From: an uncultured Lachnospiraceae bacterium
GTDB taxonomy: Bacteria > Bacillota > Clostridia > Lachnospirales > Lachnospiraceae
Length of the DNA: 64,000 nt
Reading direction: 5' to 3'
Assembly (NCBI GenBank): GCA_902776305.1
Contig: CACYPS010000003.1
Span: 164,779-228,778, forward strand
In this document: in pieces, positions 1 to 64,000 of the stretch
Layout of the letters: every line of letters begins with the position of its first letter
Position numbering within the stretch: the stretch's first letter is position 1
The notes under the pieces: model-generated
Database searches by the model: none
Seen by the model: the letters and a program-made list of their open reading frames with translations, nothing else
What the model was told of the DNA's origin: nothing
Made by a program: the position numbers and the translations under genes

Positions 1-587
1 GCCTTGACGATATCGATAACTTCCTGCGGTGTCTTCTCTGTAAGTACACGGTAAAGAGCCTCATAGCCGTCAATTCCGATGTACTCATAAATGTTCTCCG
101 GATTGATGCGTCCGCAGTTCCGAAGAGCGATTCTCTGCTGTTTCTCATAGAAACCGATCTTGTCGATATCGTAGACCTTTTCTCCGGTCTTTCTGTCCGT
201 ATCGAACATCTGGAGTTCTTTGATTACATGACCGCCGATGACATGATCGTTGACGATTCTTTCAGCGTCATCCGGCTTAACATGTGTATAGTACACTCTG
301 TCCGGGTAAACTGCTACGATCGGTCCCTTCTGGCAGAAACCGAAACATCCGGTCTTTACGACCTTGACTTCTTCTGCCAGTCCTGCTTCCTCGAGCTTTT
401 CATTCAGCTTCTTGATAAGGATTGCGGAATCACCCGCTGTACATCCGGTACCGGCGCAGACAAGAATATTCTTGTGCTGTTCGCCTTCTTCCAATGAAAA
501 CTTATCTTCCAGTCTGAGCTGCAGATAACGTCTCTCAGCTTCTCTGACTGCAAGAAGTGCCTTTAATGTCGTAATCTTTTCTTTCAT
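1..587 (-). CDS. NuoF/HydB-type hydrogenase or NADH dehydrogenase subunit, N-terminal part (runs off the window)
   Basis: Translating the minus strand from the ATG at 587 gives an open frame of 195 codons that leaves the window at base 1. Its first 120 residues form a thioredoxin-like [2Fe-2S] domain with Cys44, Cys49, Cys81 and Cys85 (context VCAGTGC and TGCFGFC). Residues after about 130 resemble the start of the NADH/FMN-binding core. This order is known from the beta subunit of NAD(P)H-linked and electron-bifurcating [FeFe] hydrogenases (HydB, HndC). The start overlaps the stop of the upstream NuoE-like gene (ATGA), so the two are translationally coupled. A catalytic HydA-type subunit would be expected beyond the left edge, which I cannot see. 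Confidence 0.9.
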   Translation of the reverse strand, partial: MKEKITTLKALLAVREAERRYLQLRLEDKFSLEEGEQHKNILVCAGTGCTAGDSAILIKKLNEKLEEAGLAEEVKVVKTGCFGFCQKGPIVAVYPDRVYYTHVKPDDAERIVNDHVIGGHVIKELQMFDTDRKTGEKVYDIDKIGFYEKQQRIALRNCGRINPENIYEYIGIDGYEALYRVLTEKTPQEVIDIVK

Positions 588-1087
588 GCCTTCGCCCCCG
601 CTTTCTTTTCCTCACGAACGATCCTGCGGATCTCATTCGTGAATTCGCTGTCGACCAGGGCATTGCCGTAATATTTTCCGTCAATAATGCAGACCGGCGC
701 AAGTCCGCATGCTCCGAGGCATCTTGTGGCATCAAGTGAGAAAAGACCATCTGGGGATGTCTTATTGACAGCAGCGCCCGTCAGCTTCTCGACCCGGTCA
801 ATCAGTTTCTGCGCACCTTTTACATAGCACGCGGTTCCAAGACAGACATTAATGACATGTTTGCCCTTTGGCTCGGTCGTGAATTGTGCATAGAACATTA
901 CTACACCGTAGACCTCTGCCGGAGAGCTGCCTGTTGCCTCTGCAATCTTTTCCATGGCCTCAAAAGGAACATAACCGAGTTCGTTCTGAACCTCATGAAG
1001 CATTTCGATGCAGGGACCTGCCTGATCCTTGTGCTTCGCTACGATTTCATCGATTTTGCGAAGCGCATCACAATTAAGTTTCTCCAT
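584..1087 (-). CDS. NuoE/HydC-type [2Fe-2S] subunit
   Basis: This 167-residue protein has the four-cysteine thioredoxin-like ferredoxin signature of NuoE/HydC/HndA: Cys82 and Cys87 (CLGTAC), then Cys123 and Cys127 (CLGACG). An N-terminal helical region contains the family motif ELGYVPFEAMEKIAE. It carries electrons between the NADH-oxidising partner encoded directly downstream and the rest of a cytoplasmic complex. I chose the ATG at 1087 because AAAGGGG lies just upstream. The longer frame back to 1183 would start inside the promoter. It is the first gene of the operon. Whether the complex is a bifurcating hydrogenase or another NADH-linked enzyme cannot be decided without the missing catalytic gene. 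Confidence 0.92.
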   Translation of the reverse strand: MEKLNCDALRKIDEIVAKHKDQAGPCIEMLHEVQNELGYVPFEAMEKIAEATGSSPAEVYGVVMFYAQFTTEPKGKHVINVCLGTACYVKGAQKLIDRVEKLTGAAVNKTSPDGLFSLDATRCLGACGLAPVCIIDGKYYGNALVDSEFTNEIRRIVREEKKAGAKA

Positions 1088-1154
1088 ATAAAGCCCCTTT
1101 CTTTGCAATAACGTTTTGTGTGTATTGCATTTCGCTATTTCAGCTATTCTACTA

Positions 1155-1183
1155 ATTATACCTTGTGACAACGCTATTAACAA
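1155..1183 (-). promoter_or_regulatory. Sigma-A-type promoter of the hydrogenase operon
   Basis: On the minus strand there is TTGTTA, a 17-base spacer and a perfect TATAAT, about 70 bases before the start codon at 1087. The -35 region contains TTGTTAA, which is also a half-site of the Rex redox operator, but no second half-site sits at the expected distance. Redox control by Rex is therefore only a guess. The rest of 1184-1342 is AT-rich and I see nothing else in it. Confidence 0.75.
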
Positions 1184-1342
1184 TGTCCTGACGTCTTATT
1201 TTCAAATTTTTTTATATTTTGCACAAAACTATAGGAAAACATTGCAATTTGCGTACACTAACCGCCTTTAGGTGAATACAACGACATATTGTCAGATAAT
1301 CTATATATTTAAGCTTAATTTTTATCTTATTTTACAGGCATT

Positions 1343-1969
1343 TTAAGGCATACCCGGCTCATCTGCCAGCAACCATTCGATTTTATGCCGGAATAAGTCA
1401 TAGGCCACATCATTCTTACCGCTGTTGATAACGATATCCGCTTTGGCGCGCGTCGGCTCAACGTACAGATAATGCATGGGTTTTACCGTGGTGAGATACT
1501 GATCAATGATGCCCCTGAGGTCGCGTCCTCTCTCCTCAACATCACGAAGTACCCTTCGGAGGATTCGCTCGTCCGCATCCGCCTCCACATATACTTTGAT
1601 ATCAAGCAGATTTCTGACCCGCTCATCCTGAAGGACCATAATCCCCTCAACAACAATAATCTTCCTCGGCTGGATCTCAATGAATTTATCGGACCTGTTA
1701 TGAACCGTATAGTCGTAGACCGGACATTTCACAGCCTTTCCGTTTTTCAGATCTGTAAGATGTTCTACAAGCAAATCTGTCTCAAGAGCATCCGGATGGT
1801 CATAATTGGTCTTTACCCTCTGCTCGAACGGAATGTTGTCCTGACACTTATAATAGTTATCATGATATACAACTGAAATCTGATCTCCGAAATAGTTCTT
1901 CAGCCTATTCGTAAAAGTTGATTTGCCCGACCCGGTGCCGCCAGCAACGCCTATTATCACTGTATTCAT
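1343..1969 (-). CDS. udk: Uridine kinase
   Basis: This 208-residue cytoplasmic enzyme phosphorylates uridine and cytidine with ATP or GTP in pyrimidine salvage. The Walker A loop is at residues 7-18 (GVAGGTGSGKST), followed by the uridine-kinase motifs HDNYYK, NYDHPDALE, PVYDYTVHNR and the EGIMVLQD segment. The length matches the family. The ATG at 1969 has AGGTAAAG upstream; a longer frame to 2020 lacks a site. It stands alone between the hydrogenase operon and the methyltransferase. The upstream 255 bases hold candidate -10 boxes and a 45-base repeat. Confidence 0.96.
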   Translation of the reverse strand: MNTVIIGVAGGTGSGKSTFTNRLKNYFGDQISVVYHDNYYKCQDNIPFEQRVKTNYDHPDALETDLLVEHLTDLKNGKAVKCPVYDYTVHNRSDKFIEIQPRKIIVVEGIMVLQDERVRNLLDIKVYVEADADERILRRVLRDVEERGRDLRGIIDQYLTTVKPMHYLYVEPTRAKADIVINSGKNDVAYDLFRHKIEWLLADEPGMP

Positions 1970-2125
1970 GTTCTTTACCTCGTATGTCTCTCCAAGTCTC
2001 ACGGTACTCACCCGAACCATCCATATCAGAAGAATTGCTGCAAAAGCTGTCTTCTGTGCTTTTTCTGTTTGTCCGGACAGCAGCGCTTCTATTACTCATT
2101 GTACCCGAAAATGGAGCTTCGTGGT

Positions 2126-2136
2126 ATTATATTATA
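2126..2136 (-). promoter_or_regulatory. Candidate -10 region for the uridine kinase gene
   Basis: Two overlapping TATAAT hexamers read on the minus strand here, about 160 bases upstream of the udk start. The best -35 match (GAGACA, spacer 19) is poor, so this call is weak. Between it and the gene I see no riboswitch-like structure. Confidence 0.35.
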
Positions 2137-2200
2137 ACTAAAACTCTTCCCGCTTGTCTCTTCTGTAAGGCAGGCCGGAATCGAAATCGTTGTATCATTT

Positions 2201-2245
2201 TGCGCATTCATCTCACGACTTAAGTCACGAGAATTCTGCGTCAGA
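2201..2245. repeat. 45-bp hairpin repeat, family 2, copy 1
   Basis: An identical 45-base sequence occurs at 14823-14867. Read on the minus strand it folds as a 10-bp hairpin with arms CTCGTGACTT and AAGTCGTGAG, where two G-U pairs in tandem sit in the middle of the stem. A small TCTG/CAGA hairpin lies next to it. The repeat overlaps the end of the methyltransferase gene and supplies its last codons and stop. Confidence 0.85.
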
Positions 2246-3100
2246 GATTAAATAGCAATCATACCGCACATTTCTGCACTCGATCGCATAACCCGGCCTT
2301 CGCCCGGCAAGAGGCTTGCCTTTGATCGGTCTCTTTACCACGATTCTCTGAGGGCCTGCCTCAAAAGCCGCCTTCAAGAGCTCCTCCTCCGCCGCGCAGG
2401 GAGTCTCGAGCTGCTGGAAAAGCTGAAGCTTCTTCGTGCTTATTCCCGACTTCTGTTTCGCCGGGAACATCGGATCCAGATAAATGAGATCGGGGCGTTT
2501 CTCAAGGGATGCAAGGATGTCTATTCCGTTTCCCGTGATAAGCTCCATACGGTTCGCAATTTCTCTGATCCGGTTTTCTATCTGTTCCGTTTCAAAGGAA
2601 TCCGAATATCTCACGGCGGGTTTTCTCTTTTCAACGCTGACCCCTGTCAAATCATCCGCTCCCCCGCCTCGGCTTATAGACGGTCCGTCCTGTGCTCTCT
2701 CAAGTGCATCGGCAAGCAGAGCCGCTATTACAGGGTTATACTCACACATAATCACATGAAATCCGGCTGCTGCCAGAATAAAAGAATCCTCGCCGAGTCC
2801 GGCCGTCGCATCAACGGCTATCGGATCATCCGGCATTCCTTTCCATCTGGCGGCACGTAAAAGTTTTTCATGTTGAAGATGCCCTCCGAGGACACGGCGG
2901 TGCATTTGTCCGAAATCACCCCTCAGCTCCATCTTTCCCTGAACCAGCGAGAGACCGTTCGGGTCAAAGCGAAGATACCTGTCTTCTCCGGCGACCTCCT
3001 CTATATCTGTTACGAGATCCGCCTGAATGCGTTCCGCTATGGCGGACGCCCTTTCATGCAGGAACTGTTCGCGACCTGCCAGAATTTTCATAAGTTCCAT
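2225..3100 (-). CDS. rsmJ: RsmJ-type 16S rRNA (guanine-N2) methyltransferase
   Basis: This class I SAM-dependent methyltransferase (291 residues) has the SAM-binding motif VDATAGLGEDSF at about 96-107 and the RsmJ signature YLDPMFPAKQKS at about 207-218. RsmJ (YhiQ) methylates G1516 of 16S rRNA. The E. coli enzyme is about 250 residues. The extra length here is an insertion at about 138-180 between the first strands of the fold, plus a longer N-terminus. Start choice is uncertain: ATG 3100, ATG 3091 and TTG 3124 all have purine-rich sequence nearby. The last seven residues and the stop lie in a repeat found again at 14823. The family assignment is firm; the exact target base is by homology. 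Confidence 0.85.
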   Translation of the reverse strand: MELMKILAGREQFLHERASAIAERIQADLVTDIEEVAGEDRYLRFDPNGLSLVQGKMELRGDFGQMHRRVLGGHLQHEKLLRAARWKGMPDDPIAVDATAGLGEDSFILAAAGFHVIMCEYNPVIAALLADALERAQDGPSISRGGGADDLTGVSVEKRKPAVRYSDSFETEQIENRIREIANRMELITGNGIDILASLEKRPDLIYLDPMFPAKQKSGISTKKLQLFQQLETPCAAEEELLKAAFEAGPQRIVVKRPIKGKPLAGRRPGYAIECRNVRYDCYLISDAEFS

Positions 3101-3141
3101 ACCTCTCTTCCACTCCGCCAACAAATCTTAACTCGGGATTT

Positions 3142-3183
3142 AAATAAAATCGGCCGAGAAAATGAAACTCTTTTTCTCAGCCG
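3142..3183 (-). terminator. Intrinsic terminator of the sodium symporter gene
   Basis: Read on the minus strand, CGGCTGAGAAAA pairs with TTTTCTCGGCCG (12 bp with one G-U) and is followed by ATTTTATTT. It lies just past the stop codon at 3234. Confidence 0.85.
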
Positions 3184-3233
3184 TTGTCTGTTTCATATGG
3201 GAAGTTTGAACTACTTTTAGCATTTTTCAGAAA

Positions 3234-4604
3234 TCAAACCGTCACCAATCCGAGCACCTGCGCTATCGAAGTCAGAAGGATTATAAGCAGACAGATGATA
3301 CAGAAATACCGCAGCGTCACGGTGTAAACCTTCTCCCTCTTGAACGCGGCCCCGTTCTTCGTGACTTCCTTCGTGATCCGGTCGATACCGATCACCTTAA
3401 GGCACAGCACGCAGATGGAAATCGCGCTGATCGGCATCATGACAGAGTTCGTCAGGAAATCAAAGAAATCCAGGAACTGCATGCCCAGCAGTTTAACGAA
3501 GCCGAGCGGTCCGTAGCCCAGGCAGGAAAGTGTTCCGATACCTATCATAATAGCGCCCATGATGACGGTTCCGACATGCCTGCTGATATGGAATTCGTCT
3601 TCAAATGTAGACACCGCACTCTCAAGCAGCGCTATGGAACTTGTCAGCGCCGCAAAAAGCACGAGAAGGAAAAACATAATTCCGAAAGGCGTTGCAAATC
3701 CCATATTCGCAAATACCTTAGGCAGGGTAATGAACATAAGAGACGGACCTGCCTGCAGAACATCGGGATCCCCGCCGGAAAACGCGAAGACCGCCGGGAT
3801 GATCATAAGGCCTGCCATGATAGCGATAGCCGTATCAAAAATCTCGACATTGATCGTTGCCTCCTCTATGGCTACGTCATCTTTCATATAAGAACCGAAA
3901 GTGACCAGAATACCCATGGCGATGGAAAGCGAGTAGAACATCTGCAACATAGCGGACGCGATCGTCATGAATGAGAAGTTTGCCGGATTCGGAACCAGGA
4001 AATAAATCACGCCGTCGATGGCTCCCGGTCTCGAGATGGAGTACGCAGCTATAATAATAGACAGCACGACCAGGATCGGCATCATGATGCTGGAAACACG
4101 CTCAATACCGTTCCTTACACCCGCATAAATGATGAACAGATTAATGAAGGCAAAAATCAGGAAACAGATTTCTACCTGTGTTCCGTTCGTGATGAATGAA
4201 GAAAAATATCCTTCGTCTGTGACTGCCAGCGCATTTCCTCTGCAGTATTCGAACAGGTACTTAACAATCCATCCTCCGATCGTCGAGTAATACGGGACGA
4301 TCAGCATCGGAATGATGGCATTGATCCATCCGCCGAGCTTGAACGGCAGACTGTCGCCGAAGTGGGCAAATGCTCCTACCGGACTCTTCCATGTCATTCG
4401 TCCGAGTGCCGTCTCAGAGATAATCATCGTGTAGCCGAATGTCAATGCCAAAATGATGTATACGAGAAGGAATATTCCCCCACCGTACTTTGCCGCGAGG
4501 TACGGAAATCTCCAGATGTTTCCGAGTCCGACGGACGCGCCTGCAGCGGAAAGTACGAAACCGAGCTTTCCGGAAAAAGTGCTTCTCTTTTTCTTGTTGT
4601 GCAT
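3234..4604 (-). CDS. Sodium-dependent transporter of the NSS (SNF/LeuT) family
   Basis: This 456-residue membrane protein has about eleven hydrophobic segments, which is typical of the shorter bacterial NSS members. The first helix carries the family signature VGLGNIWRFPYLAAKYGGG (about residues 25-43), where LeuT binds sodium and the substrate backbone. Members import amino acids or related compounds with sodium. The substrate cannot be read from the sequence. The ATG at 4604 is preceded by AAGGGG nine bases upstream, and a TATAAT on the minus strand at 4643-4648 is a possible -10. The gene is monocistronic, with terminators on both sides. Confidence 0.93.
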   Translation of the reverse strand: MHNKKKRSTFSGKLGFVLSAAGASVGLGNIWRFPYLAAKYGGGIFLLVYIILALTFGYTMIISETALGRMTWKSPVGAFAHFGDSLPFKLGGWINAIIPMLIVPYYSTIGGWIVKYLFEYCRGNALAVTDEGYFSSFITNGTQVEICFLIFAFINLFIIYAGVRNGIERVSSIMMPILVVLSIIIAAYSISRPGAIDGVIYFLVPNPANFSFMTIASAMLQMFYSLSIAMGILVTFGSYMKDDVAIEEATINVEIFDTAIAIMAGLMIIPAVFAFSGGDPDVLQAGPSLMFITLPKVFANMGFATPFGIMFFLLVLFAALTSSIALLESAVSTFEDEFHISRHVGTVIMGAIMIGIGTLSCLGYGPLGFVKLLGMQFLDFFDFLTNSVMMPISAISICVLCLKVIGIDRITKEVTKNGAAFKREKVYTVTLRYFCIICLLIILLTSIAQVLGLVTV

Positions 4605-4660
4605 AGTTGTGTTCCCCTTTTTCAGTCAGTGATGCGACGACAATTATACACTAACTTAAT

Positions 4661-4700
4661 AAAAAGAGGGGAAGGATTTTTGTATAACCCTTCCCCTCTT
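4661..4700 (-). terminator. Intrinsic terminator after the dehydrogenase-amylase fusion gene
   Basis: AAGAGGGGAAGG pairs perfectly with CCTTCCCCTCTT across a 13-base loop. Read on the minus strand it ends in TTTTTATT. It lies about 110 bases past the stop at 4811, with a structured repeat in between. Confidence 0.85.
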
Positions 4701-4728
4701 GCATATTTTGTTGAAATCGTGCAAAGTC

Positions 4729-4801
4729 GGATCGCAGACGTGCGCAGTGGAAGGCGCCTTGGCGCCGCGCATGTCGCAGCAAGAACGCCGAGGCGTTCTT
4801 G
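4729..4801. repeat. Structured intergenic repeat, family 1, copy A
   Basis: The element ends in a perfect palindrome at 4780-4801 (arms CAAGAACGCC and GGCGTTCTTG, centre GA). Next to it is a nested hairpin (GGCGCC-AA-GGCGCC inside TGCGC/GCGCA) and a conserved TTCC and CTGCGATCC. Related copies are at 14872, 45494 and 57786. Confidence 0.8.
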
Positions 4802-4810
4802 AAACCGGCA

Positions 4811-7129
4811 TCACATTACGACCGCGCCCTCCGGCGTCAGATCATGCTCCTCATCCAGCCATACACTGACCGAGCCGCTGTCGACAGAGAAATCTCCATA
4901 TCCCTGTCTGTTGATGCGTACCTTTCTGTCAACATGACCGAGAGCATCGTAGAAAGTCTTGCCAGCGTGTTCTTTGCCGACATACATTCTGCGGCGGTGT
5001 CTTCCCTTGGTCGAGATAAGGACCGCCATACCGTACTTTTCACGGGTCCATCCGATGCAGTACTGATGGTCGAAATAGTCATGCTGCTTTCCGTATGCGT
5101 AAAGTCGTCTGATCATCAGCATCATCTCGAGATCCGTCCCGACAGGCGGAACGTTATTGTGCGGAATACCGTACAGGTCGCCGTAGAATACACACGGATA
5201 ACCGTCAGCTCTCAAAAGAATCAGAGCGTACGCGAGCGGCCTGAACCATGGTTTGATCGGAGACGCCAATGACTGTCCCGGCTGTGTATCATGGTTGTCG
5301 ACAAATGTCACCGAGTGAATCGGATTCCTCTGTGTGAGCGTGTTGTCAAATATAGTCCTCAGATCATATCTGTCACGATTGTAGGAAGCGTCGCAGAAAT
5401 GGAAATGCAACGGAACATCGAAAAGACTCATCTGATAGTCTGTCTTATCCAGATAATTCGTCAGCTTATTGACGTCTCCGCTCCAGTATTCACCTACCGC
5501 GAAAATGTTCCTTCCGCTCTCCTCCCGCATATATTTGAGCCATTCCCGGTAAAAACCGGCGTCGATATGCTTTACGGCATCGAGACGCACGCCGTCGAGT
5601 CCGGTCATTCTCTCATACCAGGCGCCCCATTTGTTCAGCTCCTCTGCGACCTCCGGCACCTTCTGGTCAATATCCGCACCCATCAGATAGTCGAAGTTTC
5701 CGTATTCATTATCGACATCCGAACTCCATTCGTGATCTTTCAGCTTGTAAATCGGACCGCCCGACTCGTTCCGGACACCGGAGAAGTAACGATGATCCCA
5801 TTTGAAATCTGAATACTGATTGTCACGTCCTTCAAAGTCATAAATAGTCTCCGCTTCTGTCGTGACATATTCGGAATCCAACTCATAGTTCCTGTTGTCC
5901 GGGCTCACGCGCACAGCCTCGACCTCTTCTGTGCGGTCCGCTCCGAGTTTATGATTCAGAACGATATCCGGATATACATGAAGTCCGGCCTGGTGGCATG
6001 CATGGATCGCCGCGTGGTATTCATCTTTCGTACCGTATTTTGTCCGGACCGTTCCTTTCTGGTCGAACTCGCCGAGATCATATACATCGTAGACACCGTA
6101 GCCTACGTCATTTATGCCATTCATGGCCTTATATGCCGGCGGCATCCAGATGGATGTGAACCCCATGGCTTCCAGTGCGGCTGCATTTTCTGCCAGCTGA
6201 TTCCAGAGCGTTCCGTCGGACGGCAGATACCACTCGAAATACTGCAGCATCGTTCCGTTCCGCGTAAAGGAATTGTAGTATGCCATCAGGATATCCGTTC
6301 CCGCATGGCCGTAACCTTCACGGTTCATCTGATCGTAGATATCCGTGACGGTATTCAGAACATTCAGGTTCAGATTCCTGTTCTCGGCATCTTCCTTCGC
6401 TGTCTGGAAGTCTGTAAGCATATGACGTACGGTCAGCGTCTTATCGGAAGACGAATCGATCGTGTCTTCCATCGACAGCAGGGTGCCTGTACTGCTCTCC
6501 AGCTCCTGCTCCAGCATGCGGATCAACGTCTTCCTGTCGAGGTTGACCTTTCCGCTGTATGCGAGGGATTCGGCCAGACCGCTCACAATACCTGCGGCAG
6601 CGATCTGCATCGCCATCTTCATCTGCTGGCTGGCCGCGTTCTCTCCGATATAGGTGATCTTATTTCCCAGATTCTCAAGGATAGGGATCACGTCCTTGCA
6701 GACACTCCGTTCGCCGCCGATCAGGATCGTCAGAGAGCCGTTTTCAGCATCTGCCAGACTTCCGGTGATCGGTGCATCGACTGTGCTGATATTTCGTTCT
6801 GCAGCTCCTTCCGCTATGCGGACAGCGAGTTCCGGACTCTTGGTGGTCATATCGATGATAACACTGTTTTCCGGAGCGGTCTCGCAGATTCCTCCTTCAT
6901 CGAAATAGAGTTCTTCCACATCACGTGGATATGTTACTTTTGAAAATATATATTCAGCGTCTTTAAGGCATTCCTCCACAGTATCAGCCCAGATTGCTCC
7001 CTCGGCGATCGGCCCCTCGGCGCTATATTTCTTTTTATCATAAACAGTTACCTGATAACCGGCATGCAGCAGTCGGATTGCCATTGCGGATCCGAGAGCG
7101 TCCATACCTGTAAACGCCAGTTTTTTCAT
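4811..7129 (-). CDS. Fusion: 3-hydroxyisobutyrate-dehydrogenase-type NAD(P) enzyme + GH13 cytoplasmic alpha-amylase
   Basis: One uninterrupted 772-residue frame holds two complete enzymes. Residues 1 to about 290 are a beta-hydroxyacid dehydrogenase: a dinucleotide-binding start (GMDALGSAMA), the DAPITGS substrate motif and the catalytic Lys171 (QQMKMAMQ). From Met294 (MLQYFEWYLPSDG) to the end is a GH13 alpha-amylase of the cytoplasmic AmyA type. Nucleophile Asp517 (VRLDAVKH), acid Glu547 (GEYW) and Asp614 (VDNHDT) are present, so it should cleave alpha-1,4-glucans. There is no signal peptide. The junction SFTRNGTMLQYFEW has almost no linker. AAGGAGG ten bases before the ATG supports the start. 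I do not know this pairing as a standard architecture; a missed stop or assembly error looks unlikely because both halves are intact in one frame. Confidence 0.9.
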   Translation of the reverse strand: MKKLAFTGMDALGSAMAIRLLHAGYQVTVYDKKKYSAEGPIAEGAIWADTVEECLKDAEYIFSKVTYPRDVEELYFDEGGICETAPENSVIIDMTTKSPELAVRIAEGAAERNISTVDAPITGSLADAENGSLTILIGGERSVCKDVIPILENLGNKITYIGENAASQQMKMAMQIAAAGIVSGLAESLAYSGKVNLDRKTLIRMLEQELESSTGTLLSMEDTIDSSSDKTLTVRHMLTDFQTAKEDAENRNLNLNVLNTVTDIYDQMNREGYGHAGTDILMAYYNSFTRNGTMLQYFEWYLPSDGTLWNQLAENAAALEAMGFTSIWMPPAYKAMNGINDVGYGVYDVYDLGEFDQKGTVRTKYGTKDEYHAAIHACHQAGLHVYPDIVLNHKLGADRTEEVEAVRVSPDNRNYELDSEYVTTEAETIYDFEGRDNQYSDFKWDHRYFSGVRNESGGPIYKLKDHEWSSDVDNEYGNFDYLMGADIDQKVPEVAEELNKWGAWYERMTGLDGVRLDAVKHIDAGFYREWLKYMREESGRNIFAVGEYWSGDVNKLTNYLDKTDYQMSLFDVPLHFHFCDASYNRDRYDLRTIFDNTLTQRNPIHSVTFVDNHDTQPGQSLASPIKPWFRPLAYALILLRADGYPCVFYGDLYGIPHNNVPPVGTDLEMMLMIRRLYAYGKQHDYFDHQYCIGWTREKYGMAVLISTKGRHRRRMYVGKEHAGKTFYDALGHVDRKVRINRQGYGDFSVDSGSVSVWLDEEHDLTPEGAVVM

Positions 7130-7131
7130 CC

Positions 7132-7151
7132 GTAATAAACCTCCTTATTAC
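7132..7151 (-). promoter_or_regulatory. Ribosome binding site in a hairpin loop, start of the fusion gene
   Basis: On the minus strand GTAATAA and TTATTAC form a 7-bp stem whose six-base loop is GGAGGT, the Shine-Dalgarno sequence itself. The start codon lies two bases beyond the stem. Exposure in a loop should keep the site accessible; whether the stem regulates anything is unknown. Confidence 0.55.
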
Positions 7152-7279
7152 AAGTTCTCTTCTGATCTTCTGTCTAGTTCATATGCGCTTCCCTCCAACG
7201 CGCCATGCGCAAAACGAAGGCCATATCATCTAATATGCTGACGAACCGTGTCCGATCAGAATGAGGAGTGCTGGTCATT

Positions 7280-7288
7280 ATTATAACA
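7280..7288 (-). promoter_or_regulatory. Extended -10 promoter element of the fusion gene
   Basis: TGTTATAAT, an extended -10 (TGnTATAAT), reads on the minus strand about 150 bases before the start codon. No good -35 is present, as is usual for extended -10 promoters. The 360-base gap 7130-7489 contains this promoter, the leader with the hairpin at 7132, and the terminator of dsdA. I see nothing else in it. Confidence 0.55.
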
Positions 7289-7406
7289 TAAAAACAATGT
7301 GTATACATTTTATTCACGTTATATCTGCTGAAAATTGTATACAATCTGTTTTCAAGTCACGTATTTTAGTCCTACCGGGACGACTTGTCAACTGTTTTTG
7401 CATACA

Positions 7407-7450
7407 AAAGCAGGTTATAAAGAGTCACACGGGAGCTTTCCACCTGCTTT
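7407..7450 (-). terminator. Probable terminator of dsdA
   Basis: AAAGCAGGT and ACCTGCTTT pair over a 26-base loop that can fold further (AAAG/CTTT). Read on the minus strand it ends in TTTTG. The U-tract is short, so efficiency is uncertain. Confidence 0.5.
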
Positions 7451-7489
7451 AGAAGACGTTCCCGTTTCCTTTGAAGCGGCTTCCGCTGC

Positions 7490-8764
7490 TCATGGCATCA
7501 GTCCTCCCCCTGTCGCCCAGACAATGTGTGTTGCATCAGACATGAGATCCGAGAGTCCGTTTTCTTCAAGATACTTTACAAATAAACTGTCGGTGCGTTC
7601 AATCTCCGAAAGTCCCCCGAAACCGGCACACGCCGACGGCTCAAGACGTATTCCCTCCGTCTCGCTGATCTTGCTTTGATACTCAAGCATTCTCTCGTCA
7701 GATACCGTGAAGACGCCTGACACGAGGCTTTCCATCATATTGCACACAAAACCCGAAGGTCTTCCGACCGCAAGGCCGTCGGCCACTGTATGCCCTGTAA
7801 GCCCTATATCCTGAACACTTATTTTTTCATGCTGACCGCTTGCCATCCCGACCAGCATGCACGGTGCTTCGACAGGTTCTGCAAAAAAGCAGTGGACATT
7901 CGATCCGAACAGTTGCTTAAATCCATAAGTGATACCTCCCGGAGCTCCGCCAACTCCGCAAGGCAAATAGAGGAACAGCGGATGTCTTGCATCCACGGGA
8001 ATACTCCTCTTTACCAACTGTACAGAGACGCGCATTGCAGCCGTAGCGTATCCGAAGAAAAGATCTTCCGAGTTCTCATCATCTATGAAAAAGCTGTTCG
8101 GATCAGCTTCCGACTCCTTCCGTCCGTTGGCAACAGCCTGGCTGTAATCCCCGGCATACTCCCTGACAATGACGCCTTCGCTCCTGAGCAGATCCTTCTT
8201 CCATTGTTTTGCATCACTTGACATATGAACTATAGCACGAAATCCGAGCCGCGCAGCAGTTCTTCCGATACTGATTCCGAGATTCCCGGTCGAACCTACC
8301 TGAATCGTATACTGACTATAGAATTCACGGAATTCATCCGAATCTATTTTTGAGTAGTTCTCGGTAGGCCAGAGCATTCCCGCTCTCTGTGCCAGCGTCT
8401 CCGCAATCTTGAGGACTTCATGAATACCGCCTCTCGCTTTTACGGAACCTGCGATGGGCAGATGTGCATCGTCTTTCAAGAAGACCTGGCCGCCAATATT
8501 CGCTCCCTTTCCGTTCAGCCATTCCCGCATCCCGGGAATGGGAATGAGATCGGATTCAATAATCCCTTTTCTTGCCTCCGTCTCCGGGAATGCACTTGCA
8601 AAATAAGGCATAAAACGCATGAAACGACTCTGTGCCGCTTTCATATGCACGAACTTGTATCCGTTCCGCTCAAATCGCGGAGCCACATGCTCACGGCCGG
8701 GATTCAGCCAGAGGGTCTCTTTTCTCTCCTCGAGGTCTTTAATAATACCGTCAGCGATACTCAT
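7490..8764 (-). CDS. dsdA: D-serine ammonia-lyase
   Basis: This 424-residue PLP enzyme deaminates D-serine to pyruvate and ammonia. The PLP-binding Lys109 is in the DsdA signature PIAGSVKARGGIHEV, and a Gly-rich cofactor loop PCGVGGAPGG follows. The length is close to E. coli DsdA (442). GGGAGGAG precedes the ATG at 8764. No DsdC-type regulator or D-serine permease is adjacent, but the NSS transporter (3.2 kb) and the racemase/amino-acid importer (59-63 kb) are other amino-acid genes in the window. Detoxification or use of D-serine as a carbon source are the usual roles. Confidence 0.93.
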   Translation of the reverse strand: MSIADGIIKDLEERKETLWLNPGREHVAPRFERNGYKFVHMKAAQSRFMRFMPYFASAFPETEARKGIIESDLIPIPGMREWLNGKGANIGGQVFLKDDAHLPIAGSVKARGGIHEVLKIAETLAQRAGMLWPTENYSKIDSDEFREFYSQYTIQVGSTGNLGISIGRTAARLGFRAIVHMSSDAKQWKKDLLRSEGVIVREYAGDYSQAVANGRKESEADPNSFFIDDENSEDLFFGYATAAMRVSVQLVKRSIPVDARHPLFLYLPCGVGGAPGGITYGFKQLFGSNVHCFFAEPVEAPCMLVGMASGQHEKISVQDIGLTGHTVADGLAVGRPSGFVCNMMESLVSGVFTVSDERMLEYQSKISETEGIRLEPSACAGFGGLSEIERTDSLFVKYLEENGLSDLMSDATHIVWATGGGLMP

Positions 8765-9179
8765 GTGTTCTCTCCTCCCATACAGTCAGGCGACTTTTGA
8801 TTCGACTAAATTTTCTGCTGTTCATCTCGGAAGACTAATTCGTCTTGAATGATCAACACCCACCGCTTCATATGATAAGTTTACCAGAAGTCGATTACAG
8901 ATTGTTCCGTGCTTACGCGCTCCCACAATCCTGTAATCATTATATTCCCATTCTATGGACTTAAACAGACTTAATTGAGAAAACCGGGAGTATTGCGCGA
9001 TGAAGAATACATCTTTTGATTCTCGTTTCCGTGATTCAGACCTGCTCTTTTCATGGATATTCCGACAGAAAATTTACAAAAAAATTATGTCCTAGAGTAT
9101 AATAATAAGTAGCTAAAACTTCCCCTACCACAGGGCTTAGTTCGCCTCATCGAAATTATGCTACGCAAGGAGGAACAAC
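8765..9179. other. Intergenic region between divergent dsdA and the protease gene
   Basis: This 415-base gap contains no convincing small gene. It carries small hairpins, for example AAGAC-TAATTC-GTCTT near 8831, and a segment near 8996 (TTGCGCGATGAAGAATAC) that nearly repeats at 44474. It also holds the plus-strand promoter at 9073-9103 and the site AAGGAGG before 9180. Confidence 0.5.
9073..9103 (+). promoter_or_regulatory. Candidate promoter of the subtilisin-like protease gene
   Basis: TATAAT at 9098-9103 with TTTACA or TTACAA 18-19 bases upstream. The leader is about 70 bases and ends in AAGGAGGAACAAC before the ATG at 9180. The spacer is slightly long. Confidence 0.5.
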
Positions 9180-12100
9180 ATGAGACACAAGTCACTCATC
9201 AATAAGCTGACCGCCGCCTTCATGACAGTCTGCCTGACAATCGGAAGCGCAGGAACGCTGCCTGTCACGGTTTATGGCGAGGGAGAAGGAACCGACACTA
9301 CTGATATCATATCAACCGATTCACCGGATTTTGACATCGACGAAAAGGTGGCTGACCTTCTCGCACAAGGTGACTACGAAGAAGGGCGCGCCATTGTCCT
9401 CTATGACACGGAGAGTCCTGTCTCCGATGAGGAGCTTGTCGGTGCCGGAGATCTCATCGCCGGTGCCGAGCAGATCGCGGAAGTCAGTGCGGAAAGCTAT
9501 GTGAACGCGACAGGAGAAACTCTTCCGATTCCCGACGGAGAGCTTGTCGGCGCATCATCCGATTCCGCAGACGATGACCGTATTGCAATCCTTGTGGTTG
9601 AAGATCAGAGCCGTTCAACGGAAGAACTTCTGCGTGAACTCTTATCTGACCCGCGAGTTCTGAGTGCGGAACCTGACTATATATTCAGTGTCAATTCCGT
9701 CGATCAAGATGGTCCCTCTGACGAGCTTCTCGAGAATACCGCTGTTATACCTGATACAGAAAGCAGCACAGGCTCCGAGGCGGAACCGTTCGTTCAAAAT
9801 CCATCTGTGAGCATCCCGGAAGATGAATACGCACTTCAGGACAGTGACACAGATTATGATATGGATGATGAAACTGTCACATCAGACACTGCAGATCTGT
9901 CTGTTTCCGGCAGAGATGTTGCAAATATCGATGGATCGGGCAGTGCTGATCAAAGTGCCGATGCCCTCGTCTCAGACGATGCAGAAGAAGAAGTCATTGT
10001 CGGCGCATCCGGAGACCTGACGCCATATCAGTGGGGAATGTCCGACGGAAAAAATCGTTATGCGGGAGCAATGCTTGAGGACACAGAAGTCTACAGTGTG
10101 AATTCTCCTAACTGGAATACCGTCGGTGCCACCAACGCCGAGGGCGTCATCGCCGTCATAGACACCGGTATCGACCATACTCATCCTGACTTAAAAGACA
10201 ATATGTATGTCATCCCGGATTCCGTGCAGGAGAAGCTCGATTGCGGAGAATATGGCGTCAGCACCCTGATAGGCGTTCGTGACAAGACAGACACAATGGA
10301 TGTGGACGGACACGGGACACACTGTGCCGGCATAATAGCCGCTTCCTGGAATAATAAAGGTGTAAGCGGTGTCACCTCAGGCGCCAAGCTCATAGCTGTC
10401 CGGGCACTCGATGATAAAGGTTCCACAACATACTCCGCTATACTTTTTGCACAGGCATTTGTTCAAAATGCAAAAGAAAACGGAATTGATATAAGGGCTA
10501 CGAGCAATTCTTACAGTGTCGATGCACCCAACTATGCTTTGCGCGTCATGATCGAAGAACTCGGAAAACTCGGTATTATCTGCGTATTTGCAAGCGGAAA
10601 TGAGTCATCTTATATAAATCTGCTTGAACAAAGCACAAATCATATATGGGATCTCCCGAACGTGGTTATTGTCGATGCATCTGCCGAAAACGGAGATAAG
10701 GCATCATTTTCGAACTTCAGCCAGAATCAGACGCATATATTTGCTCCCGGCGTAAATATCCTCTCCACAGTACCGACAGCAGGTTCAGACGAAGCGCCGA
10801 TAGATTATTTTGCTGAGCTGGATGATGCCCCGCTATATACGGATCCCTCCTGGAAGAATCTTGGCTCAGACATGATAGCCGGTGTATCGTTAGACTGGCT
10901 GGAATATCCCTACTTTGACTACTTTCAGGTCACGCAGATTACAGATATATCTTCCTGCGGTCAGACGCCTGCGCTCCGATTCAAGCTGCTGAAAGATGTA
11001 CCTGCCGGCAAGGAAATGACTTACTGTTTTCTTATCCCCGTGGGAAAAGATGCACCTGTTGCCTATGTCTCTGCGGATATTCTCACGCCTGACAGCAACA
11101 CAACAACCACGCTTCGAGTCCGCACACGAACTGACGGCGATACAATGAATGACGTATCAAGCAGCGTAAGAGAAGACCATTATGATTGGGTGCACCGGTC
11201 GGTAATAGACCTGGATAAAAACGGCAGAACTATAGATATGGTCGATGATGTCTATCTTCCTGTTTATATCGATCTGAGCAAAAACGATAATTCCTCACTG
11301 AAGGCCGGAGAATATGTTTACATTGATAATATTTGTGTCGGTTCCTCGTCCTATAGGAACGATCAGACAGCCTTCGGAATCATGAGCGGAACATCCATGG
11401 CGACGCCGTTTGCAGCCGGTATGGCTATGGTTCTCTATAAAGGCAAAGAGGTAAACCGCCAAAATGCCAGCCTTCTCGCAGCAGGTCTGCAGGGACTGGT
11501 GCGTACAAAAGATTCTCTGGCAGGTTACTGCACTTCCGGCGGCGTTCTCGACTACTCGGTAGACTCTAATGCGATGCTGCCTGTCATAAATTCGGCGACT
11601 CTGAACAGCACCGACCGCACTATCACATTGGCCGGATATTTCTTCGGGAACAGAGGAACACTATCCTCCGTAAATCTGGCAGGAACAGATCTTGAAATCG
11701 TCAGCTGGAGCAACAACGAGGTAGTGGTAAAATGCCCCGACCGGATGGCTTCCGGTCTTCAGAAAATAGTATTGACCGATGCGGGCGGTCTGACTACTCG
11801 CAGCGCATTCAGCCTCACAGTTCCGGAAGATTCTGAAATCGAAGACACGGCTACAGAGCTTTATGAAACAACACTGCCGGATATTCCTGCCGATGTGATC
11901 GGTGTGGATGAATCAATTTGCAATGTATGCGGTCTCAATGATACGATATACATCACAGCAGGCAAAACATATGGAAGCGGACTCTATGCAGAAAAATTAG
12001 TCAGTTATTCGATCAAGGATAAGAAATGGAAAGTCGTTGCTACTATTCCCGAAGAAGGTCTCACGGACTGTTCTATGGCTGCATATCAGGGAACTATCTT

Positions 12101-13712
12101 CCTGAACGGTACAGATGTTGACGGTATAGCCTACCTGTATTACTACTCACCTTCGAAGAAAGACTGGTACTTGCTCGAAAAATCCGGCGTTGCCGATGCA
12201 ACGATTGTCAGTTTTAAGAATAGTCTCCTTTCCATAGGCGGTTCCTCCTTAAAAACTGCCAGCGAAATACGTCTGATAGATGTATCCACAGGAAAAGCTA
12301 ACGTACTTGCAGATCTCGGATACAAGATCGCACGTGCCCAAACCGCAGTTTGCGGTGATACGCTTTGCCTCTACGAAGGTTATGTATATAATGAAGAAAC
12401 CAATAAGTGGAAACAAGATCAGTATGGGATGGCTTGCTACACAATAAGCGACAAGGGTATCAGCAGAGATGCGGGGAAAGAAATAGAAATCAATTCCCTG
12501 CTTATGAAGGGTTCTGAAGCTCTCCTGAGTACAATATGCGCTTCTGACGAGGACATATATCTTGTCGGTCTGCAGCTGAGTCAGGATGCATCAGGTTCTG
12601 TAATCGATCCTTCCGGCTATCAGGTTGCAGACGGAGATACATGGGTGTATTCGGATCAGATGAAAAATCTGGGCAAACGCCTGTCCCACACAATCGTGAC
12701 ACATCCGAAGGCTGTCGTTTACAAAGGCATACTCTACGGTTTCGGTCTTAACACGCAGGACGGTAATCCCACGACATATGTAGCTCGCGCCACCGTAGTT
12801 GATGAAACCCCCGATACCCCGATTCAGGATACAATTAAGGTAAAAATCCCGAAGGCAAAAAAGGGACTTATATACAACGGAAAGTCCCAGACAGGCGTTC
12901 CGGCAAGTGCTGAAGGTTACTATAATATCAAGAATAACAGGAAGACTGACCCCGGAACATACAAAGCCCGGGCAGAACTCATTGATCAGGATTATCTTGT
13001 CTGGGAGGACGGAACATCAGCCGCGAAGACCATAACATGGTCAATCGCCCCAATCTCAGTCACAGGCGTGAAACTTGATAAAACAAATCTCACCGTTTAC
13101 GCAGGCACCACCGGGCAGCTCAAAGCAACGGTCATCCCTTCCGAAGCAAACAATAAGGCCGTAACATGGAAGAGCGCAGATACGACAATAGCGAAGGTCG
13201 ATCAGAGTGGCAAGGTTACAGGCGTAAAGGCAGGCACAGTCAAGGTCACGGTAACAACGAAAGACGGTTCGAAGAAAGCCACATGCACGGTTAAGGTCAT
13301 CGCAGGTATACCTGTCTACCGACTTTATAACGTTAAAGGAAACGGAGATCATCTGTTCACGACAAGTGCCTATGAAAAGAACACTCTGACACTCCGTGGC
13401 TGGAAATATGAGGGCATTGCATGGTATGCGCCGAAGACTTCATCCACCGCAGTCTATCGATTCTATAATTCAAACAACGGAACTCATATGTACACCAAGA
13501 CTGCTGCAGAACGTACAGCCATGACAGGAGCCGGCTGGAAGCAGGAAGGAATTGCTTTCTATTCCTGCACGGACAGCAGCAAGGTCCCGGTTTACAGATT
13601 ATACAATCCAAACAACGCTCAGCACTTCTTTACGAAAGCTGTTTCGGAGAAAAACACTCTTGTGAAAGCCGGCTGGAAGTATGAGGGAATTGGATTCTAT
13701 GCATTGCCTTGA
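9180..13712 (+). CDS. Giant secreted subtilisin-like (S8) protease with propeller, Big2 and DUF5648-like repeats
   Basis: The 1510-residue protein begins with a signal peptide (about 1-33). Residues about 55-180 look like an inhibitory propeptide ending in VLSAEPDYIFSVNS, then an acidic linker follows. The S8 catalytic residues are Asp328 (VIDTGID), His378 (DGHGTHC), oxyanion Asn474 (ASGNES) and Ser739 (SGTSMATPFAAG). The 260 residues between Asn and Ser are far longer than in subtilisin and contain an inserted beta-rich domain. After the catalytic part come an IPT/TIG-like domain (about 800-880), a Kelch-like propeller region (about 890-1220), a Big2 Ig-like domain (about 1291-1375) and three repeats of about 45 residues with YRLYN, HLFTT and GWKYEGI motifs (1377-1510). 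There is no LPxTG or membrane anchor. A secreted or wall-associated protease is the likely role; the substrate is unknown. Confidence 0.9.
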   Translation: MRHKSLINKLTAAFMTVCLTIGSAGTLPVTVYGEGEGTDTTDIISTDSPDFDIDEKVADLLAQGDYEEGRAIVLYDTESPVSDEELVGAGDLIAGAEQIAEVSAESYVNATGETLPIPDGELVGASSDSADDDRIAILVVEDQSRSTEELLRELLSDPRVLSAEPDYIFSVNSVDQDGPSDELLENTAVIPDTESSTGSEAEPFVQNPSVSIPEDEYALQDSDTDYDMDDETVTSDTADLSVSGRDVANIDGSGSADQSADALVSDDAEEEVIVGASGDLTPYQWGMSDGKNRYAGAMLEDTEVYSVNSPNWNTVGATNAEGVIAVIDTGIDHTHPDLKDNMYVIPDSVQEKLDCGEYGVSTLIGVRDKTDTMDVDGHGTHCAGIIAASWNNKGVSGVTSGAKLIAVRALDDKGSTTYSAILFAQAFVQNAKENGIDIRATSNSYSVDAPNYALRVMIEELGKLGIICVFASGNESSYINLLEQSTNHIWDLPNVVIVDASAENGDKASFSNFSQNQTHIFAPGVNILSTVPTAGSDEAPIDYFAELDDAPLYTDPSWKNLGSDMIAGVSLDWLEYPYFDYFQVTQITDISSCGQTPALRFKLLKDVPAGKEMTYCFLIPVGKDAPVAYVSADILTPDSNTTTTLRVRTRTDGDTMNDVSSSVREDHYDWVHRSVIDLDKNGRTIDMVDDVYLPVYIDLSKNDNSSLKAGEYVYIDNICVGSSSYRNDQTAFGIMSGTSMATPFAAGMAMVLYKGKEVNRQNASLLAAGLQGLVRTKDSLAGYCTSGGVLDYSVDSNAMLPVINSATLNSTDRTITLAGYFFGNRGTLSSVNLAGTDLEIVSWSNNEVVVKCPDRMASGLQKIVLTDAGGLTTRSAFSLTVPEDSEIEDTATELYETTLPDIPADVIGVDESICNVCGLNDTIYITAGKTYGSGLYAEKLVSYSIKDKKWKVVATIPEEGLTDCSMAAYQGTIFLNGTDVDGIAYLYYYSPSKKDWYLLEKSGVADATIVSFKNSLLSIGGSSLKTASEIRLIDVSTGKANVLADLGYKIARAQTAVCGDTLCLYEGYVYNEETNKWKQDQYGMACYTISDKGISRDAGKEIEINSLLMKGSEALLSTICASDEDIYLVGLQLSQDASGSVIDPSGYQVADGDTWVYSDQMKNLGKRLSHTIVTHPKAVVYKGILYGFGLNTQDGNPTTYVARATVVDETPDTPIQDTIKVKIPKAKKGLIYNGKSQTGVPASAEGYYNIKNNRKTDPGTYKARAELIDQDYLVWEDGTSAAKTITWSIAPISVTGVKLDKTNLTVYAGTTGQLKATVIPSEANNKAVTWKSADTTIAKVDQSGKVTGVKAGTVKVTVTTKDGSKKATCTVKVIAGIPVYRLYNVKGNGDHLFTTSAYEKNTLTLRGWKYEGIAWYAPKTSSTAVYRFYNSNNGTHMYTKTAAERTAMTGAGWKQEGIAFYSCTDSSKVPVYRLYNPNNAQHFFTKAVSEKNTLVKAGWKYEGIGFYALP

Positions 13713-13728
13713 GATTCAAGGCAATGCA
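13700..13728 (+). terminator. Perfect 13-bp hairpin overlapping the protease stop codon
   Basis: TGCATTGCCTTGA and TCAAGGCAATGCA pair without mismatch over a GAT loop; the TGA stop is in the left arm. No U-tract follows directly, so it may protect the 3' end of the mRNA rather than terminate transcription. Confidence 0.6.
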
Positions 13729-13872
13729 ACGGAAGAATGTTTATATAATCTTTCTTCTGTCTCATCAGATGATGCCTGTTACTTCGAAAAACAGATTATA
13801 CAAGTATTCAGAGGATAAATGAGGAAAGGCGTTTTATACAGTAAGGTTCATCCTTAAGAAAGCAGGTTCACT

Positions 13873-14814
13873 ATGCAGGAATATAATGTTTCAGTCATCG
13901 TTGCTGTCTATAACGGTGAAAAGTATCTGGAAAACCAGTTATCATCATTACTTGACCAGACCATAAAAATCAGTCAGGTCATCATTACGGATGACGGATC
14001 TACTGATCAGAGTATGGAAATAATAGAAAAATTCATTATCGACCATGAATTATCAGATACATGGACATTAAAAAAGACTGAGACCAACCTGGGTCCGGCT
14101 GCCAATTTTATCAACATGTGTAAAGAAACAACGGGTGACTATATCTTCTTCTGTGATCAGGATGATATATGGATGCCGGACAAAATTGAGAAAATGTGTG
14201 GTATCATAAATGATGATCCTGCTGTAAATCTTTTATATGCAGACGTCATAGATACAGGCGATCCTGAAAGCTGCCCTTCCTTCGACTCAAATCTGTACGA
14301 CGGTAGTGTTGAACGCATTGAATTTTCTCCTGAAAACTATTTCTTTAAGGGACTCGGCTGTGCCACTTGTATCACAAGAGCATTCATGAGAAAAGTCATT
14401 CGATATTGGACTGCCGGTTGGGAACATGATATGTTCTTCTGGGCCTGCGCGATTCTGACAGACAGCGGATACAGGTATAACCGTCCTGTAATCTGGCGGA
14501 GGATTCATAGTGATAATGTCTCCATGCATGAAGTCAAGACTCTGGAAAAGAGGACTGCGCAAGTTGAAAAATCCCTGAAGAGACCGAAGCGCATGAAGAG
14601 GATGCTTAGAGACTTCGACATCAACGATCCGGATAAGGCTGCATTTCTGGCACAATACTATAAAGTGCTGGCCAAGAGAGACCGAGCTCTTAAGCACAGA
14701 GATCCGTTTTTAGCTTTGGATGTTCTGATTACAGGAAGGCAATATTTCCTGCATAAAGCGAAAGGCGCAATCCTCGATCTCGTTCTGATTCTTTTTAAGA
14801 AATACTCCATGTAG
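13873..14814 (+). CDS. GT2 family glycosyltransferase (rhamnosyltransferase-like)
   Basis: This is a 313-residue GT-A fold inverting enzyme. The nucleotide-sugar site is VSVIVAVYNGEKYLENQLSS at the N-terminus, DDGSTD follows, and the metal-binding motif is FCDQDDIWMPDKI at about 96-108. The DQDD variant is typical of enzymes annotated as rhamnosyl or galactosyl transferases in O-antigen and capsule loci. The C-terminal third is basic and alpha-helical with a final hydrophobic stretch, which may bind the membrane. The ATG has only a weak ribosome site. A TATAAT at 13744-13749 could serve as its -10. It is separated from the main glycan operons, so its sugar and acceptor are unknown. Confidence 0.85.
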   Translation: MQEYNVSVIVAVYNGEKYLENQLSSLLDQTIKISQVIITDDGSTDQSMEIIEKFIIDHELSDTWTLKKTETNLGPAANFINMCKETTGDYIFFCDQDDIWMPDKIEKMCGIINDDPAVNLLYADVIDTGDPESCPSFDSNLYDGSVERIEFSPENYFFKGLGCATCITRAFMRKVIRYWTAGWEHDMFFWACAILTDSGYRYNRPVIWRRIHSDNVSMHEVKTLEKRTAQVEKSLKRPKRMKRMLRDFDINDPDKAAFLAQYYKVLAKRDRALKHRDPFLALDVLITGRQYFLHKAKGAILDLVLILFKKYSM

Positions 14815-14822
14815 TTTCATTC

Positions 14823-14867
14823 TGCGCATTCATCTCACGACTTAAGTCACGAGAATTCTGCGTCAGA
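14823..14867. repeat. 45-bp hairpin repeat, family 2, copy 2
   Basis: Base-for-base identical to 2201-2245, in the same orientation, and again directly behind a gene. It abuts a family 1 repeat that begins at 14872. Confidence 0.85.
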
Positions 14868-14871
14868 AAAT

Positions 14872-15050
14872 CAAGAACGCCTCGGCGTTCTTGCCGCGCC
14901 GCGCATGGTGCGAAGCACCTTCCTTAATGCGCGGCTGCGATCCGCCGTGCCTAAGCATGCGTAACAGCAGCTGAGGCTTCTGATATTTCAAGAAAAGCCT
15001 CGCCGTTCTTGCTCCGACGTGCGCGGTGCGTAAGTGCCTCCCGGCAGCTT
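14872..15050. repeat. Structured intergenic repeat, family 1, copy B plus a degenerate copy
   Basis: Palindrome at 14872-14893 (arms CAAGAACGCC/GGCGTTCTTG, centre TC). It is followed by an outer stem GCCGCGCAT/ATGCGCGGC enclosing GGTGC-GAA-GCACC, then TTCC, CTGCGATCC and GTGCCTAAGCATGCGTAACA. A decayed second unit starts at 14989 with mismatched palindrome arms. Open frames across it are repeat translation, not genes. Confidence 0.8.
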
Positions 15051-15073
15051 GCCTGCTTCTGATACATATAATC

Positions 15074-16246
15074 TCAGCCTTCCGTCGGCTCGCCTGCTTC
15101 TGAGATTTTTTTCTCTGATTCTTCATCAAGCCCGACTGACTTCACTCCACGATTCGTCTTTTTCCTGTCATTTATCAGCACATGCTTGCCCGCTGACAGA
15201 AGCTGCCCCAGCACCTCCAGAATGGTGCCGACCTGATCCGGAGCCAGTTTGGTTGCTGCTTTGGCAATGGCATTGTAATATGTCCATTTATTCGAATTAA
15301 TCTGCGCAAAGGTCTCCGCGCCGGTAGCTTCAAGGGTATCAAAAACAATATCGACAAACTTCCTCTTTTTATCTATGTCAAGTCTTCTTAGCCATTCGTC
15401 AAGCATTTGATCAAGAAGAATACTCGTTGAAGACTGTTTTTCTGCCTGAAGGAAACCGACTTTATCTACAAGCCAGCTATATGGATTATGTTGTCCTGCT
15501 CCTCCTTTTCCGTCACTCTGAACAATCTGCTTATCCTGCTTGTTGAACAGAAGAACACCGATCAGGGAGCCTTCCGGTATAATAAGATCGACCTTGTTCA
15601 GAATACTCTTATAGCTTTCGTTCTCAACAACCATCTCGTTGAACCCCGGGCCATCATTGGAGTACACTTTAAGAATTCGGCACTTGTTCTCATCTGCACA
15701 AAACGCGGCGGCGAACATTGCCAGATTACCGCCTTTGGAATGACCTCCGACTCGAATCATAGAATCTGTCTTCTCCGCTTCCATATCCAGATAATCTGCA
15801 GCGCAGAGCTGTGCCGGTGTAGACTCCATAAATGAGAAATTCAAGTCTTCTCTCCATCCGACCAATGAATTATCAGTTCCTCTGTAGGCCACGTAAATCG
15901 TACCGTCTCCCAGCTCAAACGTCATAGCGGCAAACTGGAACTGATTTCCCTGGCTTTGCAGATCAACATAGTCCTTGACAATAAGATTGCCAAAACGTAC
16001 TGTTCCGGCGCATTTCTCCAGAAGAGGCGTCGGATTATTTATCAGATAACTCTGATTTTTTCCCATTTCCGCATATCTGCGATATACCTCGGACAAGAGC
16101 ATGCAATCCTGTTCACCGAATCGAAGAATCGACCGCAGGTCTATGTAAGCCAGCTCGGATAAAATAAGATTGTCGACATCATTGAAAGGTCTCTCCCGAA
16201 AGTTGAGATCTCCTCTCCACTCCACATAGTCTAATATATTGCTCAT
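15074..16246 (-). CDS. Mbeg1-like (DUF2974) alpha/beta-hydrolase
   Basis: This 390-residue cytoplasmic protein has a hydrolase nucleophile elbow GGHSKGGNLA (Ser in GHSKG) and an upstream segment VAYRGTDNSLVGWREDLNF, both typical of the DUF2974 family. Many such proteins occur in Clostridia and are predicted lipases or esterases; no substrate is established. The C-terminal 40 residues are charged. The ATG at 16246 was chosen because AGGAGA lies ten bases upstream; the longer frame to 16324 has no site. The gene stands alone, and its 3' end touches a run of structured repeats that may act as terminator. Confidence 0.8.
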   Translation of the reverse strand: MSNILDYVEWRGDLNFRERPFNDVDNLILSELAYIDLRSILRFGEQDCMLLSEVYRRYAEMGKNQSYLINNPTPLLEKCAGTVRFGNLIVKDYVDLQSQGNQFQFAAMTFELGDGTIYVAYRGTDNSLVGWREDLNFSFMESTPAQLCAADYLDMEAEKTDSMIRVGGHSKGGNLAMFAAAFCADENKCRILKVYSNDGPGFNEMVVENESYKSILNKVDLIIPEGSLIGVLLFNKQDKQIVQSDGKGGAGQHNPYSWLVDKVGFLQAEKQSSTSILLDQMLDEWLRRLDIDKKRKFVDIVFDTLEATGAETFAQINSNKWTYYNAIAKAATKLAPDQVGTILEVLGQLLSAGKHVLINDRKKTNRGVKSVGLDEESEKKISEAGEPTEG

Positions 16247-16429
16247 AAAGTATATCTCCTTTCGAATTGCTCCGCAAAAGCAAAAATCAGGGCGAAGATT
16301 AAGATATATGAATAATACTTTCAATCCTGTCTTCTTTTATAATACTACGCATCCAGAATCAGGGAAATCTCTTATTTCTTTATCTTAAAATAATTTATCT
16401 CAGCGGACGCTGACCTTACCTGTGAAAAA

Positions 16430-16458
16430 TTGATTTCTAAATTCATATCTGATAAAAT
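16430..16458 (+). promoter_or_regulatory. Promoter of the GT4/deacetylase pair
   Basis: TTGATT, a 17-base spacer and TAAAAT, 38 bases before the start codon at 16496. Confidence 0.7.
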
Positions 16459-16495
16459 ATAGCAAACTATATGTAAAACAAAATGAGGTTCAAAA

Positions 16496-17752
16496 ATGCG
16501 CATATTATATGATTGTTTTTCATGTTCCCCATATTACGGAAGTGATGAAGGTCTCGGATGGATGTGGCCTTATAAAATGAGTAAATACCATGAAGTATGG
16601 GTCCTGATCCGGAAAGACAGAAAAGAAGGCATTGACAGGTATTGTAAAGAGAACAATATCCGCGGTATTCACTTTGTATATTGTGATCTGCCGGATTCAG
16701 TCAACATCTATTATAAGAGGAAGGCAAAAAACAAGAACGGTACATTTGACTTCCTTCTTTATCAATACCTCTGGCAATATGTCGCCGTGCCTGTTGCAAA
16801 GAAGCTGCATAAGAAATACCGTTTTGACATTGTTCACCACGCAGTCACAAACGATTTTCGTATCATAGGCCGACTTGACAGTCTGGGTATTCCGTTCATA
16901 TTGGGGCCAATCGGAGGTGCACAGGAGACACCGCCGTCCCTCATGTATTATGTGCGAAATCACAAAAAGGTAGAGAAAGTCCGTTCTCTGCTTAACAGAA
17001 TGCTCACATCCACACCCGGATACAGAAGGACCATACGAGCGGCATCCGATGTCTTTGTGTCCAATGATGAAACTATGGAATACATTTTGCCCATAGTCAA
17101 AGATGAAGGCAAATGCCGGCTCCTCACAGAATTAGCGATAGATGACACGGGTGACGTTCCCGAAAGAATCTGTAAAAATAATCAGGATGATACCGTATTT
17201 ATCTGGGCAGGCCGTGTCGAGTACAGAAAAGGACTGGAACTTCTTATGGATGTTTTCCGTACTTTGAAAGACACATTCGGCTGGGAATTGAAGATATGCG
17301 GTACCGGAAGTGATTTAGACCACATTAAGGAGCTTTCCGCTGCTTACGGAATTGACGACAGAATAGAATTCCTCGGTTTCGTGGATCATTCCGACCTGCA
17401 AATCATGTTCGCGGAAGCTGATGCTTTCGTTTTCCCGAGTCTGCGTGAGACTACCGGCAGCGTTCTGCTCGAGTCAATGTCCGTAGGACTGCCGGTCATC
17501 AGCCTGAATCAGGGCGGTGCAAGGCAGATGATCCGACGTGATGAAGGATACCTGATTGATTTTAACAGCAAAGAGGAATGCATTGCAGAGTTCTCGCGTG
17601 TTCTGAAGGAATGCATCGGAAATCATGAAAAATTATATCAGATGGGCCAGCGGGCAAGAACTCGCGCATTGGCAGAATACTCATGGGCATCTAAATGTGA
17701 GTACATGAATTCAGTTTATGAAAAGGCCGTTGCTGAATACAATGCCGACTGA
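16496..17752 (+). CDS. GT4 family glycosyltransferase
   Basis: This 418-residue GT-B retaining enzyme has the N-terminal lobe acceptor loop YGSDEGLGWMWPY (about 13-25), which resembles the GGSE loop of GT4 enzymes. The C-terminal donor lobe contains WAGRVEYRKGLELL and the Glu-x7-Glu donor site PSLRETTGSVLLESMSVGLP. It should add a sugar from a nucleotide donor to a surface glycan on the cytoplasmic side. It is followed 75 bases later by a polysaccharide-deacetylase-like gene with its own ribosome site, and both sit behind one promoter. Donor and acceptor are unknown. Confidence 0.88.
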   Translation: MRILYDCFSCSPYYGSDEGLGWMWPYKMSKYHEVWVLIRKDRKEGIDRYCKENNIRGIHFVYCDLPDSVNIYYKRKAKNKNGTFDFLLYQYLWQYVAVPVAKKLHKKYRFDIVHHAVTNDFRIIGRLDSLGIPFILGPIGGAQETPPSLMYYVRNHKKVEKVRSLLNRMLTSTPGYRRTIRAASDVFVSNDETMEYILPIVKDEGKCRLLTELAIDDTGDVPERICKNNQDDTVFIWAGRVEYRKGLELLMDVFRTLKDTFGWELKICGTGSDLDHIKELSAAYGIDDRIEFLGFVDHSDLQIMFAEADAFVFPSLRETTGSVLLESMSVGLPVISLNQGGARQMIRRDEGYLIDFNSKEECIAEFSRVLKECIGNHEKLYQMGQRARTRALAEYSWASKCEYMNSVYEKAVAEYNAD

Positions 17753-17827
17753 AGCCCTGCACATTTTCACATGCCTGTGAAAGCGACAAAAGTTACTAAG
17801 CATATCGCAAAGCAAGGAGTAAATAAA

Positions 17828-18625
17828 ATGGATAAAGCGATCATCAGCCTCTCGTTCGACGATGGGCGGGAAGATAATTACAGATTATTCAAAAAGTTCA
17901 CGATTCCGCATAACATTCCGGTCACGCTGAATGTTGCAACGGCTTATGTAGACGGCAGCATGCCGGCTGAGTCGTGGCCGACTAAAAAGGGGCCTATGAC
18001 AAAGGAGCAGATAATCGAATTGTCAGGCTGTTCCTCTATAGAGCTTGCCCTTCACGGTGATGCTCATGACAACACCGAACCGGATGTGAGAGCAGGAAGG
18101 GATAAGCTTGCATCGTGGATCGGTTCACCCGAAGATGGAAAATGGGGCTTTGCAAGCCCGTATTCGAAGCTCCCTGTTGAAGATTTTGTAAGTCCTGATG
18201 CTCCGCCTTTCTTCAAAAATGATATTTTATATATGAGGACCGGTCTCAAAAAAGAACCGCTTACACAGCTGCAGGAGATCTGCAGAAAGGCATGCAAACT
18301 ATTGCCGCTCCCAATCTTCTATCATACTACGTACGGATACGCTTTCATGCAGGAATGCCCGGATAGAGTAATCTATAGTTTTCCGGTATTCAACGCTCTG
18401 AGTTTTGCTTACGTAAAGGGTATTATAGACACTGCAATTCGTTATAAGGGAGCGGTCACTCTGATGTTTCACAGTATAGAGCCTGACTCAGCGAGTGTCG
18501 ACGAATGGTCCTGGGATTCAGATAAGTTCCGGAAGCTTTGTGCTTATCTTGTTAAGATGCAGAAGAGAAATAAGCTCGATATCGCTACAACGCGAGATCT
18601 TTATAACAAAATAAAGACAGACTGA
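17828..18625 (+). CDS. Polysaccharide deacetylase-like (NodB/CE4) protein
   Basis: This 265-residue protein has the CE4 motif 1 SLSFDDGRED (Asp11, Asp12) and a His pair in motif 2, ELALHGDAHDN (His75, His79), which would bind zinc. VTLMFHSI near the end corresponds to the last catalytic motif. It may remove acetyl groups from amino sugars of a glycan. There is no signal peptide, unusual for wall deacetylases, so cytoplasmic or lipid-linked substrates are possible. AAGGAG eight bases before ATG 17828 decides the start; the longer frame to 17771 lacks one. It forms an operon with the preceding GT4. Confidence 0.82.
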   Translation: MDKAIISLSFDDGREDNYRLFKKFTIPHNIPVTLNVATAYVDGSMPAESWPTKKGPMTKEQIIELSGCSSIELALHGDAHDNTEPDVRAGRDKLASWIGSPEDGKWGFASPYSKLPVEDFVSPDAPPFFKNDILYMRTGLKKEPLTQLQEICRKACKLLPLPIFYHTTYGYAFMQECPDRVIYSFPVFNALSFAYVKGIIDTAIRYKGAVTLMFHSIEPDSASVDEWSWDSDKFRKLCAYLVKMQKRNKLDIATTRDLYNKIKTD

Positions 18626-18644
18626 GTTCGTGAAACGAAAAAAA

Positions 18645-18731
18645 GCTGTCGCAGATAAATCAACCTCTATATGAGCAGATGTCTGCAAAAATTCCTGCTC
18701 ATATAGAGGTTTTGTGCCTTAGTGCGACAGC
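18645..18731. terminator. Bidirectional terminator with nested stems
   Basis: An inner 16-bp perfect stem (ACCTCTATATGAGCAG / CTGCTCATATAGAGGT) sits inside an outer 9-bp stem (GCTGTCGCA / TGCGACAGC). It separates the convergent genes ending at 18625 (+) and 18748 (-). TTTT follows the inner stem on the plus strand and AAAAAAA precedes the outer stem, so it can serve both directions. Confidence 0.85.
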
Positions 18732-18747
18732 CCTTACATGTTATACA

Positions 18748-19938
18748 TCAAATGTTAAGATTGACAAACAATTCTTTTATTTCATCGCTCTTTTTCTTGT
18801 CTTCGGAAATCATTTTCAGGGGATTTCCTCTCATTATGCTGAAATACAGATACCGGATTAACTGGTATCCCCATGCAAAAGGTCTCAGGAGCAGATTATT
18901 CCTCGCAGCAGGCATACTGTATTTACTGCTATAATTCAATCTGTCCAATAATCCTTTGATTCCTTTGGATTCTGACATAAGCTTTACGCCCCTGTTCTCA
19001 AATGCACCTTTTTTTCCGAAATCTCCCTCACTAATCAGGTATTCCAGAAGTTGTCTGCACGATGAAGAATCAGCATCCCTGCACCATGTCAATTCATTAT
19101 TGAGCCCAAAACATCTCTGACAAACTTTTGTCATGACTTTTGCCAGGTCCTTCAAATGCACTTTTTCTGCTTCCGCACAAAAGTGCTCTTCCCAATACTG
19201 ATCTGACAGATAATGATCCGCGTACACCATCCAGTCGAGCAAGTGCCTGATTCCTACCCCTTCGCGCATATGCCCCGCAAAATGAATCAGAAGTGTCATC
19301 CCGTTTTGAAGGGTCGGCAATACAGGAAAACTGTATCTATCTACTTCTACATTCTCGACGTTGTCCAGTCCGTGACTGAAAAAATCAATCAGCGCCTGTG
19401 ATTCCGGACTGCCATCCATTTTTGCACCGCCCGGTCTTTTGTGTAACTCAAAAACAACATCATCTTTAGCTAATACAACATGATACTCAGCCTTATCAAG
19501 TTCTTCTGTTTTTGAGTAACCGTTATCCAGAAGCAGTTGATAAACACTTTCATATTCATCCTCTCTGACCAGAAAATCAATATCTCCGCTTTTCCGGAGC
19601 TCCGGTACAGGATAAAGCACGGCATTGGCCATGCCCTTCATGATTGCAAAGTCAAAACCCGCTGAAGAAAGCAGATTGACCAGCTCCTGTTGACAGTACA
19701 TCAACATATACCAGCTGCTATATTGCTCAATGACCGACTGTGACCATTCCCGGTCTAAATCGGTATCAGTAAACGATCCTTTTCTTTTTTTGTAGATCTC
19801 ATATCCAAGAGGTGCCACCGCCTGCTGACACATGTCCCTATATATTGCCCACCAGTCCGGTTCAGCCGAAAGATCAGCTTCACCACCGCTCAAGGCCTCC
19901 TTTATGATCTCTATTTCATCCCGTTCTGTCTGATTCAT
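18748..19938 (-). CDS. Nucleotidyltransferase family protein (PF14907-like)
   Basis: This 396-residue protein has the nucleotidyltransferase core KGMANAVLYPVPELRKSGDIDFLV at about 103-126, where GDIDFL provides the catalytic Asp pair, followed by YHVVLAKDDVVFELHKRPGG. The family is called uncharacterised nucleotidyltransferase. Members occur in exopolysaccharide loci and in kinase-bearing lasso-peptide loci, where they act as tailoring enzymes. Here it closes the minus-strand glycan operon, 55 bases after the flippase. The RiPP-like locus lies 21 kb away, so a link with it is only suggestive. GGGGGAA precedes the ATG. Confidence 0.8.
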   Translation of the reverse strand: MNQTERDEIEIIKEALSGGEADLSAEPDWWAIYRDMCQQAVAPLGYEIYKKRKGSFTDTDLDREWSQSVIEQYSSWYMLMYCQQELVNLLSSAGFDFAIMKGMANAVLYPVPELRKSGDIDFLVREDEYESVYQLLLDNGYSKTEELDKAEYHVVLAKDDVVFELHKRPGGAKMDGSPESQALIDFFSHGLDNVENVEVDRYSFPVLPTLQNGMTLLIHFAGHMREGVGIRHLLDWMVYADHYLSDQYWEEHFCAEAEKVHLKDLAKVMTKVCQRCFGLNNELTWCRDADSSSCRQLLEYLISEGDFGKKGAFENRGVKLMSESKGIKGLLDRLNYSSKYSMPAARNNLLLRPFAWGYQLIRYLYFSIMRGNPLKMISEDKKKSDEIKELFVNLNI

Positions 19939-19993
19939 AATTCCCCCCGGTACCGCCGGATGCTCACCTGTGTGAAATTGCTATCGAAAAGCT

Positions 19994-21526
19994 TTAGTCT
20001 TTATTCCTGTTCTTAAGCCTTCCCAGATACTCACCTATCAGATACTTTACAAAATCAAACTCCTCGGATTTTGCAAACACCACCAATACAAATACGGCTG
20101 CCAGAGCGACACTGATGGCACCCAGTATCAAAAACTTAAGAATATACCCATATGATATATGCTGACTGATAACATGGACAATGCCACAGTCCGCACAGAA
20201 TATGGCAAGCATTTTTATCCACAGAAGAGCATATGATACGGGGCTGGATTTAAAATACCTGTTAAACAGAAAATATGTCTTAGATGTAATCTCAATCAAG
20301 TATGTACAACAAGTACCGATAAATATTCCCGGTAATCCGATAATTTTTCCGAGCACTATTGACACAACAAGATTAACAACGGCACTGACACCGGATATAT
20401 TTCTGCCGATCTCAAAATAACCGGTCATGTGCATTGCGGAACTTAAGGGTCTGTAAGTAATCGTCGTAAAGAGGAGCAGGCTATAAAGAAATACCATCTC
20501 CTCAGAAATCAGAAAGCTCTTATCTTTAAGCCAGAGCATGATAAATGACTGTATGCACGCAAAAATACCGACTCCCCCTATTAATGCGAAGAGGAAGAAC
20601 ACAAAAGTCAGTCTTTTCAGAACCTGTATCTTCTTATCGTTGTCCGCAGTCACGAACAAATTTCCGAAACTTGCTTCCGTTGAATCCCAGACTTTGTCAG
20701 CCAGAGTTGTGAAAACATTGGTAATCATCGTATAGTTACCGCAGTAACCGACCATTAAGGTTCCAATCAGCTTTGATATCAGTATATTATCGGTACTGTT
20801 GACTACCTTTCCTGCTATCTGTTTAACAAAGATATTCTTTACATTGGTGAAAATCTGTTTTTTCTCCTCAGCAGGCAGCGTCGGGTCGTCCTTGAGATAA
20901 GGATATCTCTTGTTCACAGCTCTGGATGCGATAGCGTTAGTAATGATTGTCAATGAGATATTGCCAATCAGGTAAGGTAAATATGATTTCGTCAGGCGCA
21001 TTATGACAATAAGCGCAATCGAGCCGACGGTTCGGCACACCATATTAATGTTGGTGTATACATATTGTTTCTGATCGGCCTGCACAAGAGATATCTTATA
21101 GGATAACAGATAAGAAACCGAATTCTGAAAGACGAACAGTACATAGACTATTCGCAGATATCCGAGAGGAACATCTACCTTTTCAATCAGCAGGTGGATT
21201 ATCGGAACGAGAGCTAATCCGACTGCCATCGTGACTGCAGCGATAGTCATATACGCTTTCTTATAGAGGTACATGAGCTGGCAGATCTTCTTTTCATCCC
21301 CTTCCGCGAGCGGCTTATAGAGATTATATACGATTGCAGAACCGACTCCCAATTCTGCCAGTGAAAGGGTAGAGATAACATCCGTAAACAGAGAATTTAA
21401 AGAAGCAGGCAAAATCCCCAGTGAACGTAGCATTTCGGTACGCAACATGAAGGACAGCAGCACTGTTACTCCCTGTGACAAAAATGCAAACAATAAATTC
21501 TTTATGCTCTTATCTGTTCTATTCAT
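19994..21526 (-). CDS. Wzx-type polysaccharide flippase (MOP superfamily)
   Basis: This 510-residue integral membrane protein has about 12-14 hydrophobic segments in the MATE/MOP pattern. It starts NLLFAFLSQGVTVLLSFMLR and contains the paired-domain layout and the QADQKQYVYTNINM cytoplasmic loop common in Wzx and RfbX proteins. It should flip the undecaprenyl-linked repeat unit to the outer face for polymerisation by Wzy. It lies within the minus-strand glycan operon between the sulfotransferase-like gene and the nucleotidyltransferase, which supports Wzx over a drug MATE exporter. Confidence 0.9.
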   Translation of the reverse strand: MNRTDKSIKNLLFAFLSQGVTVLLSFMLRTEMLRSLGILPASLNSLFTDVISTLSLAELGVGSAIVYNLYKPLAEGDEKKICQLMYLYKKAYMTIAAVTMAVGLALVPIIHLLIEKVDVPLGYLRIVYVLFVFQNSVSYLLSYKISLVQADQKQYVYTNINMVCRTVGSIALIVIMRLTKSYLPYLIGNISLTIITNAIASRAVNKRYPYLKDDPTLPAEEKKQIFTNVKNIFVKQIAGKVVNSTDNILISKLIGTLMVGYCGNYTMITNVFTTLADKVWDSTEASFGNLFVTADNDKKIQVLKRLTFVFFLFALIGGVGIFACIQSFIMLWLKDKSFLISEEMVFLYSLLLFTTITYRPLSSAMHMTGYFEIGRNISGVSAVVNLVVSIVLGKIIGLPGIFIGTCCTYLIEITSKTYFLFNRYFKSSPVSYALLWIKMLAIFCADCGIVHVISQHISYGYILKFLILGAISVALAAVFVLVVFAKSEEFDFVKYLIGEYLGRLKNRNKD

Positions 21527-21562
21527 TACCTAACATCCTTCACTTAATTAAGGAATATTGAG

Positions 21563-22612
21563 TCAACCGTTATATAGCAATTCCGGGACTGCGTCCTCAA
21601 GATAACGGATCTCTCTCTCATATTTTGTTGAACGCTTGTACTGTCTCATGTATTTATTCTTAGTCTTCGGATCAAAATGTTTTCCCATTTCAACATGATC
21701 TTCTGACGAAAGTTCGCAGAATTCTTCTACCTTTGAAACCGTCCCTTCGTAATCTTCGAAGAGGTCTTCATAATATATACGCAGTACCTGTTTCTCATCG
21801 CCTTCCGGTTTTTCAATCTCCCTCACCCGCTTCATGAATGCTGCAAACTCTTCTATCTTGATCGGTACCGGAGATTCAGCGTCATAGTGATCCAGGCGAT
21901 GACGCGCCTCCACATAGACATCGCGGATATCACGGTTCATCACGATCACACGAAGCTCTTTTTCTGATATGTATTTACTCAGTCTGAATAAATTCTGCGG
22001 AAGAAGAAAATGATCCAGTAAAAGTACGCCCTTCGATGTGCCCCGGCACAGATTCAGATAAGCACGGATAAATTTACCCGCTGCCGCATAAAACATCTCC
22101 TCTGTTGGAAACGCATATCTTGTGAGCCCGTCATCGTACTTCTTTTTGTAAGTAATATTTTCAAAAAAGTTCGCACTGTACGGCTCTTTTTTCAGACGGT
22201 GCATCGCACTGGAAGCGGTATGCTTGACCGAGAACTTCATTTCTTCATCGTAATACCATTTTGCCTGAAGTGTAAATTCGGTAAGATCATCTATCAAAGC
22301 ATCGACAGCTTCCATAAATGACGGACCAAATCGTTCTTTATAATTACCGTACCAGCCATAATTGTTTTTATAAAGATTACTCATGGCTTGATAGAAAGCA
22401 TTGAGTGCTTCATCGGAACGGTGTATATTGTTCCCCCTGAGCAGCTTGTCTTCCATATCGAAAAGACCATCCGGCATGTAAAGCGGCAAATGCTCACAGG
22501 GATTTTTCTCCAGAACACCTGCTGTAGTAGTACGATATTCTGTCAGAAGATGATATACCGCCGATGAGCCGGTAGCATAATAACCTGTTGGTGTAATTGC
22601 TAGATTACTCAC
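21563..22612 (-). CDS. Sulfotransferase-like protein
   Basis: This is a 349-residue protein without signal peptide. Near the N-terminus TPTGYYATGSSAVYHLL resembles the PAPS 5'-phosphosulfate loop. Later VIVMNRDIRDVYVEARHR resembles the 3'-phosphate-binding motif (RDxRDV), and a RIYYEDLFEDYEGTV helix follows as in sulfotransferases. It would add sulfate to a sugar of the repeat unit. The start is GTG at 22612 and overlaps the preceding stop by four bases (GTGA). I see no PAPS-synthesis genes in the window. Similarity is motif-level, so another P-loop group-transfer role remains possible. Confidence 0.68.
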   Translation of the reverse strand: MSNLAITPTGYYATGSSAVYHLLTEYRTTTAGVLEKNPCEHLPLYMPDGLFDMEDKLLRGNNIHRSDEALNAFYQAMSNLYKNNYGWYGNYKERFGPSFMEAVDALIDDLTEFTLQAKWYYDEEMKFSVKHTASSAMHRLKKEPYSANFFENITYKKKYDDGLTRYAFPTEEMFYAAAGKFIRAYLNLCRGTSKGVLLLDHFLLPQNLFRLSKYISEKELRVIVMNRDIRDVYVEARHRLDHYDAESPVPIKIEEFAAFMKRVREIEKPEGDEKQVLRIYYEDLFEDYEGTVSKVEEFCELSSEDHVEMGKHFDPKTKNKYMRQYKRSTKYEREIRYLEDAVPELLYNG

Positions 22613-23355
22613 TGTTTTTTCCCTTTCAACTTTGCGCGAAGCGCATCATAAAAGTCATCGCCGAACACTTTGCGTGTGAAGTCCATCATTGCCCCCTTCA
22701 GCTTATCTGCTTTGCTTACTTCAATCCAGCTGGAAGCCATGTGGTGAACCGTGCATGTCCTTTCGGTCGTCTTAGGATGCCAGTTGTGTACATCCCATGC
22801 AGCAAAGTAATCTTTCGGATAAACCGCAATTCCTCCGGGAAGCTCCTGATACTCATCACGATCAAGGTCGAGACCCTTTGTCTCGGCGAACTCACTCAGA
22901 ACATCATTTATGTTCGTAAGATCAAGTTCTCCGTTGTCCATCAAAAAATGGCGTGTATGATAGCTCTGCTCAAACTCGGAAATAAAGGGATCATGCTTCT
23001 TGCAGGCAATAAATGCCGTTGTAAGAAGTCTCTCGCTCTCGAATCCGAGAACGACGCTTTTTCCCTCAAGATACTGACTGAAATCCTTTACCGCTTCTAT
23101 ATCCGTGTCAAAATACACGCCGCCGTGGTCAGCCAGCTCTTTTACTCTGACATAGTCTGCTACGAAGGCATATTTCTTTGCTTCATAAGCCTCTTTCACA
23201 TAGTCCGGAGCCGTACTGATATCAAAGTTCTTCTCGCTCCACCTGACAATCTTATAATCAGGCAGTACCTTTCTCCAGGTCATCATATATCGTCTGATAT
23301 CTTCCGGCAGGGGTTTCCCGCCGAACCAACAATAATGTATAACTTTCGGTATCAT
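22609..23355 (-). CDS. GT32-type glycosyltransferase (capsular, DXD)
   Basis: The 248-residue protein starts MIPKVIHYCWFGGKPLP, the family opening of Gly_transf_sug enzymes, and carries the metal-binding DXD in GGVYFDTDIEAV (about 84-95). Members transfer mannose, galactose or GlcNAc in capsule and O-antigen loci. I use ATG 23355, which matches the family N-terminus; a longer in-frame start to 23388 would overlap the upstream gene. The stop overlaps the next gene start (GTGA), so translation is coupled. Confidence 0.88.
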   Translation of the reverse strand: MIPKVIHYCWFGGKPLPEDIRRYMMTWRKVLPDYKIVRWSEKNFDISTAPDYVKEAYEAKKYAFVADYVRVKELADHGGVYFDTDIEAVKDFSQYLEGKSVVLGFESERLLTTAFIACKKHDPFISEFEQSYHTRHFLMDNGELDLTNINDVLSEFAETKGLDLDRDEYQELPGGIAVYPKDYFAAWDVHNWHPKTTERTCTVHHMASSWIEVSKADKLKGAMMDFTRKVFGDDFYDALRAKLKGKKQ

Positions 23356-23362
23356 ATCCGCG

Positions 23363-24595
23363 TCACCTTCCACGTTTCTTCCATTCAATCAGCTTCTTAT
23401 AATAATGCATAAGCTTTCTCACATAGTTCTCGGCGGAATACTTTTCTCTTGCCATTTCAACTATCTGCTCACCGTCCCAGGACGCAGCATCCATCATACG
23501 GATCTTTTCCGCAAGGTCATCGACGTCGTTAGGAGTAAAGACATATCCCGTTATTCCGTCCGTAACAAGTTCCGGCAGACCTCCATTTCTGCTTACAATG
23601 GCCGGACGACCGGCAGCCTGTGCCTCCATAATGGAATACGGAGCATTCTCACAGCACTCACTCGGCATACATACGCAGTGTGCATTTGCCACAACATCTT
23701 TAAGATCCTGACCCGTCTTGAAACCGAGAAGAGGTACTTTCTCCTCAAGATGCAGTTCACTGATCAGTGCACGGATTTCCTCTTCCTCAGGGCCTCGTCC
23801 GACAATATAAAGCGGCTTATCTATTTCTGAAGCAGCATAGCCCTTAATAAGCGTAAGTACGCCTTTTTCACGGCTTAACCGTCCGAAATACAGGAAATAC
23901 TTTCCGTCATCGGTACCGTTTTTGAATTCAGTTCCGACAGGAAGGAAATTTGCCATATAACGGATCGGTCCCTTTGTCACTTTTGCCTCTTCAAGTCTTC
24001 GTTTATGGTGCATGGAAGGAGTAATTATAAGATCCATATGACGATATGTGCCTTTCATCTTATAGACCAGTGACTCCATGACAGCCAGGGTGCTCTTGGC
24101 TTTTGAATCCTTCATGCACGCGGTCTTTATGCAGTGCAGGTAATCGCCGTGAAGGCATGCGTCACATATCTGACCGTGATTCATCATAAGATAGGTCGGG
24201 CAGACTGCTTTGAGATCGTGAGATGTGTACACGATGGGGATATCCCTTTTTACCGCTTCATCCACTATAGATCCCGTCAGCTGGCTCTGAAAAATGTTGA
24301 GATGGATAATATCCGGTTCCTCATCATCGAGGAGCTGAGCAAACTTTGTTTTTGCCTCAAATGAGTATAATAGTTTGGCAGACTGTTTTGCCATCTCGGG
24401 AATACTCATTTTGCCGTTATAATCAATGTTGTCAACAAAGTACTGCTCCTGCTCGCACGGAAGATTTTCCGGATGTTTCATGGAAAAGTAAATCACTTCG
24501 ACTCCCCTCTCTTTTAACATATTCCCCAGTGCGAAATAGTAAGTCTCGGAGCCACCCTTTAAATAATGAAATTTGTTGACAAGCAATACTTTCAC
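23363..24595 (-). CDS. GT4 family glycosyltransferase
   Basis: This 410-residue GT-B enzyme has the acceptor loop KFHYLKGGSETYYFALG near residue 8 and the family segment YTSHDLKAVCPTYLM. A four-Cys cluster (CDACLHGDYLHCIKTAC) may bind a metal or stabilise the fold, as in many capsule GT4s. The donor lobe has YFGRLSREKGVLTLI and CCENAPYSIMEAQAAGRP. It acts on the cytoplasmic side of the membrane in repeat-unit assembly. Its start overlaps the upstream stop (ATGA). Confidence 0.9.
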   Translation of the reverse strand: MKVLLVNKFHYLKGGSETYYFALGNMLKERGVEVIYFSMKHPENLPCEQEQYFVDNIDYNGKMSIPEMAKQSAKLLYSFEAKTKFAQLLDDEEPDIIHLNIFQSQLTGSIVDEAVKRDIPIVYTSHDLKAVCPTYLMMNHGQICDACLHGDYLHCIKTACMKDSKAKSTLAVMESLVYKMKGTYRHMDLIITPSMHHKRRLEEAKVTKGPIRYMANFLPVGTEFKNGTDDGKYFLYFGRLSREKGVLTLIKGYAASEIDKPLYIVGRGPEEEEIRALISELHLEEKVPLLGFKTGQDLKDVVANAHCVCMPSECCENAPYSIMEAQAAGRPAIVSRNGGLPELVTDGITGYVFTPNDVDDLAEKIRMMDAASWDGEQIVEMAREKYSAENYVRKLMHYYKKLIEWKKRGR

Positions 24596-25524
24596 TTCCA
24601 GTACCTCTTTTTCTTAAATTTCTTTTTCCTGACAAGATACTCGATATCGATAATCTCGAAATCTTCCGTAGCACTATACGTATGTGTGCCAATCAACCTG
24701 TTTCTCGTTCCCTTACAATGAACCTGCTTCGGAAGAATCTCACGAATCAGTTCTCCGATTTTTCCATCCTTCCATTCCATGAATTTTGTCGAGAAGCCGT
24801 ACACTGCGGGAGTACTTCTCTGCACCGGACATATCGTACCGTTCACGATCGGACCCGCCATTCTTGATTCGTATGTATATTCCTCTGTATCCCTGTCGAT
24901 CCACTCCGCGCTGATATTTCCATTCTCACGAATCAAACGATAACGTACGAATCGTGTTAATTTAGGATCCACAGGATCATATTCCGATCCGAGAAGGTAT
25001 ACAGCATCCTCTGTAATTTCCGTGACTACAGAGTCAACGATTTTGTGCCCTTCCAGAAATCTGCCGGCACGGCGCCACTTCCACGGGAATTCCACACAGC
25101 GGTAGAGGCAGATTTCCTCAATCATTTCAGTTTCAGGGAGCATGTAAAGTTCTCCGTTCCATTCAAATGTCATTGGGAAGGACATATGAAACGGCTCAAT
25201 AATTACCTGATGCGGCTTCTTCTTATAAATCGAATCGCCTGTCAGCGCAACCGTCGCAATGCTGCCTAAATTAGTCTTTCTGTCCATGCATTCCAGAAAT
25301 ACGACCTGTTTTCCCTGATATTCACAAACCAACGGATCTGCATACCAGTATCTTGCCGTATTGGGCACCAATGTAAAGGGCTGATCCAGACCTTTCTCGG
25401 TGTATAATTCCCTGCCCTTTATTCTCTCTCTGTAGCCCCATGAAAATGCGACTTCATATCCGATCAGTTTTTTAAAACCGAGCCAGAGACCTAATCTTTT
25501 CGCCTTTTGAAACAGCGTTTCCAT
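24592..25524 (-). CDS. Glucosamine inositolphosphorylceramide transferase (GINT1)-like glycan protein
   Basis: This 310-residue protein resembles the five-bladed domain seen at the N-terminus of plant GINT1 and in many bacterial polysaccharide loci. Characteristic blocks are TARYWYADPLVCEYQGKQVV, FHMSFPMTFEWNGELYMLPE and LYRCVEFPWKW. The bacterial members have no proven reaction; a glycosyl- or formyltransferase-associated role in glycan assembly is suspected from context. It is the third gene of the minus-strand operon and overlaps the next one by four bases. No signal peptide or membrane segment is visible. Confidence 0.7.
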   Translation of the reverse strand: METLFQKAKRLGLWLGFKKLIGYEVAFSWGYRERIKGRELYTEKGLDQPFTLVPNTARYWYADPLVCEYQGKQVVFLECMDRKTNLGSIATVALTGDSIYKKKPHQVIIEPFHMSFPMTFEWNGELYMLPETEMIEEICLYRCVEFPWKWRRAGRFLEGHKIVDSVVTEITEDAVYLLGSEYDPVDPKLTRFVRYRLIRENGNISAEWIDRDTEEYTYESRMAGPIVNGTICPVQRSTPAVYGFSTKFMEWKDGKIGELIREILPKQVHCKGTRNRLIGTHTYSATEDFEIIDIEYLVRKKKFKKKRYWK

Positions 25525-25563
25525 GCATTACCTCCTTAAGTCGTCCTATATAAAATTCAATCC

Positions 25564-25648
25564 GATTCAAGACTCGCTCGCGAGACTCGGCGCGGGATTC
25601 GGGTCAGCGTTAGCTGACATCTTCCAAACCGAATCCCTGCGCATCCTC
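25564..25648. repeat. 85-bp structured repeat, family 3, copy 1
   Basis: The element contains CTCGC/GCGAG, an outer stem GGGATTCGG/CCGAATCCC and an inner hairpin GTCAGC-GTTA-GCTGAC. It recurs in inverted orientation at 62875-62959 with four differences by eye. It lies inside the glycan operon between two genes. Confidence 0.85.
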
Positions 25649-25663
25649 GCGGAGCATATTCGA

Positions 25664-26833
25664 TCACTCCTGCCCCTGAAGGAACAGTTTCTCATATGTA
25701 TCTGTAATATATCTCCAGCTGTATTCATCCCGAATTCTCTTCTTGGCACGTCTGCCGAATTTCGCACGTTCCTGCTCGCTCATAGCATCACAATCCGCTA
25801 TCAGCTGCGAGAGGCTTCCCTTTATCTTATTCCAATACAGAGCTGACCGACCGGCGACCTCGCGGTTGAATCCGACATTGAGCAGCAGGTTCATCTTTGT
25901 ACTTGCAAGAGCTTCCAGAAGCGATGGATTTGTACCGCCGACCTGGTGACCGTGCAGGTATGCGTAGGCATGCTCGCGAATCTTCTTAAGGAGTTCCTGA
26001 TCATATACAGTCCCGACAAATTTGATTCTGGGATCTTCTGAAAAATGCAGCTTTCTTTCCAGAGTATTGTACAACGACTGATTCTCTGTAGTTATGATTG
26101 CGAGATCTTTCGTGGTCGACGAACTCATGAACTCACGGATAATCGTCTCTACATTGTTCTCGGGGACAAATCTTCCGACCACAAGATAATACTCATCCGC
26201 ACGCAGTCCCTTTTCATCCAGCCATCCGGTGAACTTCTCATCGTCATCTGCCAGAACGGACGGTTCCAGATCTGCGCCATAGGAGATGTAGATAGTATTG
26301 GGATCGTATCTTGCGTACTCTTCGCGGACATATTTCTCAATGTTTTTGCTGTCGCAGATGATAAGGTCACAGTCTTTGATCATAGCGCGCTCAGATGTCT
26401 TCCAGTACTTTTGAACAGCCCAGGACCATTTTGACCTTCTCCACTCATGTCCGTCCGGATTAAGATACAGCACTCCTCCAAGTTCTTCTACGGCTTTATG
26501 GATCGATGCGATGAACGGGCGGATTCTGCAAGCCAAAATGTAGAATATTGGCGCACGCTTAAAATCCATCTTCTTACAATACTCAAGGCAAGCGTTCAGC
26601 GCAATAAGATCATACAGAACGGCTTTTCCGGGTCCTACATCCGGTACTTTCACATTGAATACCCTTGCACCCTTGTACATGAACTCATCGTTTCTGTCAG
26701 AAAGACGTGCAACATGATATTGAATTTCATCTGTTGACTGATATTGTACCAACTTGTCAACAAATGTCTCAAATCCACCATACTCCGCGGGAATTCCCTT
26801 TGAGCCGACTATAAATACATGTTGTTTTTCCAT
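25664..26833 (-). CDS. GT4 glycosyltransferase with DUF1972 N-domain (Cps2T/rhamnosyltransferase-like)
   Basis: This 389-residue enzyme begins HVFIVGSKGIPAEYGGFETF, the DUF1972 signature of beta-1,4-rhamnosyltransferases and related second-sugar enzymes such as pneumococcal Cps2T. NPDGHEWRRSKWS and the donor segment YLHGHQVGGTNPSLLEALAS follow. It is the second gene after the initiating transferase, the position expected for the enzyme that adds the second sugar. The donor sugar is not certain; no dTDP-rhamnose genes are in the window. Confidence 0.9.
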   Translation of the reverse strand: MEKQHVFIVGSKGIPAEYGGFETFVDKLVQYQSTDEIQYHVARLSDRNDEFMYKGARVFNVKVPDVGPGKAVLYDLIALNACLEYCKKMDFKRAPIFYILACRIRPFIASIHKAVEELGGVLYLNPDGHEWRRSKWSWAVQKYWKTSERAMIKDCDLIICDSKNIEKYVREEYARYDPNTIYISYGADLEPSVLADDDEKFTGWLDEKGLRADEYYLVVGRFVPENNVETIIREFMSSSTTKDLAIITTENQSLYNTLERKLHFSEDPRIKFVGTVYDQELLKKIREHAYAYLHGHQVGGTNPSLLEALASTKMNLLLNVGFNREVAGRSALYWNKIKGSLSQLIADCDAMSEQERAKFGRRAKKRIRDEYSWRYITDTYEKLFLQGQE

Positions 26834-26903
26834 TATGACCTCCTGCCTAATCTATTTTTTACAACAATTTATACTATTCGCTTTAACTTCCTATCCGAAA
26901 ACC

Positions 26904-28346
26904 TCATTTTGCACCCGACCCTGTAAAAATCATAGCGGCTGTCTTCATAATGATCCAAATATCCCGTCCTATTGACCAGTTATTGATATAGTCCAGATCA
27001 AGACGGACAACTTCTTCGAAATCCTGTATATCGCTACGGCCGCTTACCTGCCACAAACCTGTCAGACCGGGTCTGAAAGACATACGCGCTCTGTGATGAA
27101 GTTCATAGTTCTCCCACTCATCAAGTGTCGGCGGACGCGTCCCGACGAGTGACATATCACCCTTCAGAATATTCAGGAACTGCGGGAATTCATCGATCGA
27201 TGTTTTTCGTATGAACCACCCGATACCATGTTTTGTCCCATCAGGACCGCTTCCGATGATTCTCGGATCATTGTCCATCTTGAACATATTTCCCTTGATC
27301 TGATTTTGCGCCATGAGGGCTTTTTTTCGTTCTTCCGCATCCTTATACATGGAACGAAATTTATACATTTTGAATTTTCGGCCGTTCATGCCTATACGGA
27401 CCTGTGCGAAGAAAATCGGACCCGGATCCGTAAAATAAATAATCGGTCCTACAACCAGTGTTATAAGTGCAGTAAAGAACAGTCCCACAATAGCCCCGGC
27501 TATATCCATAATCCTTTTCAGAATAAGACCTCCCGGGTTAGCCTCATGGATATTCTCCGTAACCACAATACACTCAGCAAATCGTTCAATCGTAAACTCA
27601 GAATGTCTTTCATATTGCATGTCTAACCTTGTATGCGTTGTGATTCCCATAGCCGAAAAGTTCAGCATGGTCTTTTCCGAAAGCGCATTCTCGGGTTTTG
27701 TAAAGATAAAAACGTCATCCACCCATTTATCCTGTATGCTGATTTCAATATGATCCTTGTCTGAAATGACCGGAATATCCAGATAGGTGGATCCTACATA
27801 GGAATCATCGTCAACAAGTACCAGGCCGACGACCGTATATTTTCCGGTCGCATATCTTCGAATCTTATCCGCTGCCACATAAGCATTTTCCCTGTCCGTC
27901 ACGATCAGAAGATGATGGTTAAATCTTTCGCCGCCTAAAATGCTGCGCATCATACTTTTCCAGGCTTGATGGGCAAAATAAAGAGCGAATAGACCAAATA
28001 CAAAGAAATAAGCTATGATTCCGCGTGCATCTTCTATATCTCTTCTTACAATGAAAAAATACAAAATAATAAGAATCGAAACAGCGCCGGCCTCCAGGAT
28101 ACATTGACCCATTTCCATCAACCCGTCGCGTCCCAGAACATTATCATGAATCTTCGTCACCACTGAAATGATAAAAACAGACACCAGTGTGGCAACGGCT
28201 GCATTCCTCAGAACTGTCCCCGGACTGTACGTAAATGATTGAAAATACAGAGCAAACGCCAGCCTGTACGATAAAATAAGAATAATCGAATCAAATACAA
28301 TGAATTCTATATGTTTTGACCAACCCTGTCTTTGTTTTGTATACAT
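26904..28346 (-). CDS. Initiating undecaprenyl-phosphate sugar phosphotransferase (WbaP/CpsE type)
   Basis: A polyprenyl-phosphate glycosylphosphotransferase of about 480 residues. Four N-terminal membrane helices and a CoA-binding-like domain are followed by a fifth membrane segment (AGAIVGLFFTALITLVVGPI). The catalytic domain has FAQVRIGMNGRKFKMYKFRS, KTSIDEFPQFLNILKGDMS and LVGTRPPT. It transfers sugar-1-phosphate to undecaprenyl phosphate and so starts the repeat unit. It is the first gene of the minus-strand operon. I prefer ATG 28346; a GTG at 28361 in the same frame is the alternative. A possible attenuator lies in its leader. Confidence 0.93.
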   Translation of the reverse strand: MYTKQRQGWSKHIEFIVFDSIILILSYRLAFALYFQSFTYSPGTVLRNAAVATLVSVFIISVVTKIHDNVLGRDGLMEMGQCILEAGAVSILIILYFFIVRRDIEDARGIIAYFFVFGLFALYFAHQAWKSMMRSILGGERFNHHLLIVTDRENAYVAADKIRRYATGKYTVVGLVLVDDDSYVGSTYLDIPVISDKDHIEISIQDKWVDDVFIFTKPENALSEKTMLNFSAMGITTHTRLDMQYERHSEFTIERFAECIVVTENIHEANPGGLILKRIMDIAGAIVGLFFTALITLVVGPIIYFTDPGPIFFAQVRIGMNGRKFKMYKFRSMYKDAEERKKALMAQNQIKGNMFKMDNDPRIIGSGPDGTKHGIGWFIRKTSIDEFPQFLNILKGDMSLVGTRPPTLDEWENYELHHRARMSFRPGLTGLWQVSGRSDIQDFEEVVRLDLDYINNWSIGRDIWIIMKTAAMIFTGSGAK

Positions 28347-28451
28347 CCCTGACCCTATCACACTAACGTGTGAATCCTTTCTTCGATTATTTACAGATGT
28401 ACCGTTTATCCGAATAGCGCCGAATCTCGGTATGGAAACTTGAAATCCAGC

Positions 28452-28490
28452 AAAAAAATGTGCGCTCTATAGACCAGACAATCACCGCAC
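28452..28490 (-). terminator. Possible attenuator in the leader of the glycan operon
   Basis: On the minus strand a GTGCG/CGCAC stem is followed by ATTTTTTT, which is terminator-like, about 100 bases before the first gene. The stem is short. Antitermination of polysaccharide operons in this position is known (LoaP, RfaH-type), but no such factor is in the window. The rest of 28362-28630 is AT-rich with several candidate -10 boxes for both strands, including TATAAT at 28609-28614. Confidence 0.45.
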
Positions 28491-28630
28491 TGTATAATTT
28501 CATCTATTAATAAGAATAGCACAAAATTAGTATAAACAAAATTCAAAACTGTGAAAATAAAAATAAACAAGTTGTGGAAATTCACCTGAATTTGCAATAT
28601 CATACTACTATAATATATATGGAGGTCTGT

Positions 28631-29671
28631 ATGAATATATCAGTTGTGATTCCCGTACATAATTCCGTTCCGTTTTTGAATAGTTGTCTCTCTTCTGTAC
28701 TCCCTCAGCTGAATGCAGACGATGAAGTTCTGCTCCTCGAAAACGGCTCAACAGACGCTTCCTGGGAAATCTGTGAAAAATATGCAGAAAATAACACGAG
28801 AATACACGCTTATAACCTCGGTCCCTGCGGCGTCTCCCATGCCAGAAATGAAGGAATCCGTCATGCCTCCTGTAACTTTATCATGTTCCTGGATTCGGAT
28901 GACCTCCTTACTGATGATGCTTTAACCGAAGCCCATACGTGGTCAGTTTTCGAAAATGCGGATATTCTGAGTTTCGGATATATGAATATAGACGGCAACG
29001 GCAACGTTCTCGAAGAAGACGGCAGCAATGCCTCTTCTTCAAATACTCCGATCACAGTCCCGTCTCAGATTCTGGTGAAAAGTGCTCTGCGATTCGCGCG
29101 TTTCGGAAAAGAGGCTGAGTCTTTCGGATTCGATCACACCACCATATGGACATGTTGGGCTAAATTCTTCAGAAGGGATTTTTTGCTTGAGAACAAAATC
29201 CTGTTCCCGGAAGAACTGATTTTGAGCGAAGACACTTTCTTTATGGTCCACGCTTACCTTAAAGCCGATACGATTCTATCCTATCCGAAAAAGATTTACA
29301 GATACAGAGTCAACGAGAGCTCCGTTTCAAGAAATATGCAGCCAAAGCATCTTGAGAACAACAGTCATCTGCGAAAAAAAATATATACTCTTTTAAGAGA
29401 TACAGACGCCGATCGTATATACCGTGACGAGCTTGCTGCATTCCTGATAAGAAAATTCATCGAAGAAATCCTTTATATAAAGGAAAGCGGTTCATGCAAA
29501 ATTGAGGATGCTGTCGATTATATCCGTAAGTCTCTGAAGCCCGGATATATGAAAAATGCTCTCGAAATGTGTGGCTATACCGATATCGTTCCGGGAAAAA
29601 AGAATTCTCTGAAATACGGCTATGTGCTGTGGTGCCTGAAACACGGAAAGGAAACGCTGTTTTTGAGATAA
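28631..29671 (+). CDS. GT2 family glycosyltransferase
   Basis: This 346-residue GT-A enzyme has NISVVIPVHNSVPFLNSCLS at the start, GSTDASWEICEKYA, and the nucleotide/metal motif FLDSDDLLTDDAL at about 89-101. The C-terminal region is alpha-helical with KKIYRYRVNESSVSR, typical of capsule GT2 proteins. The start is ATG 28631, six bases after GGAGG; the longer frame to 28574 covers the promoter. It opens the plus-strand operon, divergent from the initiating transferase, and its stop directly abuts the polymerase start. Confidence 0.88.
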   Translation: MNISVVIPVHNSVPFLNSCLSSVLPQLNADDEVLLLENGSTDASWEICEKYAENNTRIHAYNLGPCGVSHARNEGIRHASCNFIMFLDSDDLLTDDALTEAHTWSVFENADILSFGYMNIDGNGNVLEEDGSNASSSNTPITVPSQILVKSALRFARFGKEAESFGFDHTTIWTCWAKFFRRDFLLENKILFPEELILSEDTFFMVHAYLKADTILSYPKKIYRYRVNESSVSRNMQPKHLENNSHLRKKIYTLLRDTDADRIYRDELAAFLIRKFIEEILYIKESGSCKIEDAVDYIRKSLKPGYMKNALEMCGYTDIVPGKKNSLKYGYVLWCLKHGKETLFLR

Positions 29672-31054
29672 ATGATACTGATAAGTCGTAAATATTGCTT
29701 TCTTGCTGTGAATTTCCTGATGGTGTTCTGTATGCTTCTCAGTATCACCGATTCGCCTATGGCAGGCACTGTCACGAAAGTAAAATTCATCTTTATCTTA
29801 TATTGCTTGGCTGATATTGTTTTAAGGCGGAAAAAACCGGCAAATAACATCGTGCTCGCAATCATGTTCATCTTCATCTTCTACACGGTCGTGTGGGGAT
29901 TTATTCTGGACAACAGTCATGTGAGAACCTGGAATGCTGAGCACCGTACCGTCATGCTCATGTATATCTTCATGCTTTTTGGCGGTGTGTATGAATTGAT
30001 TGAATATAAATGCCTTGACGAATATCTCATTACATCAGGCGCTGCTTTAGCGCTCGTAATACTGGTCCAGGTAATCACCCATTCTTCTTCTTTGAGTCTT
30101 AATCCTGCCGCAGTATTAGGCGGCGTCTCAGGGAGCGAGCGGATGAAGAATGCTTTTGGTTTTATGCACGTAAATTTTGCCGGGAATGCATGTTTTTGTG
30201 CACTAATCAGCCTGCACTATACTAAAAAAGAAATCTCTGCCAACAACCTGTTTCACTCCAGGAAAAAAATAGTATTATTGTTATCTACGTGCTTCCTTCT
30301 GTACATTTTGCTTTGTACATCCTGTCGAACAGCTCTCATAGCTTTAGGTATGTATGCAGGCGGAAGAGGCATGTGTAATCTGTTTCAGAGTGATCGAATG
30401 ACCAAAGGCTCCAAGCTCCTTCTTCTTGCCATAATAATTATTTCAGTACTCATCCTATTGCCGTCATCCTTTATAGGCGGATTCTGGGATTACGTCTGGA
30501 GTAATTCCAACCGAAGCCTGAATGTTTCCGAGAATCTGAAATGGGTAGGCGTAATCGGGTCCAAATGGACAGGAATGGGCTATGTCGACAACCAGTGTTT
30601 CTACAGAGATGAAAGCGCGGGCGGTGTCGGAGGATTTGGTGTCGCCACCTCATCGCTCGATATGAACTACCTTTTTATCTATTGTTCAACCGGAATCTTA
30701 GGGACCGCGCTGTTCATATCCATGATTGCACTTACAGGACTCGGTCTCTTTCTGAATGCGGGTCAGGAGGACGCAACTACACATATTGTTTTATATCTGG
30801 TATTGCTGTTTTATGCATATTGGGAAACAATCATGTTTACTTATCGTTTCTGGTCAATGATAGTCCCTACCACGGTACTGTTATATGCCAGTAATGGAGA
30901 GATGAAAAATGAAGTTTATAAAAACAGGGCTGCTCCTCCTTCTTATTCTTACTACAGGGATGTTTGCCTGCTTCAAAATAAAACAATCAAAGGTGACGAT
31001 ATCGAATCCGCCGGTAATCGAGGATTCTATAAAGATACTCCATGTCAACAGTGA
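29672..31054 (+). CDS. Wzy/O-antigen-ligase-like polymerase membrane protein
   Basis: The 460-residue integral membrane protein has about ten hydrophobic segments and the Wzy_C-type loop LLCTSCRTALIALGMY (about 213-228). It would polymerise flipped repeat units on the outer face. No other polymerase candidate is present in the locus. The last 48 codons overlap the next gene by 146 bases in another frame. These residues (after LLYASNGE) are hydrophilic and unlike the rest, so the natural end may have been lost by a frameshift, or the overlap may simply be tolerated. Confidence 0.82.
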   Translation: MILISRKYCFLAVNFLMVFCMLLSITDSPMAGTVTKVKFIFILYCLADIVLRRKKPANNIVLAIMFIFIFYTVVWGFILDNSHVRTWNAEHRTVMLMYIFMLFGGVYELIEYKCLDEYLITSGAALALVILVQVITHSSSLSLNPAAVLGGVSGSERMKNAFGFMHVNFAGNACFCALISLHYTKKEISANNLFHSRKKIVLLLSTCFLLYILLCTSCRTALIALGMYAGGRGMCNLFQSDRMTKGSKLLLLAIIIISVLILLPSSFIGGFWDYVWSNSNRSLNVSENLKWVGVIGSKWTGMGYVDNQCFYRDESAGGVGGFGVATSSLDMNYLFIYCSTGILGTALFISMIALTGLGLFLNAGQEDATTHIVLYLVLLFYAYWETIMFTYRFWSMIVPTTVLLYASNGEMKNEVYKNRAAPPSYSYYRDVCLLQNKTIKGDDIESAGNRGFYKDTPCQQ

Positions 31055-31739
31055 CTTCACTTATGACGATCTTTACGAAGGGTTAACGGCCACGGATGAT
31101 GTGGACGGCGATATCACAGATCAGATAATGATCGGCGAAATCTCATCTATTGCCGAGAATAATACTGCCTCTTATAATTGTGTTGTCTTCGACAGTGATG
31201 GGCAATGTTCAGAGTTCAACAGAAAAATGGTCATCGACGATTATGCACACCCCAGAATTTACCTGACCAGTCCTTTGTTGTACTATACAATCGAAAAAGT
31301 ATCCGGCTTGCCAAGAAGCCAGTTTATTGCCCTGGACAAAATAGATGGTGATATTACAGATAAAATCGAATTCTCCGGTAAAACTGTAGATTTTACAGAG
31401 TACGGAGATTATTCCCTGACGGCAAAAGTTGAAAACAGTTTTGGTGATTCTGTAAGTTATGAATTTCCCGTTCATGTCAGGGATAAATCATCTCCGCTGT
31501 TCATTTATCTTTCGCAGTATGTAGTATATTGCAGTCTAAACTCCAATTTCGACCCTAAGCGATATGTGAGAGAGACTTCCAACGACCTGGTAACCGTGCA
31601 GACACCTTATGATTTATCGATCCGGTCCAATGTTGACACAAGTAACCCCGGCGTCTATGAAGTAGAATACACGCTGTCAGGTGAAACAACATCTAACCCG
31701 GCAATCACATATCTTGTCGTCATCGTTCTGGAGGAATAA
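30909..31739 (+). CDS. Secreted or lipid-anchored protein with DUF5011-like Ig repeats
   Basis: A 276-residue protein with a signal peptide (about 1-20; FIKTGLLLLLILTTGMFAC, where Cys21 may be a lipobox Cys although the box is weak). Two or three Ig-like modules of the DUF5011 type follow, with the pattern TATDDVDGDITDQI and ALDKIDGDITDKI. Such modules bind surfaces or act as spacers in cell-envelope proteins. GGAGAG precedes the ATG. It sits between the polymerase and the Wzz-like genes and may help anchor or guide the exported polymer, which is inference from position. Confidence 0.72.
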   Translation: MKFIKTGLLLLLILTTGMFACFKIKQSKVTISNPPVIEDSIKILHVNSDFTYDDLYEGLTATDDVDGDITDQIMIGEISSIAENNTASYNCVVFDSDGQCSEFNRKMVIDDYAHPRIYLTSPLLYYTIEKVSGLPRSQFIALDKIDGDITDKIEFSGKTVDFTEYGDYSLTAKVENSFGDSVSYEFPVHVRDKSSPLFIYLSQYVVYCSLNSNFDPKRYVRETSNDLVTVQTPYDLSIRSNVDTSNPGVYEVEYTLSGETTSNPAITYLVVIVLEE

Positions 31740-31748
31740 AGGAATTTT

Positions 31749-32981
31749 ATGGAACAGGACTTTAGATGGGGTGGTATCAATTTAAGATACCTATTTCACT
31801 ATTTACTGAAAAATATATGGATGGGAATCGTATTGGGTATAGTTTTCTTTCTTATAGGAACTATACTATCGGACCGTTCTGTGAGTACTACTTATTCGAC
31901 AGAAGCTCTTGTTTCCGTAACACAAAGCAGAATGGCTATGCTGCCTGATAATCTCGGCAACAGAATCGCGTATACCAATGCTGCAGTTACAGTCCTTGGC
32001 AGTGATGCATTTATGACACAGGCAAGAGAAGAATCGGGCATTTACAATGTATCTGTCACTTCTGAAGTTCTTCCGGGTACCAATATTATCTCCATCGAGT
32101 GTACATCAGACAGCCCGAATTCAACATATATGTTCATGCGTTACCTTATTGAAAATTTCTCCGAAATTGCCTCAGATGTATCCGGTGATTTGAAAATATC
32201 GATGGTTCAGAGGCCTGAAATACCCAGAAAAGGCACTACCGTAAAAAAATCGTCTCTGCCTGCACCGCTCCTGGCGTTTGCGGGCGTGTTCATGACACTT
32301 ATTGCTCTGTGCATAGCATATGCTTTGCCGATCAAGTATAAGGGGCTCGGCGAGGTTTTTAAGCAGTACGGAGATGACATTATCGAACTCATACCATATA
32401 ATAATGACAAGACAGAAAAAAGATCCTTATTCAGAAAAAAAAAGGCTCAAAATACTGCCTACATCAATGCTCTGCATAAACTGACATTTATCATTAAACA
32501 GATTATTCTAAAGAAAAATGCTAAAGTTCTTTTCTTTACCTCTGCCGGAGATTCAGAGGGAAAACAAACGATTTGCAGAGAAATTGTATCTTCGCTTGTC
32601 AATGCAGGCCTGAATGTCTTTTATATGGATGGCAGGCTCATGAGTGTTCTGAGTAGAAATACTGTCTCCGCCGACATGGTTGTTCGCGATGAGGATCTTG
32701 GCTGCGATATAATTAAGCCTGCCGAAGACGGAACCACGTTCAGCTGCGAGTCCGTAGAAGCTCTGCTGAAAGAACTGCGTACTTCGAAGGATGCTGTAAT
32801 AATCCGCGGAGTGTCCGGCAACGATATGACTACTTTGTCTCTTTGGTCGAATCTGGCTGATAAGACATATCTCATTATCCGTGAGAATACCACTGACATA
32901 CGCAAAATTGATGCACTTTACAAAAATCTCAAGTATACATCAAATAATTTGGGAGGATGTATTCTGAACGCTTTTTACTGA
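31749..32981 (+). CDS. Wzz-like chain-length protein fused to a degenerate BY-kinase-type ATPase (1)
   Basis: This 410-residue protein has two membrane helices (about 24-44 and 170-190) flanking an extracytoplasmic Wzz-like domain, then a cytoplasmic ATPase-like domain. The P-loop is altered (TSAGDSEGKQTI, with GK-Q-T), the Walker A' is VFYMDGRL, and the C-terminus has no tyrosine cluster. In known CpsC/CpsD or Wzc systems the kinase ends in a Tyr-rich tail that is phosphorylated; its absence suggests a regulatory or inactive ATPase. It is followed by a paralogue with a better P-loop. Confidence 0.75.
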   Translation: MEQDFRWGGINLRYLFHYLLKNIWMGIVLGIVFFLIGTILSDRSVSTTYSTEALVSVTQSRMAMLPDNLGNRIAYTNAAVTVLGSDAFMTQAREESGIYNVSVTSEVLPGTNIISIECTSDSPNSTYMFMRYLIENFSEIASDVSGDLKISMVQRPEIPRKGTTVKKSSLPAPLLAFAGVFMTLIALCIAYALPIKYKGLGEVFKQYGDDIIELIPYNNDKTEKRSLFRKKKAQNTAYINALHKLTFIIKQIILKKNAKVLFFTSAGDSEGKQTICREIVSSLVNAGLNVFYMDGRLMSVLSRNTVSADMVVRDEDLGCDIIKPAEDGTTFSCESVEALLKELRTSKDAVIIRGVSGNDMTTLSLWSNLADKTYLIIRENTTDIRKIDALYKNLKYTSNNLGGCILNAFY

Positions 32982-33038
32982 ATTGTGTTGTGATAACGCA
33001 TACACCTTTTGTATTATCCGACTCTATAGGAAAAATGA

Positions 33039-34247
33039 ATGGAAGACAGAAATTCAAACGATTATATTGATCTGCTCGCGATATGTAACAGATTTTTCAG
33101 GTTTTTCAAGGTGTTTTGGCCGGCTATTCTTTTTTTGTCTCTGGTTTTGATGTGCACTCTCGGTGCAGTTGCCCTTAAGCCGCCAACTCGCACGTATTCT
33201 TCCCATATAGTTTTTACATATGGGATAAAGCCCGGTAAATCCATTGAATTCAATTATACAATGACCGGACACGCATCAGGAATGAACATTGATTTAATTT
33301 CAACAGCATTACAAGGTATTCTTGATACTGACCTGTTCAAGGACACACTTAAAGAAAAGATGGAAACTAAATCCCTTGACGCATCGATGAGTTTATCCTT
33401 CACGTCAGGTACCAATCTCGGAATACTGTACGCCGACTCATATAATGAAGATGAAGTACTGGATGCACTCGACGCAACTCTTGAAATCTTGCCGGAACTG
33501 GCGCTCCCCGTAACCGGTCCCATAGAAATACGCACACAAGGTCCTGCGGCTGATGTGGATGTATATGTTGATGGTCTTTCGTTACCTATGCTTGCTGCCG
33601 GCGGGTTTGCCGCCGGATTATTCCTCGGAATGGGCGTACTTACTCTCATTGCTTTTACCGGATCGCAAATCAGTTCTGAATCTGAAATCAATAATTCTTT
33701 AGAACTCAAGGCATTTGGCTCCCTTCCTTTTTTAAACAGAAAAGGATCCGTTCCGATGCTTTACAAGTTGAGAAACAGAGGTTTCCTTCCCAGACTGTTC
33801 ATAAAAGAAAACCCGGAACTCATCGAAACACCCGCTTATCGGGAAAACTTGCGACTTATTTCTTCTATGCTCCTCGATGACCTTAAAGATCACGAATACA
33901 AAAGTCTGCTGATAATGAGTACAAAAAAAGCAGAAGGCAAATCAACTATCGCAAACAACCTAAAAAAGGAATTATCAGATGCAGGATGGAAAGTAAGACT
34001 GATTGACAATTATTCGGACTTCAGGAACATGGCAGATCATCTGCCTGAAGACGAAATTCTTTTGCTGGATTTCCCGGGTTCAACTACTGCCGACCTGGAT
34101 GTCATGGAAGCTGCAGAATATGCTGATGCTTCGTTGTTGGTCATAAAAAGCGATACTATTCTTCCGAAAGACGCGAAATGGGGACTGCACTTTCTTGAGA
34201 ACTGCCATGCAGAATGCATAGGAGCTGTACTCAACGCCTGTATATAA
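33039..34247 (+). CDS. Wzz-like chain-length protein fused to a BY-kinase-type ATPase (2)
   Basis: The 402-residue paralogue of the preceding gene has the same order: membrane helix (about 26-48), extracytoplasmic Wzz-like domain, second helix (about 185-210), cytoplasmic ATPase. Its P-loop STKKAEGKSTIANNL matches the BY-kinase Walker A, with LIDNYSD and LLLDFPG as weak A' and B motifs. No Tyr-rich tail is present. The pair may form a mixed ring that sets polymer length. AGGA lies upstream of ATG 33039. Confidence 0.77.
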   Translation: MEDRNSNDYIDLLAICNRFFRFFKVFWPAILFLSLVLMCTLGAVALKPPTRTYSSHIVFTYGIKPGKSIEFNYTMTGHASGMNIDLISTALQGILDTDLFKDTLKEKMETKSLDASMSLSFTSGTNLGILYADSYNEDEVLDALDATLEILPELALPVTGPIEIRTQGPAADVDVYVDGLSLPMLAAGGFAAGLFLGMGVLTLIAFTGSQISSESEINNSLELKAFGSLPFLNRKGSVPMLYKLRNRGFLPRLFIKENPELIETPAYRENLRLISSMLLDDLKDHEYKSLLIMSTKKAEGKSTIANNLKKELSDAGWKVRLIDNYSDFRNMADHLPEDEILLLDFPGSTTADLDVMEAAEYADASLLVIKSDTILPKDAKWGLHFLENCHAECIGAVLNACI

Positions 34248-34290
34248 CGATATCTGAAAATACACAGCGACATACAAGGGAGGTTAACCG

Positions 34291-35289
34291 ATGAACAACC
34301 CACTGATAAGCATAGTCATCCCGATATATAATTCGGAAAATCAATTAGAACAATGCATTGACAGTCTTCTGAACCAGGCATATCAGAACCTTGAGATTAT
34401 TTTAGTTGACGACGGATCGAAAGACTCATCATGGGATAAATGTGAAAGATATGCGCAGAAAGACTCCAGAATTAAAGCGGTTCATAAAGAGAACGGCGGT
34501 GTGTCCTCCGCAAGGAATCTCGGAATTCAATACGCAACCGGCGAGTATCTGGGCTTTCTTGACAGCGATGATTATGTTTCACCGGACCTGTATGCCGATT
34601 TGGTCGACATATTAAACAGTAATCCCGGTCTTGACGGAATCAGGTATCAGTTCAGAAACGTTTACGGAAGCGAATTGAGAGAAAGCTCTTCCAGTAAGAA
34701 CTTAGGGGCGATACCGCTGGATAGCAAGTTAAAAGCCATGCAGCTGATTTTGGTTGACAAAGAATTTCCGAGTGTTGCAATTTTTCTGTTCAAAAGACAA
34801 AAGATTCGACATACATTCAATGAAGATGTCAAAACGGCTGAAGACTACCTGTTCATGATGCATTACATAATGCATGCTGAAAAAGTATTTATAACAAATA
34901 AAGTCTATTATTATTACGTTTATAACCAGAACAGTATCACACGAGCCAGTATCACTCCTGAAAGAGCCCTTTCTTATCTGAAATCCCAGCTCTTTGTATG
35001 CCGTGTTGCAGACAAATACATAAGCAAGTACTCTCTCAGCGAATTACATAATGCTCAGATCGAAGATATAACAAGTGTGATATCCAACAATGTCAATAGT
35101 TTATTCCCTGACATAACGTATTCACAATATAAGAAATATATAGAAGATGCGCGCAGCTTAAGAGACTTCAGGTATTTTAACAGGTCCCGTATTTATGACT
35201 CAGTGTTAAATCCGAGTTTACTCTTCTATTTATCAAAGAAAATGTCAAAAACGGGGAAGAAAATCCTGAAAGGTATTATAAACAGATAA
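34291..35289 (+). CDS. GT2 family glycosyltransferase
   Basis: This 332-residue GT-A enzyme has ISIVIPIYNSENQLEQCIDS, VDDGSKDSSWDKC, KENGGVSSARNLGI and the metal site FLDSDDYVSPDLY (about 90-102). It resembles EpsJ/CpsI-like transferases of capsule loci. It follows the second Wzz-like gene by 43 bases with GGGAGG before the ATG and closes the plus-strand operon. Donor and acceptor are not inferable. Confidence 0.9.
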   Translation: MNNPLISIVIPIYNSENQLEQCIDSLLNQAYQNLEIILVDDGSKDSSWDKCERYAQKDSRIKAVHKENGGVSSARNLGIQYATGEYLGFLDSDDYVSPDLYADLVDILNSNPGLDGIRYQFRNVYGSELRESSSSKNLGAIPLDSKLKAMQLILVDKEFPSVAIFLFKRQKIRHTFNEDVKTAEDYLFMMHYIMHAEKVFITNKVYYYYVYNQNSITRASITPERALSYLKSQLFVCRVADKYISKYSLSELHNAQIEDITSVISNNVNSLFPDITYSQYKKYIEDARSLRDFRYFNRSRIYDSVLNPSLLFYLSKKMSKTGKKILKGIINR

Positions 35290-35303
35290 CACAATTTCAA
35301 AGC

Positions 35304-35876
35304 TCACGTGATTTCCTCTAAATCTTTTTCCTCTATAGGTCGAATCACTCTGGCCGGATTTCCTACAACAACGGAATTTGACGGAACATCCTTCGTAACA
35401 ACGGATCCGGCACCAATGATAACATTATCACCGATCTTTATGCCGCCGATAACCGTTGAATTTGCCGCAATGTAAACATTGTTTCCGATTATCGGGAAGT
35501 CATTACCGTTTCTTCCGATTACTACGCCGGGACCGACTCTGAGATTCTTACCTGCTTTTTTCGGAAAAATGGCACTGAATCTGTGGGAGACCAGCAATCC
35601 CCCTTTAATATCACCCATAATCTCAACACTTTTATCAGCCGGTGAAAACAGGAATCCGATTTTTCCTATCAGTTTTGCAACAGGAGATCCGTTCACAAAG
35701 CGGAACCTGAGAACATTTCTGAACTCCTGTTCTCTGCAGCATCGGGTAAACCTTTTTAGCGGGCTCATCCCCTTGCAATCCTCGTCCCACTTAAGGAACC
35801 TGCGCGAATCCTCATTGATTTTTTCTCTGGTATCCTTATCAGTGAGCCGGTAAGCGGTCAAAAACAAAATATTCAT
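35304..35876 (-). CDS. Hexapeptide-repeat acetyltransferase (serine acetyltransferase-like)
   Basis: A 190-residue left-handed beta-helix protein with repeats such as VYIAANSTVIGGIKIGDNVI and IGAGSVVTKDVPSNSVVVGN. The N-terminal helical part resembles the short CysE-like enzymes found in glycan loci. It could acetylate serine for the cysteine synthase encoded divergently next to it, or acetylate a sugar of the surface polymer. GGAGG five bases before ATG 35876 decides the start. It is convergent with the GT2 gene, 14 bases away. Confidence 0.8.
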   Translation of the reverse strand: MNILFLTAYRLTDKDTREKINEDSRRFLKWDEDCKGMSPLKRFTRCCREQEFRNVLRFRFVNGSPVAKLIGKIGFLFSPADKSVEIMGDIKGGLLVSHRFSAIFPKKAGKNLRVGPGVVIGRNGNDFPIIGNNVYIAANSTVIGGIKIGDNVIIGAGSVVTKDVPSNSVVVGNPARVIRPIEEKDLEEIT

Positions 35877-35978
35877 GTGTACCTCCATCATATCGAAATA
35901 CCGGATCGTGGCAGTGCGCAGGCACGAAGTAATCCGTAATCAACTTTTGACGACCTAATCATTATATTTTATTATATA

Positions 35979-36007
35979 TTGAAACAGCTCTGAAAGAAAG
36001 ATATAAT
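35979..36007 (+). promoter_or_regulatory. Strong sigma-A promoter of the cysteine synthase gene
   Basis: TTGAAA, exactly 17 bases, then TATAAT, 49 bases before the start codon. The surrounding 35877-36055 is AT-rich; I find no T-box or S-box-like structure in the short leader. Confidence 0.8.
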
Positions 36008-36055
36008 TAACCGGTGTTAAATTCACACAATTCTATCGATTAACAGGTGAGAAAT

Positions 36056-36982
36056 ATGGTTTACAATAATATTCTGGAAGCAATGGGACATACACCTCTG
36101 ATCAAGCTCAATCATATAGTTCCGCGTAATGCTGCAGACATCTATGTGAAATTCGAAGGCCTGAATGTCGGCGGCTCCATCAAGACCAGAACAGCCTACA
36201 ACATGATACTCGATGCCGAGAAACGCGGACTGATCGATTCCGACACCATTATAGTTGAACCTACAAGCGGCAATCAGGGAATAGGACTGGCTCTCGTCGG
36301 TGCGGTGCGAGGATATAAGACTATTATCATTATGCCTGACTCTGTCAGCGAGGAACGAAGAAAACTGGTCAAGCACTACGGTGCCGAAGTCATGCTTATC
36401 CATGATGCCGGCGACATCGGTGCCTGCATTCAGGAATGCATCGCCACCGCTGACAGGATGAAAAGAGAAAATCCCAACGTTTTTGTTCCTCAGCAATTCG
36501 AGAATCTGGCTAATCCCGCTGTACAGCGCGATGTGACCGGGCACGAAATTCTTGAAGATCTCGGATGCCCTGCAGACGGTTTTTGCTCGGGTATCGGGAC
36601 AGGCGGAACGATTACCGGAATCGGTGAGACTCTGAAAGCAGCTAACCCGAATATGTTGATTTGGGCCGTTGAACCCGAAAATGCTGCTATCCTCTCTGGA
36701 GGATCAATCGGTACACATGTTCAGATGGGTATCGGCGATGGTCTTGTTCCTGCTATTCTGAATCAAAACATTTACAGCGATATCTATATCGTGACAGACG
36801 AACAGGCTCTGCAGACAGCAAAAGACCTGGCGAGCCGGGAAGGTATCATGTGCGGTATCTCCAGCGGCACGAATGTTGCCGCTGCAATCACCATGGCAGA
36901 AAAACTCGGCAAGGGTAAAAAAGTAGTCACCATTCTTCCTGATACAGCTGAGAGGTATTTTTCAACGGAGCTTTTTGACTGA
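36056..36982 (+). CDS. cysK: Cysteine synthase family PLP enzyme
   Basis: A 308-residue fold-type II PLP enzyme. The PLP Lys is in NVGGSIKTRTA, the substrate loop is EPTSGNQGIGLA, and the phosphate loop is GIGTGGTITG, followed by MGIGDGLVPAIL. CysK makes cysteine from O-acetylserine and sulfide. Two usually conserved positions differ: canonical NPGGSVKDR is NVGGSIKTR and TSGNTG is TSGNQG. That could mean a variant nucleophile or product, as in diaminopropionate or cystathionine synthases. ATG 36056 has AGGTGA upstream. Confidence 0.86.
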   Translation: MVYNNILEAMGHTPLIKLNHIVPRNAADIYVKFEGLNVGGSIKTRTAYNMILDAEKRGLIDSDTIIVEPTSGNQGIGLALVGAVRGYKTIIIMPDSVSEERRKLVKHYGAEVMLIHDAGDIGACIQECIATADRMKRENPNVFVPQQFENLANPAVQRDVTGHEILEDLGCPADGFCSGIGTGGTITGIGETLKAANPNMLIWAVEPENAAILSGGSIGTHVQMGIGDGLVPAILNQNIYSDIYIVTDEQALQTAKDLASREGIMCGISSGTNVAAAITMAEKLGKGKKVVTILPDTAERYFSTELFD

Positions 36983-37053
36983 TTTATTCCTTTCTGTGCA
37001 GGTCACGAAATATCTTTTATTTAATACTTTTATCTAATCATTGGGTTCAAATA

Positions 37054-39231
37054 ATGAAAAGAATAATACTTTTATCGTTGAGTATCGCAGCTACAGGTAT
37101 CCTGTTTAGTCGGGCTTCCTTCAAACTTATTGCATTGCTCCTGGTAGCAAGCATCATATGTTCATGTATCATCTATTTGATTGAAAAATTTGTTACACAA
37201 CCTGAAAATGCTTTCGTTCACAAACGTTTTATTATTCTGGATATACTGCTTGTCTCCTGGTTAATGATCAGATTTTACAGCAAGTGGGGCACGAACAGTT
37301 TTATTATGACTCTTATGTCGAATATGAATGTGTCTTTACCTATTGCGTTAGGTATTATTGCTTCTGTTCTCGGCATTATTGCATTGCACGCGATTGACAC
37401 TATGTTCTGCCTGGGTGAGAGTCTGCTTCTGTTGATTACCAAAAGAATTCAGAGCATTAGCGAACCGTATAATCTCTTTGCAGTTCTGGTCATTGTCTTT
37501 ATGCAGAACATGATCTTGAATTACAGTGGACTTCAGACATTTGAAACCCTTGGTATGCAGAGCATCGTCGCTACTGTATTTAACACTATGGTCATCCTGA
37601 GTGTGAACCTCCTCTTCGCTATATTGATCAGGAACTGGAAAGTAACGCTGACGCTCACCACTGTTATATTCTGGATTTGGTCAATTGCAGATTATTATGT
37701 CGTCAAGTTCCACGGTAGTCCTCTGTATTTCAGTGAATTTGCAAATGCAAAAACAGCAGCGAACGTAATGTCAGGCTATCAGCTTGAAATCAGTAGCGTT
37801 GTTATAATTATCACTATCATCGCTCTTGCAATAATTGCAGAAATAATCCTGTTTGTTTCACATGTCGGCATTTTCAATAAGGATAAAAAGATTCTCAAAA
37901 TCTGCACGACTCTTGTACTGCTCATATTGTGTTCGGCAGCAAGCGTCTTCGGATATAAGAAAGTTGACCCAAGCTCCCACGGCTGGGCACCCTGGACAGA
38001 AGGTCTCCAAACCGGAGGATTCCTATACGAATCAGTGTATGATCTTGAAAAAAGACAAAACCCTATAGTTGAGCCTGAAGGGTATAGTGTTGAATCCATT
38101 AAGAAACTGAAATCTGACAAGATAAACTCTGAGAGTTATCCTGATATTATTCTGATTTTGAACGAAACTTTCTGCGACCTGAGTTACAGCGTGGATTTCA
38201 AAGCTGATGTCGATCCCATGGCCGCGTTCAAAGATATTGACGGTGCAACATACGGTCATGCGACCGTCGCTAATGTCGGAGGCGGAACGAATGATTCCGA
38301 ATTCGAATTATTGACTTCCAACTCCAGATATCTGCTGAGCAGTTCTGCACCGTTTACCTTCCTTCCGGAGAAACATCTCAAAAACAGTATCGTTCGTTTT
38401 CTTAAGGAAGGGTTCGGATATGAAACCACTGCAATGCACTGCGGTATCGCCGGCAACTACTCCAGAAATATCGCTTATCCGTATCTCGGATTCGATAATA
38501 TTTACCTGGGAGAAGACTCTTTCAAATATCTGAGCAGCTATGGGAACAGAAAATGGCTTGATTCCGACAACTACCATGACCTTACGGATCACTATGAAGA
38601 AGGCGGTGAAGGTCCCCGCTTTATGTATCTCTTAACATTCCAAAATCACGGTGGATATGAGCAAAATGAGCCTTCAAGTGATACCGTCCACGTCGGAACA
38701 GATTTCGGTAGTCTCACAGATGACGCAGACGAATTCCTGAGCAGCATGAAATCGTCAGCGGAAGCTTTTCGGGATCTGACAGATTATTTTAAAGACAGCA
38801 AGCGGGACGTTATCATCTGTATGGTCGGTGACCATGCACCTGCCTTTATTGCAGAATTGCCAAATGACGCTGAAAGTCCGATTGATGACGAGAGTATCAA
38901 CAAGTGCACTGTCCCTTACGTGATCTGGTCTAATTTCGATGCAAAAATGACCTCGTATGCGGACTATGCAACCATGACCGATCTTGTACCGATGACTCTC
39001 AAAGCAGCCGGGCTCCCGTTGTCTGCTTACTATAAAACTATATTAGATCTGCATGAAGAGCTGCCAATCCGTACAAAGACCGGTAAATACTATGACCGGG
39101 ATTTCAAGAGCGGAGTGTTCGGGGGTGACACTGACAATCAATTTTTGTCCGATTATTATAATATGGAGTATAACTCGCTGCATGCGGGCGAAGACTATAT
39201 AGACGAGTTATATACGGTTGCTGCAAAATAA
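37054..39231 (+). CDS. LTA synthase-like membrane phosphoglycerol transferase (sulfatase fold)
   Basis: This 725-residue protein has six to seven N-terminal membrane helices (to about 300) and an extracellular sulfatase-type domain. The nucleophile Thr412 is in VGGGTNDSEFELLT, matching the LtaS family Thr. Further blocks are PDIILILNETFCD (metal Glu/Asp), AMHCGIAGNYSRN and VGDHAPAF. LtaS-type enzymes move glycerol phosphate from phosphatidylglycerol onto glycolipid or glycan. It may make lipoteichoic acid or decorate the neighbouring polysaccharide. The ribosome site before the ATG is weak. Confidence 0.9.
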   Translation: MKRIILLSLSIAATGILFSRASFKLIALLLVASIICSCIIYLIEKFVTQPENAFVHKRFIILDILLVSWLMIRFYSKWGTNSFIMTLMSNMNVSLPIALGIIASVLGIIALHAIDTMFCLGESLLLLITKRIQSISEPYNLFAVLVIVFMQNMILNYSGLQTFETLGMQSIVATVFNTMVILSVNLLFAILIRNWKVTLTLTTVIFWIWSIADYYVVKFHGSPLYFSEFANAKTAANVMSGYQLEISSVVIIITIIALAIIAEIILFVSHVGIFNKDKKILKICTTLVLLILCSAASVFGYKKVDPSSHGWAPWTEGLQTGGFLYESVYDLEKRQNPIVEPEGYSVESIKKLKSDKINSESYPDIILILNETFCDLSYSVDFKADVDPMAAFKDIDGATYGHATVANVGGGTNDSEFELLTSNSRYLLSSSAPFTFLPEKHLKNSIVRFLKEGFGYETTAMHCGIAGNYSRNIAYPYLGFDNIYLGEDSFKYLSSYGNRKWLDSDNYHDLTDHYEEGGEGPRFMYLLTFQNHGGYEQNEPSSDTVHVGTDFGSLTDDADEFLSSMKSSAEAFRDLTDYFKDSKRDVIICMVGDHAPAFIAELPNDAESPIDDESINKCTVPYVIWSNFDAKMTSYADYATMTDLVPMTLKAAGLPLSAYYKTILDLHEELPIRTKTGKYYDRDFKSGVFGGDTDNQFLSDYYNMEYNSLHAGEDYIDELYTVAAK

Positions 39232-39251
39232 CAGCTCAAAAAATCGCTCTT

Positions 39252-39283
39252 TGCGCGCTGGCGAATACAATCGTCAGCGCGCA
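39252..39283 (+). terminator. Terminator-like hairpin after the LTA synthase-like gene
   Basis: TGCGCGCTG pairs with CAGCGCGCA over a 14-base loop, followed by only TTTACG. The stem is very stable but the U-tract short. Confidence 0.55.
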
Positions 39284-39390
39284 TTTACGTCTTCACACCG
39301 GTGCATTTTAGAATAATCGTGTTGAGATTTGGAAACCTCTGCTTTATTATTAAAAGCAGACCACTCAATACGCAGACACTGGAGGACGCT

Positions 39391-41091
39391 TTGAAGAAAT
39401 ACTGGGAACAAATCAAAGAATTATACGGAAAGCGGGATCTGGCCTACGCCAGCCTCTTCTGGCTTTTCTCGCAGGCAGGACCGTACACAAAACAATTGCT
39501 GGTGAAGCTGGGCATCAGTACTTTTACACTTGCAATGGGCTTCGCAGGTACTATCGTCAGTAAATACATCATTGACGCCACTACCTCCGGCTCACTCAAC
39601 TGGACCTATGTCACATACATGATTTTGGCTGCCGTCTTCACAATTCTGTTCTCAGCCGTAGCGGATATATTCGACTCCTATATCAGTGAAAAGTTCGAAT
39701 TCGGTATGAGATGTGATATGTTTAATCAAATCCAGACAGGTGTATGGAACGAGCTTTCAAAATACCATAGCGGTGATATCGTCACCCGTCTGACCACAGA
39801 CATTTCGACGATTTCATCCGGACTCATTTCTATTATCCCCTCCGCCATCATCATGGGCCTGAGACTGCTTATATCCTTCTGCATACTTTTCTATTTTGAC
39901 CGCTGGCTGGCAATCTTTGCACTGTTCGTCGCTCCCATCGGTGCAATATGTGCGCTTCTTTATCGCAAGAAGTACAGTTATTATTATAACAAACTGCGCG
40001 ACACAGAATCTTCCTATCGCACATTCATGCAGGAAAGTCTGTCGAATATCGCTGTTATTAAGACCTTCCAGCTGGAAGCTGATAACATGAATTACATGAA
40101 AAACATAAGAAGTGAGCGCATGAGTCTGGTCATGAGCAGTTCCAGGCTCAGTGCCCTTATGTCCGCTTTTATCAGCCTGGTATACAGGACTGCCTATGTA
40201 GTTGCATTCTGTTGGAGTGCATACCGGATTTCCACCGGACAGATCACTTACGGAACAATGACTGTCTTTCTGTCTCTGGTCTCCCAGGTCCAGGGTTCCA
40301 TATCTTCACTCGGTTCGACTATACCGGAGCTCTACCGGATGCTCATCTCTGCAAGACGCATCACGGATATCGTGGATATACAAAACGAAGACTATAAGGA
40401 TATAACTTCTGTTCCCGAACAGGTTTCGGTGGAAATAAAGGACATGACTTTTTCCTATGACAGAAAGAAAAATATACTGGAACACCTGTCGCTTACCGTA
40501 AAGCCGGGTGATATTGTGGGCATTGTCGGTCACTCCGGTGCCGGAAAGACTACTCTGATACGCCTGCTTCTCTCACTGCTCAAACCGGATGAGGGAAGCG
40601 TCGAGTACATTGATGAGAACGGAAACAGGGAGAACGCACAGCCCGCCTCAAGACGTTTCATATCTTACGTTCCGCAGGGAAATACCCTGCTCTCCGGGTC
40701 GATTGCACAAAATCTGAGAATGGGCAAGAAAAATGCCTCCGAGGAAGAGCTCTGGGAGGCACTCCGAATGGCAGATGCAGATACATTTGTAATGAAAACA
40801 GAAGACGGTCTCGACACAAGACTGACAGAGAAAGCCGGCGGTCTCTCGGAAGGGCAGGCCCAGAGAATCGCCATCGCAAGAGCCCTCATCCGCAACAAGC
40901 CTCAGCTCATTTTGGATGAGGCGACAAGCGCACTGGACGAAGATACAGAATCAAGGATACTCTCACGGATAACGAAGAGTTACGGTAAGACCATCTTCAT
41001 CATCACTCACAGGCGATCCATGCTGCGCTACTGCAACCGTGTAATAGAACTCGGTGATGACGCCACTGCCACAATCAGAGACTTGAAATAA
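39391..41091 (+). CDS. ABC exporter, fused membrane and ATPase domains
   Basis: A half-transporter with six membrane helices and one ATPase domain: Walker A GHSGAGKTTL, signature LSEGQAQRIAIARA, Walker B LILDEATSALD and H-loop ITHRRS. I propose TTG 39391 as start (566 residues) because GGAGG lies five bases upstream; the open frame extends to 39301 without a site. There is no N-terminal C39 peptidase, so leader removal would need another enzyme. The convergent genes to the right form a putative peptide-modification cluster with a peptidase, and this protein is the obvious exporter candidate. Export of a lipid or glycan intermediate is the alternative. Confidence 0.85.
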   Translation: MKKYWEQIKELYGKRDLAYASLFWLFSQAGPYTKQLLVKLGISTFTLAMGFAGTIVSKYIIDATTSGSLNWTYVTYMILAAVFTILFSAVADIFDSYISEKFEFGMRCDMFNQIQTGVWNELSKYHSGDIVTRLTTDISTISSGLISIIPSAIIMGLRLLISFCILFYFDRWLAIFALFVAPIGAICALLYRKKYSYYYNKLRDTESSYRTFMQESLSNIAVIKTFQLEADNMNYMKNIRSERMSLVMSSSRLSALMSAFISLVYRTAYVVAFCWSAYRISTGQITYGTMTVFLSLVSQVQGSISSLGSTIPELYRMLISARRITDIVDIQNEDYKDITSVPEQVSVEIKDMTFSYDRKKNILEHLSLTVKPGDIVGIVGHSGAGKTTLIRLLLSLLKPDEGSVEYIDENGNRENAQPASRRFISYVPQGNTLLSGSIAQNLRMGKKNASEEELWEALRMADADTFVMKTEDGLDTRLTEKAGGLSEGQAQRIAIARALIRNKPQLILDEATSALDEDTESRILSRITKSYGKTIFIITHRRSMLRYCNRVIELGDDATATIRDLK

Positions 41092-41162
41092 TATGTTCAG
41101 GTCCCGCACGCAAGAGCCGGCACTTGAAATAATATGTTCAGATCCCACACGCAAGAACCGGC
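41081..41162 (+). repeat. Tandem 41-bp duplication spanning the ABC exporter stop codon
   Basis: 41081-41121 and 41122-41162 are the same sequence with a few substitutions. The first unit contains the exporter's last codons (ACTTGAAATAA), so the end of the gene and its stop exist twice. Confidence 0.85.
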
Positions 41163-41185
41163 ACGAAGCTTAAGCTTCGCGCCGG
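41158..41185. terminator. Hairpin between the convergent exporter and peptidase genes
   Basis: CCGGC-A-CGAAGCTT pairs with AAGCTTCG-C-GCCGG, one mismatch, with no loop other than the turn at the centre. No clear U-tract on either strand; it may act as a transcription barrier for both. Confidence 0.5.
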
Positions 41186-41230
41186 CTGACAAGATTCTGA
41201 ATATTTCCGATTCGAGCGCTTCGGCGATCA

Positions 41231-41710
41231 TTAAGACCTGTCGGGAAAAACAGATCTCTTAACATCACCGATCTTCTGCCGCAGCTTTCTGTATCGGACA
41301 TATACAGGCCTTTTCCACTTGCTGCTCAGCCAATTCAGCCCTTTTTCACGCTGCTCGTCGCAGTCAAGTATATATTGCTTTCCATCTCTCTCGTAGGAAA
41401 CCGCAAGGCCGAAAACGGAAGATCTGGGGATCGGAGCATCCGGATGCTCTGCGTTATCTCCCCAGGTCATGACCGTATTACCATCATCGAGAGTTTTATA
41501 TACCCTGTGACAGACATAAGCCCCGTCCGTTCTTTTAAATAAAACAACGTCCCCGGGAACCGGTTTTCTTTCAATGGGTACGAAAGTGACCGGGTCCTTA
41601 TAGACGCGAATCAGCGGCTCCATGCTGAGTGATGTCAAGCTTGTTGTAATCGGGATCTTTGTGCCTTCCTCGGCGAGACGTCTCCACTCCTCAAGAGAAA
41701 GCTTGACCAT
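41231..41710 (-). CDS. Small S26-type signal peptidase-like protein of the peptide cluster
   Basis: This 159-residue protein has the S26 nucleophile motif TSLSMEPLI (Ser29) and the following box PVPGDVVLFKR. A His (VCHRVY, His68) lies where ER/SipW-type signal peptidases use His instead of Lys, then TWGDNAEHPD. It has no membrane helix, unlike housekeeping signal peptidases, so it probably acts in the cytoplasm or with a partner. It begins ten bases after the HPr-kinase-like/PqqD gene and is the last of the minus-strand cluster. The precursor encoded upstream contains an Ala-Ser-Ala site that fits this specificity. Its role in leader removal is inference. Confidence 0.78.
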   Translation of the reverse strand: MVKLSLEEWRRLAEEGTKIPITTSLTSLSMEPLIRVYKDPVTFVPIERKPVPGDVVLFKRTDGAYVCHRVYKTLDDGNTVMTWGDNAEHPDAPIPRSSVFGLAVSYERDGKQYILDCDEQREKGLNWLSSKWKRPVYVRYRKLRQKIGDVKRSVFPDRS

Positions 41711-41720
41711 ATATTATTCC

Positions 41721-42842
41721 TCAATCTTTCTCAATCACGCCATACTCATCGAGTTTTGTAAGCAGATTATCCAGATCCTTTGCCGCAACGCTCTCCTCCA
41801 CCTCATACTCATCGAGAATAGCAGTGAGGAGGTCATCTCTGGAAACGGGTGCCTGCATCTTTTCCCATATAAAAGCAGCCACACCACTCAGCAGAACCGT
41901 CCCCTTGAATTTTCCGATATTTTCGTCAGTCGGCATCAGAATCTGCTCACCTGCAATATTTCTTAATACAAAACCACCTTTAGCCTTCATATCCGTTTTC
42001 TCCTTTTTATATTTTCCTGCTTCCAGTGCTTTTCTGAGTTCTACTGCCGATTCCGGATCGGGTCCGGAAAAGCCTCTGAGAATCTTAGCACGTGAAGCCA
42101 GCTTTGCAATATTGGTCATCTGGATGACCGCTGTTTCAGTGTCCCACATGGGGATAAAGCATTCCTGATACAAAAGTCTACGCTTTTGTTCATAGCTCAT
42201 CTCCCTGATATAATTCGATTTTTCCGATCTGCGGACCTCAATTATGGTATTGAGCGGATGATGCACGTTTCGGAAGCATTTTTCTTTCCCGTCCCACGGC
42301 ACACCGTATACCTCCAGATTCTTAACGTCTATCAGAGGCCTGTCGCCGCTTATCAATTCTGCTCCGAACGCTTCTTTCCACGCTTCTGCTCTGGTAGATT
42401 TGCCTGTGCCGGACGGTCCGCTGAACGCTATGGCCATATCTTCCAGCTGTATACAGGCAGAATGCAGAGAGACATATCCGTGACGAACCAGCAGGCATTC
42501 CAGAGCCATGCGGATCAGAACCTCTTCCAAAGAGTATTCTTCATCAAATCCTATATCTTCCGCTTCCTGTTCTGAATATGTTCTTTGACCGACCAGTTTC
42601 AGTTTTTTATAGTCCTCGCTAACCACAAGACCCATCTGATCGTCGAAGACGGCATGATAGAACCATCCCCCGTCGATCTTATGCTGTATTATATAACTCG
42701 ACCTTACCTCTGTTCCCTGCGGTGCATCTTCCTCCGAGATGACCAGAGAGACATCAGCGGGTTTCGGTTCGGTCTTAAAGTTTTCAAATGACGGAAGGAC
42801 GATCTCAGATTCAAATACTATGTCTGCAATTTGATAATACAA
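41721..42842 (-). CDS. HPr-kinase-like P-loop domain fused to a PqqD-like peptide-binding domain
   Basis: A 373-residue protein in two parts. Residues about 110-265 resemble the HPr serine kinase core with P-loop FSGPSGTGKST (140-150), preceded by a mostly beta N-terminal region. Residues about 286-373 are PqqD-like (FVLRNIAGEQILMPTDE, then a helical pair ending LDEYGVIEKD), the RiPP recognition element that binds leader peptides. HPr-kinase homologues modify peptides in paeninodin-type lasso loci. The start is probably TTG 42842, which follows GGGAGGAG. A frame extending to 42944 would run into the hairpin behind the precursor gene. Confidence 0.82.
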   Translation of the reverse strand: MYYQIADIVFESEIVLPSFENFKTEPKPADVSLVISEEDAPQGTEVRSSYIIQHKIDGGWFYHAVFDDQMGLVVSEDYKKLKLVGQRTYSEQEAEDIGFDEEYSLEEVLIRMALECLLVRHGYVSLHSACIQLEDMAIAFSGPSGTGKSTRAEAWKEAFGAELISGDRPLIDVKNLEVYGVPWDGKEKCFRNVHHPLNTIIEVRRSEKSNYIREMSYEQKRRLLYQECFIPMWDTETAVIQMTNIAKLASRAKILRGFSGPDPESAVELRKALEAGKYKKEKTDMKAKGGFVLRNIAGEQILMPTDENIGKFKGTVLLSGVAAFIWEKMQAPVSRDDLLTAILDEYEVEESVAAKDLDNLLTKLDEYGVIEKD

Positions 42843-42931
42843 TGCGCTCTTCTCCTCCCTGTCGGCAAGCGTATTCCGGCATTGCCTGCTCATTACCGGA
42901 CTGCAAACCCACATTCTTTCGGGAACTAAAG

Positions 42932-42963
42932 AAGGGCACCTCAACCGCAGTTCAAGTGCCCTT
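42932..42963 (-). terminator. Leaky terminator or attenuator behind the precursor gene
   Basis: AAGGGCAC and GTGCCCTT pair over a 16-base loop, followed on the minus strand by CTTTAG. It starts 16 bases after the peptide stop. The weak U-tract fits partial read-through, so that more precursor than enzyme message is made, as in many peptide clusters. Confidence 0.65.
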
Positions 42964-42978
42964 TGTTTTCAATATGTT

Positions 42979-43152
42979 TTAGTTCTTGTCCGGATTGCAG
43001 CCGTGTGAACTGCCATGATAAGTAACTACTCTTCCGCAACCTCTGCCGTTGCCCCAGTCACCGTGATCCTTGCCGCCTGCTGATGCGACTACAGACTTTG
43101 AATAATCAAAATTAAGACGCTCTGCATCCGGCGTTGAATATTCTTTTTTCAT
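42979..43152 (-). CDS. Putative RiPP precursor peptide, 57 residues
   Basis: A strong ribosome site (AAGGAGG) precedes ATG 43152. The peptide starts MKKEYSTPDAERLNFDY, containing Tyr5-x-x-Pro8, the leader motif bound by PqqD-like domains in lasso-peptide systems. An Ala23-Ser-Ala25 before Gly26 looks like a signal-peptidase-type cleavage site. The remaining 32 residues would be the core: rich in Gly (9), with His30, His47, His50, Trp33, Tyr45 and two Cys (39 and 52), ending NPDKN. It lies between a radical SAM/SPASM gene and the PqqD fusion and has its own promoter. I recognise no known precursor family. The product and its modification are unknown. Confidence 0.72.
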   Translation of the reverse strand: MKKEYSTPDAERLNFDYSKSVVASAGGKDHGDWGNGRGCGRVVTYHGSSHGCNPDKN

Positions 43153-43203
43153 TGTTGCCTCCTTATATCAATATCTAACAATCCTCTTTGTATACTCTAT
43201 CAG

Positions 43204-43232
43204 ATAGTATCACAATGAAAATTATTCTTCAA
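43204..43232 (-). promoter_or_regulatory. Promoter of the precursor peptide
   Basis: On the minus strand: TTGAAG, exactly 17 bases, TACTAT. It lies between the radical SAM stop (43250) and the precursor, giving a leader of about 45 bases. The precursor can therefore be expressed apart from the radical SAM gene. Confidence 0.7.
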
Positions 43233-43249
43233 CACTATTTTCATATTTT

Positions 43250-44398
43250 TCATTGTTTGCATTCTTCGATTTCACGTATACCGTGTTTTACCAGAAACCG
43301 TGCCCGTTCACAGATCTTGGTCGGACGTTTTCCGAGAACTGCATACTGCGTCATATTTGCCGGACAGTTATCACACACAGCGTAATAAGGACATCCGTCA
43401 CATTCAGCAACGCGCGGCCAGTTATTACAGGCGGTATTGATCTTCTGCCAGGAGGACGCAAGTCCCTCCCTGAGCGGCAGCATTTCAACCTCCGTCAGTC
43501 GGTTGCAGGGATACATTTTGCCGTCCCAGGTTATGACGAAGCCCGATCTTCCTCCTCCGCATTGAACCCCGCGTTTTGTGCGGTCAGAGGACCCGCCTCC
43601 CGGGGGCGGGAGCTGCTCATCGGGTATCTCTCTCCCCGGTATCCCGTCGATTTCCTGAAGTACGCGGTAGATATGAACATACTCTTCCGAAGTCAAATCA
43701 AAATCCAGTCCGCTTCTGCCGGTATCTTCTCTCGGATCGAACAGTTCTGTATTAATTCTAACATCCCGACACAGACTCTTGGCAAGCCTGACAGTATCTA
43801 TCATTGAATCTCGCAGAAAAGCGTTTGGCGTTATCGCTATCCGAAGCGGCAAGCCGGCCTCGGATACACTTCTGATATTCTTCAAAACCTTATCAAAGGC
43901 TCTTCGCCCGGTGACCTTTTCATAGGATTCGTCATCATTACCGTACAATGTGATCTGTATACCGGCAGGCATATGTTTTTCGAAAAAGCTGACCCATTTC
44001 TCATCGAGCATCTCGCCGTTCGTCAGCACATTGACCTCACACCCGAGGCTGTGAAGATACAGAAACAATTCCTCGAATCCCGGATATAGCAGACATTCGC
44101 CGCCGGTCAGTGTCGCCTGATACATACCCAGTTCATATGCCTGGTGAATAAGACTTTTCCATTGATCCGTCGTTAACGGAGCGCGGCCGCGCATTTGCTC
44201 CGCAGATAAATGCGTATAGCACATCTTACAGTCGAAATTGCATAGCGGGGTGAGTTCAAATTGTCCGTGAATCGGGACGCCCTTTATACGTGCCCTCTGC
44301 TCCAGATACTCGGCAAAGTCATCAAAGGTACTCTCCTGCCCTCCACTCTTCTTTCTCAGATTATCCAGGAACTCCAGTCCGTTTTTCGGGTTTTCCAT
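43250..44398 (-). CDS. Radical SAM/SPASM peptide-modifying enzyme
   Basis: This 382-residue protein has the radical SAM motif CNFDCKMC (Cys53, Cys57, Cys60; Cx3Cx2C) after QFELTP, the GGE motif TLTGGECLLYPGFEEL, and a SPASM-type C-terminus with CGGGRSGFVITWDGKMYPCN and a cluster CDGCPYYAVCDNCP. Such proteins bind two or three iron-sulfur clusters and form thioether, C-C or epimerised linkages in peptides. It is immediately upstream of the precursor. An N-terminal segment of 45 residues lacks an obvious recognition domain, so the PqqD domain in the fusion may serve it. Confidence 0.9.
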   Translation of the reverse strand: MENPKNGLEFLDNLRKKSGGQESTFDDFAEYLEQRARIKGVPIHGQFELTPLCNFDCKMCYTHLSAEQMRGRAPLTTDQWKSLIHQAYELGMYQATLTGGECLLYPGFEELFLYLHSLGCEVNVLTNGEMLDEKWVSFFEKHMPAGIQITLYGNDDESYEKVTGRRAFDKVLKNIRSVSEAGLPLRIAITPNAFLRDSMIDTVRLAKSLCRDVRINTELFDPREDTGRSGLDFDLTSEEYVHIYRVLQEIDGIPGREIPDEQLPPPGGGSSDRTKRGVQCGGGRSGFVITWDGKMYPCNRLTEVEMLPLREGLASSWQKINTACNNWPRVAECDGCPYYAVCDNCPANMTQYAVLGKRPTKICERARFLVKHGIREIEECKQ

Positions 44399-44444
44399 AA
44401 ATTATCGCCTCTTTCCAATCAATAAAGACGAGTGTCATCTTGCA

Positions 44445-44480
44445 CGCGTATCTCACGACCGAAGTCACGATTATTGCGCG
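44445..44480. repeat. Hairpin repeat, family 2, diverged copy with a TTCG loop
   Basis: Read on the minus strand TCGTGAC-TTCG-GTCGTGA forms the same stem with tandem G-U pairs as the 45-base repeats at 2201 and 14823, flanked by CGCG on both sides. The loop is TTCG instead of TTAA. It sits behind the acyltransferase gene and before the radical SAM gene. Confidence 0.65.
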
Positions 44481-44493
44481 ATGAAAAATACTC

Positions 44494-45258
44494 TTATCCT
44501 GCTATTCTCTCATCGTCCGTGAAACTTTCTCTCCGCTTCAGAAGCATCTCATATATCCTCTCCCTCGTATAAGCCCCGAGGCGCTTCCTCTCCTCTTTAC
44601 CGAGCTCATCCGGAATGATTGCTTCCCCGTACTCGACCGTCACATGCTTCCTCTTAACGCGCGGATAGTTTTTCTCAAATATATCCGCCGATCCCGTTAT
44701 CGCGATCGGTATGATCTTGCAGCCGCTTCGCCTGGCAACATTGAAGCTGCCTTCATGGAAAGGCAGCATATCCGGTTCGCTCTCACCCTGGCTGAAAGTC
44801 CCCTCCGGGAAAATGCACATTGAGATGCCCTCTTTCACATTTTCAGTCGCCTCATTTATTGTGGCGACGCCCTGTCTGAGATTCGCTCTGTCAAGAAAGA
44901 GGCAGTGAAGACGTCTCATCCATATAGAGAGCAATGGTACCCGCGCCATCTCGATCTTGGCGACGATTCCCGTCACATCCGGAAACAGACTGTAGTTAAT
45001 GACCGTATCGAAGATGCTGTTGTGGTTGCATATGAATAGCACCGCCTCGTGCTCCGGTATGTTCTCCCTGCCGATCACGGTCAGTCTTGTACCTGCTAAA
45101 AACAGAATGATCTTGAAGATGCCCTGTACCATACGGAGGGATACAATGTCGCTGAATCGGGGGTATTTCCTGCCGATCAGCCACAGGATTCCGAGCATCG
45201 GGATGAACACTATTAAATAGAGAATTACCGCTAACAGGCAGAGACTAGTTCGAAGCAT
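44494..45258 (-). CDS. plsC: 1-acyl-sn-glycerol-3-phosphate acyltransferase
   Basis: A 254-residue membrane-associated enzyme that acylates lysophosphatidic acid in phospholipid synthesis. It has an N-terminal hydrophobic segment (1-25), the HX4D catalytic motif NHNSIFD, the substrate motif FPEGTFSQGES and a further IPIAITG block, all characteristic of PlsC. It lies directly before the radical SAM gene with 95 bases and a hairpin between them, and is probably independent of the peptide cluster. AAGGAAA lies upstream of the ATG. Confidence 0.93.
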   Translation of the reverse strand: MLRTSLCLLAVILYLIVFIPMLGILWLIGRKYPRFSDIVSLRMVQGIFKIILFLAGTRLTVIGRENIPEHEAVLFICNHNSIFDTVINYSLFPDVTGIVAKIEMARVPLLSIWMRRLHCLFLDRANLRQGVATINEATENVKEGISMCIFPEGTFSQGESEPDMLPFHEGSFNVARRSGCKIIPIAITGSADIFEKNYPRVKRKHVTVEYGEAIIPDELGKEERKRLGAYTRERIYEMLLKRRESFTDDERIAG

Positions 45259-45303
45259 AAATTGCGCTTTCCTTTCGGAATAATGATATGATCACAGTTC
45301 CAA

Positions 45304-45350
45304 AAGTATCATCCTGACACCGAGCTTGCTCAAGTGGGAGAATGATACTT
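45304..45350. other. Structured element upstream of plsC
   Basis: AAGTATCAT and ATGATACTT form a 9-bp stem enclosing CAC/GTG and GAGC-TT-GCTC. It lies in the divergent gap 45259-45571, in what would be the plsC leader. The gap also contains a family 1 repeat and a TATATGATATACT stretch at 45478-45490 that may serve the plus-strand operon. Function unknown. Confidence 0.45.
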
Positions 45351-45493
45351 GGATCGACTTTTATGTCTTAATCATGATAAAAATTGTATCACACCCCTGA
45401 TTATTATTCTATGTATGACTAAAAAATACTCTGTCAGGTCGTCTCTCACGCGAAAAGAAGCGGTCTCGGAGCGTATTATATGATATACTGGTT

Positions 45494-45545
45494 GCATGCA
45501 GTGAATGCTTAGGCACGTCGCGGCAAGAACGCCGAGGCGTTCTTG
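45494..45545. repeat. Structured intergenic repeat, family 1, copy C (short form)
   Basis: The palindrome CAAGAACGCC/GGCGTTCTTG (centre GA) is at 45524-45545 and is preceded by GCTTAGGCACGTCGCGG. Compared with copies B and D the central hairpin has been deleted. Confidence 0.75.
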
Positions 45546-45571
45546 AAATTCCATTTTTCGGAGGTCATATC

Positions 45572-46348
45572 ATGTACTGTTCGAACTGCGGAGCAGAAAT
45601 AAGTGAAAAAGACGCATACTGTCCCTACTGCGGCGTAATGAACGCCCGCGCCGCCGAACGGGAATATATGGAAAAACTGGAAGATATCCGGGAGGATACG
45701 GAAAGGCTGGGAGAAGAGTCGGGCAAAGAAAGCCGGCGGGGTATGACGATTGCCGGAAAAAAAGCTTTGAAAATATTTGCGATTGTCGCAGTCATTATCC
45801 TGGGCCTCACTTCCTTTTTCATATATCTGGAGACCGGTTTCCTGCGCGGTGACGCCAAGTCTGCAAGAGCGGAAGCGGCCTTTAAGGAAAAGTACTTTCC
45901 GAAGCTCGACGAATACTACGCCGCCGGGGATGATGACGCAACTGCGGCATATTTACAGGAAATCTGGAATCAGGACGGCGCCGCTGTCTTAAGCGGCTGG
46001 AAGCACTATATGTATATGAAATACTATATGGATTACACAAATGTCTGCGGGGTGCGTAACAGGGAGCTCGATGATGACTTCTGGAAATACGACTACGAAC
46101 TTGTTTTATACGATGGTATCCAGCTGATCTATGAGACGGACATCGTCGGATATCAGGGTATGACGTCGGCAGAAAAAGAGAAAGTGCGGGGATATCAGAA
46201 AGAAGCAGAAGAGATATTTGAAGAGTACTTCTCTCTCAGCAGATCCGACCTCGACGAAATCCATGAGTCATCCGTAGACGAAGGGAATTATCTCTACAGA
46301 TCCCACATCAGAGAATGGGCTGCCAAGACGGGAGGTGAAAACAAATGA
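45572..46348 (+). CDS. Zinc-ribbon single-pass membrane protein (1)
   Basis: This 258-residue protein opens with a zinc ribbon MYCSNCGAEISEKDAYCPYCG (Cys3, 6, 17, 20), followed by a charged helix (22-60) and one membrane helix (about 66-84, ALKIFAIVAVIILGLTSFFI). The outer part of about 170 residues is helical and rich in acid and Tyr. I do not recognise the outer domain. It overlaps the next gene by four bases, and the following two genes have the same membrane layout. A role in envelope sensing is possible, but no function is known. Confidence 0.75.
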   Translation: MYCSNCGAEISEKDAYCPYCGVMNARAAEREYMEKLEDIREDTERLGEESGKESRRGMTIAGKKALKIFAIVAVIILGLTSFFIYLETGFLRGDAKSARAEAAFKEKYFPKLDEYYAAGDDDATAAYLQEIWNQDGAAVLSGWKHYMYMKYYMDYTNVCGVRNRELDDDFWKYDYELVLYDGIQLIYETDIVGYQGMTSAEKEKVRGYQKEAEEIFEEYFSLSRSDLDEIHESSVDEGNYLYRSHIREWAAKTGGENK

Positions 46349-47190
46349 AATGTCCACACTGCGGTGCGCCGCTTAAGATGGAAGACAAATTCTGCACCTA
46401 TTGCGGTGCTCCGAACACACTGGCCATGCAGCATCAGGCTGATATGGAACACTATGAGCGGGAATTTACCGAAACGCAGGAGGAAGTGCTCACCAAGAGC
46501 AGGAAAGCAGGTCACCTGACCGGCTATCTGGTCGTTCTCATCGTCATGATCGTCCTCAACATCGTGGCTGCCTTTTTCAGCAGCAACGCCTGGAACTTCA
46601 AATACGAGCGAAGGCGGGTCGAAGCTACAAAGCAGGCGAGTATACACAGGGCAGCTCTTGATAAGATGATCGAGGAGCAGGATTATATCGCTTTGCGTAC
46701 TTATTATTACAATAACAGGCTTTCGGGCGTTGACGCCTTCCGCGAATATGAAGCGGTAATGAAGTACGCCGGCAATCTCGGCGATGTCTACATGTACCTT
46801 TGCAATACCGACAGATTCGGTTACTGGAAATCGGAAAAGAGTCTGGAAAATACGATCACGTCCATGTCTTCCGATATCATTTCTCTGTATGAGAACCCTC
46901 TCAGCAGTTACTACAATGAAGAATCTGTCACGGAAGAAAAGCTCGCAGTCATCGAGGACATCAGGAATCAGGCCGAAGCCCTGCTCGTAACATATTGCGG
47001 ATTCACGAGCGAAGAAGTGCAGGAGCTGAAAAATATGTCGAAATCCCGCATCGAGGATACGCTCAGAGAACATCTGACAGCTATACGTACGGAGCGTGAG
47101 GCTGAGGAATCTACCGCAGAAGCCGCACCGGACGAGAGTTTCTCCTTAAAAGCATTTTATGAGGAATACTTTGGAGGTGACGACGTATGA
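46345..47190 (+). CDS. Zinc-ribbon single-pass membrane protein (2)
   Basis: The 281-residue paralogue of the preceding gene has a zinc ribbon at Cys3, 6, 17 and 20 (MKCPHCGAP, FCTYCGAP), a charged helix, a membrane helix (about 54-74, GYLVVLIVMIVLNIVAAFF) and an outer helical domain of 200 residues. It is coupled on both sides by ATGA overlaps. The three-gene operon probably encodes a complex. No catalytic motif is visible. Confidence 0.75.
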   Translation: MKCPHCGAPLKMEDKFCTYCGAPNTLAMQHQADMEHYEREFTETQEEVLTKSRKAGHLTGYLVVLIVMIVLNIVAAFFSSNAWNFKYERRRVEATKQASIHRAALDKMIEEQDYIALRTYYYNNRLSGVDAFREYEAVMKYAGNLGDVYMYLCNTDRFGYWKSEKSLENTITSMSSDIISLYENPLSSYYNEESVTEEKLAVIEDIRNQAEALLVTYCGFTSEEVQELKNMSKSRIEDTLREHLTAIRTEREAEESTAEAAPDESFSLKAFYEEYFGGDDV

Positions 47191-47612
47191 AAAAGCGGAA
47201 GAAAAAAAGAATCAGTGCCGGCGGAATCTTCTTCACGATTATTATCGTCTTTCTCTCCTTGATTCTGGTCGGTCAGGGCATTTATATTATGTCGGAAATG
47301 AAAGATAGTGACAGACTCTACTACGCGGATGAGGACGACTATATCCGCAACGTCACGTATGAGGACTATTATCGGGTCTTAAGCGATGCGATCGATGATT
47401 GTTATCCGGATACAAAACATACAGAGACGGAGAAAGAGATCCGTGCGCTCGGATATTATTACGAGGCGGCTACACTATACAAGGCCTATACTACGGCAGG
47501 CGATCAGATATCAGCGGAAAAGCAGCATGCACGCATGGAACGCTACCGCACGGAGGCCGGCAGCTATGCTGACGAGACAACGCGGATCGACGAGCTTTTA
47601 GAGCTCAGCTAA
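47187..47612 (+). CDS. Small single-pass membrane protein of the zinc-ribbon operon
   Basis: A 141-residue protein with a basic start (MKKRKKKRISAGG), a membrane helix at about 11-33 and an acidic, Tyr-rich outer domain. It resembles the outer parts of its two upstream neighbours but lacks the zinc ribbon. Its ATG overlaps the previous stop. Function unknown. Confidence 0.72.
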   Translation: MKKRKKKRISAGGIFFTIIIVFLSLILVGQGIYIMSEMKDSDRLYYADEDDYIRNVTYEDYYRVLSDAIDDCYPDTKHTETEKEIRALGYYYEAATLYKAYTTAGDQISAEKQHARMERYRTEAGSYADETTRIDELLELS

Positions 47613-47698
47613 GTGAAATTGACATCAATGCCGGGACTTTTTGCAAAGAGATTAATCCCTCTTGTCATTCAACATTTTTAAAGAAATGAGGTACCTTT

Positions 47699-48877
47699 AT
47701 GCAGTACAGGAAAGACCGCAACGGAAACAAGATCTCCGTCCTTGGCTACGGATGCATGCGTTTCCCGCAAAAAAACGGATCTATCGATTACGAGAAAACA
47801 AAGGCCCAAATCAAACTTGCAATCGACCATGGCGTCAACTACTTTGATACAGCATATGTTTATCCCGGAAGTGAGGAAACTGTCGGCAAAATCATGGAAG
47901 ACCTCGGCGTCCGGAAGGACATTTACATTGCCACCAAACTCCCTCAGTACATGGTGCGCACAAGCGCCGCTATTGACAGGTATTTCAACGAGGAACTGAA
48001 AAGGCTCCGCACTGACTATATCGATTATTACCTGATGCATATGATGACCGATGTGAGCCAGTGGGAAAATCTGGACAACCTCGGCATACGCCAATGGATC
48101 GACGACCAGAAAGCCGCCGGACGAATTCACAATATCGGGTTCTCTTTCCACGGAACGACTGATATGTTCCTGAAGATTCTCGATGCTTACGACTGGGATT
48201 TCTGTCAGATCCAGTATAATTACCTGGATGAACACACACAGGCAGGCAGAGCCGGTCTTGAGGCCGCAGAAGCAAAAGGTATTCCGGTCATCATTATGGA
48301 ACCGCTGCGCGGCGGCAAGCTGGTAGATCTGCTTCCCGATAAAGCCAAAAAGCTCATTGCGGAAAATGAGCGCGGCTGGTCTCCCGCCGAATGGGCTTTT
48401 CGCTGGCTCTGGAACCAGACCGGCGTCACATGCGTGCTCTCAGGCATGAATACCAAGAAAATGATTGCCGAAAACATCAGGTCCGCTTCCAGAATGCGTC
48501 CCGGCATGTTGACGGAGGAGGACCAGGCTTTCCTCGGGCAGATCTGCGATATCATCCGTGAGCACACAAAAGTCGGCTGCACAGGCTGCCGCTATTGCCA
48601 GCCATGCCCGAAGGGTGTAGATATCCCGGCACTTTTCAGATGTTACAACGCGATGTATGCCGAAAACAAAGCCACCGGCCGCAAAGAGTATATGCAGACT
48701 GTAGCCCTCAGAAAAGACCCGGCATTTGCGACACAGTGCGTTCGCTGCGGAAAATGCGAGAAGGTATGTCCGCAGGGTCTCAAGGTCATGGATCTCATTC
48801 AGGAGGCGGACCGCGCGGTCAGGCCGCTGTATCTGCGTATCGGTTATGCGGCGGCACGCAAGTTCATGTTCAGATAA
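47699..48877 (+). CDS. Aldo/keto reductase with C-terminal ferredoxin domain
   Basis: This 392-residue protein has an AKR barrel with Asp50 and Tyr55 in NYFDTAYVYPGSEE, KLPQYMV (Lys) and YLMHMMTD (His). The C-terminal hundred residues hold two iron-sulfur-type Cys groups, GCTGCRYCQPCPKGVDIP and CVRCGKCEKVCPQGL. This architecture is common in anaerobes and may couple ferredoxin to NAD(P)H-linked carbonyl reduction; the substrate is not known. GAGG lies upstream of the ATG. The activase gene nrdG follows 16 bases later, but a functional link is not obvious. Confidence 0.9.
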   Translation: MQYRKDRNGNKISVLGYGCMRFPQKNGSIDYEKTKAQIKLAIDHGVNYFDTAYVYPGSEETVGKIMEDLGVRKDIYIATKLPQYMVRTSAAIDRYFNEELKRLRTDYIDYYLMHMMTDVSQWENLDNLGIRQWIDDQKAAGRIHNIGFSFHGTTDMFLKILDAYDWDFCQIQYNYLDEHTQAGRAGLEAAEAKGIPVIIMEPLRGGKLVDLLPDKAKKLIAENERGWSPAEWAFRWLWNQTGVTCVLSGMNTKKMIAENIRSASRMRPGMLTEEDQAFLGQICDIIREHTKVGCTGCRYCQPCPKGVDIPALFRCYNAMYAENKATGRKEYMQTVALRKDPAFATQCVRCGKCEKVCPQGLKVMDLIQEADRAVRPLYLRIGYAAARKFMFR

Positions 48878-48893
48878 TAAGAAAGGATCTCCC

Positions 48894-49586
48894 ATGAAAA
48901 TACACGGCCTGCAGAAAATGACCCTTCTGGATTATCCCGGCCACGTTGCCTGCACGGTTTTTCTCGGGCAGTGCGACTTCCGATGTCCTTACTGCCACAA
49001 TTACGAGCTCGTGGACGGCTCGGCTCCCGCCTGCATGGGCAGCGACGAGCTGTTTGCCTTTCTTAAGAAGCGTCAGGGCCTTCTGGATGGCGTCGCCATC
49101 ACCGGCGGAGAACCCTGCCTGCACAAAGGGCTGTATGATCTGATTGTGGAAATCCGCAAGCTGGGTTTCGCCGTTAAGCTTGATACCAACGGTAACCACC
49201 CTGCCCTTCTCTCGAAGCTCCTTGACGGGCATCTCGTCGATTATGTGGCGATGGATATCAAGAACAGCCCGTCAAAGTATGCTATGACCGTCGGTCTCGA
49301 GAGAATCGACCCGGAACCGATCCGGCACAGCATCGACCTCCTCATGCAGGGTACGACCGAATACGAATTCCGGACAACTGTCGTCAGAGAGCTCCATGAG
49401 GCACAGGATTTCGAGGAGATCGGGCAAATGATTGCCGGAGCCTCCCGGTACTACCTCCAAAAGTTCACTGACCGGGATACCGTTCCTTATGGAAACCTGC
49501 ATGCACATTCTAAGGAAAGCATGCAGATGTTCGCAGAAATCGTATCAAAATATGTTGACTATGTAAGCCTTCGCGGTGTAGACTGA
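48894..49586 (+). CDS. nrdG: Anaerobic ribonucleoside-triphosphate reductase activating protein
   Basis: This 230-residue radical SAM activase has the cluster motif CDFRCPYCHN (Cx3Cx2C), preceded by LDYPGHVACTVFLGQ, and the GGE motif AITGGEPCL. It would generate the glycyl radical in NrdD, which is encoded 370 bases downstream. ATG 48894 follows AAAGGA; an upstream extension to 48726 overlaps the reductase gene in another frame and is not needed. It resembles the NrdG2 type rather than E. coli NrdG. Confidence 0.92.
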   Translation: MKIHGLQKMTLLDYPGHVACTVFLGQCDFRCPYCHNYELVDGSAPACMGSDELFAFLKKRQGLLDGVAITGGEPCLHKGLYDLIVEIRKLGFAVKLDTNGNHPALLSKLLDGHLVDYVAMDIKNSPSKYAMTVGLERIDPEPIRHSIDLLMQGTTEYEFRTTVVRELHEAQDFEEIGQMIAGASRYYLQKFTDRDTVPYGNLHAHSKESMQMFAEIVSKYVDYVSLRGVD

Positions 49587-49742
49587 ATCTCGCACTGTTC
49601 CGCATAATATGTGCATGCTGTAGATGATCTCATGCATAATACATCATATTCTGCGGTGTACCGAAATCATACAAGTTCTGCGGCAAAGGTTGCGGATTCC
49701 CGGTACGGATCGACTCTATCTTGACTCCTCCGGCCGCTCAAA

Positions 49743-49789
49743 CCACAAGATGTTGTGTTTTTGTTAACAAATTACAATAGATATTGATT
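49743..49789. promoter_or_regulatory. Tandem NrdR-like boxes before nrdD
   Basis: Two imperfect palindromes, CCACAAGATGTTGTGT (49743-49758) and ACAATAGATATTGATT (49774-49789), start exactly 31 bases apart, three helical turns. NrdR repressor sites occur in such pairs at this spacing before ribonucleotide reductase genes. The second box covers the -35 of the promoter at 49784, which fits repression. Confidence 0.75.
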
Positions 49790-49812
49790 TAATCACCTTC
49801 GAGTGATAGTAT
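49784..49812 (+). promoter_or_regulatory. nrdD promoter
   Basis: TTGATT, 17 bases, TAGTAT; transcription should start near 49819. Of the 49587-49959 gap, bases before 49740 show no further signal. Confidence 0.65.
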
Positions 49813-49815
49813 ATA

Positions 49816-49841
49816 AGACGGTTGCCGAACGGCAGCCGTCT
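49816..49841 (+). other. Strong hairpin at the 5' end of the nrdD message
   Basis: AGACGGTTGCCG pairs with CGGCAGCCGTCT (12 bp, one G-U) around AA, followed by TTCTCTC. It would lie at the very start of the transcript. It may stabilise the message or act as an early terminator. Confidence 0.6.
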
Positions 49842-49959
49842 TTCTCTCAGGTGCCGCTTATGAACGGTACCTTGTTAATGAAAGCACAATCCGACAGACA
49901 AGCGACTTTTTTCGCACACATATATGTGTCACAGCTATCAGGCAAAAAGGGGGGTTCAT

Positions 49960-52473
49960 ATGTACAAAGTCATAAAAAGAGACGGCCAGATCGCGGATTT
50001 CGAGATCAGCAAGATCACAGACGCCATCACAAAGGCTTTTGTGGCGCTTGAAAAGCAGTATCATCCGAGCATTATTGAGCTGATCGCTCTCCACGTAACT
50101 GCTGACTTTGAAAGCAAAATCATCGACGGTCAGATCAATGTCGAGAGTATTCAGGACAGTGTGGAAAAAGTCCTCTCCGAGTCCGGCTACGCAGATGTTG
50201 CGAAAGCATATATTCTGTACCGCAAGCAGCGCGAAAAGGTCCGCAATGTCAACTCCACTCTTCTCGACTATAAAGACCTTATCGATAACTACCTGCAGAT
50301 CAACGACTGGCGCGTCAAAGAGAACTCCACCGTCACATATTCGGTCGGCGGACTGATTCTCTCCAACTCCGGTGCGATCACAGCCAATTACTGGCTCAGC
50401 GAAGTCTATGACGACGAGATCGCCATGGCACACCGCAGTGCGGCCATCCACCTGCATGATCTCTCCATGCTGACAGGTTACTGCGCGGGCTGGAGTCTCA
50501 AGCAGCTGATCATGGAAGGTCTCGGCGGTGTTCCGGGCAAGATTACTTCCTCACCGGCTAATCACCTCTCGACGCTCTGCAACCAGATGGTCAACTTCCT
50601 CGGTATCATGCAGAATGAATGGGCGGGCGCTCAGGCGTTCTCGTCATTCGACACTTACCTGGCTCCGTTCGTCAAAGTCGACAATCTCTCGCAGAAGGAA
50701 GTGAAGCAGTGTGTTCAGTCCTTTATCTACGGTGTCAACACGCCGAGCCGCTGGGGAACACAGGCACCATTTTCCAACATCACTCTTGACTGGGTAGTTC
50801 CGAACGACCTGAAGAACCTTTCAGCCATCGTGGGCGGACGTCATATGAATTTCACATACGGCGACTGCCAGAAAGAAATGGATATGGTCAACAAGGCCTT
50901 CATCGAGATCATGATCGAAGGCGACCACAACGGACGCGGATTCCAGTATCCGATTCCGACCTATTCCATCACGCGCGACTTCGACTGGAGCGACACCGAG
51001 AATAACCGTCTGCTGTTCGAGATGACTGCCAAGTACGGCACACCGTACTTCTCCAACTATATCAATTCCGATATGGAGCCGAGCGACGTGCGCTCTATGT
51101 GCTGCCGTCTCCGCCTCGATCTCCGCGAGCTCAGAAAGAAATCCGGCGGTTTCTTCGGCGCCGGCGAATCGACAGGTTCCATCGGCGTTGTAACGATCAA
51201 CATGCCGAGAATCGCATACCTCGCAAAGGATGAAAAGGATTTCTACCACCGACTCGACGTCCTGATGGATCTCGCTGCCCGCAGCCTGAAGACGAAGCGC
51301 ACGGTCATCACCAAGCTGCTCGAACAGGGGCTGTATCCGTACACAAAGAGATATCTCGGAACATTTGATAACCACTTCTCGACCATCGGACTGATCGGTA
51401 TGAATGAAGTCGGTCTGAATGCCAACTGGCTTCGCGCTGATCTCACCGATGAGCGCACACAGCGTTTCACCCGCGATGTCCTGAACCACATGCGTGAGCG
51501 CCTCTCCGATTATCAGGAGCAGTACGGCGACCTGTACAACCTGGAGGCAACACCGGCTGAGTCCACGACTTACAGATTCGCAAAGCATGACAAGGAACTG
51601 TATCCGGATATTATCACGGCGAACATGAACGGTACGCCGTACTACACCAATTCATCCCACCTTCCGGTCGGCTACACAGAAGATATCTTCTCCGCACTGG
51701 ATATTCAGGATGATCTGCAGACACTGTACACATCCGGAACCGTATTCCACGCCTTCCTCGGCGAGAAACTTCCGGACTGGAAAGCAGCTGCCAATCTCGT
51801 ACGGAAAATCGCAGAGAACTACAAGCTGCCGTACTATACCATGTCCCCGACATATTCCGTCTGCAGGGACCACGGCTATCTTACCGGCGAACAGTTCTCC
51901 TGCCCGATCTGCGGCTGCACTACGGAAGTTTACAGCAGAATCACAGGCTACTATCGTCCGGTTCAGAACTGGAACGACGGTAAGGCCCAGGAATACAAGG
52001 ACCGCAGAGTTTACAATATCGGACGCTCAAGGCTTCTGCACAACGGACCCAATCCGGCACCGGTCGATAAGCCGGCAATGCAGGCTGCCGCAGGCAGTGA
52101 GACTCGCAGCGATGTAAGTTCGGCAAAAGAGCCCGGCAAGACTACCACTGAGGCAGTAAATGCCGCCGCAGATGCACAGCCTGTCAACGTAGTTATGGAT
52201 ACAATTCCGAACGTAGACGCTAGAAATGAGACTCGCAGCTCCGACCCGTCGATCCTGCTCTTTAAGACAACGACCTGCCCGAACTGCAAGGCGGCGACCG
52301 CAATGCTTGACAGTGCAGGCATTCCGTACACGCTGGTCGACGCGTCCGAGCACAAGGATCTGGTGCGCAAGTACAGCGTTATGTCCGCTCCGACTCTGGT
52401 CCTTGTTAAGGGAGACACATACGAGCGTTTCCGCGGCGTTTCCGACATCATGGGCTGGCTGAAGCACAGGTAA
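49960..52473 (+). CDS. nrdD: Anaerobic (class III) ribonucleoside-triphosphate reductase with C-terminal redoxin domain
   Basis: An 837-residue enzyme. An ATP-cone (MYKVIKRDGQIADFEISK, 1-90) precedes the ten-stranded barrel. A zinc site is at CRDHGYL and CPICGC, and the glycyl radical is Gly663 in SRITGYYRPVQNW. A low-complexity linker (about 690-755) leads to a thioredoxin/glutaredoxin-like domain with active site CPNC (Cys773, Cys776) and SAPTLVLVKG. Some class III enzymes are known to take electrons from redoxins instead of formate, and the fused domain may be the built-in donor. ATG 49960 follows AAGGGGGG. Confidence 0.95.
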   Translation: MYKVIKRDGQIADFEISKITDAITKAFVALEKQYHPSIIELIALHVTADFESKIIDGQINVESIQDSVEKVLSESGYADVAKAYILYRKQREKVRNVNSTLLDYKDLIDNYLQINDWRVKENSTVTYSVGGLILSNSGAITANYWLSEVYDDEIAMAHRSAAIHLHDLSMLTGYCAGWSLKQLIMEGLGGVPGKITSSPANHLSTLCNQMVNFLGIMQNEWAGAQAFSSFDTYLAPFVKVDNLSQKEVKQCVQSFIYGVNTPSRWGTQAPFSNITLDWVVPNDLKNLSAIVGGRHMNFTYGDCQKEMDMVNKAFIEIMIEGDHNGRGFQYPIPTYSITRDFDWSDTENNRLLFEMTAKYGTPYFSNYINSDMEPSDVRSMCCRLRLDLRELRKKSGGFFGAGESTGSIGVVTINMPRIAYLAKDEKDFYHRLDVLMDLAARSLKTKRTVITKLLEQGLYPYTKRYLGTFDNHFSTIGLIGMNEVGLNANWLRADLTDERTQRFTRDVLNHMRERLSDYQEQYGDLYNLEATPAESTTYRFAKHDKELYPDIITANMNGTPYYTNSSHLPVGYTEDIFSALDIQDDLQTLYTSGTVFHAFLGEKLPDWKAAANLVRKIAENYKLPYYTMSPTYSVCRDHGYLTGEQFSCPICGCTTEVYSRITGYYRPVQNWNDGKAQEYKDRRVYNIGRSRLLHNGPNPAPVDKPAMQAAAGSETRSDVSSAKEPGKTTTEAVNAAADAQPVNVVMDTIPNVDARNETRSSDPSILLFKTTTCPNCKAATAMLDSAGIPYTLVDASEHKDLVRKYSVMSAPTLVLVKGDTYERFRGVSDIMGWLKHR

Positions 52474-52518
52474 ACAGAACATTCTGAAATCACGAGAATT
52501 CATTGTCTGCGATAAGCT

Positions 52519-52648
52519 TCATTTTCAGCATTCGGCAAAGGCTGTTGACACAGAAATTCATTTTCAGATAAAACAATCAGCTTCCCGCACAGAGTTTACT
52601 GCCGTCATTTTCAGACCGGCGAGAACAGATGTGGGAAGCTTTCTTTAA
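52519..52648 (+). promoter_or_regulatory. Leader region with three 10-base repeats, promoter-like boxes and a terminator hairpin
   Basis: TCATTTTCAG occurs at 52519, 52558 and 52605. TTGACA (52545-52550) lies 16 bases before GATAAA. A stem AGCTTCCC/GGGAAGCT (52579-52640) with a 46-base loop ends in TTCTTT, 20 bases before the TPR gene's ribosome site. It may be the nrdD terminator, or an attenuator in the leader of the next gene. Confidence 0.5.
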
Positions 52649-52664
52649 CTAAAGGAGAAGGAAT

Positions 52665-53504
52665 ATGAGCAGTTTTGGAATACAACCGGAAGATTACCTT
52701 GAACCGCGCTGTCTCCTCTGCGAGGAGCCCTACGGAGTGAAACCTGAAGTCAGGCCCGTCCCGCAGTCGCGTATTGTTGAGAGGCTCAATGAATACATGG
52801 CGCAGCGTGATTATGCCGGAGCCGAGAAACATCTCCTCTATTGGCTGGAGGAGGCAAAACTCGGTCACGACCTGCGAGGACAGCTCATGCTCCGCAATGA
52901 GCTGATCGGACACTACCGCAAAACGGGCGACAAAGAAAAATCTCTTGAAAATGCATTCTCCGCCCTCGGCCTCCTAAGCACACTCGGTCTTGACGGTTCG
53001 CTCAGTTCGGGAACGACATACGTGAATGCGGCGACAGCCTTCAATGCATTTGGCGATCAGGAGAGGTCACAGGTACTATTTGAAAAAGCCAGGAATGTAT
53101 ATGAGTCAATCGAAGGAACAGACAGCGCTCTTCTTGGCGGACTCTATAACAACATGGCATTGAATCTTTTCGCATTGAATCGCTATGACGAAGCGCTCAG
53201 CTTTTATGACAAAGCCTTGCACGCTATGGCAAAGGTGGATAACGGCAGACTGGAACAGGCCATCACATACCTGAACATGGCGGACGTCTATGCGGCGATG
53301 CTAAGTCCCGAAGAAGGCGAGGCTAAAGTCTATGAGTGTCTCGACAAAGCCTATGATCTTCTGATAAACGGTGAACTCCCTGATATGGGTTATTATGCGT
53401 TCGTGTGCGAGAAGTGTGCACCGACGTTTGAATACTATGGATATTTTCTGGCTGCCCAGGATCTGAATGAGCGGGCTGAGATTGGATATAACAGATCGAC
53501 GTGA
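52665..53504 (+). CDS. Tetratricopeptide-repeat protein
   Basis: This 279-residue cytoplasmic all-helical protein has at least three TPR units, for example ALLGGLYNNMALNLFALNRYDEALSFYDKAL and EQAITYLNMADVYAAM. The N-terminus carries CLLCEEP, a possible metal site. It is followed 127 bases later by a DUF4037 gene, and the two seem to form a unit behind the same leader. TPR proteins bind partners, so it may be a scaffold for the nucleotidyltransferase-like neighbour; that is inference. AAAGGAGAAGG precedes the ATG. Confidence 0.82.
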   Translation: MSSFGIQPEDYLEPRCLLCEEPYGVKPEVRPVPQSRIVERLNEYMAQRDYAGAEKHLLYWLEEAKLGHDLRGQLMLRNELIGHYRKTGDKEKSLENAFSALGLLSTLGLDGSLSSGTTYVNAATAFNAFGDQERSQVLFEKARNVYESIEGTDSALLGGLYNNMALNLFALNRYDEALSFYDKALHAMAKVDNGRLEQAITYLNMADVYAAMLSPEEGEAKVYECLDKAYDLLINGELPDMGYYAFVCEKCAPTFEYYGYFLAAQDLNERAEIGYNRST

Positions 53505-53631
53505 AGTCAATATTCTGAGACGGAAACCTCCTGAATGAACAAATCTGCGAACAGTACATCTACCTCTGATTCGGATCAGAGGACGATGTGAGCTGCGATT
53601 GAATCATGATAATAAAGAAATGAGGATAGAT

Positions 53632-54576
53632 ATGAAAGGGTTGGAACTGTCCGAACAGTACTACGAAACATACGGAAAAGCGATGCTCCGGGAACAGTTC
53701 CCGGAACTTCTGCCTTATCTCGCCGCCGGGCTGACCGGAAGCGGCTCGGAATGCTTCGGCTATGACGATGAAATCTCCCGCGATCACGATTTTGAACCGG
53801 GGTTTTGTCTCTTTCTGCCGGATGAAGACATTGTCGACAGGCGCACGGCTTTCAGACTTGAGCGAGCCTATGCAAAGCTTCCGAAAGAATTCATGGGGCT
53901 CAGGCGTTCCCTGGTTCAACCGGTAGGAGGGGCAAGGCACGGAGTCTTGAGGATCTCAGACTATTTTGAGGAAAAAATCGGAAACCGGACCGGCGAGCTG
54001 ACCAATATGGAGTGGTTGTCCCTCTCGGAATCCTACCTGGCCGAAGCGGTGAACGGAAAGATTTTTTTCGATAATTTCGGAGAAGTGTCGAGGATTCGCC
54101 AAAAGCTGTCATGCTATCCGGAGGACGTGAGAAGAAAAAAACTGGCCGGACATCTGCTTCTTATGGCTCAGTCCGGCCAGTATAACTATCTCCGCTGTAT
54201 CCGCCACGGCGAGCAGGCTGCTGCACAGCTTGCCGTCACAGAGTATGTAAAGAGCGCTATGGCTGTCATTTTCCTCCTGAACAAGACATATCAGCCATAT
54301 TACAAGTGGAGCTTCAGAGCTATGCGCGCTCTGCCGAAGCTAAGGGTTAACGCACCTCTCATGGAGTGGCTCATCACGACGAACAATGAACCGTCGATGC
54401 AGGAAGAAAAATCCGCTGTCATCGAGGGGATTGCACAGGATATCGCAGATGAGCTGCATGCGCAGGGGCTGACAGAGGCGGTCTGCGACGATCTCGAAAA
54501 GCATGCCTACTCGGTCAATGACGGCATCCGGGACGGGCAGCTTCGAAATATGCACGTATTGTCGGCAATTCGCTGA
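53632..54576 (+). CDS. DUF4037 nucleotidyltransferase-like protein
   Basis: A 314-residue protein with the DUF4037 motif GSGSECFGYDDEISRDHDF at about 37-55, a nucleotidyltransferase-type GS(x)nDxD site, followed by a helical half. The family lies in the nucleotidyltransferase superfamily and has no assigned reaction. ATG 53632 is six bases after GAGG; a frame from 53599 is longer but lacks a site. It follows the TPR gene. Confidence 0.82.
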   Translation: MKGLELSEQYYETYGKAMLREQFPELLPYLAAGLTGSGSECFGYDDEISRDHDFEPGFCLFLPDEDIVDRRTAFRLERAYAKLPKEFMGLRRSLVQPVGGARHGVLRISDYFEEKIGNRTGELTNMEWLSLSESYLAEAVNGKIFFDNFGEVSRIRQKLSCYPEDVRRKKLAGHLLLMAQSGQYNYLRCIRHGEQAAAQLAVTEYVKSAMAVIFLLNKTYQPYYKWSFRAMRALPKLRVNAPLMEWLITTNNEPSMQEEKSAVIEGIAQDIADELHAQGLTEAVCDDLEKHAYSVNDGIRDGQLRNMHVLSAIR

Positions 54577-54584
54577 CATAATTG

Positions 54585-54607
54585 CGCGGGGAACAAGTTT
54601 CCCCGCG
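54585..54607 (+). terminator. Terminator after the DUF4037 gene
   Basis: CGCGGGGAA pairs with TTCCCCGCG over CAAGT, followed by TTTCGCTTTC. Confidence 0.8.
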
Positions 54608-54735
54608 TTTCGCTTTCATTGCCTCGAAAGAAAAGCATGTACCGACGCTGCAATCGATACGCTGTAAGACGAACATGTAGCAGCGTTATTCCAAGCGTTG
54701 CCGCGAAAGACGATACTGCACCGTCATTTCAACAA

Positions 54736-54903
54736 TCAGTGCTCATAAAATTCCATAGAGCCATAGTACGCAAGCAGATCAATAATCTTTTCAAGTTCCG
54801 GGCCCGTGAGACCTGTCTTCTCTGCGACAACATCCGCATCTTTGGCACGCAGCCCCTCATCAAAGAGGTCAGAAGCCAGTTTCGCCGCCTGTTTTTCTGT
54901 CAT
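54736..54903 (-). CDS. Small helical protein, 55 residues, unknown function
   Basis: Starts MTEKQAAKLASDLFDEG at ATG 54903, seven bases after AAAGGAGGA, so translation is likely. It is acidic and helical with KTGLTGPELEKIIDLLAYYG, which looks like a small winged-helix or three-helix fold. It is 19 bases behind the dipeptidase gene and probably cotranscribed. The longer frame to 54942 would overlap that gene. I do not recognise a family. Confidence 0.68.
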   Translation of the reverse strand: MTEKQAAKLASDLFDEGLRAKDADVVAEKTGLTGPELEKIIDLLAYYGSMEFYEH

Positions 54904-54922
54904 AGTTATCCTCCTTTTCCGA

Positions 54923-56407
54923 TTACGCGTCGGAGCGCGCAAAACCGTTCTTCATGCCCATACTCGCCGCGTAGAGCACTTTTGAGAGCAGTTCCTGTGT
55001 CTTCTCGGCAGCGAAATCAGCCATGCGCTGATTCGCCTCCTGAAGGCACTGAACGATCTGACTCTCATCTTCCTTCATTTTAGCGTCTGCCTTACCGTCC
55101 GTTTCTGCCAGGAACCTCTGCCCCTCGGCATGCATCGCATTCTGATATCTCTCCACATGTATCGAGCATTCCGCAAAATGCGCATCCGCCAGAGCCCCGA
55201 TCATACGGTTGCACCAGTAAAAATTATCTGTCGTTACGCAAGACCCTGTCGCTGACAGATATGCGGGTGTAGACGCAATATTTGCATAAAACGGCACAAA
55301 TGCATTGAATACATTCGAACCCATCGCAATCCACTGGACCGCCATGAATTCATCCGGCATATACGGTCTTAATTGAGTGCACGAGACAAAATTGTTCCGG
55401 TTGACACCGATCGGACGATACTTTCCGCGCCCGGTCATAGTTTTGCCGTAAGGATCATACTCTGTTCCCTGGAAATGTGACGAAAGTACATACTTCACAT
55501 CTTCTACCGTTACTTTTCTCTCAGGGACAAGGCTCCATGGAAGGTCGTCCGATTCCGGCGTGAAATCGGCGTTCCCGCCATCCCAGACATATGTATCCGG
55601 GTTCAGATATCGCTCCATATACCACGCTCTCGGTGTGTTATAGATATGATCCGCGTCGGACCTGCTTCCGAGTGCTCCCCGCACATCAAATGCAGCATCC
55701 TTCTCTAACGTATCCTCCTCATCGTCCGGATCGCGCATCGTCACATCCAGGTGATTTCTCCTCAGGAATTCTATCACATCTGCGGAGCACATATGATTTT
55801 TCCGTTTTCCGAATGCATCTCTCATATCGAACCGGTCGATTCCCTGCTGGTTCGGCATGACAACATATTCCTCGTCCGGCACGCGCTTCGCGATCCAGTG
55901 ATGTCCCCCGATTGTCTCCATCCACCAGATCTCGCTGACATCCTGAAAACCTACACCGTTCATCTCATAGGTTCCGTACTTCTCGAGGAGCTGTCCCAGA
56001 CGAACGACCCCTTCCCGCGCGCTGTGGATATATGGGAGCACAATGGTCACCAGATCTTCCTCCCCTATTCCGCCTTTGACCAGAGGATCTGCGCCGAGAA
56101 CTCGCGCGTTGGAAGTGATGGTTTCCGTGGCAGTCATCGCTACATTGCAGGTATTGATGCCGGCCTCCCCCCATATTCCCTCATCAGGGAGCGCATTCGG
56201 CACCGCTGTGTACCGCATGGGATCATCCGGAAGGTCGATCTCGACCTTCGAGATAACGGATTTATAATGTCTCGGCTGCTCCTCCGGCGTGACCACGATG
56301 AATTTTTTGGGAGTGAATTCACCGGACGGAGAATCCTCGTTCCTCGCCATGAGCGTTGAGCCGTCATAAGATGCTTTTTTACCTACAAGTATTGTTGTAC
56401 AGGGCAT
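54923..56407 (-). CDS. C69 family dipeptidase
   Basis: A 494-residue N-terminal-nucleophile hydrolase. MPC at the N-terminus gives Cys3 as the expected nucleophile; TTILVGKKASYDGSTLMARN and the following NED match PepD/C69 enzymes. Conserved blocks WGEAGINTCNVAMTATETI and WWMETIGGHHWIAKRV are present. It cleaves a broad range of dipeptides in the cytoplasm; there is no signal peptide. It is followed by the 55-residue gene and preceded by a GNAT gene in the same direction. Confidence 0.93.
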   Translation of the reverse strand: MPCTTILVGKKASYDGSTLMARNEDSPSGEFTPKKFIVVTPEEQPRHYKSVISKVEIDLPDDPMRYTAVPNALPDEGIWGEAGINTCNVAMTATETITSNARVLGADPLVKGGIGEEDLVTIVLPYIHSAREGVVRLGQLLEKYGTYEMNGVGFQDVSEIWWMETIGGHHWIAKRVPDEEYVVMPNQQGIDRFDMRDAFGKRKNHMCSADVIEFLRRNHLDVTMRDPDDEEDTLEKDAAFDVRGALGSRSDADHIYNTPRAWYMERYLNPDTYVWDGGNADFTPESDDLPWSLVPERKVTVEDVKYVLSSHFQGTEYDPYGKTMTGRGKYRPIGVNRNNFVSCTQLRPYMPDEFMAVQWIAMGSNVFNAFVPFYANIASTPAYLSATGSCVTTDNFYWCNRMIGALADAHFAECSIHVERYQNAMHAEGQRFLAETDGKADAKMKEDESQIVQCLQEANQRMADFAAEKTQELLSKVLYAASMGMKNGFARSDA

Positions 56408-56424
56408 GTCGATCTCCTTCCTGT

Positions 56425-57207
56425 CTAATCCTGTAATTGTCTCGTCGTCAGTTCAGCCCACGCCGGTCTGAACCCCGATGCTATTGCTACATTCTGTGAG
56501 AGCATGTGAGATGTCGCTGTTCCGTAATAGGGGACACGGTCATGCTTCAGAATCTCGTCTCTGAGCCTTGTGACAAGTATCTTCCCGATACCCAGGCCCC
56601 TCGCCTCGGGCAGGACATCTATTCCGATCTGCCAGAACATAGCGCTGTCTGCGCTTGCTCCTGCCATCCCGAGGATATCATCGCCTCGGAATGCTGCAAC
56701 GCCGATGATATCCGGTGCGGTCTCACAAAAAGAATAAGCGTTTTTAAAACGAGAGTCGCCGCGGAATGCCTCGATCTCGGTGCCTTGATAAAGGCGAAAA
56801 TCAAAATCATGTTCCCGTTGTGTGCCGCAGGAATTTCCTGCCGTACTCTCAAGGACCTCATCTTTCGGCACAAAAAAAGGATGTATCTTATCCAGACAAT
56901 AGCCGTATTCCTCCAGCTTGCGGTCCAGCACGCGCATATTAGCCGGTTCCATGTACCATGAACCCTCGTCATTTTCGTACATGGACCGGCACCACTCCAC
57001 GATCCTCTCGTCACCGGTAAACATCAATTTATTGCGGAAAGAAACCACTTTCAGAAAGGTCACCGGTTTTTCTTCAAACCTGCGCCTTCCCTCAAGCGGC
57101 ACGTATACATGGAACTGATTTTTTCTGTCCGCCGCTTCGGCCGGCGTACAGCAATAATCCAAAGCAAGCTGATCATAAAGTCGCTGTTTCAAGTCACTGG
57201 GCTGCAT
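56425..57207 (-). CDS. GNAT family N-acetyltransferase
   Basis: This 260-residue protein has a C-terminal acetyl-CoA-binding motif WQIGIDVLPEARGLGIGKILVTRLRDEIL (motif A with RGLGIGK) at about 190-218. The N-terminal half, with VYVPLEGRRRFEEKP and a cysteine-containing central part, is not a standard GNAT and may bind the substrate. ATG 57207 follows GGAGGAC; the longer frame to 57309 spans the upstream terminator. A TATAAT reads on the minus strand at 57238-57243. The substrate is unknown. Confidence 0.83.
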   Translation of the reverse strand: MQPSDLKQRLYDQLALDYCCTPAEAADRKNQFHVYVPLEGRRRFEEKPVTFLKVVSFRNKLMFTGDERIVEWCRSMYENDEGSWYMEPANMRVLDRKLEEYGYCLDKIHPFFVPKDEVLESTAGNSCGTQREHDFDFRLYQGTEIEAFRGDSRFKNAYSFCETAPDIIGVAAFRGDDILGMAGASADSAMFWQIGIDVLPEARGLGIGKILVTRLRDEILKHDRVPYYGTATSHMLSQNVAIASGFRPAWAELTTRQLQD

Positions 57208-57248
57208 TTGTGTCCTCCGTTTGTCTGGTTGTGAATGATTATAATACA

Positions 57249-57297
57249 AAAAAGCCATTTTCCCACCGCAAACGTCCTGCGATGAAAAATGGCTTTT
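57249..57297 (-). terminator. Terminator of the anti-sigma-like gene
   Basis: AAAAAGCCATTTT and AAAAATGGCTTTT pair over a 23-base loop; on the minus strand it ends in a run of six T. Confidence 0.85.
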
Positions 57298-57305
57298 CGA
57301 TGAAA

Positions 57306-57716
57306 TCATATATTCTTCCTGATTGTCAGAATATTGCTGCCATTCTTATATTCATAGCGCACATCTTCCATATTTTTCTTGACCATATAAATACCCAGTC
57401 CGCCGATCTGCCGCTCATCCGAAGATAACGAGATGTCAGGGTCCTTTTTGGCCAGCGGATCATAGGGCTTTCCGTTATCGATAAATGTAATTGAAACTGA
57501 GAGAGGATCATCATTGACTTCTATCTCCAGTTTCACCCAGCCGATTTCAGGATCGTATGCATACTGCGCTATATTAACATATAATTCCTCAACTGCCACA
57601 TCGAGATGCGTCTTCTGTCTTACAGGACAGTTGAGTCTCTCCAACTGTTCATCAACAAAAGCAAGGACCTCCTCCAGATTTTCTATTTTAGCTTCAATCG
57701 TCAGTTCCTTCATCAC
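57306..57716 (-). CDS. Anti-sigma-factor-type ATP-binding protein (HATPase, RsbW-like)
   Basis: A 136-residue GHKL-fold protein with the N-box HLDVAVEELYVNIAQYAY (about 41-58), the G1 motif FIDNGKPYDPL and the G2 motif RQIGGLGIYMVKKNM. Such proteins bind or phosphorylate anti-sigma antagonists, or act as sensor outputs. No antagonist or sigma gene is next to it; it is a single-gene unit between repeats and a terminator. Confidence 0.88.
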   Translation of the reverse strand: MMKELTIEAKIENLEEVLAFVDEQLERLNCPVRQKTHLDVAVEELYVNIAQYAYDPEIGWVKLEIEVNDDPLSVSITFIDNGKPYDPLAKKDPDISLSSDERQIGGLGIYMVKKNMEDVRYEYKNGSNILTIRKNI

Positions 57717-57785
57717 AGCTTCCCCTTTCCGCCGGAGTTGTTGAATTATTAATAATTTATTATACCATCACCGGGGTAGATTAAT

Positions 57786-57926
57786 CAAGAACGCCTCGGC
57801 GTTCTTGCCGCACCGTGCATGATACGAAGCACCTTCCTTAGTGCGCGGCTGCGATCCGCCGTGCCTAAGCATGCGTAACAATGCTCCGGTGGAGCATTGT
57901 GTAGCGGAGGCCTTTAATCTCCGCTA
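57786..57926. repeat. Structured intergenic repeat, family 1, copy D, with two extra hairpins
   Basis: The palindrome (arms CAAGAACGCC/GGCGTTCTTG, centre TC) is at 57786-57807, followed by a 70-base segment nearly identical to 14894-14964. Then come CAATGCTCC-GGT-GGAGCATTG (57879-57899) and TAGCGGAG/CTCCGCTA (57902-57926). It occupies the space behind the MATE gene and may terminate it. Confidence 0.8.
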
Positions 57927-57962
57927 TAGCCGAATCATCTGCGCTCAATCGGCGGTCGTCCC

Positions 57963-59300
57963 TCAGGATTTCCGGTACACTTTTCTTTGTTGGACCGTGA
58001 AATAATAGCCGTATTCGAACAGCGACATAATGATCCATCCCAATGCAGATCCCCATGCTTCTCCCCGAATACCGATGTTCGGCACGAGAAGGAACACCAT
58101 GATTGTCCGCACAGATATCTGAATGACGGTGCAGATGAGTGTCATTGTCATCTGACCCATTCCCCTGAAATATCCCTGAATAGCATTCGTCCAGTACGGC
58201 AGAATGAACATGAACGCCTTGATAGACAGGTAGGATACACCGATCGCGATCATCTGCTCACCGCCCTTCGCCGGTGCGAAAAGCTTCATGAGCGGTTCTC
58301 TGCACACGAAGACAAGAAACGTAATGATCGGGCAGTATACAAATCCGATCATGATTCCCTTCCACAGCGATTCCTTTGTGCGTTCCATGTTTCCGGCACC
58401 GAGATTCTGCGCAGTACAGGTCATAATGCTGTGTCCGACGCTCTGCCCCGGAATTCTGGCAAAGTCCTCGATGCGGCATGCGGCGTTGAATGCGGAAATC
58501 ACGTAGACGCCCTGCAGATTAATGACACTCTGGATCAACAGTTTTCCGATCGGCTGACATGCCTGCTGGAGCGCTGTGACAAGGCCGCTCTTTAATATTA
58601 TACGCAGCATCTTTGTATCAAGAACAAGTTCCTTGCGTCGAATCTGCAAAACAGGAATATGCCTGTAAACATAAATATAACATAGAATCGCTGAAATGCC
58701 TTCCGCAAGGGCAGTCGCGATTCCCGCTCCCACAACACCCCATCGGAAACCGAATATGAAGAGGACATCCATCAGCGCATTCAACACAGATGCTATGCCG
58801 ACAAATATGACCGGCGTTTTTGCATCCCCTACTGCCCTTAGGGCGTTTGACATAATGTTATATTGAAACGTAAAGATACATCCGATAAATATGATGCGGG
58901 TGTACGCGGTTGCAGATGCAAGGATATCTTTGGGAACATTTAACATCTCAAGTATCTGCCCGGAGAAAAGCACGCCTAACAGCAGTACCGCAAGAGACGC
59001 CATCGTCCCGAAAATAATCGTAGTCGAAAGGGCTCTCTTCACCTTCTCATTATCTCCTGCACCAAAGTACCTGCCCATGAGAACAGACGCGCCTATACCG
59101 ATTCCTGAGATGCTTAGTATAATAATGGTCGACACCGGCTCCGAGACGCTGACAGCCCCGAGGCCGTATACGCCGACCCCTTTGCTCACTATAATCGAAT
59201 CGACCGCATTATAAGTCAGCTGCAGGATATTCCCCATTATCAGTGGGACTGCGGTCGAAAGCAGATGCCCGTATATATTTCCTTCGGTCATTTTTCGCAT
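57963..59300 (-). CDS. MATE family efflux transporter
   Basis: A 445-residue protein with 12 membrane helices in two homologous halves. It begins EGNIYGHLLSTAVPLIMGNI and has the MATE segments LQLTYNAVDSIIVSKG, GASVLMGRYFGAGD and ALRAVGDAKTPVIF. MATE proteins export drugs or cationic metabolites with sodium or protons. I prefer ATG 59300 with AGGATTG upstream; the longer frame (59327) begins inside the terminator of the racemase gene. Its substrate is unknown. Confidence 0.9.
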   Translation of the reverse strand: MRKMTEGNIYGHLLSTAVPLIMGNILQLTYNAVDSIIVSKGVGVYGLGAVSVSEPVSTIIILSISGIGIGASVLMGRYFGAGDNEKVKRALSTTIIFGTMASLAVLLLGVLFSGQILEMLNVPKDILASATAYTRIIFIGCIFTFQYNIMSNALRAVGDAKTPVIFVGIASVLNALMDVLFIFGFRWGVVGAGIATALAEGISAILCYIYVYRHIPVLQIRRKELVLDTKMLRIILKSGLVTALQQACQPIGKLLIQSVINLQGVYVISAFNAACRIEDFARIPGQSVGHSIMTCTAQNLGAGNMERTKESLWKGIMIGFVYCPIITFLVFVCREPLMKLFAPAKGGEQMIAIGVSYLSIKAFMFILPYWTNAIQGYFRGMGQMTMTLICTVIQISVRTIMVFLLVPNIGIRGEAWGSALGWIIMSLFEYGYYFTVQQRKVYRKS

Positions 59301-59336
59301 AATACAATCCTGCCTCTTTCCTGACATACAGAAAGA

Positions 59337-59359
59337 GGAACCCGTAAACTACAGGTTCC
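59337..59359 (-). terminator. Terminator of the racemase gene
   Basis: GGAACC and GGTTCC, with GTA/TAC inside the loop, followed on the minus strand by TCTTTCT. It overlaps the last codons of the racemase gene. Confidence 0.7.
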
Positions 59360-60209
59360 CCGATGTATGAGCTACCACTGTTCTTCCGTTATGAAGAATT
59401 CTGACTTGACCTTGTAAACGAGGAGCACCATCCTCGGAAACTTCTACTGTCAGACCGCCTCCCGGCTGGCTGAGAGTCATCCGGACAGGCGCTCCGCTTT
59501 CTGCTGCCAGATATGCGACCGCAGCGGTTGTACCGCTTGCGCAGGAGTTCTCCCAGCAGATCGTATCTGCTGACGGTACATAAACGAGAGGTTTCAGCCT
59601 TGCATTTGCACGATCAAGGAACATAAGGCCGATAGCGTCTGCATCGAGCTCCCTGCACCATATGCGGGCGTACTCTTCCGCCTGAACCTTCTCCATATTT
59701 TCCTCCATGATAACATGGAGGATACCTTCAAAACAGACTACGGGCACATCTCCCGCACCCGGTAGTACCACTCTCTCAATCTTCTCGGGACAGGGCATAT
59801 TGACTGTGCCTGTCCAGCTTCCATCGCTCATTCCCTCGACCTTGGCTCTGATCGGTTCCTGCGATCCGGAAACACGCATGATTACTTCGGATTTCACAGC
59901 TCCTGCCTTTGCAACCGCGTATACAGCCGCACACATGGAAGCATTTCCGCAGAACTCTCCGCCCGCCATGCGAAGCGCGATATCGCAGGAATCGTCTTGC
60001 GAAAGAAAACCGACCTGCTCCGACTCCGGAATGATCCGCATAAGCTCTGCAGCGATCCGGGGCTGCAGAGCGACCGGCACCGGGGTCGTGACCAGTATGG
60101 TGATGTTCCCGGTGGGGTCTAAGACACAGTACTCTACCTCCGCATGAAACTGCTCCCGGTCATTCTCCCGGTCATTGCTGATTTCTTCATTCAACATATC
60201 TGCTGCCAC
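59349..60209 (-). CDS. CntK-like (DapF superfamily) amino-acid racemase/epimerase
   Basis: A 286-residue cofactor-independent enzyme of the DapF fold. The two catalytic cysteines are Cys87 in MAGGEFCGNASM and Cys223 in CWENSCASGT. With DPTGNITILV and LSQPGGGLTVEV, these match the histidine racemase CntK of staphylopine synthesis better than DapF, as judged by eye. It probably inverts the alpha-carbon of an amino acid, perhaps histidine. It is the last gene of the amino-acid importer operon, 16 bases after the ATPase gene. The start is GTG 60209, with ATG 60197 as an alternative. Confidence 0.75.
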   Translation of the reverse strand: MAADMLNEEISNDRENDREQFHAEVEYCVLDPTGNITILVTTPVPVALQPRIAAELMRIIPESEQVGFLSQDDSCDIALRMAGGEFCGNASMCAAVYAVAKAGAVKSEVIMRVSGSQEPIRAKVEGMSDGSWTGTVNMPCPEKIERVVLPGAGDVPVVCFEGILHVIMEENMEKVQAEEYARIWCRELDADAIGLMFLDRANARLKPLVYVPSADTICWENSCASGTTAAVAYLAAESGAPVRMTLSQPGGGLTVEVSEDGAPRLQGQVRILHNGRTVVAHTSGNL

Positions 60210-60225
60210 TTCTCATCTTCCGTCC

Positions 60226-60984
60226 TTATCGCTGATAATTCCTCAGGAACTGTATAGTTCTTTCCTGGGTCGGATCGCCGAAGACCTGTTCAGGATCTCC
60301 CTCCTCAACGATGACGCCTTTATCCATGAATATGACGCGGTTGCTGACCGCTCGCGCGAACGGCATCTCATGCGTTACGACAACCATCGTCATCTTCTCC
60401 TCTGCGAGCTGACGAATAACTTTGAGAACTTCACCTGTAAGCTCAGGGTCAAGCGCACTGGTCGGTTCGTCAAAAAAGAGAATTTCAGGCTTCAGGGCAA
60501 GTGCACGGGCAATTGCGACACGCTGCTGCTGACCGCCTGAAAGCTGGCAGGGATAAGCATCCGCGCGGTTTTCCAGATTCATCTTCCTAAGAAGCTCCAT
60601 CGCTTCCGCGCGTACCTCTTCCTTATGGCGCTTCTGTACGTGAACCGGGGCGTCCATAATATTCTTAAGTACCGAATAATGCGGAAACAGGTTGAACTGC
60701 TGAAAAACCAGTCCGAAATAGCGCTTGATCTGGGACAGTTCAGCGTGATGGACATACGTTGCGACGCCGTTTGCGTTCGTGGTGACGGCACTTCTCCCCA
60801 TATAGGAGATGTCACCTGCGTCAATCGTCTCAAGGAAGGTGGCACAGCGAAGGAGCGTACTCTTTCCGGAGCCGCTGGGTCCGATGACACTGACGACTTC
60901 GCCGGAATCGACATGCATGCTGATATCCTTAAGAACCTCCAGATCGCCGAACGATTTCTTGATTCCGTTCATCTGTAAAATCAT
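60226..60984 (-). CDS. Polar amino-acid ABC importer, ATP-binding protein
   Basis: A 252-residue ATPase of the GlnQ/HisP type: Walker [13 protein letters not shown]-loop [10 protein letters not shown], signature [15 protein letters not shown], Walker [13 protein letters not shown] and switch His (VTHEM). It energises the permease encoded 17 bases upstream. A 25-residue insertion between Walker A and the Q-loop ([17 protein letters not shown]) is slightly longer than usual. Confidence 0.94.
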
Positions 60985-61001
60985 ATGCGCATCCTCCTTC
61001 C

Positions 61002-61649
61002 TTACTTGTAATAGTCAAACGCCTTTTCAATGCGTTCCATGATGAAGGCAACTAGATAGTTCGCGGCGAAATAGAAGACGCCTGCAATGACGAACGGCAT
61101 AAATGACGTCTGCGACGCAGCGATCTGTTTCGCGATAGAGAACATTTCGTTATAAGCCAGTGTGAACGCCAGAGAAGTGTCCTTTACCAGCGTAATGATT
61201 TCATTGGTAACAGATGGCAGAATAGCTTTCAGGACCTGCGGCAGAATAATCTTGAAAAAGGTCTGAACCTTATTGTAGCCGAGAATTTCCGCAGCTTCAT
61301 ACTGACCGACCGGAATAGTCTCCATACCTCCTCTGTAGATCTCCGCAAAGTACGCCGCATAATTCATGGAGAAGCCGAGCAGAATGGCTGTGAACCGGTA
61401 GCCGCGAATATTCATTCCGAACAGATAATAAGGTCCGAAGTACCACATGAGGAGCTGCAGCATAAGCGGGGTTCCTCGCATTATGGCAATGTAAATCTTG
61501 GTGATCTCGCGCACTATCGTGAATCTTGACCGGCGCAGGAACATGACAATCATGCCGAGCGGCATGGAAAACAGAATTGTCAAAATGAAAATAGCACAAG
61601 AGCGAAGCATGCCCTCTCCCATGGAGGACAGCATGGTAGAAAAGCTCAT
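61002..61649 (-). CDS. Polar amino-acid ABC importer, permease
   Basis: This 215-residue permease of the HisM/GlnP family has about five membrane helices and the EAA loop [22 protein letters not shown], which binds the ATPase. [16 protein letters not shown] is a characteristic opening block. It should form a homodimer, since only one permease gene is present. It is followed by the ATPase and racemase genes. Confidence 0.94.
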
Positions 61650-61740
61650 AAATCATTCTCCTCTTAAAAATCTAATATCGCGCAGATATCGCTGAATTCT
61701 GTTGCTAATATAACGCGAAAGAGGTGAAATACCCCTAATT

Positions 61741-61772
61741 AAAGAAAAAGCACGGGCCGTATGAACCGGCCC
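61741..61772 (-). terminator. Terminator between the binding-protein and permease genes
   Basis: GGGCCG and CGGCCC around a seven-base loop, ending in GTGCTTTTTCTTT on the minus strand. Partial read-through here would give more binding protein than permease, as in many ABC importers. Confidence 0.75.
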
Positions 61773-61844
61773 AATGCCTCTTTCATGTGTCTTAAGAAAT
61801 CTGCTCTGCGGGTGTGCTCGGCGCTCCCCGCAGAGGAACTTAGC

Positions 61845-62771
61845 TTATGAGTTGTTGTCTGTGATCAGGAAGGATCCTGCTGTCATATCGATAGCGATCG
61901 CATCGATTGCGCCGGCCTTAAGATCGTTGTAAGCGATTGTGTATGTCTCATACACTTTAAGCTCTGCAAATGTATCGGCGAGGTCTTTCTGAGAATCCTG
62001 AAGCATGTCATAAGCAGATGTGGCAGTCTGAACGCCGACGATCTTTCCGCTCAGGTCTGCGAGCGTCTTGATATCGGAATCACCGGGGACCAGAATGCCC
62101 TGTGTGTTATTGGAATATGTGATGCCCCATGTGTAATCATCCTCGCGGCCTTCCTTCGTGAAACCGGACCAGATGCAGTCACAGCTGCCTGCGTTGAGCT
62201 CCATGTCCTTTGCATCCCAGTTGAACGGTACGGACTCATATCCCCATCCGAGGTAATCGCAGACCGCCTGGCAAAGCTCTACGTCAAAACCGCCGACGGA
62301 TCCGTCATCCTGAAGGAAGGAATACGGCGGATAGTCAAGGTCGAAACCATGCTTGAACGTAAAGCTGCTGTCTCCCGAGCCTTTTTCAGGGAGAGTAGAC
62401 GGATCGATATCATCCGCTTTGAGGCACAGATAATCTTTGATATCCGGATACTTCTTACCGATCTCATCGTATGTACCGTCAAGTACAAGTGCCTGAACAG
62501 CGCCGCTGACAGTCTCTGCAAGTTCTTCGTCACCTTTACGGAAACCGATCGCATAGGATTCAACACCGAGGTCTTCCTCAAGAAAATGATAGGATGACGC
62601 AGCTTTTGCAGCTTCTACTTCAGCTGAAGTGTCGGCAGCCTCGACAGCTGTGGATGTATCGGCTGTCCCGGCGGGCTCAGTGGAAGCGGTTGTAGAAGAT
62701 GAGGAACCGCAGCCGGCGATAGAAACCGGAATGAGTAACAATGCCATAATGAGAGCAAGTTTCTTTTTCAT
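61845..62771 (-). CDS. Amino-acid ABC importer binding lipoprotein, apparently circularly permuted
   Basis: A 308-residue lipoprotein (lipobox SIAGC, Cys21) with a linker rich in Ala/Thr/Glu (22-60). The binding fold is in an unusual order. Residues 61-108 (HFLEEDLGVESYAIGFRKGD and LDGTYDEIGKKY) match what is normally the C-terminal end of SBP_bac_3 proteins. From 137 onward (FKHGFDLDYPPYSF, GGFDVELCQAVCDYLGW, AIDAIAIDMTAGSF) comes the normal N-terminus and middle, and the protein ends at TDNNS. A linker (119-136) joins the two. GGAGGAG precedes the ATG. The ligand is a polar amino acid by family. Confidence 0.85.
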   Translation of the reverse strand: MKKKLALIMALLLIPVSIAGCGSSSSTTASTEPAGTADTSTAVEAADTSAEVEAAKAASSYHFLEEDLGVESYAIGFRKGDEELAETVSGAVQALVLDGTYDEIGKKYPDIKDYLCLKADDIDPSTLPEKGSGDSSFTFKHGFDLDYPPYSFLQDDGSVGGFDVELCQAVCDYLGWGYESVPFNWDAKDMELNAGSCDCIWSGFTKEGREDDYTWGITYSNNTQGILVPGDSDIKTLADLSGKIVGVQTATSAYDMLQDSQKDLADTFAELKVYETYTIAYNDLKAGAIDAIAIDMTAGSFLITDNNS

Positions 62772-62874
62772 TATAAATCTCCTCCATTTTTAAGACGTCT
62801 CGCGTCAAACTTCTATCATATTATCACGTTACCGTACTAAAAGGAAGTCTTTTTTTCATCTATTTATAATACGT

Positions 62875-62959
62875 GAGGATGCGCAGGGATTCGGTTTGGA
62901 AGATGTCAGCTAACGCTGATCCGAATCCCGCGCCATGTCTCGCGAGCGAGCCTTGAATC
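62875..62959. repeat. 85-bp structured repeat, family 3, copy 2 (inverted)
   Basis: The reverse complement of 25564-25648 with four differences by eye, including the nested stems. It occupies most of the gap 62772-63084 between the binding-protein gene and the divergent membrane-protein gene. The remainder has no clear promoter apart from AT-rich sequence. Confidence 0.85.
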
Positions 62960-63084
62960 TTCAGCGAGCAATATCCCCGACTCTATTGCGAAATCATAAC
63001 AGGTCATTGTAAAATGTATTTATTCTTTAAATGCAAAATACGAGGAATACAGGCAGAAATTCCGGCAGCTGTAAGGGGGTATCT

Positions 63085-63750
63085 ATGGATATAAAGAATA
63101 TTTCAAGTATTGACATGTCTTCTCTCTCAACAGAGCAAGCATACGAATTAGGACTCAATTCTATCTTTCTTGAGGATGACGGGACCTACAACTGGATCTA
63201 CTGCATGAAAATGCGTCAGGACCTGTCCATGTTCAAATTCATTTTTAAAATCGTCTCTGCCATGTATGCATTAATGGTCATTATAATACTCCTTTTGATA
63301 CATGGCTCCGGTGATGTTCTCGAGCTCCTCGGCATTTTCGCTCTCTGCTATGCCGTTATTGTCCTTGTCATTATCTTCTCATATTGGCTTATCGATAAGA
63401 TATTTAAAGGCAACTATATGCTCATTTTCGAAATGAATGAGGAGGGAATCACATTTTCCCAGACAACAGATCAGGCAGAGATGACCCGGATGATAGCAGC
63501 TACATCGGCAGCCGTCAATCTGGCAGGCAACAATGTCGGGGGTGTAATCGCCGGCACAGGCATGGCCTTCAGACCGAATTCCTATCACGCAGACTTTTCA
63601 AAAGTAATGTCCGTCAAGGGAAAGAGGGAAGAAAATCTGATATGGGTCAATACCTTCGCCCAGTTCCTTCAGGTATATGTGCCGTCTGATGCATATGAAT
63701 TTGTCTGGCAGTATATAACGCAGCGCTGCGTAAAAGCCAGGATATCATAA
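63085..63750 (+). CDS. Two-helix membrane protein of unknown function
   Basis: A 221-residue protein with two adjacent membrane helices (about 58-78 and 85-112), a cytoplasmic N-terminus and a C-terminal domain with FEMNEEGITFSQTTDQAEMT and a Gly/Ala-rich stretch. The layout (YcxB-like: two helices, then a small beta domain ending in a residue pattern FAQFLQVYVPSDAY) suggests a YcxB/DUF-type membrane protein. ATG 63085 follows AAGGGGG; the longer frame from 63031 lacks a site. A clear terminator follows. Confidence 0.68.
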   Translation: MDIKNISSIDMSSLSTEQAYELGLNSIFLEDDGTYNWIYCMKMRQDLSMFKFIFKIVSAMYALMVIIILLLIHGSGDVLELLGIFALCYAVIVLVIIFSYWLIDKIFKGNYMLIFEMNEEGITFSQTTDQAEMTRMIAATSAAVNLAGNNVGGVIAGTGMAFRPNSYHADFSKVMSVKGKREENLIWVNTFAQFLQVYVPSDAYEFVWQYITQRCVKARIS

Positions 63751-63781
63751 GCCGAAGAATACCGATTACTATTTGAAAAAA

Positions 63782-63813
63782 GGCTGCATTATTTTGCAGC
63801 CGCTTTTCATTTA
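63782..63813 (+). terminator. Terminator of the two-helix membrane protein gene
   Basis: GGCTGCA and TGCAGCC around TTATTT, followed by GCTTTTCATTT. Confidence 0.85.
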
Positions 63814-63975
63814 TTTCAGTTCTACAGGAGAATAAGTTTGAAAGTAAACTTTCAAACTTGTGATTATGCCGGGGCGCCCCCAGCTTTCCTCCATTGTTTC
63901 TAAATAGACTCTCGGAATCTCTAGGCCGCATAAATACTGGCTTCCAGAGATTCCATTTTTTAAATTCCCCCACAT
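63811..63975 (-). CDS. Possible 54-residue open frame in a structured region, unknown
   Basis: ATG 63975 is preceded by AGGAAA and the frame stays open for 54 codons. It starts MWGNLKNGISGSQYL and ends SPVELK. The same stretch contains a perfect palindrome (63834-63859) and a terminator-like hairpin (63914-63954). The composition of the frame looks protein-like, but it may be a fragment of a mobile or repetitive element. I recognise no family. Confidence 0.35.
   Translation of the reverse strand: MWGNLKNGISGSQYLCGLEIPRVYLETMEESWGRPGIITSLKVYFQTYSPVELK
63834..63859. repeat. Perfect 12-bp inverted repeat
   Basis: AAGTTTGAAAGT and ACTTTCAAACTT around AA. It lies 20 bases beyond the terminator of the membrane protein gene and could be an operator or an element end. 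Confidence 0.6.
63914..63964 (+). terminator. Terminator-like hairpin near the right edge
   Basis: GGAATCTCT pairs with AGAGATTCC over a 23-base loop, followed by ATTTTTTAAA. No plus-strand gene is visible directly before it, so it may end a small RNA or belong to a leader that continues beyond the window. Confidence 0.5.
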
Positions 63976-64000
63976 TTTCCTGCTGAATTTTAAAAAAACA

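Follow-up and report, generated by a model that had tools for sequence, protein, structure and literature searches.

A gut-type bacterium carries a gene cluster for a likely PqqD-guided, radical SAM-modified peptide with a putative Sec11-like leader peptidase

The window analysed here is a 64,000-nucleotide stretch of DNA from an uncultured Lachnospiraceae bacterium, a gut-type carrier, and it holds a small cluster whose probable role is to produce a short peptide, alter it chemically, trim it and export it (Table 1). Open reading frames (ORFs) and profile matches agree on the gene set of the original prediction, namely an ABC exporter, an S26-like protein, a fusion protein, a small gene and a radical SAM (rSAM) enzyme; the five genes, with the 57-codon peptide gene, are genuine and lie at the positions first given for them. 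The fusion protein probably starts at TTG 42842 behind GGGAGGAG, and not at 42944 (the longest ORF), because residues 1–24 of the longer form are modelled with pLDDT below 50 and sister proteins begin near the later start. The window also contains a polysaccharide locus upstream of the cluster.

Table 1. Features of the cluster, in window positions.
Feature	Position	Strand	Basis
Radical SAM/SPASM peptide maturase	43250..44398	-	PF04055, 72 bits; Cys set; SkfB match
Precursor peptide, 57 aa	42979..43152	-	Strong ribosome site; leader common to sister-cluster precursors; third-position-only changes
Hairpin in the precursor–kinase intergenic gap; may be a partial terminator	42932..42963	-	Folding of region
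HprK/PEPCK-like P-loop domain with C-terminal PqqD domain	41721..42842	-	PF05402; model resembles structures of PEPCK/HprK and lasso B1
PqqD/RiPP recognition element domain	41733..41948	-	PF05402, residues 333–404; TbiB1–leader complex match
Proposed leader peptidase (soluble, S26, Sec11-like)	41231..41710	-	Catalytic boxes; SEC11C match; model
Convergent ABC exporter with TM and ATPase parts in one protein	39391..41091	+	PF00664, PF00005

The entire gene order is kept in a genome of the same genus (G407, locus L046), so the layout is more than chance. The peptide there is 98% identical, and each of the four bases that differ between the two peptide genes is the third of its codon (dN 0.0075, dS 0.086). 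The small gene also stays beside these genes in L057 and L058, where it is detectable by BLAST, and in L048, L063 and L080, which have the same leader pattern; the original prediction had been staked on such conservation of the small frame, and on this point it stands. Because the ABC gene is convergent, its tie to the cluster rests on conservation: a copy 95% identical lies beside the orthologous cluster in L046, and another, 70% identical, near a paralogous cluster (L047) that has no S26 gene in the stretch to the contig end and a candidate precursor without a strict YxxP.

The rSAM enzyme carries the CxxxCxxC motif and the full set of seven SPASM cysteines expected of a radical SAM/SPASM maturase, all invariant in 24 of 24 aligned rows. 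The Pfam SPASM model scored below its cut-off (17.5 versus 21.5), yet the cysteine set is complete, and the top match among solved structures is SkfB (6efn, E 1e-22). Pfam profile matches gave the enzyme no PqqD domain of its own. Matches of 19–57 bits to PADLOC pVip reflect the common radical SAM core and SPASM is present, so a defence viperin was rejected. The rSAM tree places the window with L046, L057/L058 and L047 in a supported group, to which L048, L063, L080 and L128 (for which no precursor was found) attach, and the rSAM-type clusters make up a large group of their own. The window's own branch is rare, because at E 1e-70 it occurs in just 3 of 392 genomes of the order and 2 of 391 of the class, its own genome being counted in both.

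The precursor gene is flanked by the rSAM and fusion genes. Its leader covers approximately residues 1–25 or 26 (YSTP...F...VVASA, followed by G), with YSTP at residues 5–8, and the Gly/His-rich core has two Cys and a C-terminal Asn. YxxP is a feature of lasso leaders, and the precursors of the family have in common a lasso-like leader without gaps, YxxP...F...[IV]A[AS][CG]. Across 70 of them (L084 and L093, which are without a kinase-like gene, were left out), leader positions align without gaps and the small-residue box lies 14–17 residues past the Pro. Close to the core genes there is an excess of small ORFs that carry [YWF]xxP near their start: over 140 loci (omitting the window and dropping L084, L093, L107 and L109, all without a kinase-like gene), they account for 70 of 264 ORFs at 1.5 kb or less and 13 of 278 from 3 kb outwards. 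The precursor list, from which the same four loci were dropped, retains a few probable chance ORFs (L146 and L161), and 15 of 58 rSAM loci have no [YWF]xxP ORF nearby. All six [YWF]xxP precursors listed for the window's rSAM group (window, L046, L048, L057, L063 and L080) have exactly two Cys; that of L058 is identical to that of L057. PHROGs held no match for the peptide or the peptidase.

The fusion protein scores well above the cut-off of the PqqD profile (47.5 versus 23.4 bits), and the modelled PqqD domain superposes on the TbiB1–leader complex (5v1v) with a TM-score of 0.81 and an rmsd of 2.0, giving, with YSTP, the lasso-like pairing of a B1-like leader-binding domain and a YxxP leader. 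Foldseek on the model returned 43 matches at E ≤0.001, to PEPCK, HprK and lasso B1 chains, which places the N-terminal part in the P-loop HprK/PEPCK fold, with a low TM-score and high rmsd for the kinase part. HprK-related models matched weakly (E 1e-4 to 3e-4), neither TIGR00679 nor Hpr_kinase_C was among the profile matches of this protein, and PHROGs gave two weak matches to nucleotide-binding families (E 0.005–0.007). The union of an HPr-kinase-like and a PqqD domain, as first proposed, is thus borne out by the models, with the C-terminal part like lasso B1 and the N-terminal part HprK/PEPCK-like; in the profile searches PqqD passed its cut-off, the SPASM and S26-type models fell below theirs and the HprK-related signal was weak.

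The S26-type protein that had been predicted in the protease's place has the Ser, His-Arg and Gly-Asp catalytic boxes of Sec11-type signal peptidases, and S29, M30, P32, H68, R69, G84 and D85 are invariant in 26 of 26 rows. Sequence profiles matched SEC11C (7p2q, E 1e-5) and SEC11A (E 7e-5); TIGR02228 reached E 6e-11, but its 42.4 bits fell short of the 51.85 cut-off, and Pfam S24 scored 18.2 against 23.3. In the model (pLDDT 92), the first helix comprises residues 6–14 only and, unlike in Sec11 and SipW, there is no membrane anchor; the gene is, moreover, clustered with peptide maturation genes. Foldseek found no match to this model at E ≤0.001 (best, LexA at 0.0034). The S26 and HprK assignments are therefore putative, resting on weak sequence scores plus models. 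The exporter begins at TTG 39391 behind GGAGG and has ABC_membrane (102.7 bits) and ABC_tran (105 bits) domains; no C39 peptidase is among the 14 Pfam families listed, and C39-type export was rejected on that ground.

We consider the likely best explanation to be a PqqD-guided, rSAM-modified RiPP that is trimmed by the Sec11-like peptidase and exported by the ABC protein. The PqqD domain would bind the YxxP leader of the 57-residue precursor, as its fold and the motif suggest, and the rSAM/SPASM enzyme would modify the Gly/His/Cys-rich core, most likely by a crosslink through one or both Cys. Tethered to the leader binder, the HprK/PEPCK-like domain would act with nucleotide on the same peptide, probably as a kinase. 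The soluble peptidase, using Ser, His and Asp, may then cut after the small-residue box, between VVASA and G, in place of a lasso B2 protein or C39 domain, and the peptidase-free exporter would release the product.

On the kinase step the original prediction is not borne out in the form given. A phosphorylated product had been proposed, but the domain has His161, Lys182 and Asp201 followed by Arg202 (longest-ORF numbering), a position at which characterised lasso kinases require another Asp, and the last residue of the peptide is Asn instead of the C-terminal Ser that is the target of the paeninodin kinase and of lasso kinases. Phosphorylation of the window's peptide is plausible, and we give nearly an even chance to a kinase that acts on the precursor at a site other than the usual C-terminal Ser. 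The second Asp of the His-Lys-Asp-Asp set is reported to be essential in lasso kinases (PMC9266682). Among rSAM-linked kinase-like proteins, D-R or D-K occurs in 38 of 56 and D-D in 8 of 56 (proteins with identical tails counted once; L084, L093, L107 and L109 dropped), and a further 7 were labelled ADF/ADI because the regex matched too early, L048 at least being truly GDR. The kinase-like domain of L057/L058 has the rSAM enzyme, not PqqD, as its fusion partner, suggesting joint action of kinase, rSAM and PqqD. This swap of partner, the Asp-to-Arg change and the Asn end would also suit a domain that is no longer a kinase and instead, as a nucleotide-driven binding or release module, passes the leader-bound peptide between the rSAM enzyme and the peptidase, leaving a crosslinked, unphosphorylated product. 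We think this less likely, because all 16 aligned proteins retain the Walker A Lys together with the His and the first Asp, and because sister systems link motif to substrate. In a 48-row comparison that used a stricter motif position, precursors end in Ser in 28 rows: 21 of 27 with GDR-type domains, 0 of 12 with GDK/NDD types and 7 of the other 9, which have another or no readable kinase motif. This association looks like a retained C-terminal Ser substrate.

The enzyme combination recurs in related bacteria, and we found no description of it as a class. Among loci seeded with the fusion protein, 21 of 49 and 27 of 80 have an rSAM gene within 4 kb of the kinase-like gene, mostly in gut Firmicutes, so the combination is not rare: it is one branch of a family that is widespread in relatives, and NCBIfam already names a SynChlorMet rSAM cassette. 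Capsule genes (Wzz, CpsB or CpsD) are found no more than 4 kb away at 11 of the 49 and 12 of the 80 loci, which, with the polysaccharide locus mentioned above, would fit enzymes whose substrate is not the small ORF but some other peptide or protein, such as one connected with polysaccharide genes; the ORF's place between the rSAM and fusion genes, the leader that it shares with sister precursors and its third-position-only changes make this improbable.

One close likeness is to paeninodin/pseudomycoidin lasso loci (kinase PadeK/PsmK, B1, B2, C and nucleotidyltransferase PsmN), which share the HprK/PEPCK-like domain, B1-like PqqD and YxxP leader and, with sister clusters, PF14907 and the C-terminal Ser. 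The window's cluster has His-Lys-Asp-Arg in place of His-Lys-Asp-Asp, a precursor ending in Asn and, as originally noted and as ORFs and Pfam matches agree, neither an asparagine-synthetase-like cyclase nor a B2 protease, but an rSAM enzyme and an S26 peptidase instead. PF13471 matches lie elsewhere in the genome, on contigs C18 and C59, with Asn_synthase on C18. Because the same genome holds an intact paeninodin-type locus (L106; Hpr_kinase_C, PqqD, Transglut_core3 B2, PF14907 and Asn_synthase all over Pfam cut-offs), whose kinase, unlike the fusion protein, matches Hpr_kinase_C, we regard the cluster as a separate system and reject it as a lasso locus. That it is a lasso-type locus after loss of cyclase and B2 protease, as the shared PqqD fold, leader and kinase-like protein might suggest, is most improbable given L106, the separate group of rSAM-type clusters and a GxPxxG-like motif (by regex) that is present in 54 of 56 rSAM-linked proteins and absent from three lasso kinases, which keep the DD pair.

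The SynChlorMet cassette (NCBIfam ScmC, ScmE and ScmF) also has radical SAM/SPASM proteins, and the sister kinase-like protein of L063 resembles ScmC (42.6 bits versus a cut-off of 125), whereas the window's cluster has one rSAM enzyme plus an S26 peptidase, stays below cut-off for ScmF (63 of 400 bits) and ScmE (50 of 400), and has no reported ScmC match. The sactipeptide and ranthipeptide maturases SkfB, StsB, PapB and 5wgg likewise combine rSAM and SPASM on a leader-bearing peptide; the window's enzyme differs in having no reported PqqD domain of its own and stays below cut-off for StsB (52 of 625 bits) and PapB (43 of 340). Of six precursors scanned, only that of L061 gave any match to the StsA leader model, at 19.2 versus 42 bits.

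More tentatively, the cluster may be a derived branch, in which the kinase is fused to the leader binder and the Gly/His-rich core has two Cys, of a large and apparently undescribed RiPP family of mainly gut Firmicutes and a few Bacteroidota. In this family, a lasso-type leader would feed an rSAM enzyme and an altered HprK-like kinase (Asp-Arg for Asp-Asp), the kinase would continue to phosphorylate a conserved Ser at the C terminus, and the leader peptidase would be a soluble Sec11-like enzyme. If so, phosphorylation would reach beyond lasso peptides to radical-SAM-modified ones, a testable function could be assigned to a family that is common in gut bacteria, and a soluble signal-peptidase-like enzyme would serve as a leader peptidase for RiPPs; the terms S26, S24 and signal peptidase do not occur in the main text of a 2023 review of leader proteases. 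Precursor C-terminus and kinase motif vary together, which offers a direct experiment.

Between the precursor and kinase genes, region 42905–42985 folds at −26.2 kcal/mol (z −3.55). The stem-loop there is absent from the output of a simple terminator scan and is identical in L046.

The cluster in the window is best read as an ordinary kind of system, a PqqD-guided radical SAM (rSAM) RiPP cluster, whose unusual set of genes characterises a widespread branch. Open reading frames and profile searches bore out the genes of the original prediction at their positions, and another genome of the genus (G407, locus L046) has the entire gene order: ABC exporter, S26-like peptidase, kinase-like–PqqD fusion, peptide, rSAM and PlsC. 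Codon comparison of the window with L046 gave dN and dS of 0.0075 and 0.086 for the peptide gene, 0.027 and 0.29 for the fusion, 0.025 and 0.27 for the S26 gene and 0.049 and 0.34 for the rSAM gene. The peptide gene is followed by a hairpin, unchanged in L046, which would fit a peptide produced in larger amounts than the downstream enzymes; the hairpin is absent from the output of a simple terminator scan.

Matches to the rSAM enzyme (E 1e-20 or better) were present in 7 of 42 genus genomes, its own included and G407 among them. A paralogous cluster, L047, lies on contig C65 of the host genome (rSAM 41%, kinase-like 27%, PqqD 36% and ABC 70% identical to the window). In an rSAM tree of 69 rows, with some long branches elsewhere, the window pairs with L046 (100/99), followed by L057/L058 (100/97) and L047 (99/87); L048, L063, L080 and L128 join next (100/100). 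L057 and L058 come from two genera with identical rSAM and precursor; their rSAM carries a fused kinase-like domain (621 aa), and a window-like precursor lies between this fusion and PqqD (E 1e-4 in a BLAST comparison with seven reference proteins). The CxxxCxxC motif and seven SPASM cysteines are kept in 24/24 aligned rSAM proteins. Solved structures gave six distinct sequences at E 1e-8 or better: SkfB (1e-22), then 5wgg, two cytosylglucuronate decarboxylases, 5v1q and MoaA.

Features located in the host genome (G000, 4.08-Mb draft)
Feature	Location	Strand	Remark
Window	C3:164779-228778
Region with the hairpin	window 42905-42985		z -3.55
PF14907 nucleotidyltransferase	window 18751-19938	-	polysaccharide locus, ~21 kb off cluster
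Sulfotransferase	window 21566-22612	-	same locus
Double-glycine-type peptide	L047 11123-11365	-	LSEENLEQVVGG; beside paralogous rSAM cluster
Two ABC proteins	L047 3852-8231	+	725/727 aa; beside paralogous rSAM cluster
Paeninodin-type lasso locus	L106 (C18:28000-47000), 5327-12619		complete: ABC, TDD kinase, PqqD, B2, PF14907, Asn_synthase cyclase

The genes, domains, conservation and leader geometry of the cluster are established. The PqqD domain probably recognises the precursor leader, which the Sec11-like peptidase probably removes, and the precursor is the likely substrate of the rSAM enzyme. Across 140 loci other than the window, small open reading frames that have a ribosome site and an early [YWF]xxP motif were enriched close to core genes (70/264 within 1.5 kb versus 13/278 at 3 kb or more) and were present in 43/58 loci with rSAM versus 15/82 without. 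We aligned 70 distinct precursors (6 window-branch, 48 other rSAM, 16 other), ungapped and anchored at the proline. The 48 are hydrophobic at +2 in 94%, at +7 in 94% (Phe/Leu in 37) and at +13 in 96% (Ile/Val in 37), with small residues at +14 to +17 in 73–92%; the pattern is looser in the 16. The small-residue box of the window precursor is VVASA|GG, and all six window-branch precursors have exactly two cysteines.

With the fusion model (mean pLDDT 84, pTM 0.71; the other four models, 74–76), Foldseek retrieved PEPCK and HprK structures at E 2e-6 to 1e-3, low TM and high rmsd, and leader-bound lasso B1 proteins (5v1v, TM 0.81, rmsd 2.0). Lasso kinases share His-Lys-Asp-Asp, all four required, and target a C-terminal Ser, according to the review PMC9266682. 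All 16 aligned kinase-like proteins share His161, Lys182 and Asp201; the next residue in the window is Arg202, whereas the host's own lasso kinase has the DD pair and scores above the Pfam Hpr_kinase_C cut-off. Among 56 rSAM-linked kinase-like proteins, 38 have D-R or D-K and 8 have D-D; a GxPxxG-like motif (regex) occurs in 54/56 of these, 79/81 without rSAM and 0/3 lasso kinases.

A C-terminal Ser ends 28 of the 48 other rSAM precursors versus 51 of 619 control frames, and 20 of 39 groups of similar C-termini (binomial p 3e-12, with relatedness only partly removed). Such ends accompany GDR kinases in 21/27 cases and GDK or NDD kinases in 0/12; the remaining nine rows, seven Ser-ending, have another or no readable motif. 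The window branch departs from this pairing (GDR in 5/6, Ser end in 0/6), which makes a plain C-terminal Ser target less likely in the window. The 28 Ser-ending sister precursors (L061, L066, L068, L102, L120, L161, L178, L187 and others; 62–156 aa, 2–6 Cys) are all longer than the 57-aa window peptide.

In the peptidase, Ser29-Met30, Pro32, His68-Arg69 and Gly84-Asp85 are kept in 26/26 aligned S26-like proteins, and the profile matches SEC11C (E 1e-5) and SEC11A (7e-5). Its model (pLDDT 92; first helix, residues 6–14 only) matched LexA and SpsB in Foldseek at E 0.003–0.02 only, tentatively suggesting an S24/S26 fold.

Named relatives of the kinase-like protein come largely from gut Clostridia, including Lachnospiraceae, with some from Prevotella and other groups; the fusion protein has matches in 91/397 family genomes (E 1e-5, either domain counting). 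We sampled 60 stretches around matches to the fusion protein or the rSAM enzyme, mostly better-scoring ones, and 80 named loci; gene labels came from BLAST matches with a reference set (E 1e-5), so that 'rSAM' may include distant members. Rates within 4 kb of the kinase-like gene cover 49 loci of L055–L105 (two further loci lack that gene; L046–L054, from the rSAM search, were left out) and L110–L189, the best 80 of at least 210 confirmed: rSAM 21/49 and 27/80, S26 30/49 and 51/80, PqqD 38/49 and 50/80, PF14907-like 22/49 and 23/80, lasso cyclase 0/49 and 1/80, and capsule regulators (Wzz, CpsB or CpsD) 11/49 and 12/80. Kinase-like domain fusions number 18: kinase–PqqD (window and L046 only), PqqD–kinase (11), kinase–rSAM (3) and kinase–S26 (2).

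Among the open PMC papers listed, none was shown to combine HprK or HPr kinase with radical SAM and PqqD; searches there gave no paper for 'HprK' with 'PqqD' and none for 'SynChlorMet'. PMC4289311 notes that lasso clusters of anaerobes can include an HPr kinase, and paeninodin and pseudomycoidin are the subject of descriptions in PMC8498205 and PMC9266682. The main text of PMC10885120 does not mention S26, S24 or signal peptidase; in PMC12257519, S24 and S26 are figure numbers, and in the passages covered of PMC10352776, on Bacteroidales, histidine kinases are the only kinases named.

Other locus types were also seen. In L055 and L060, kinase-like, PqqD and S26 genes lie directly downstream of the capsule genes CpsB, Wzz and CpsD (Pfam names from L055). 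Seven loci of a related type without rSAM (L059, L074, L077, L090, L095, L100 and L141) carry PqqD-first kinase fusions with ABC and S26, PF14907-like genes in 5/7, and peptides of ~115–150 aa with EGVYAASG or EGVYAGSG leaders. Four Prevotella/Segatella loci (L137, L153, L166 and L184) pair kinase-like with S26 genes, three with PqqD; short MKKEYMKP- or MKKKIYEKP-type peptides lie nearby in L153, L166 and L184.
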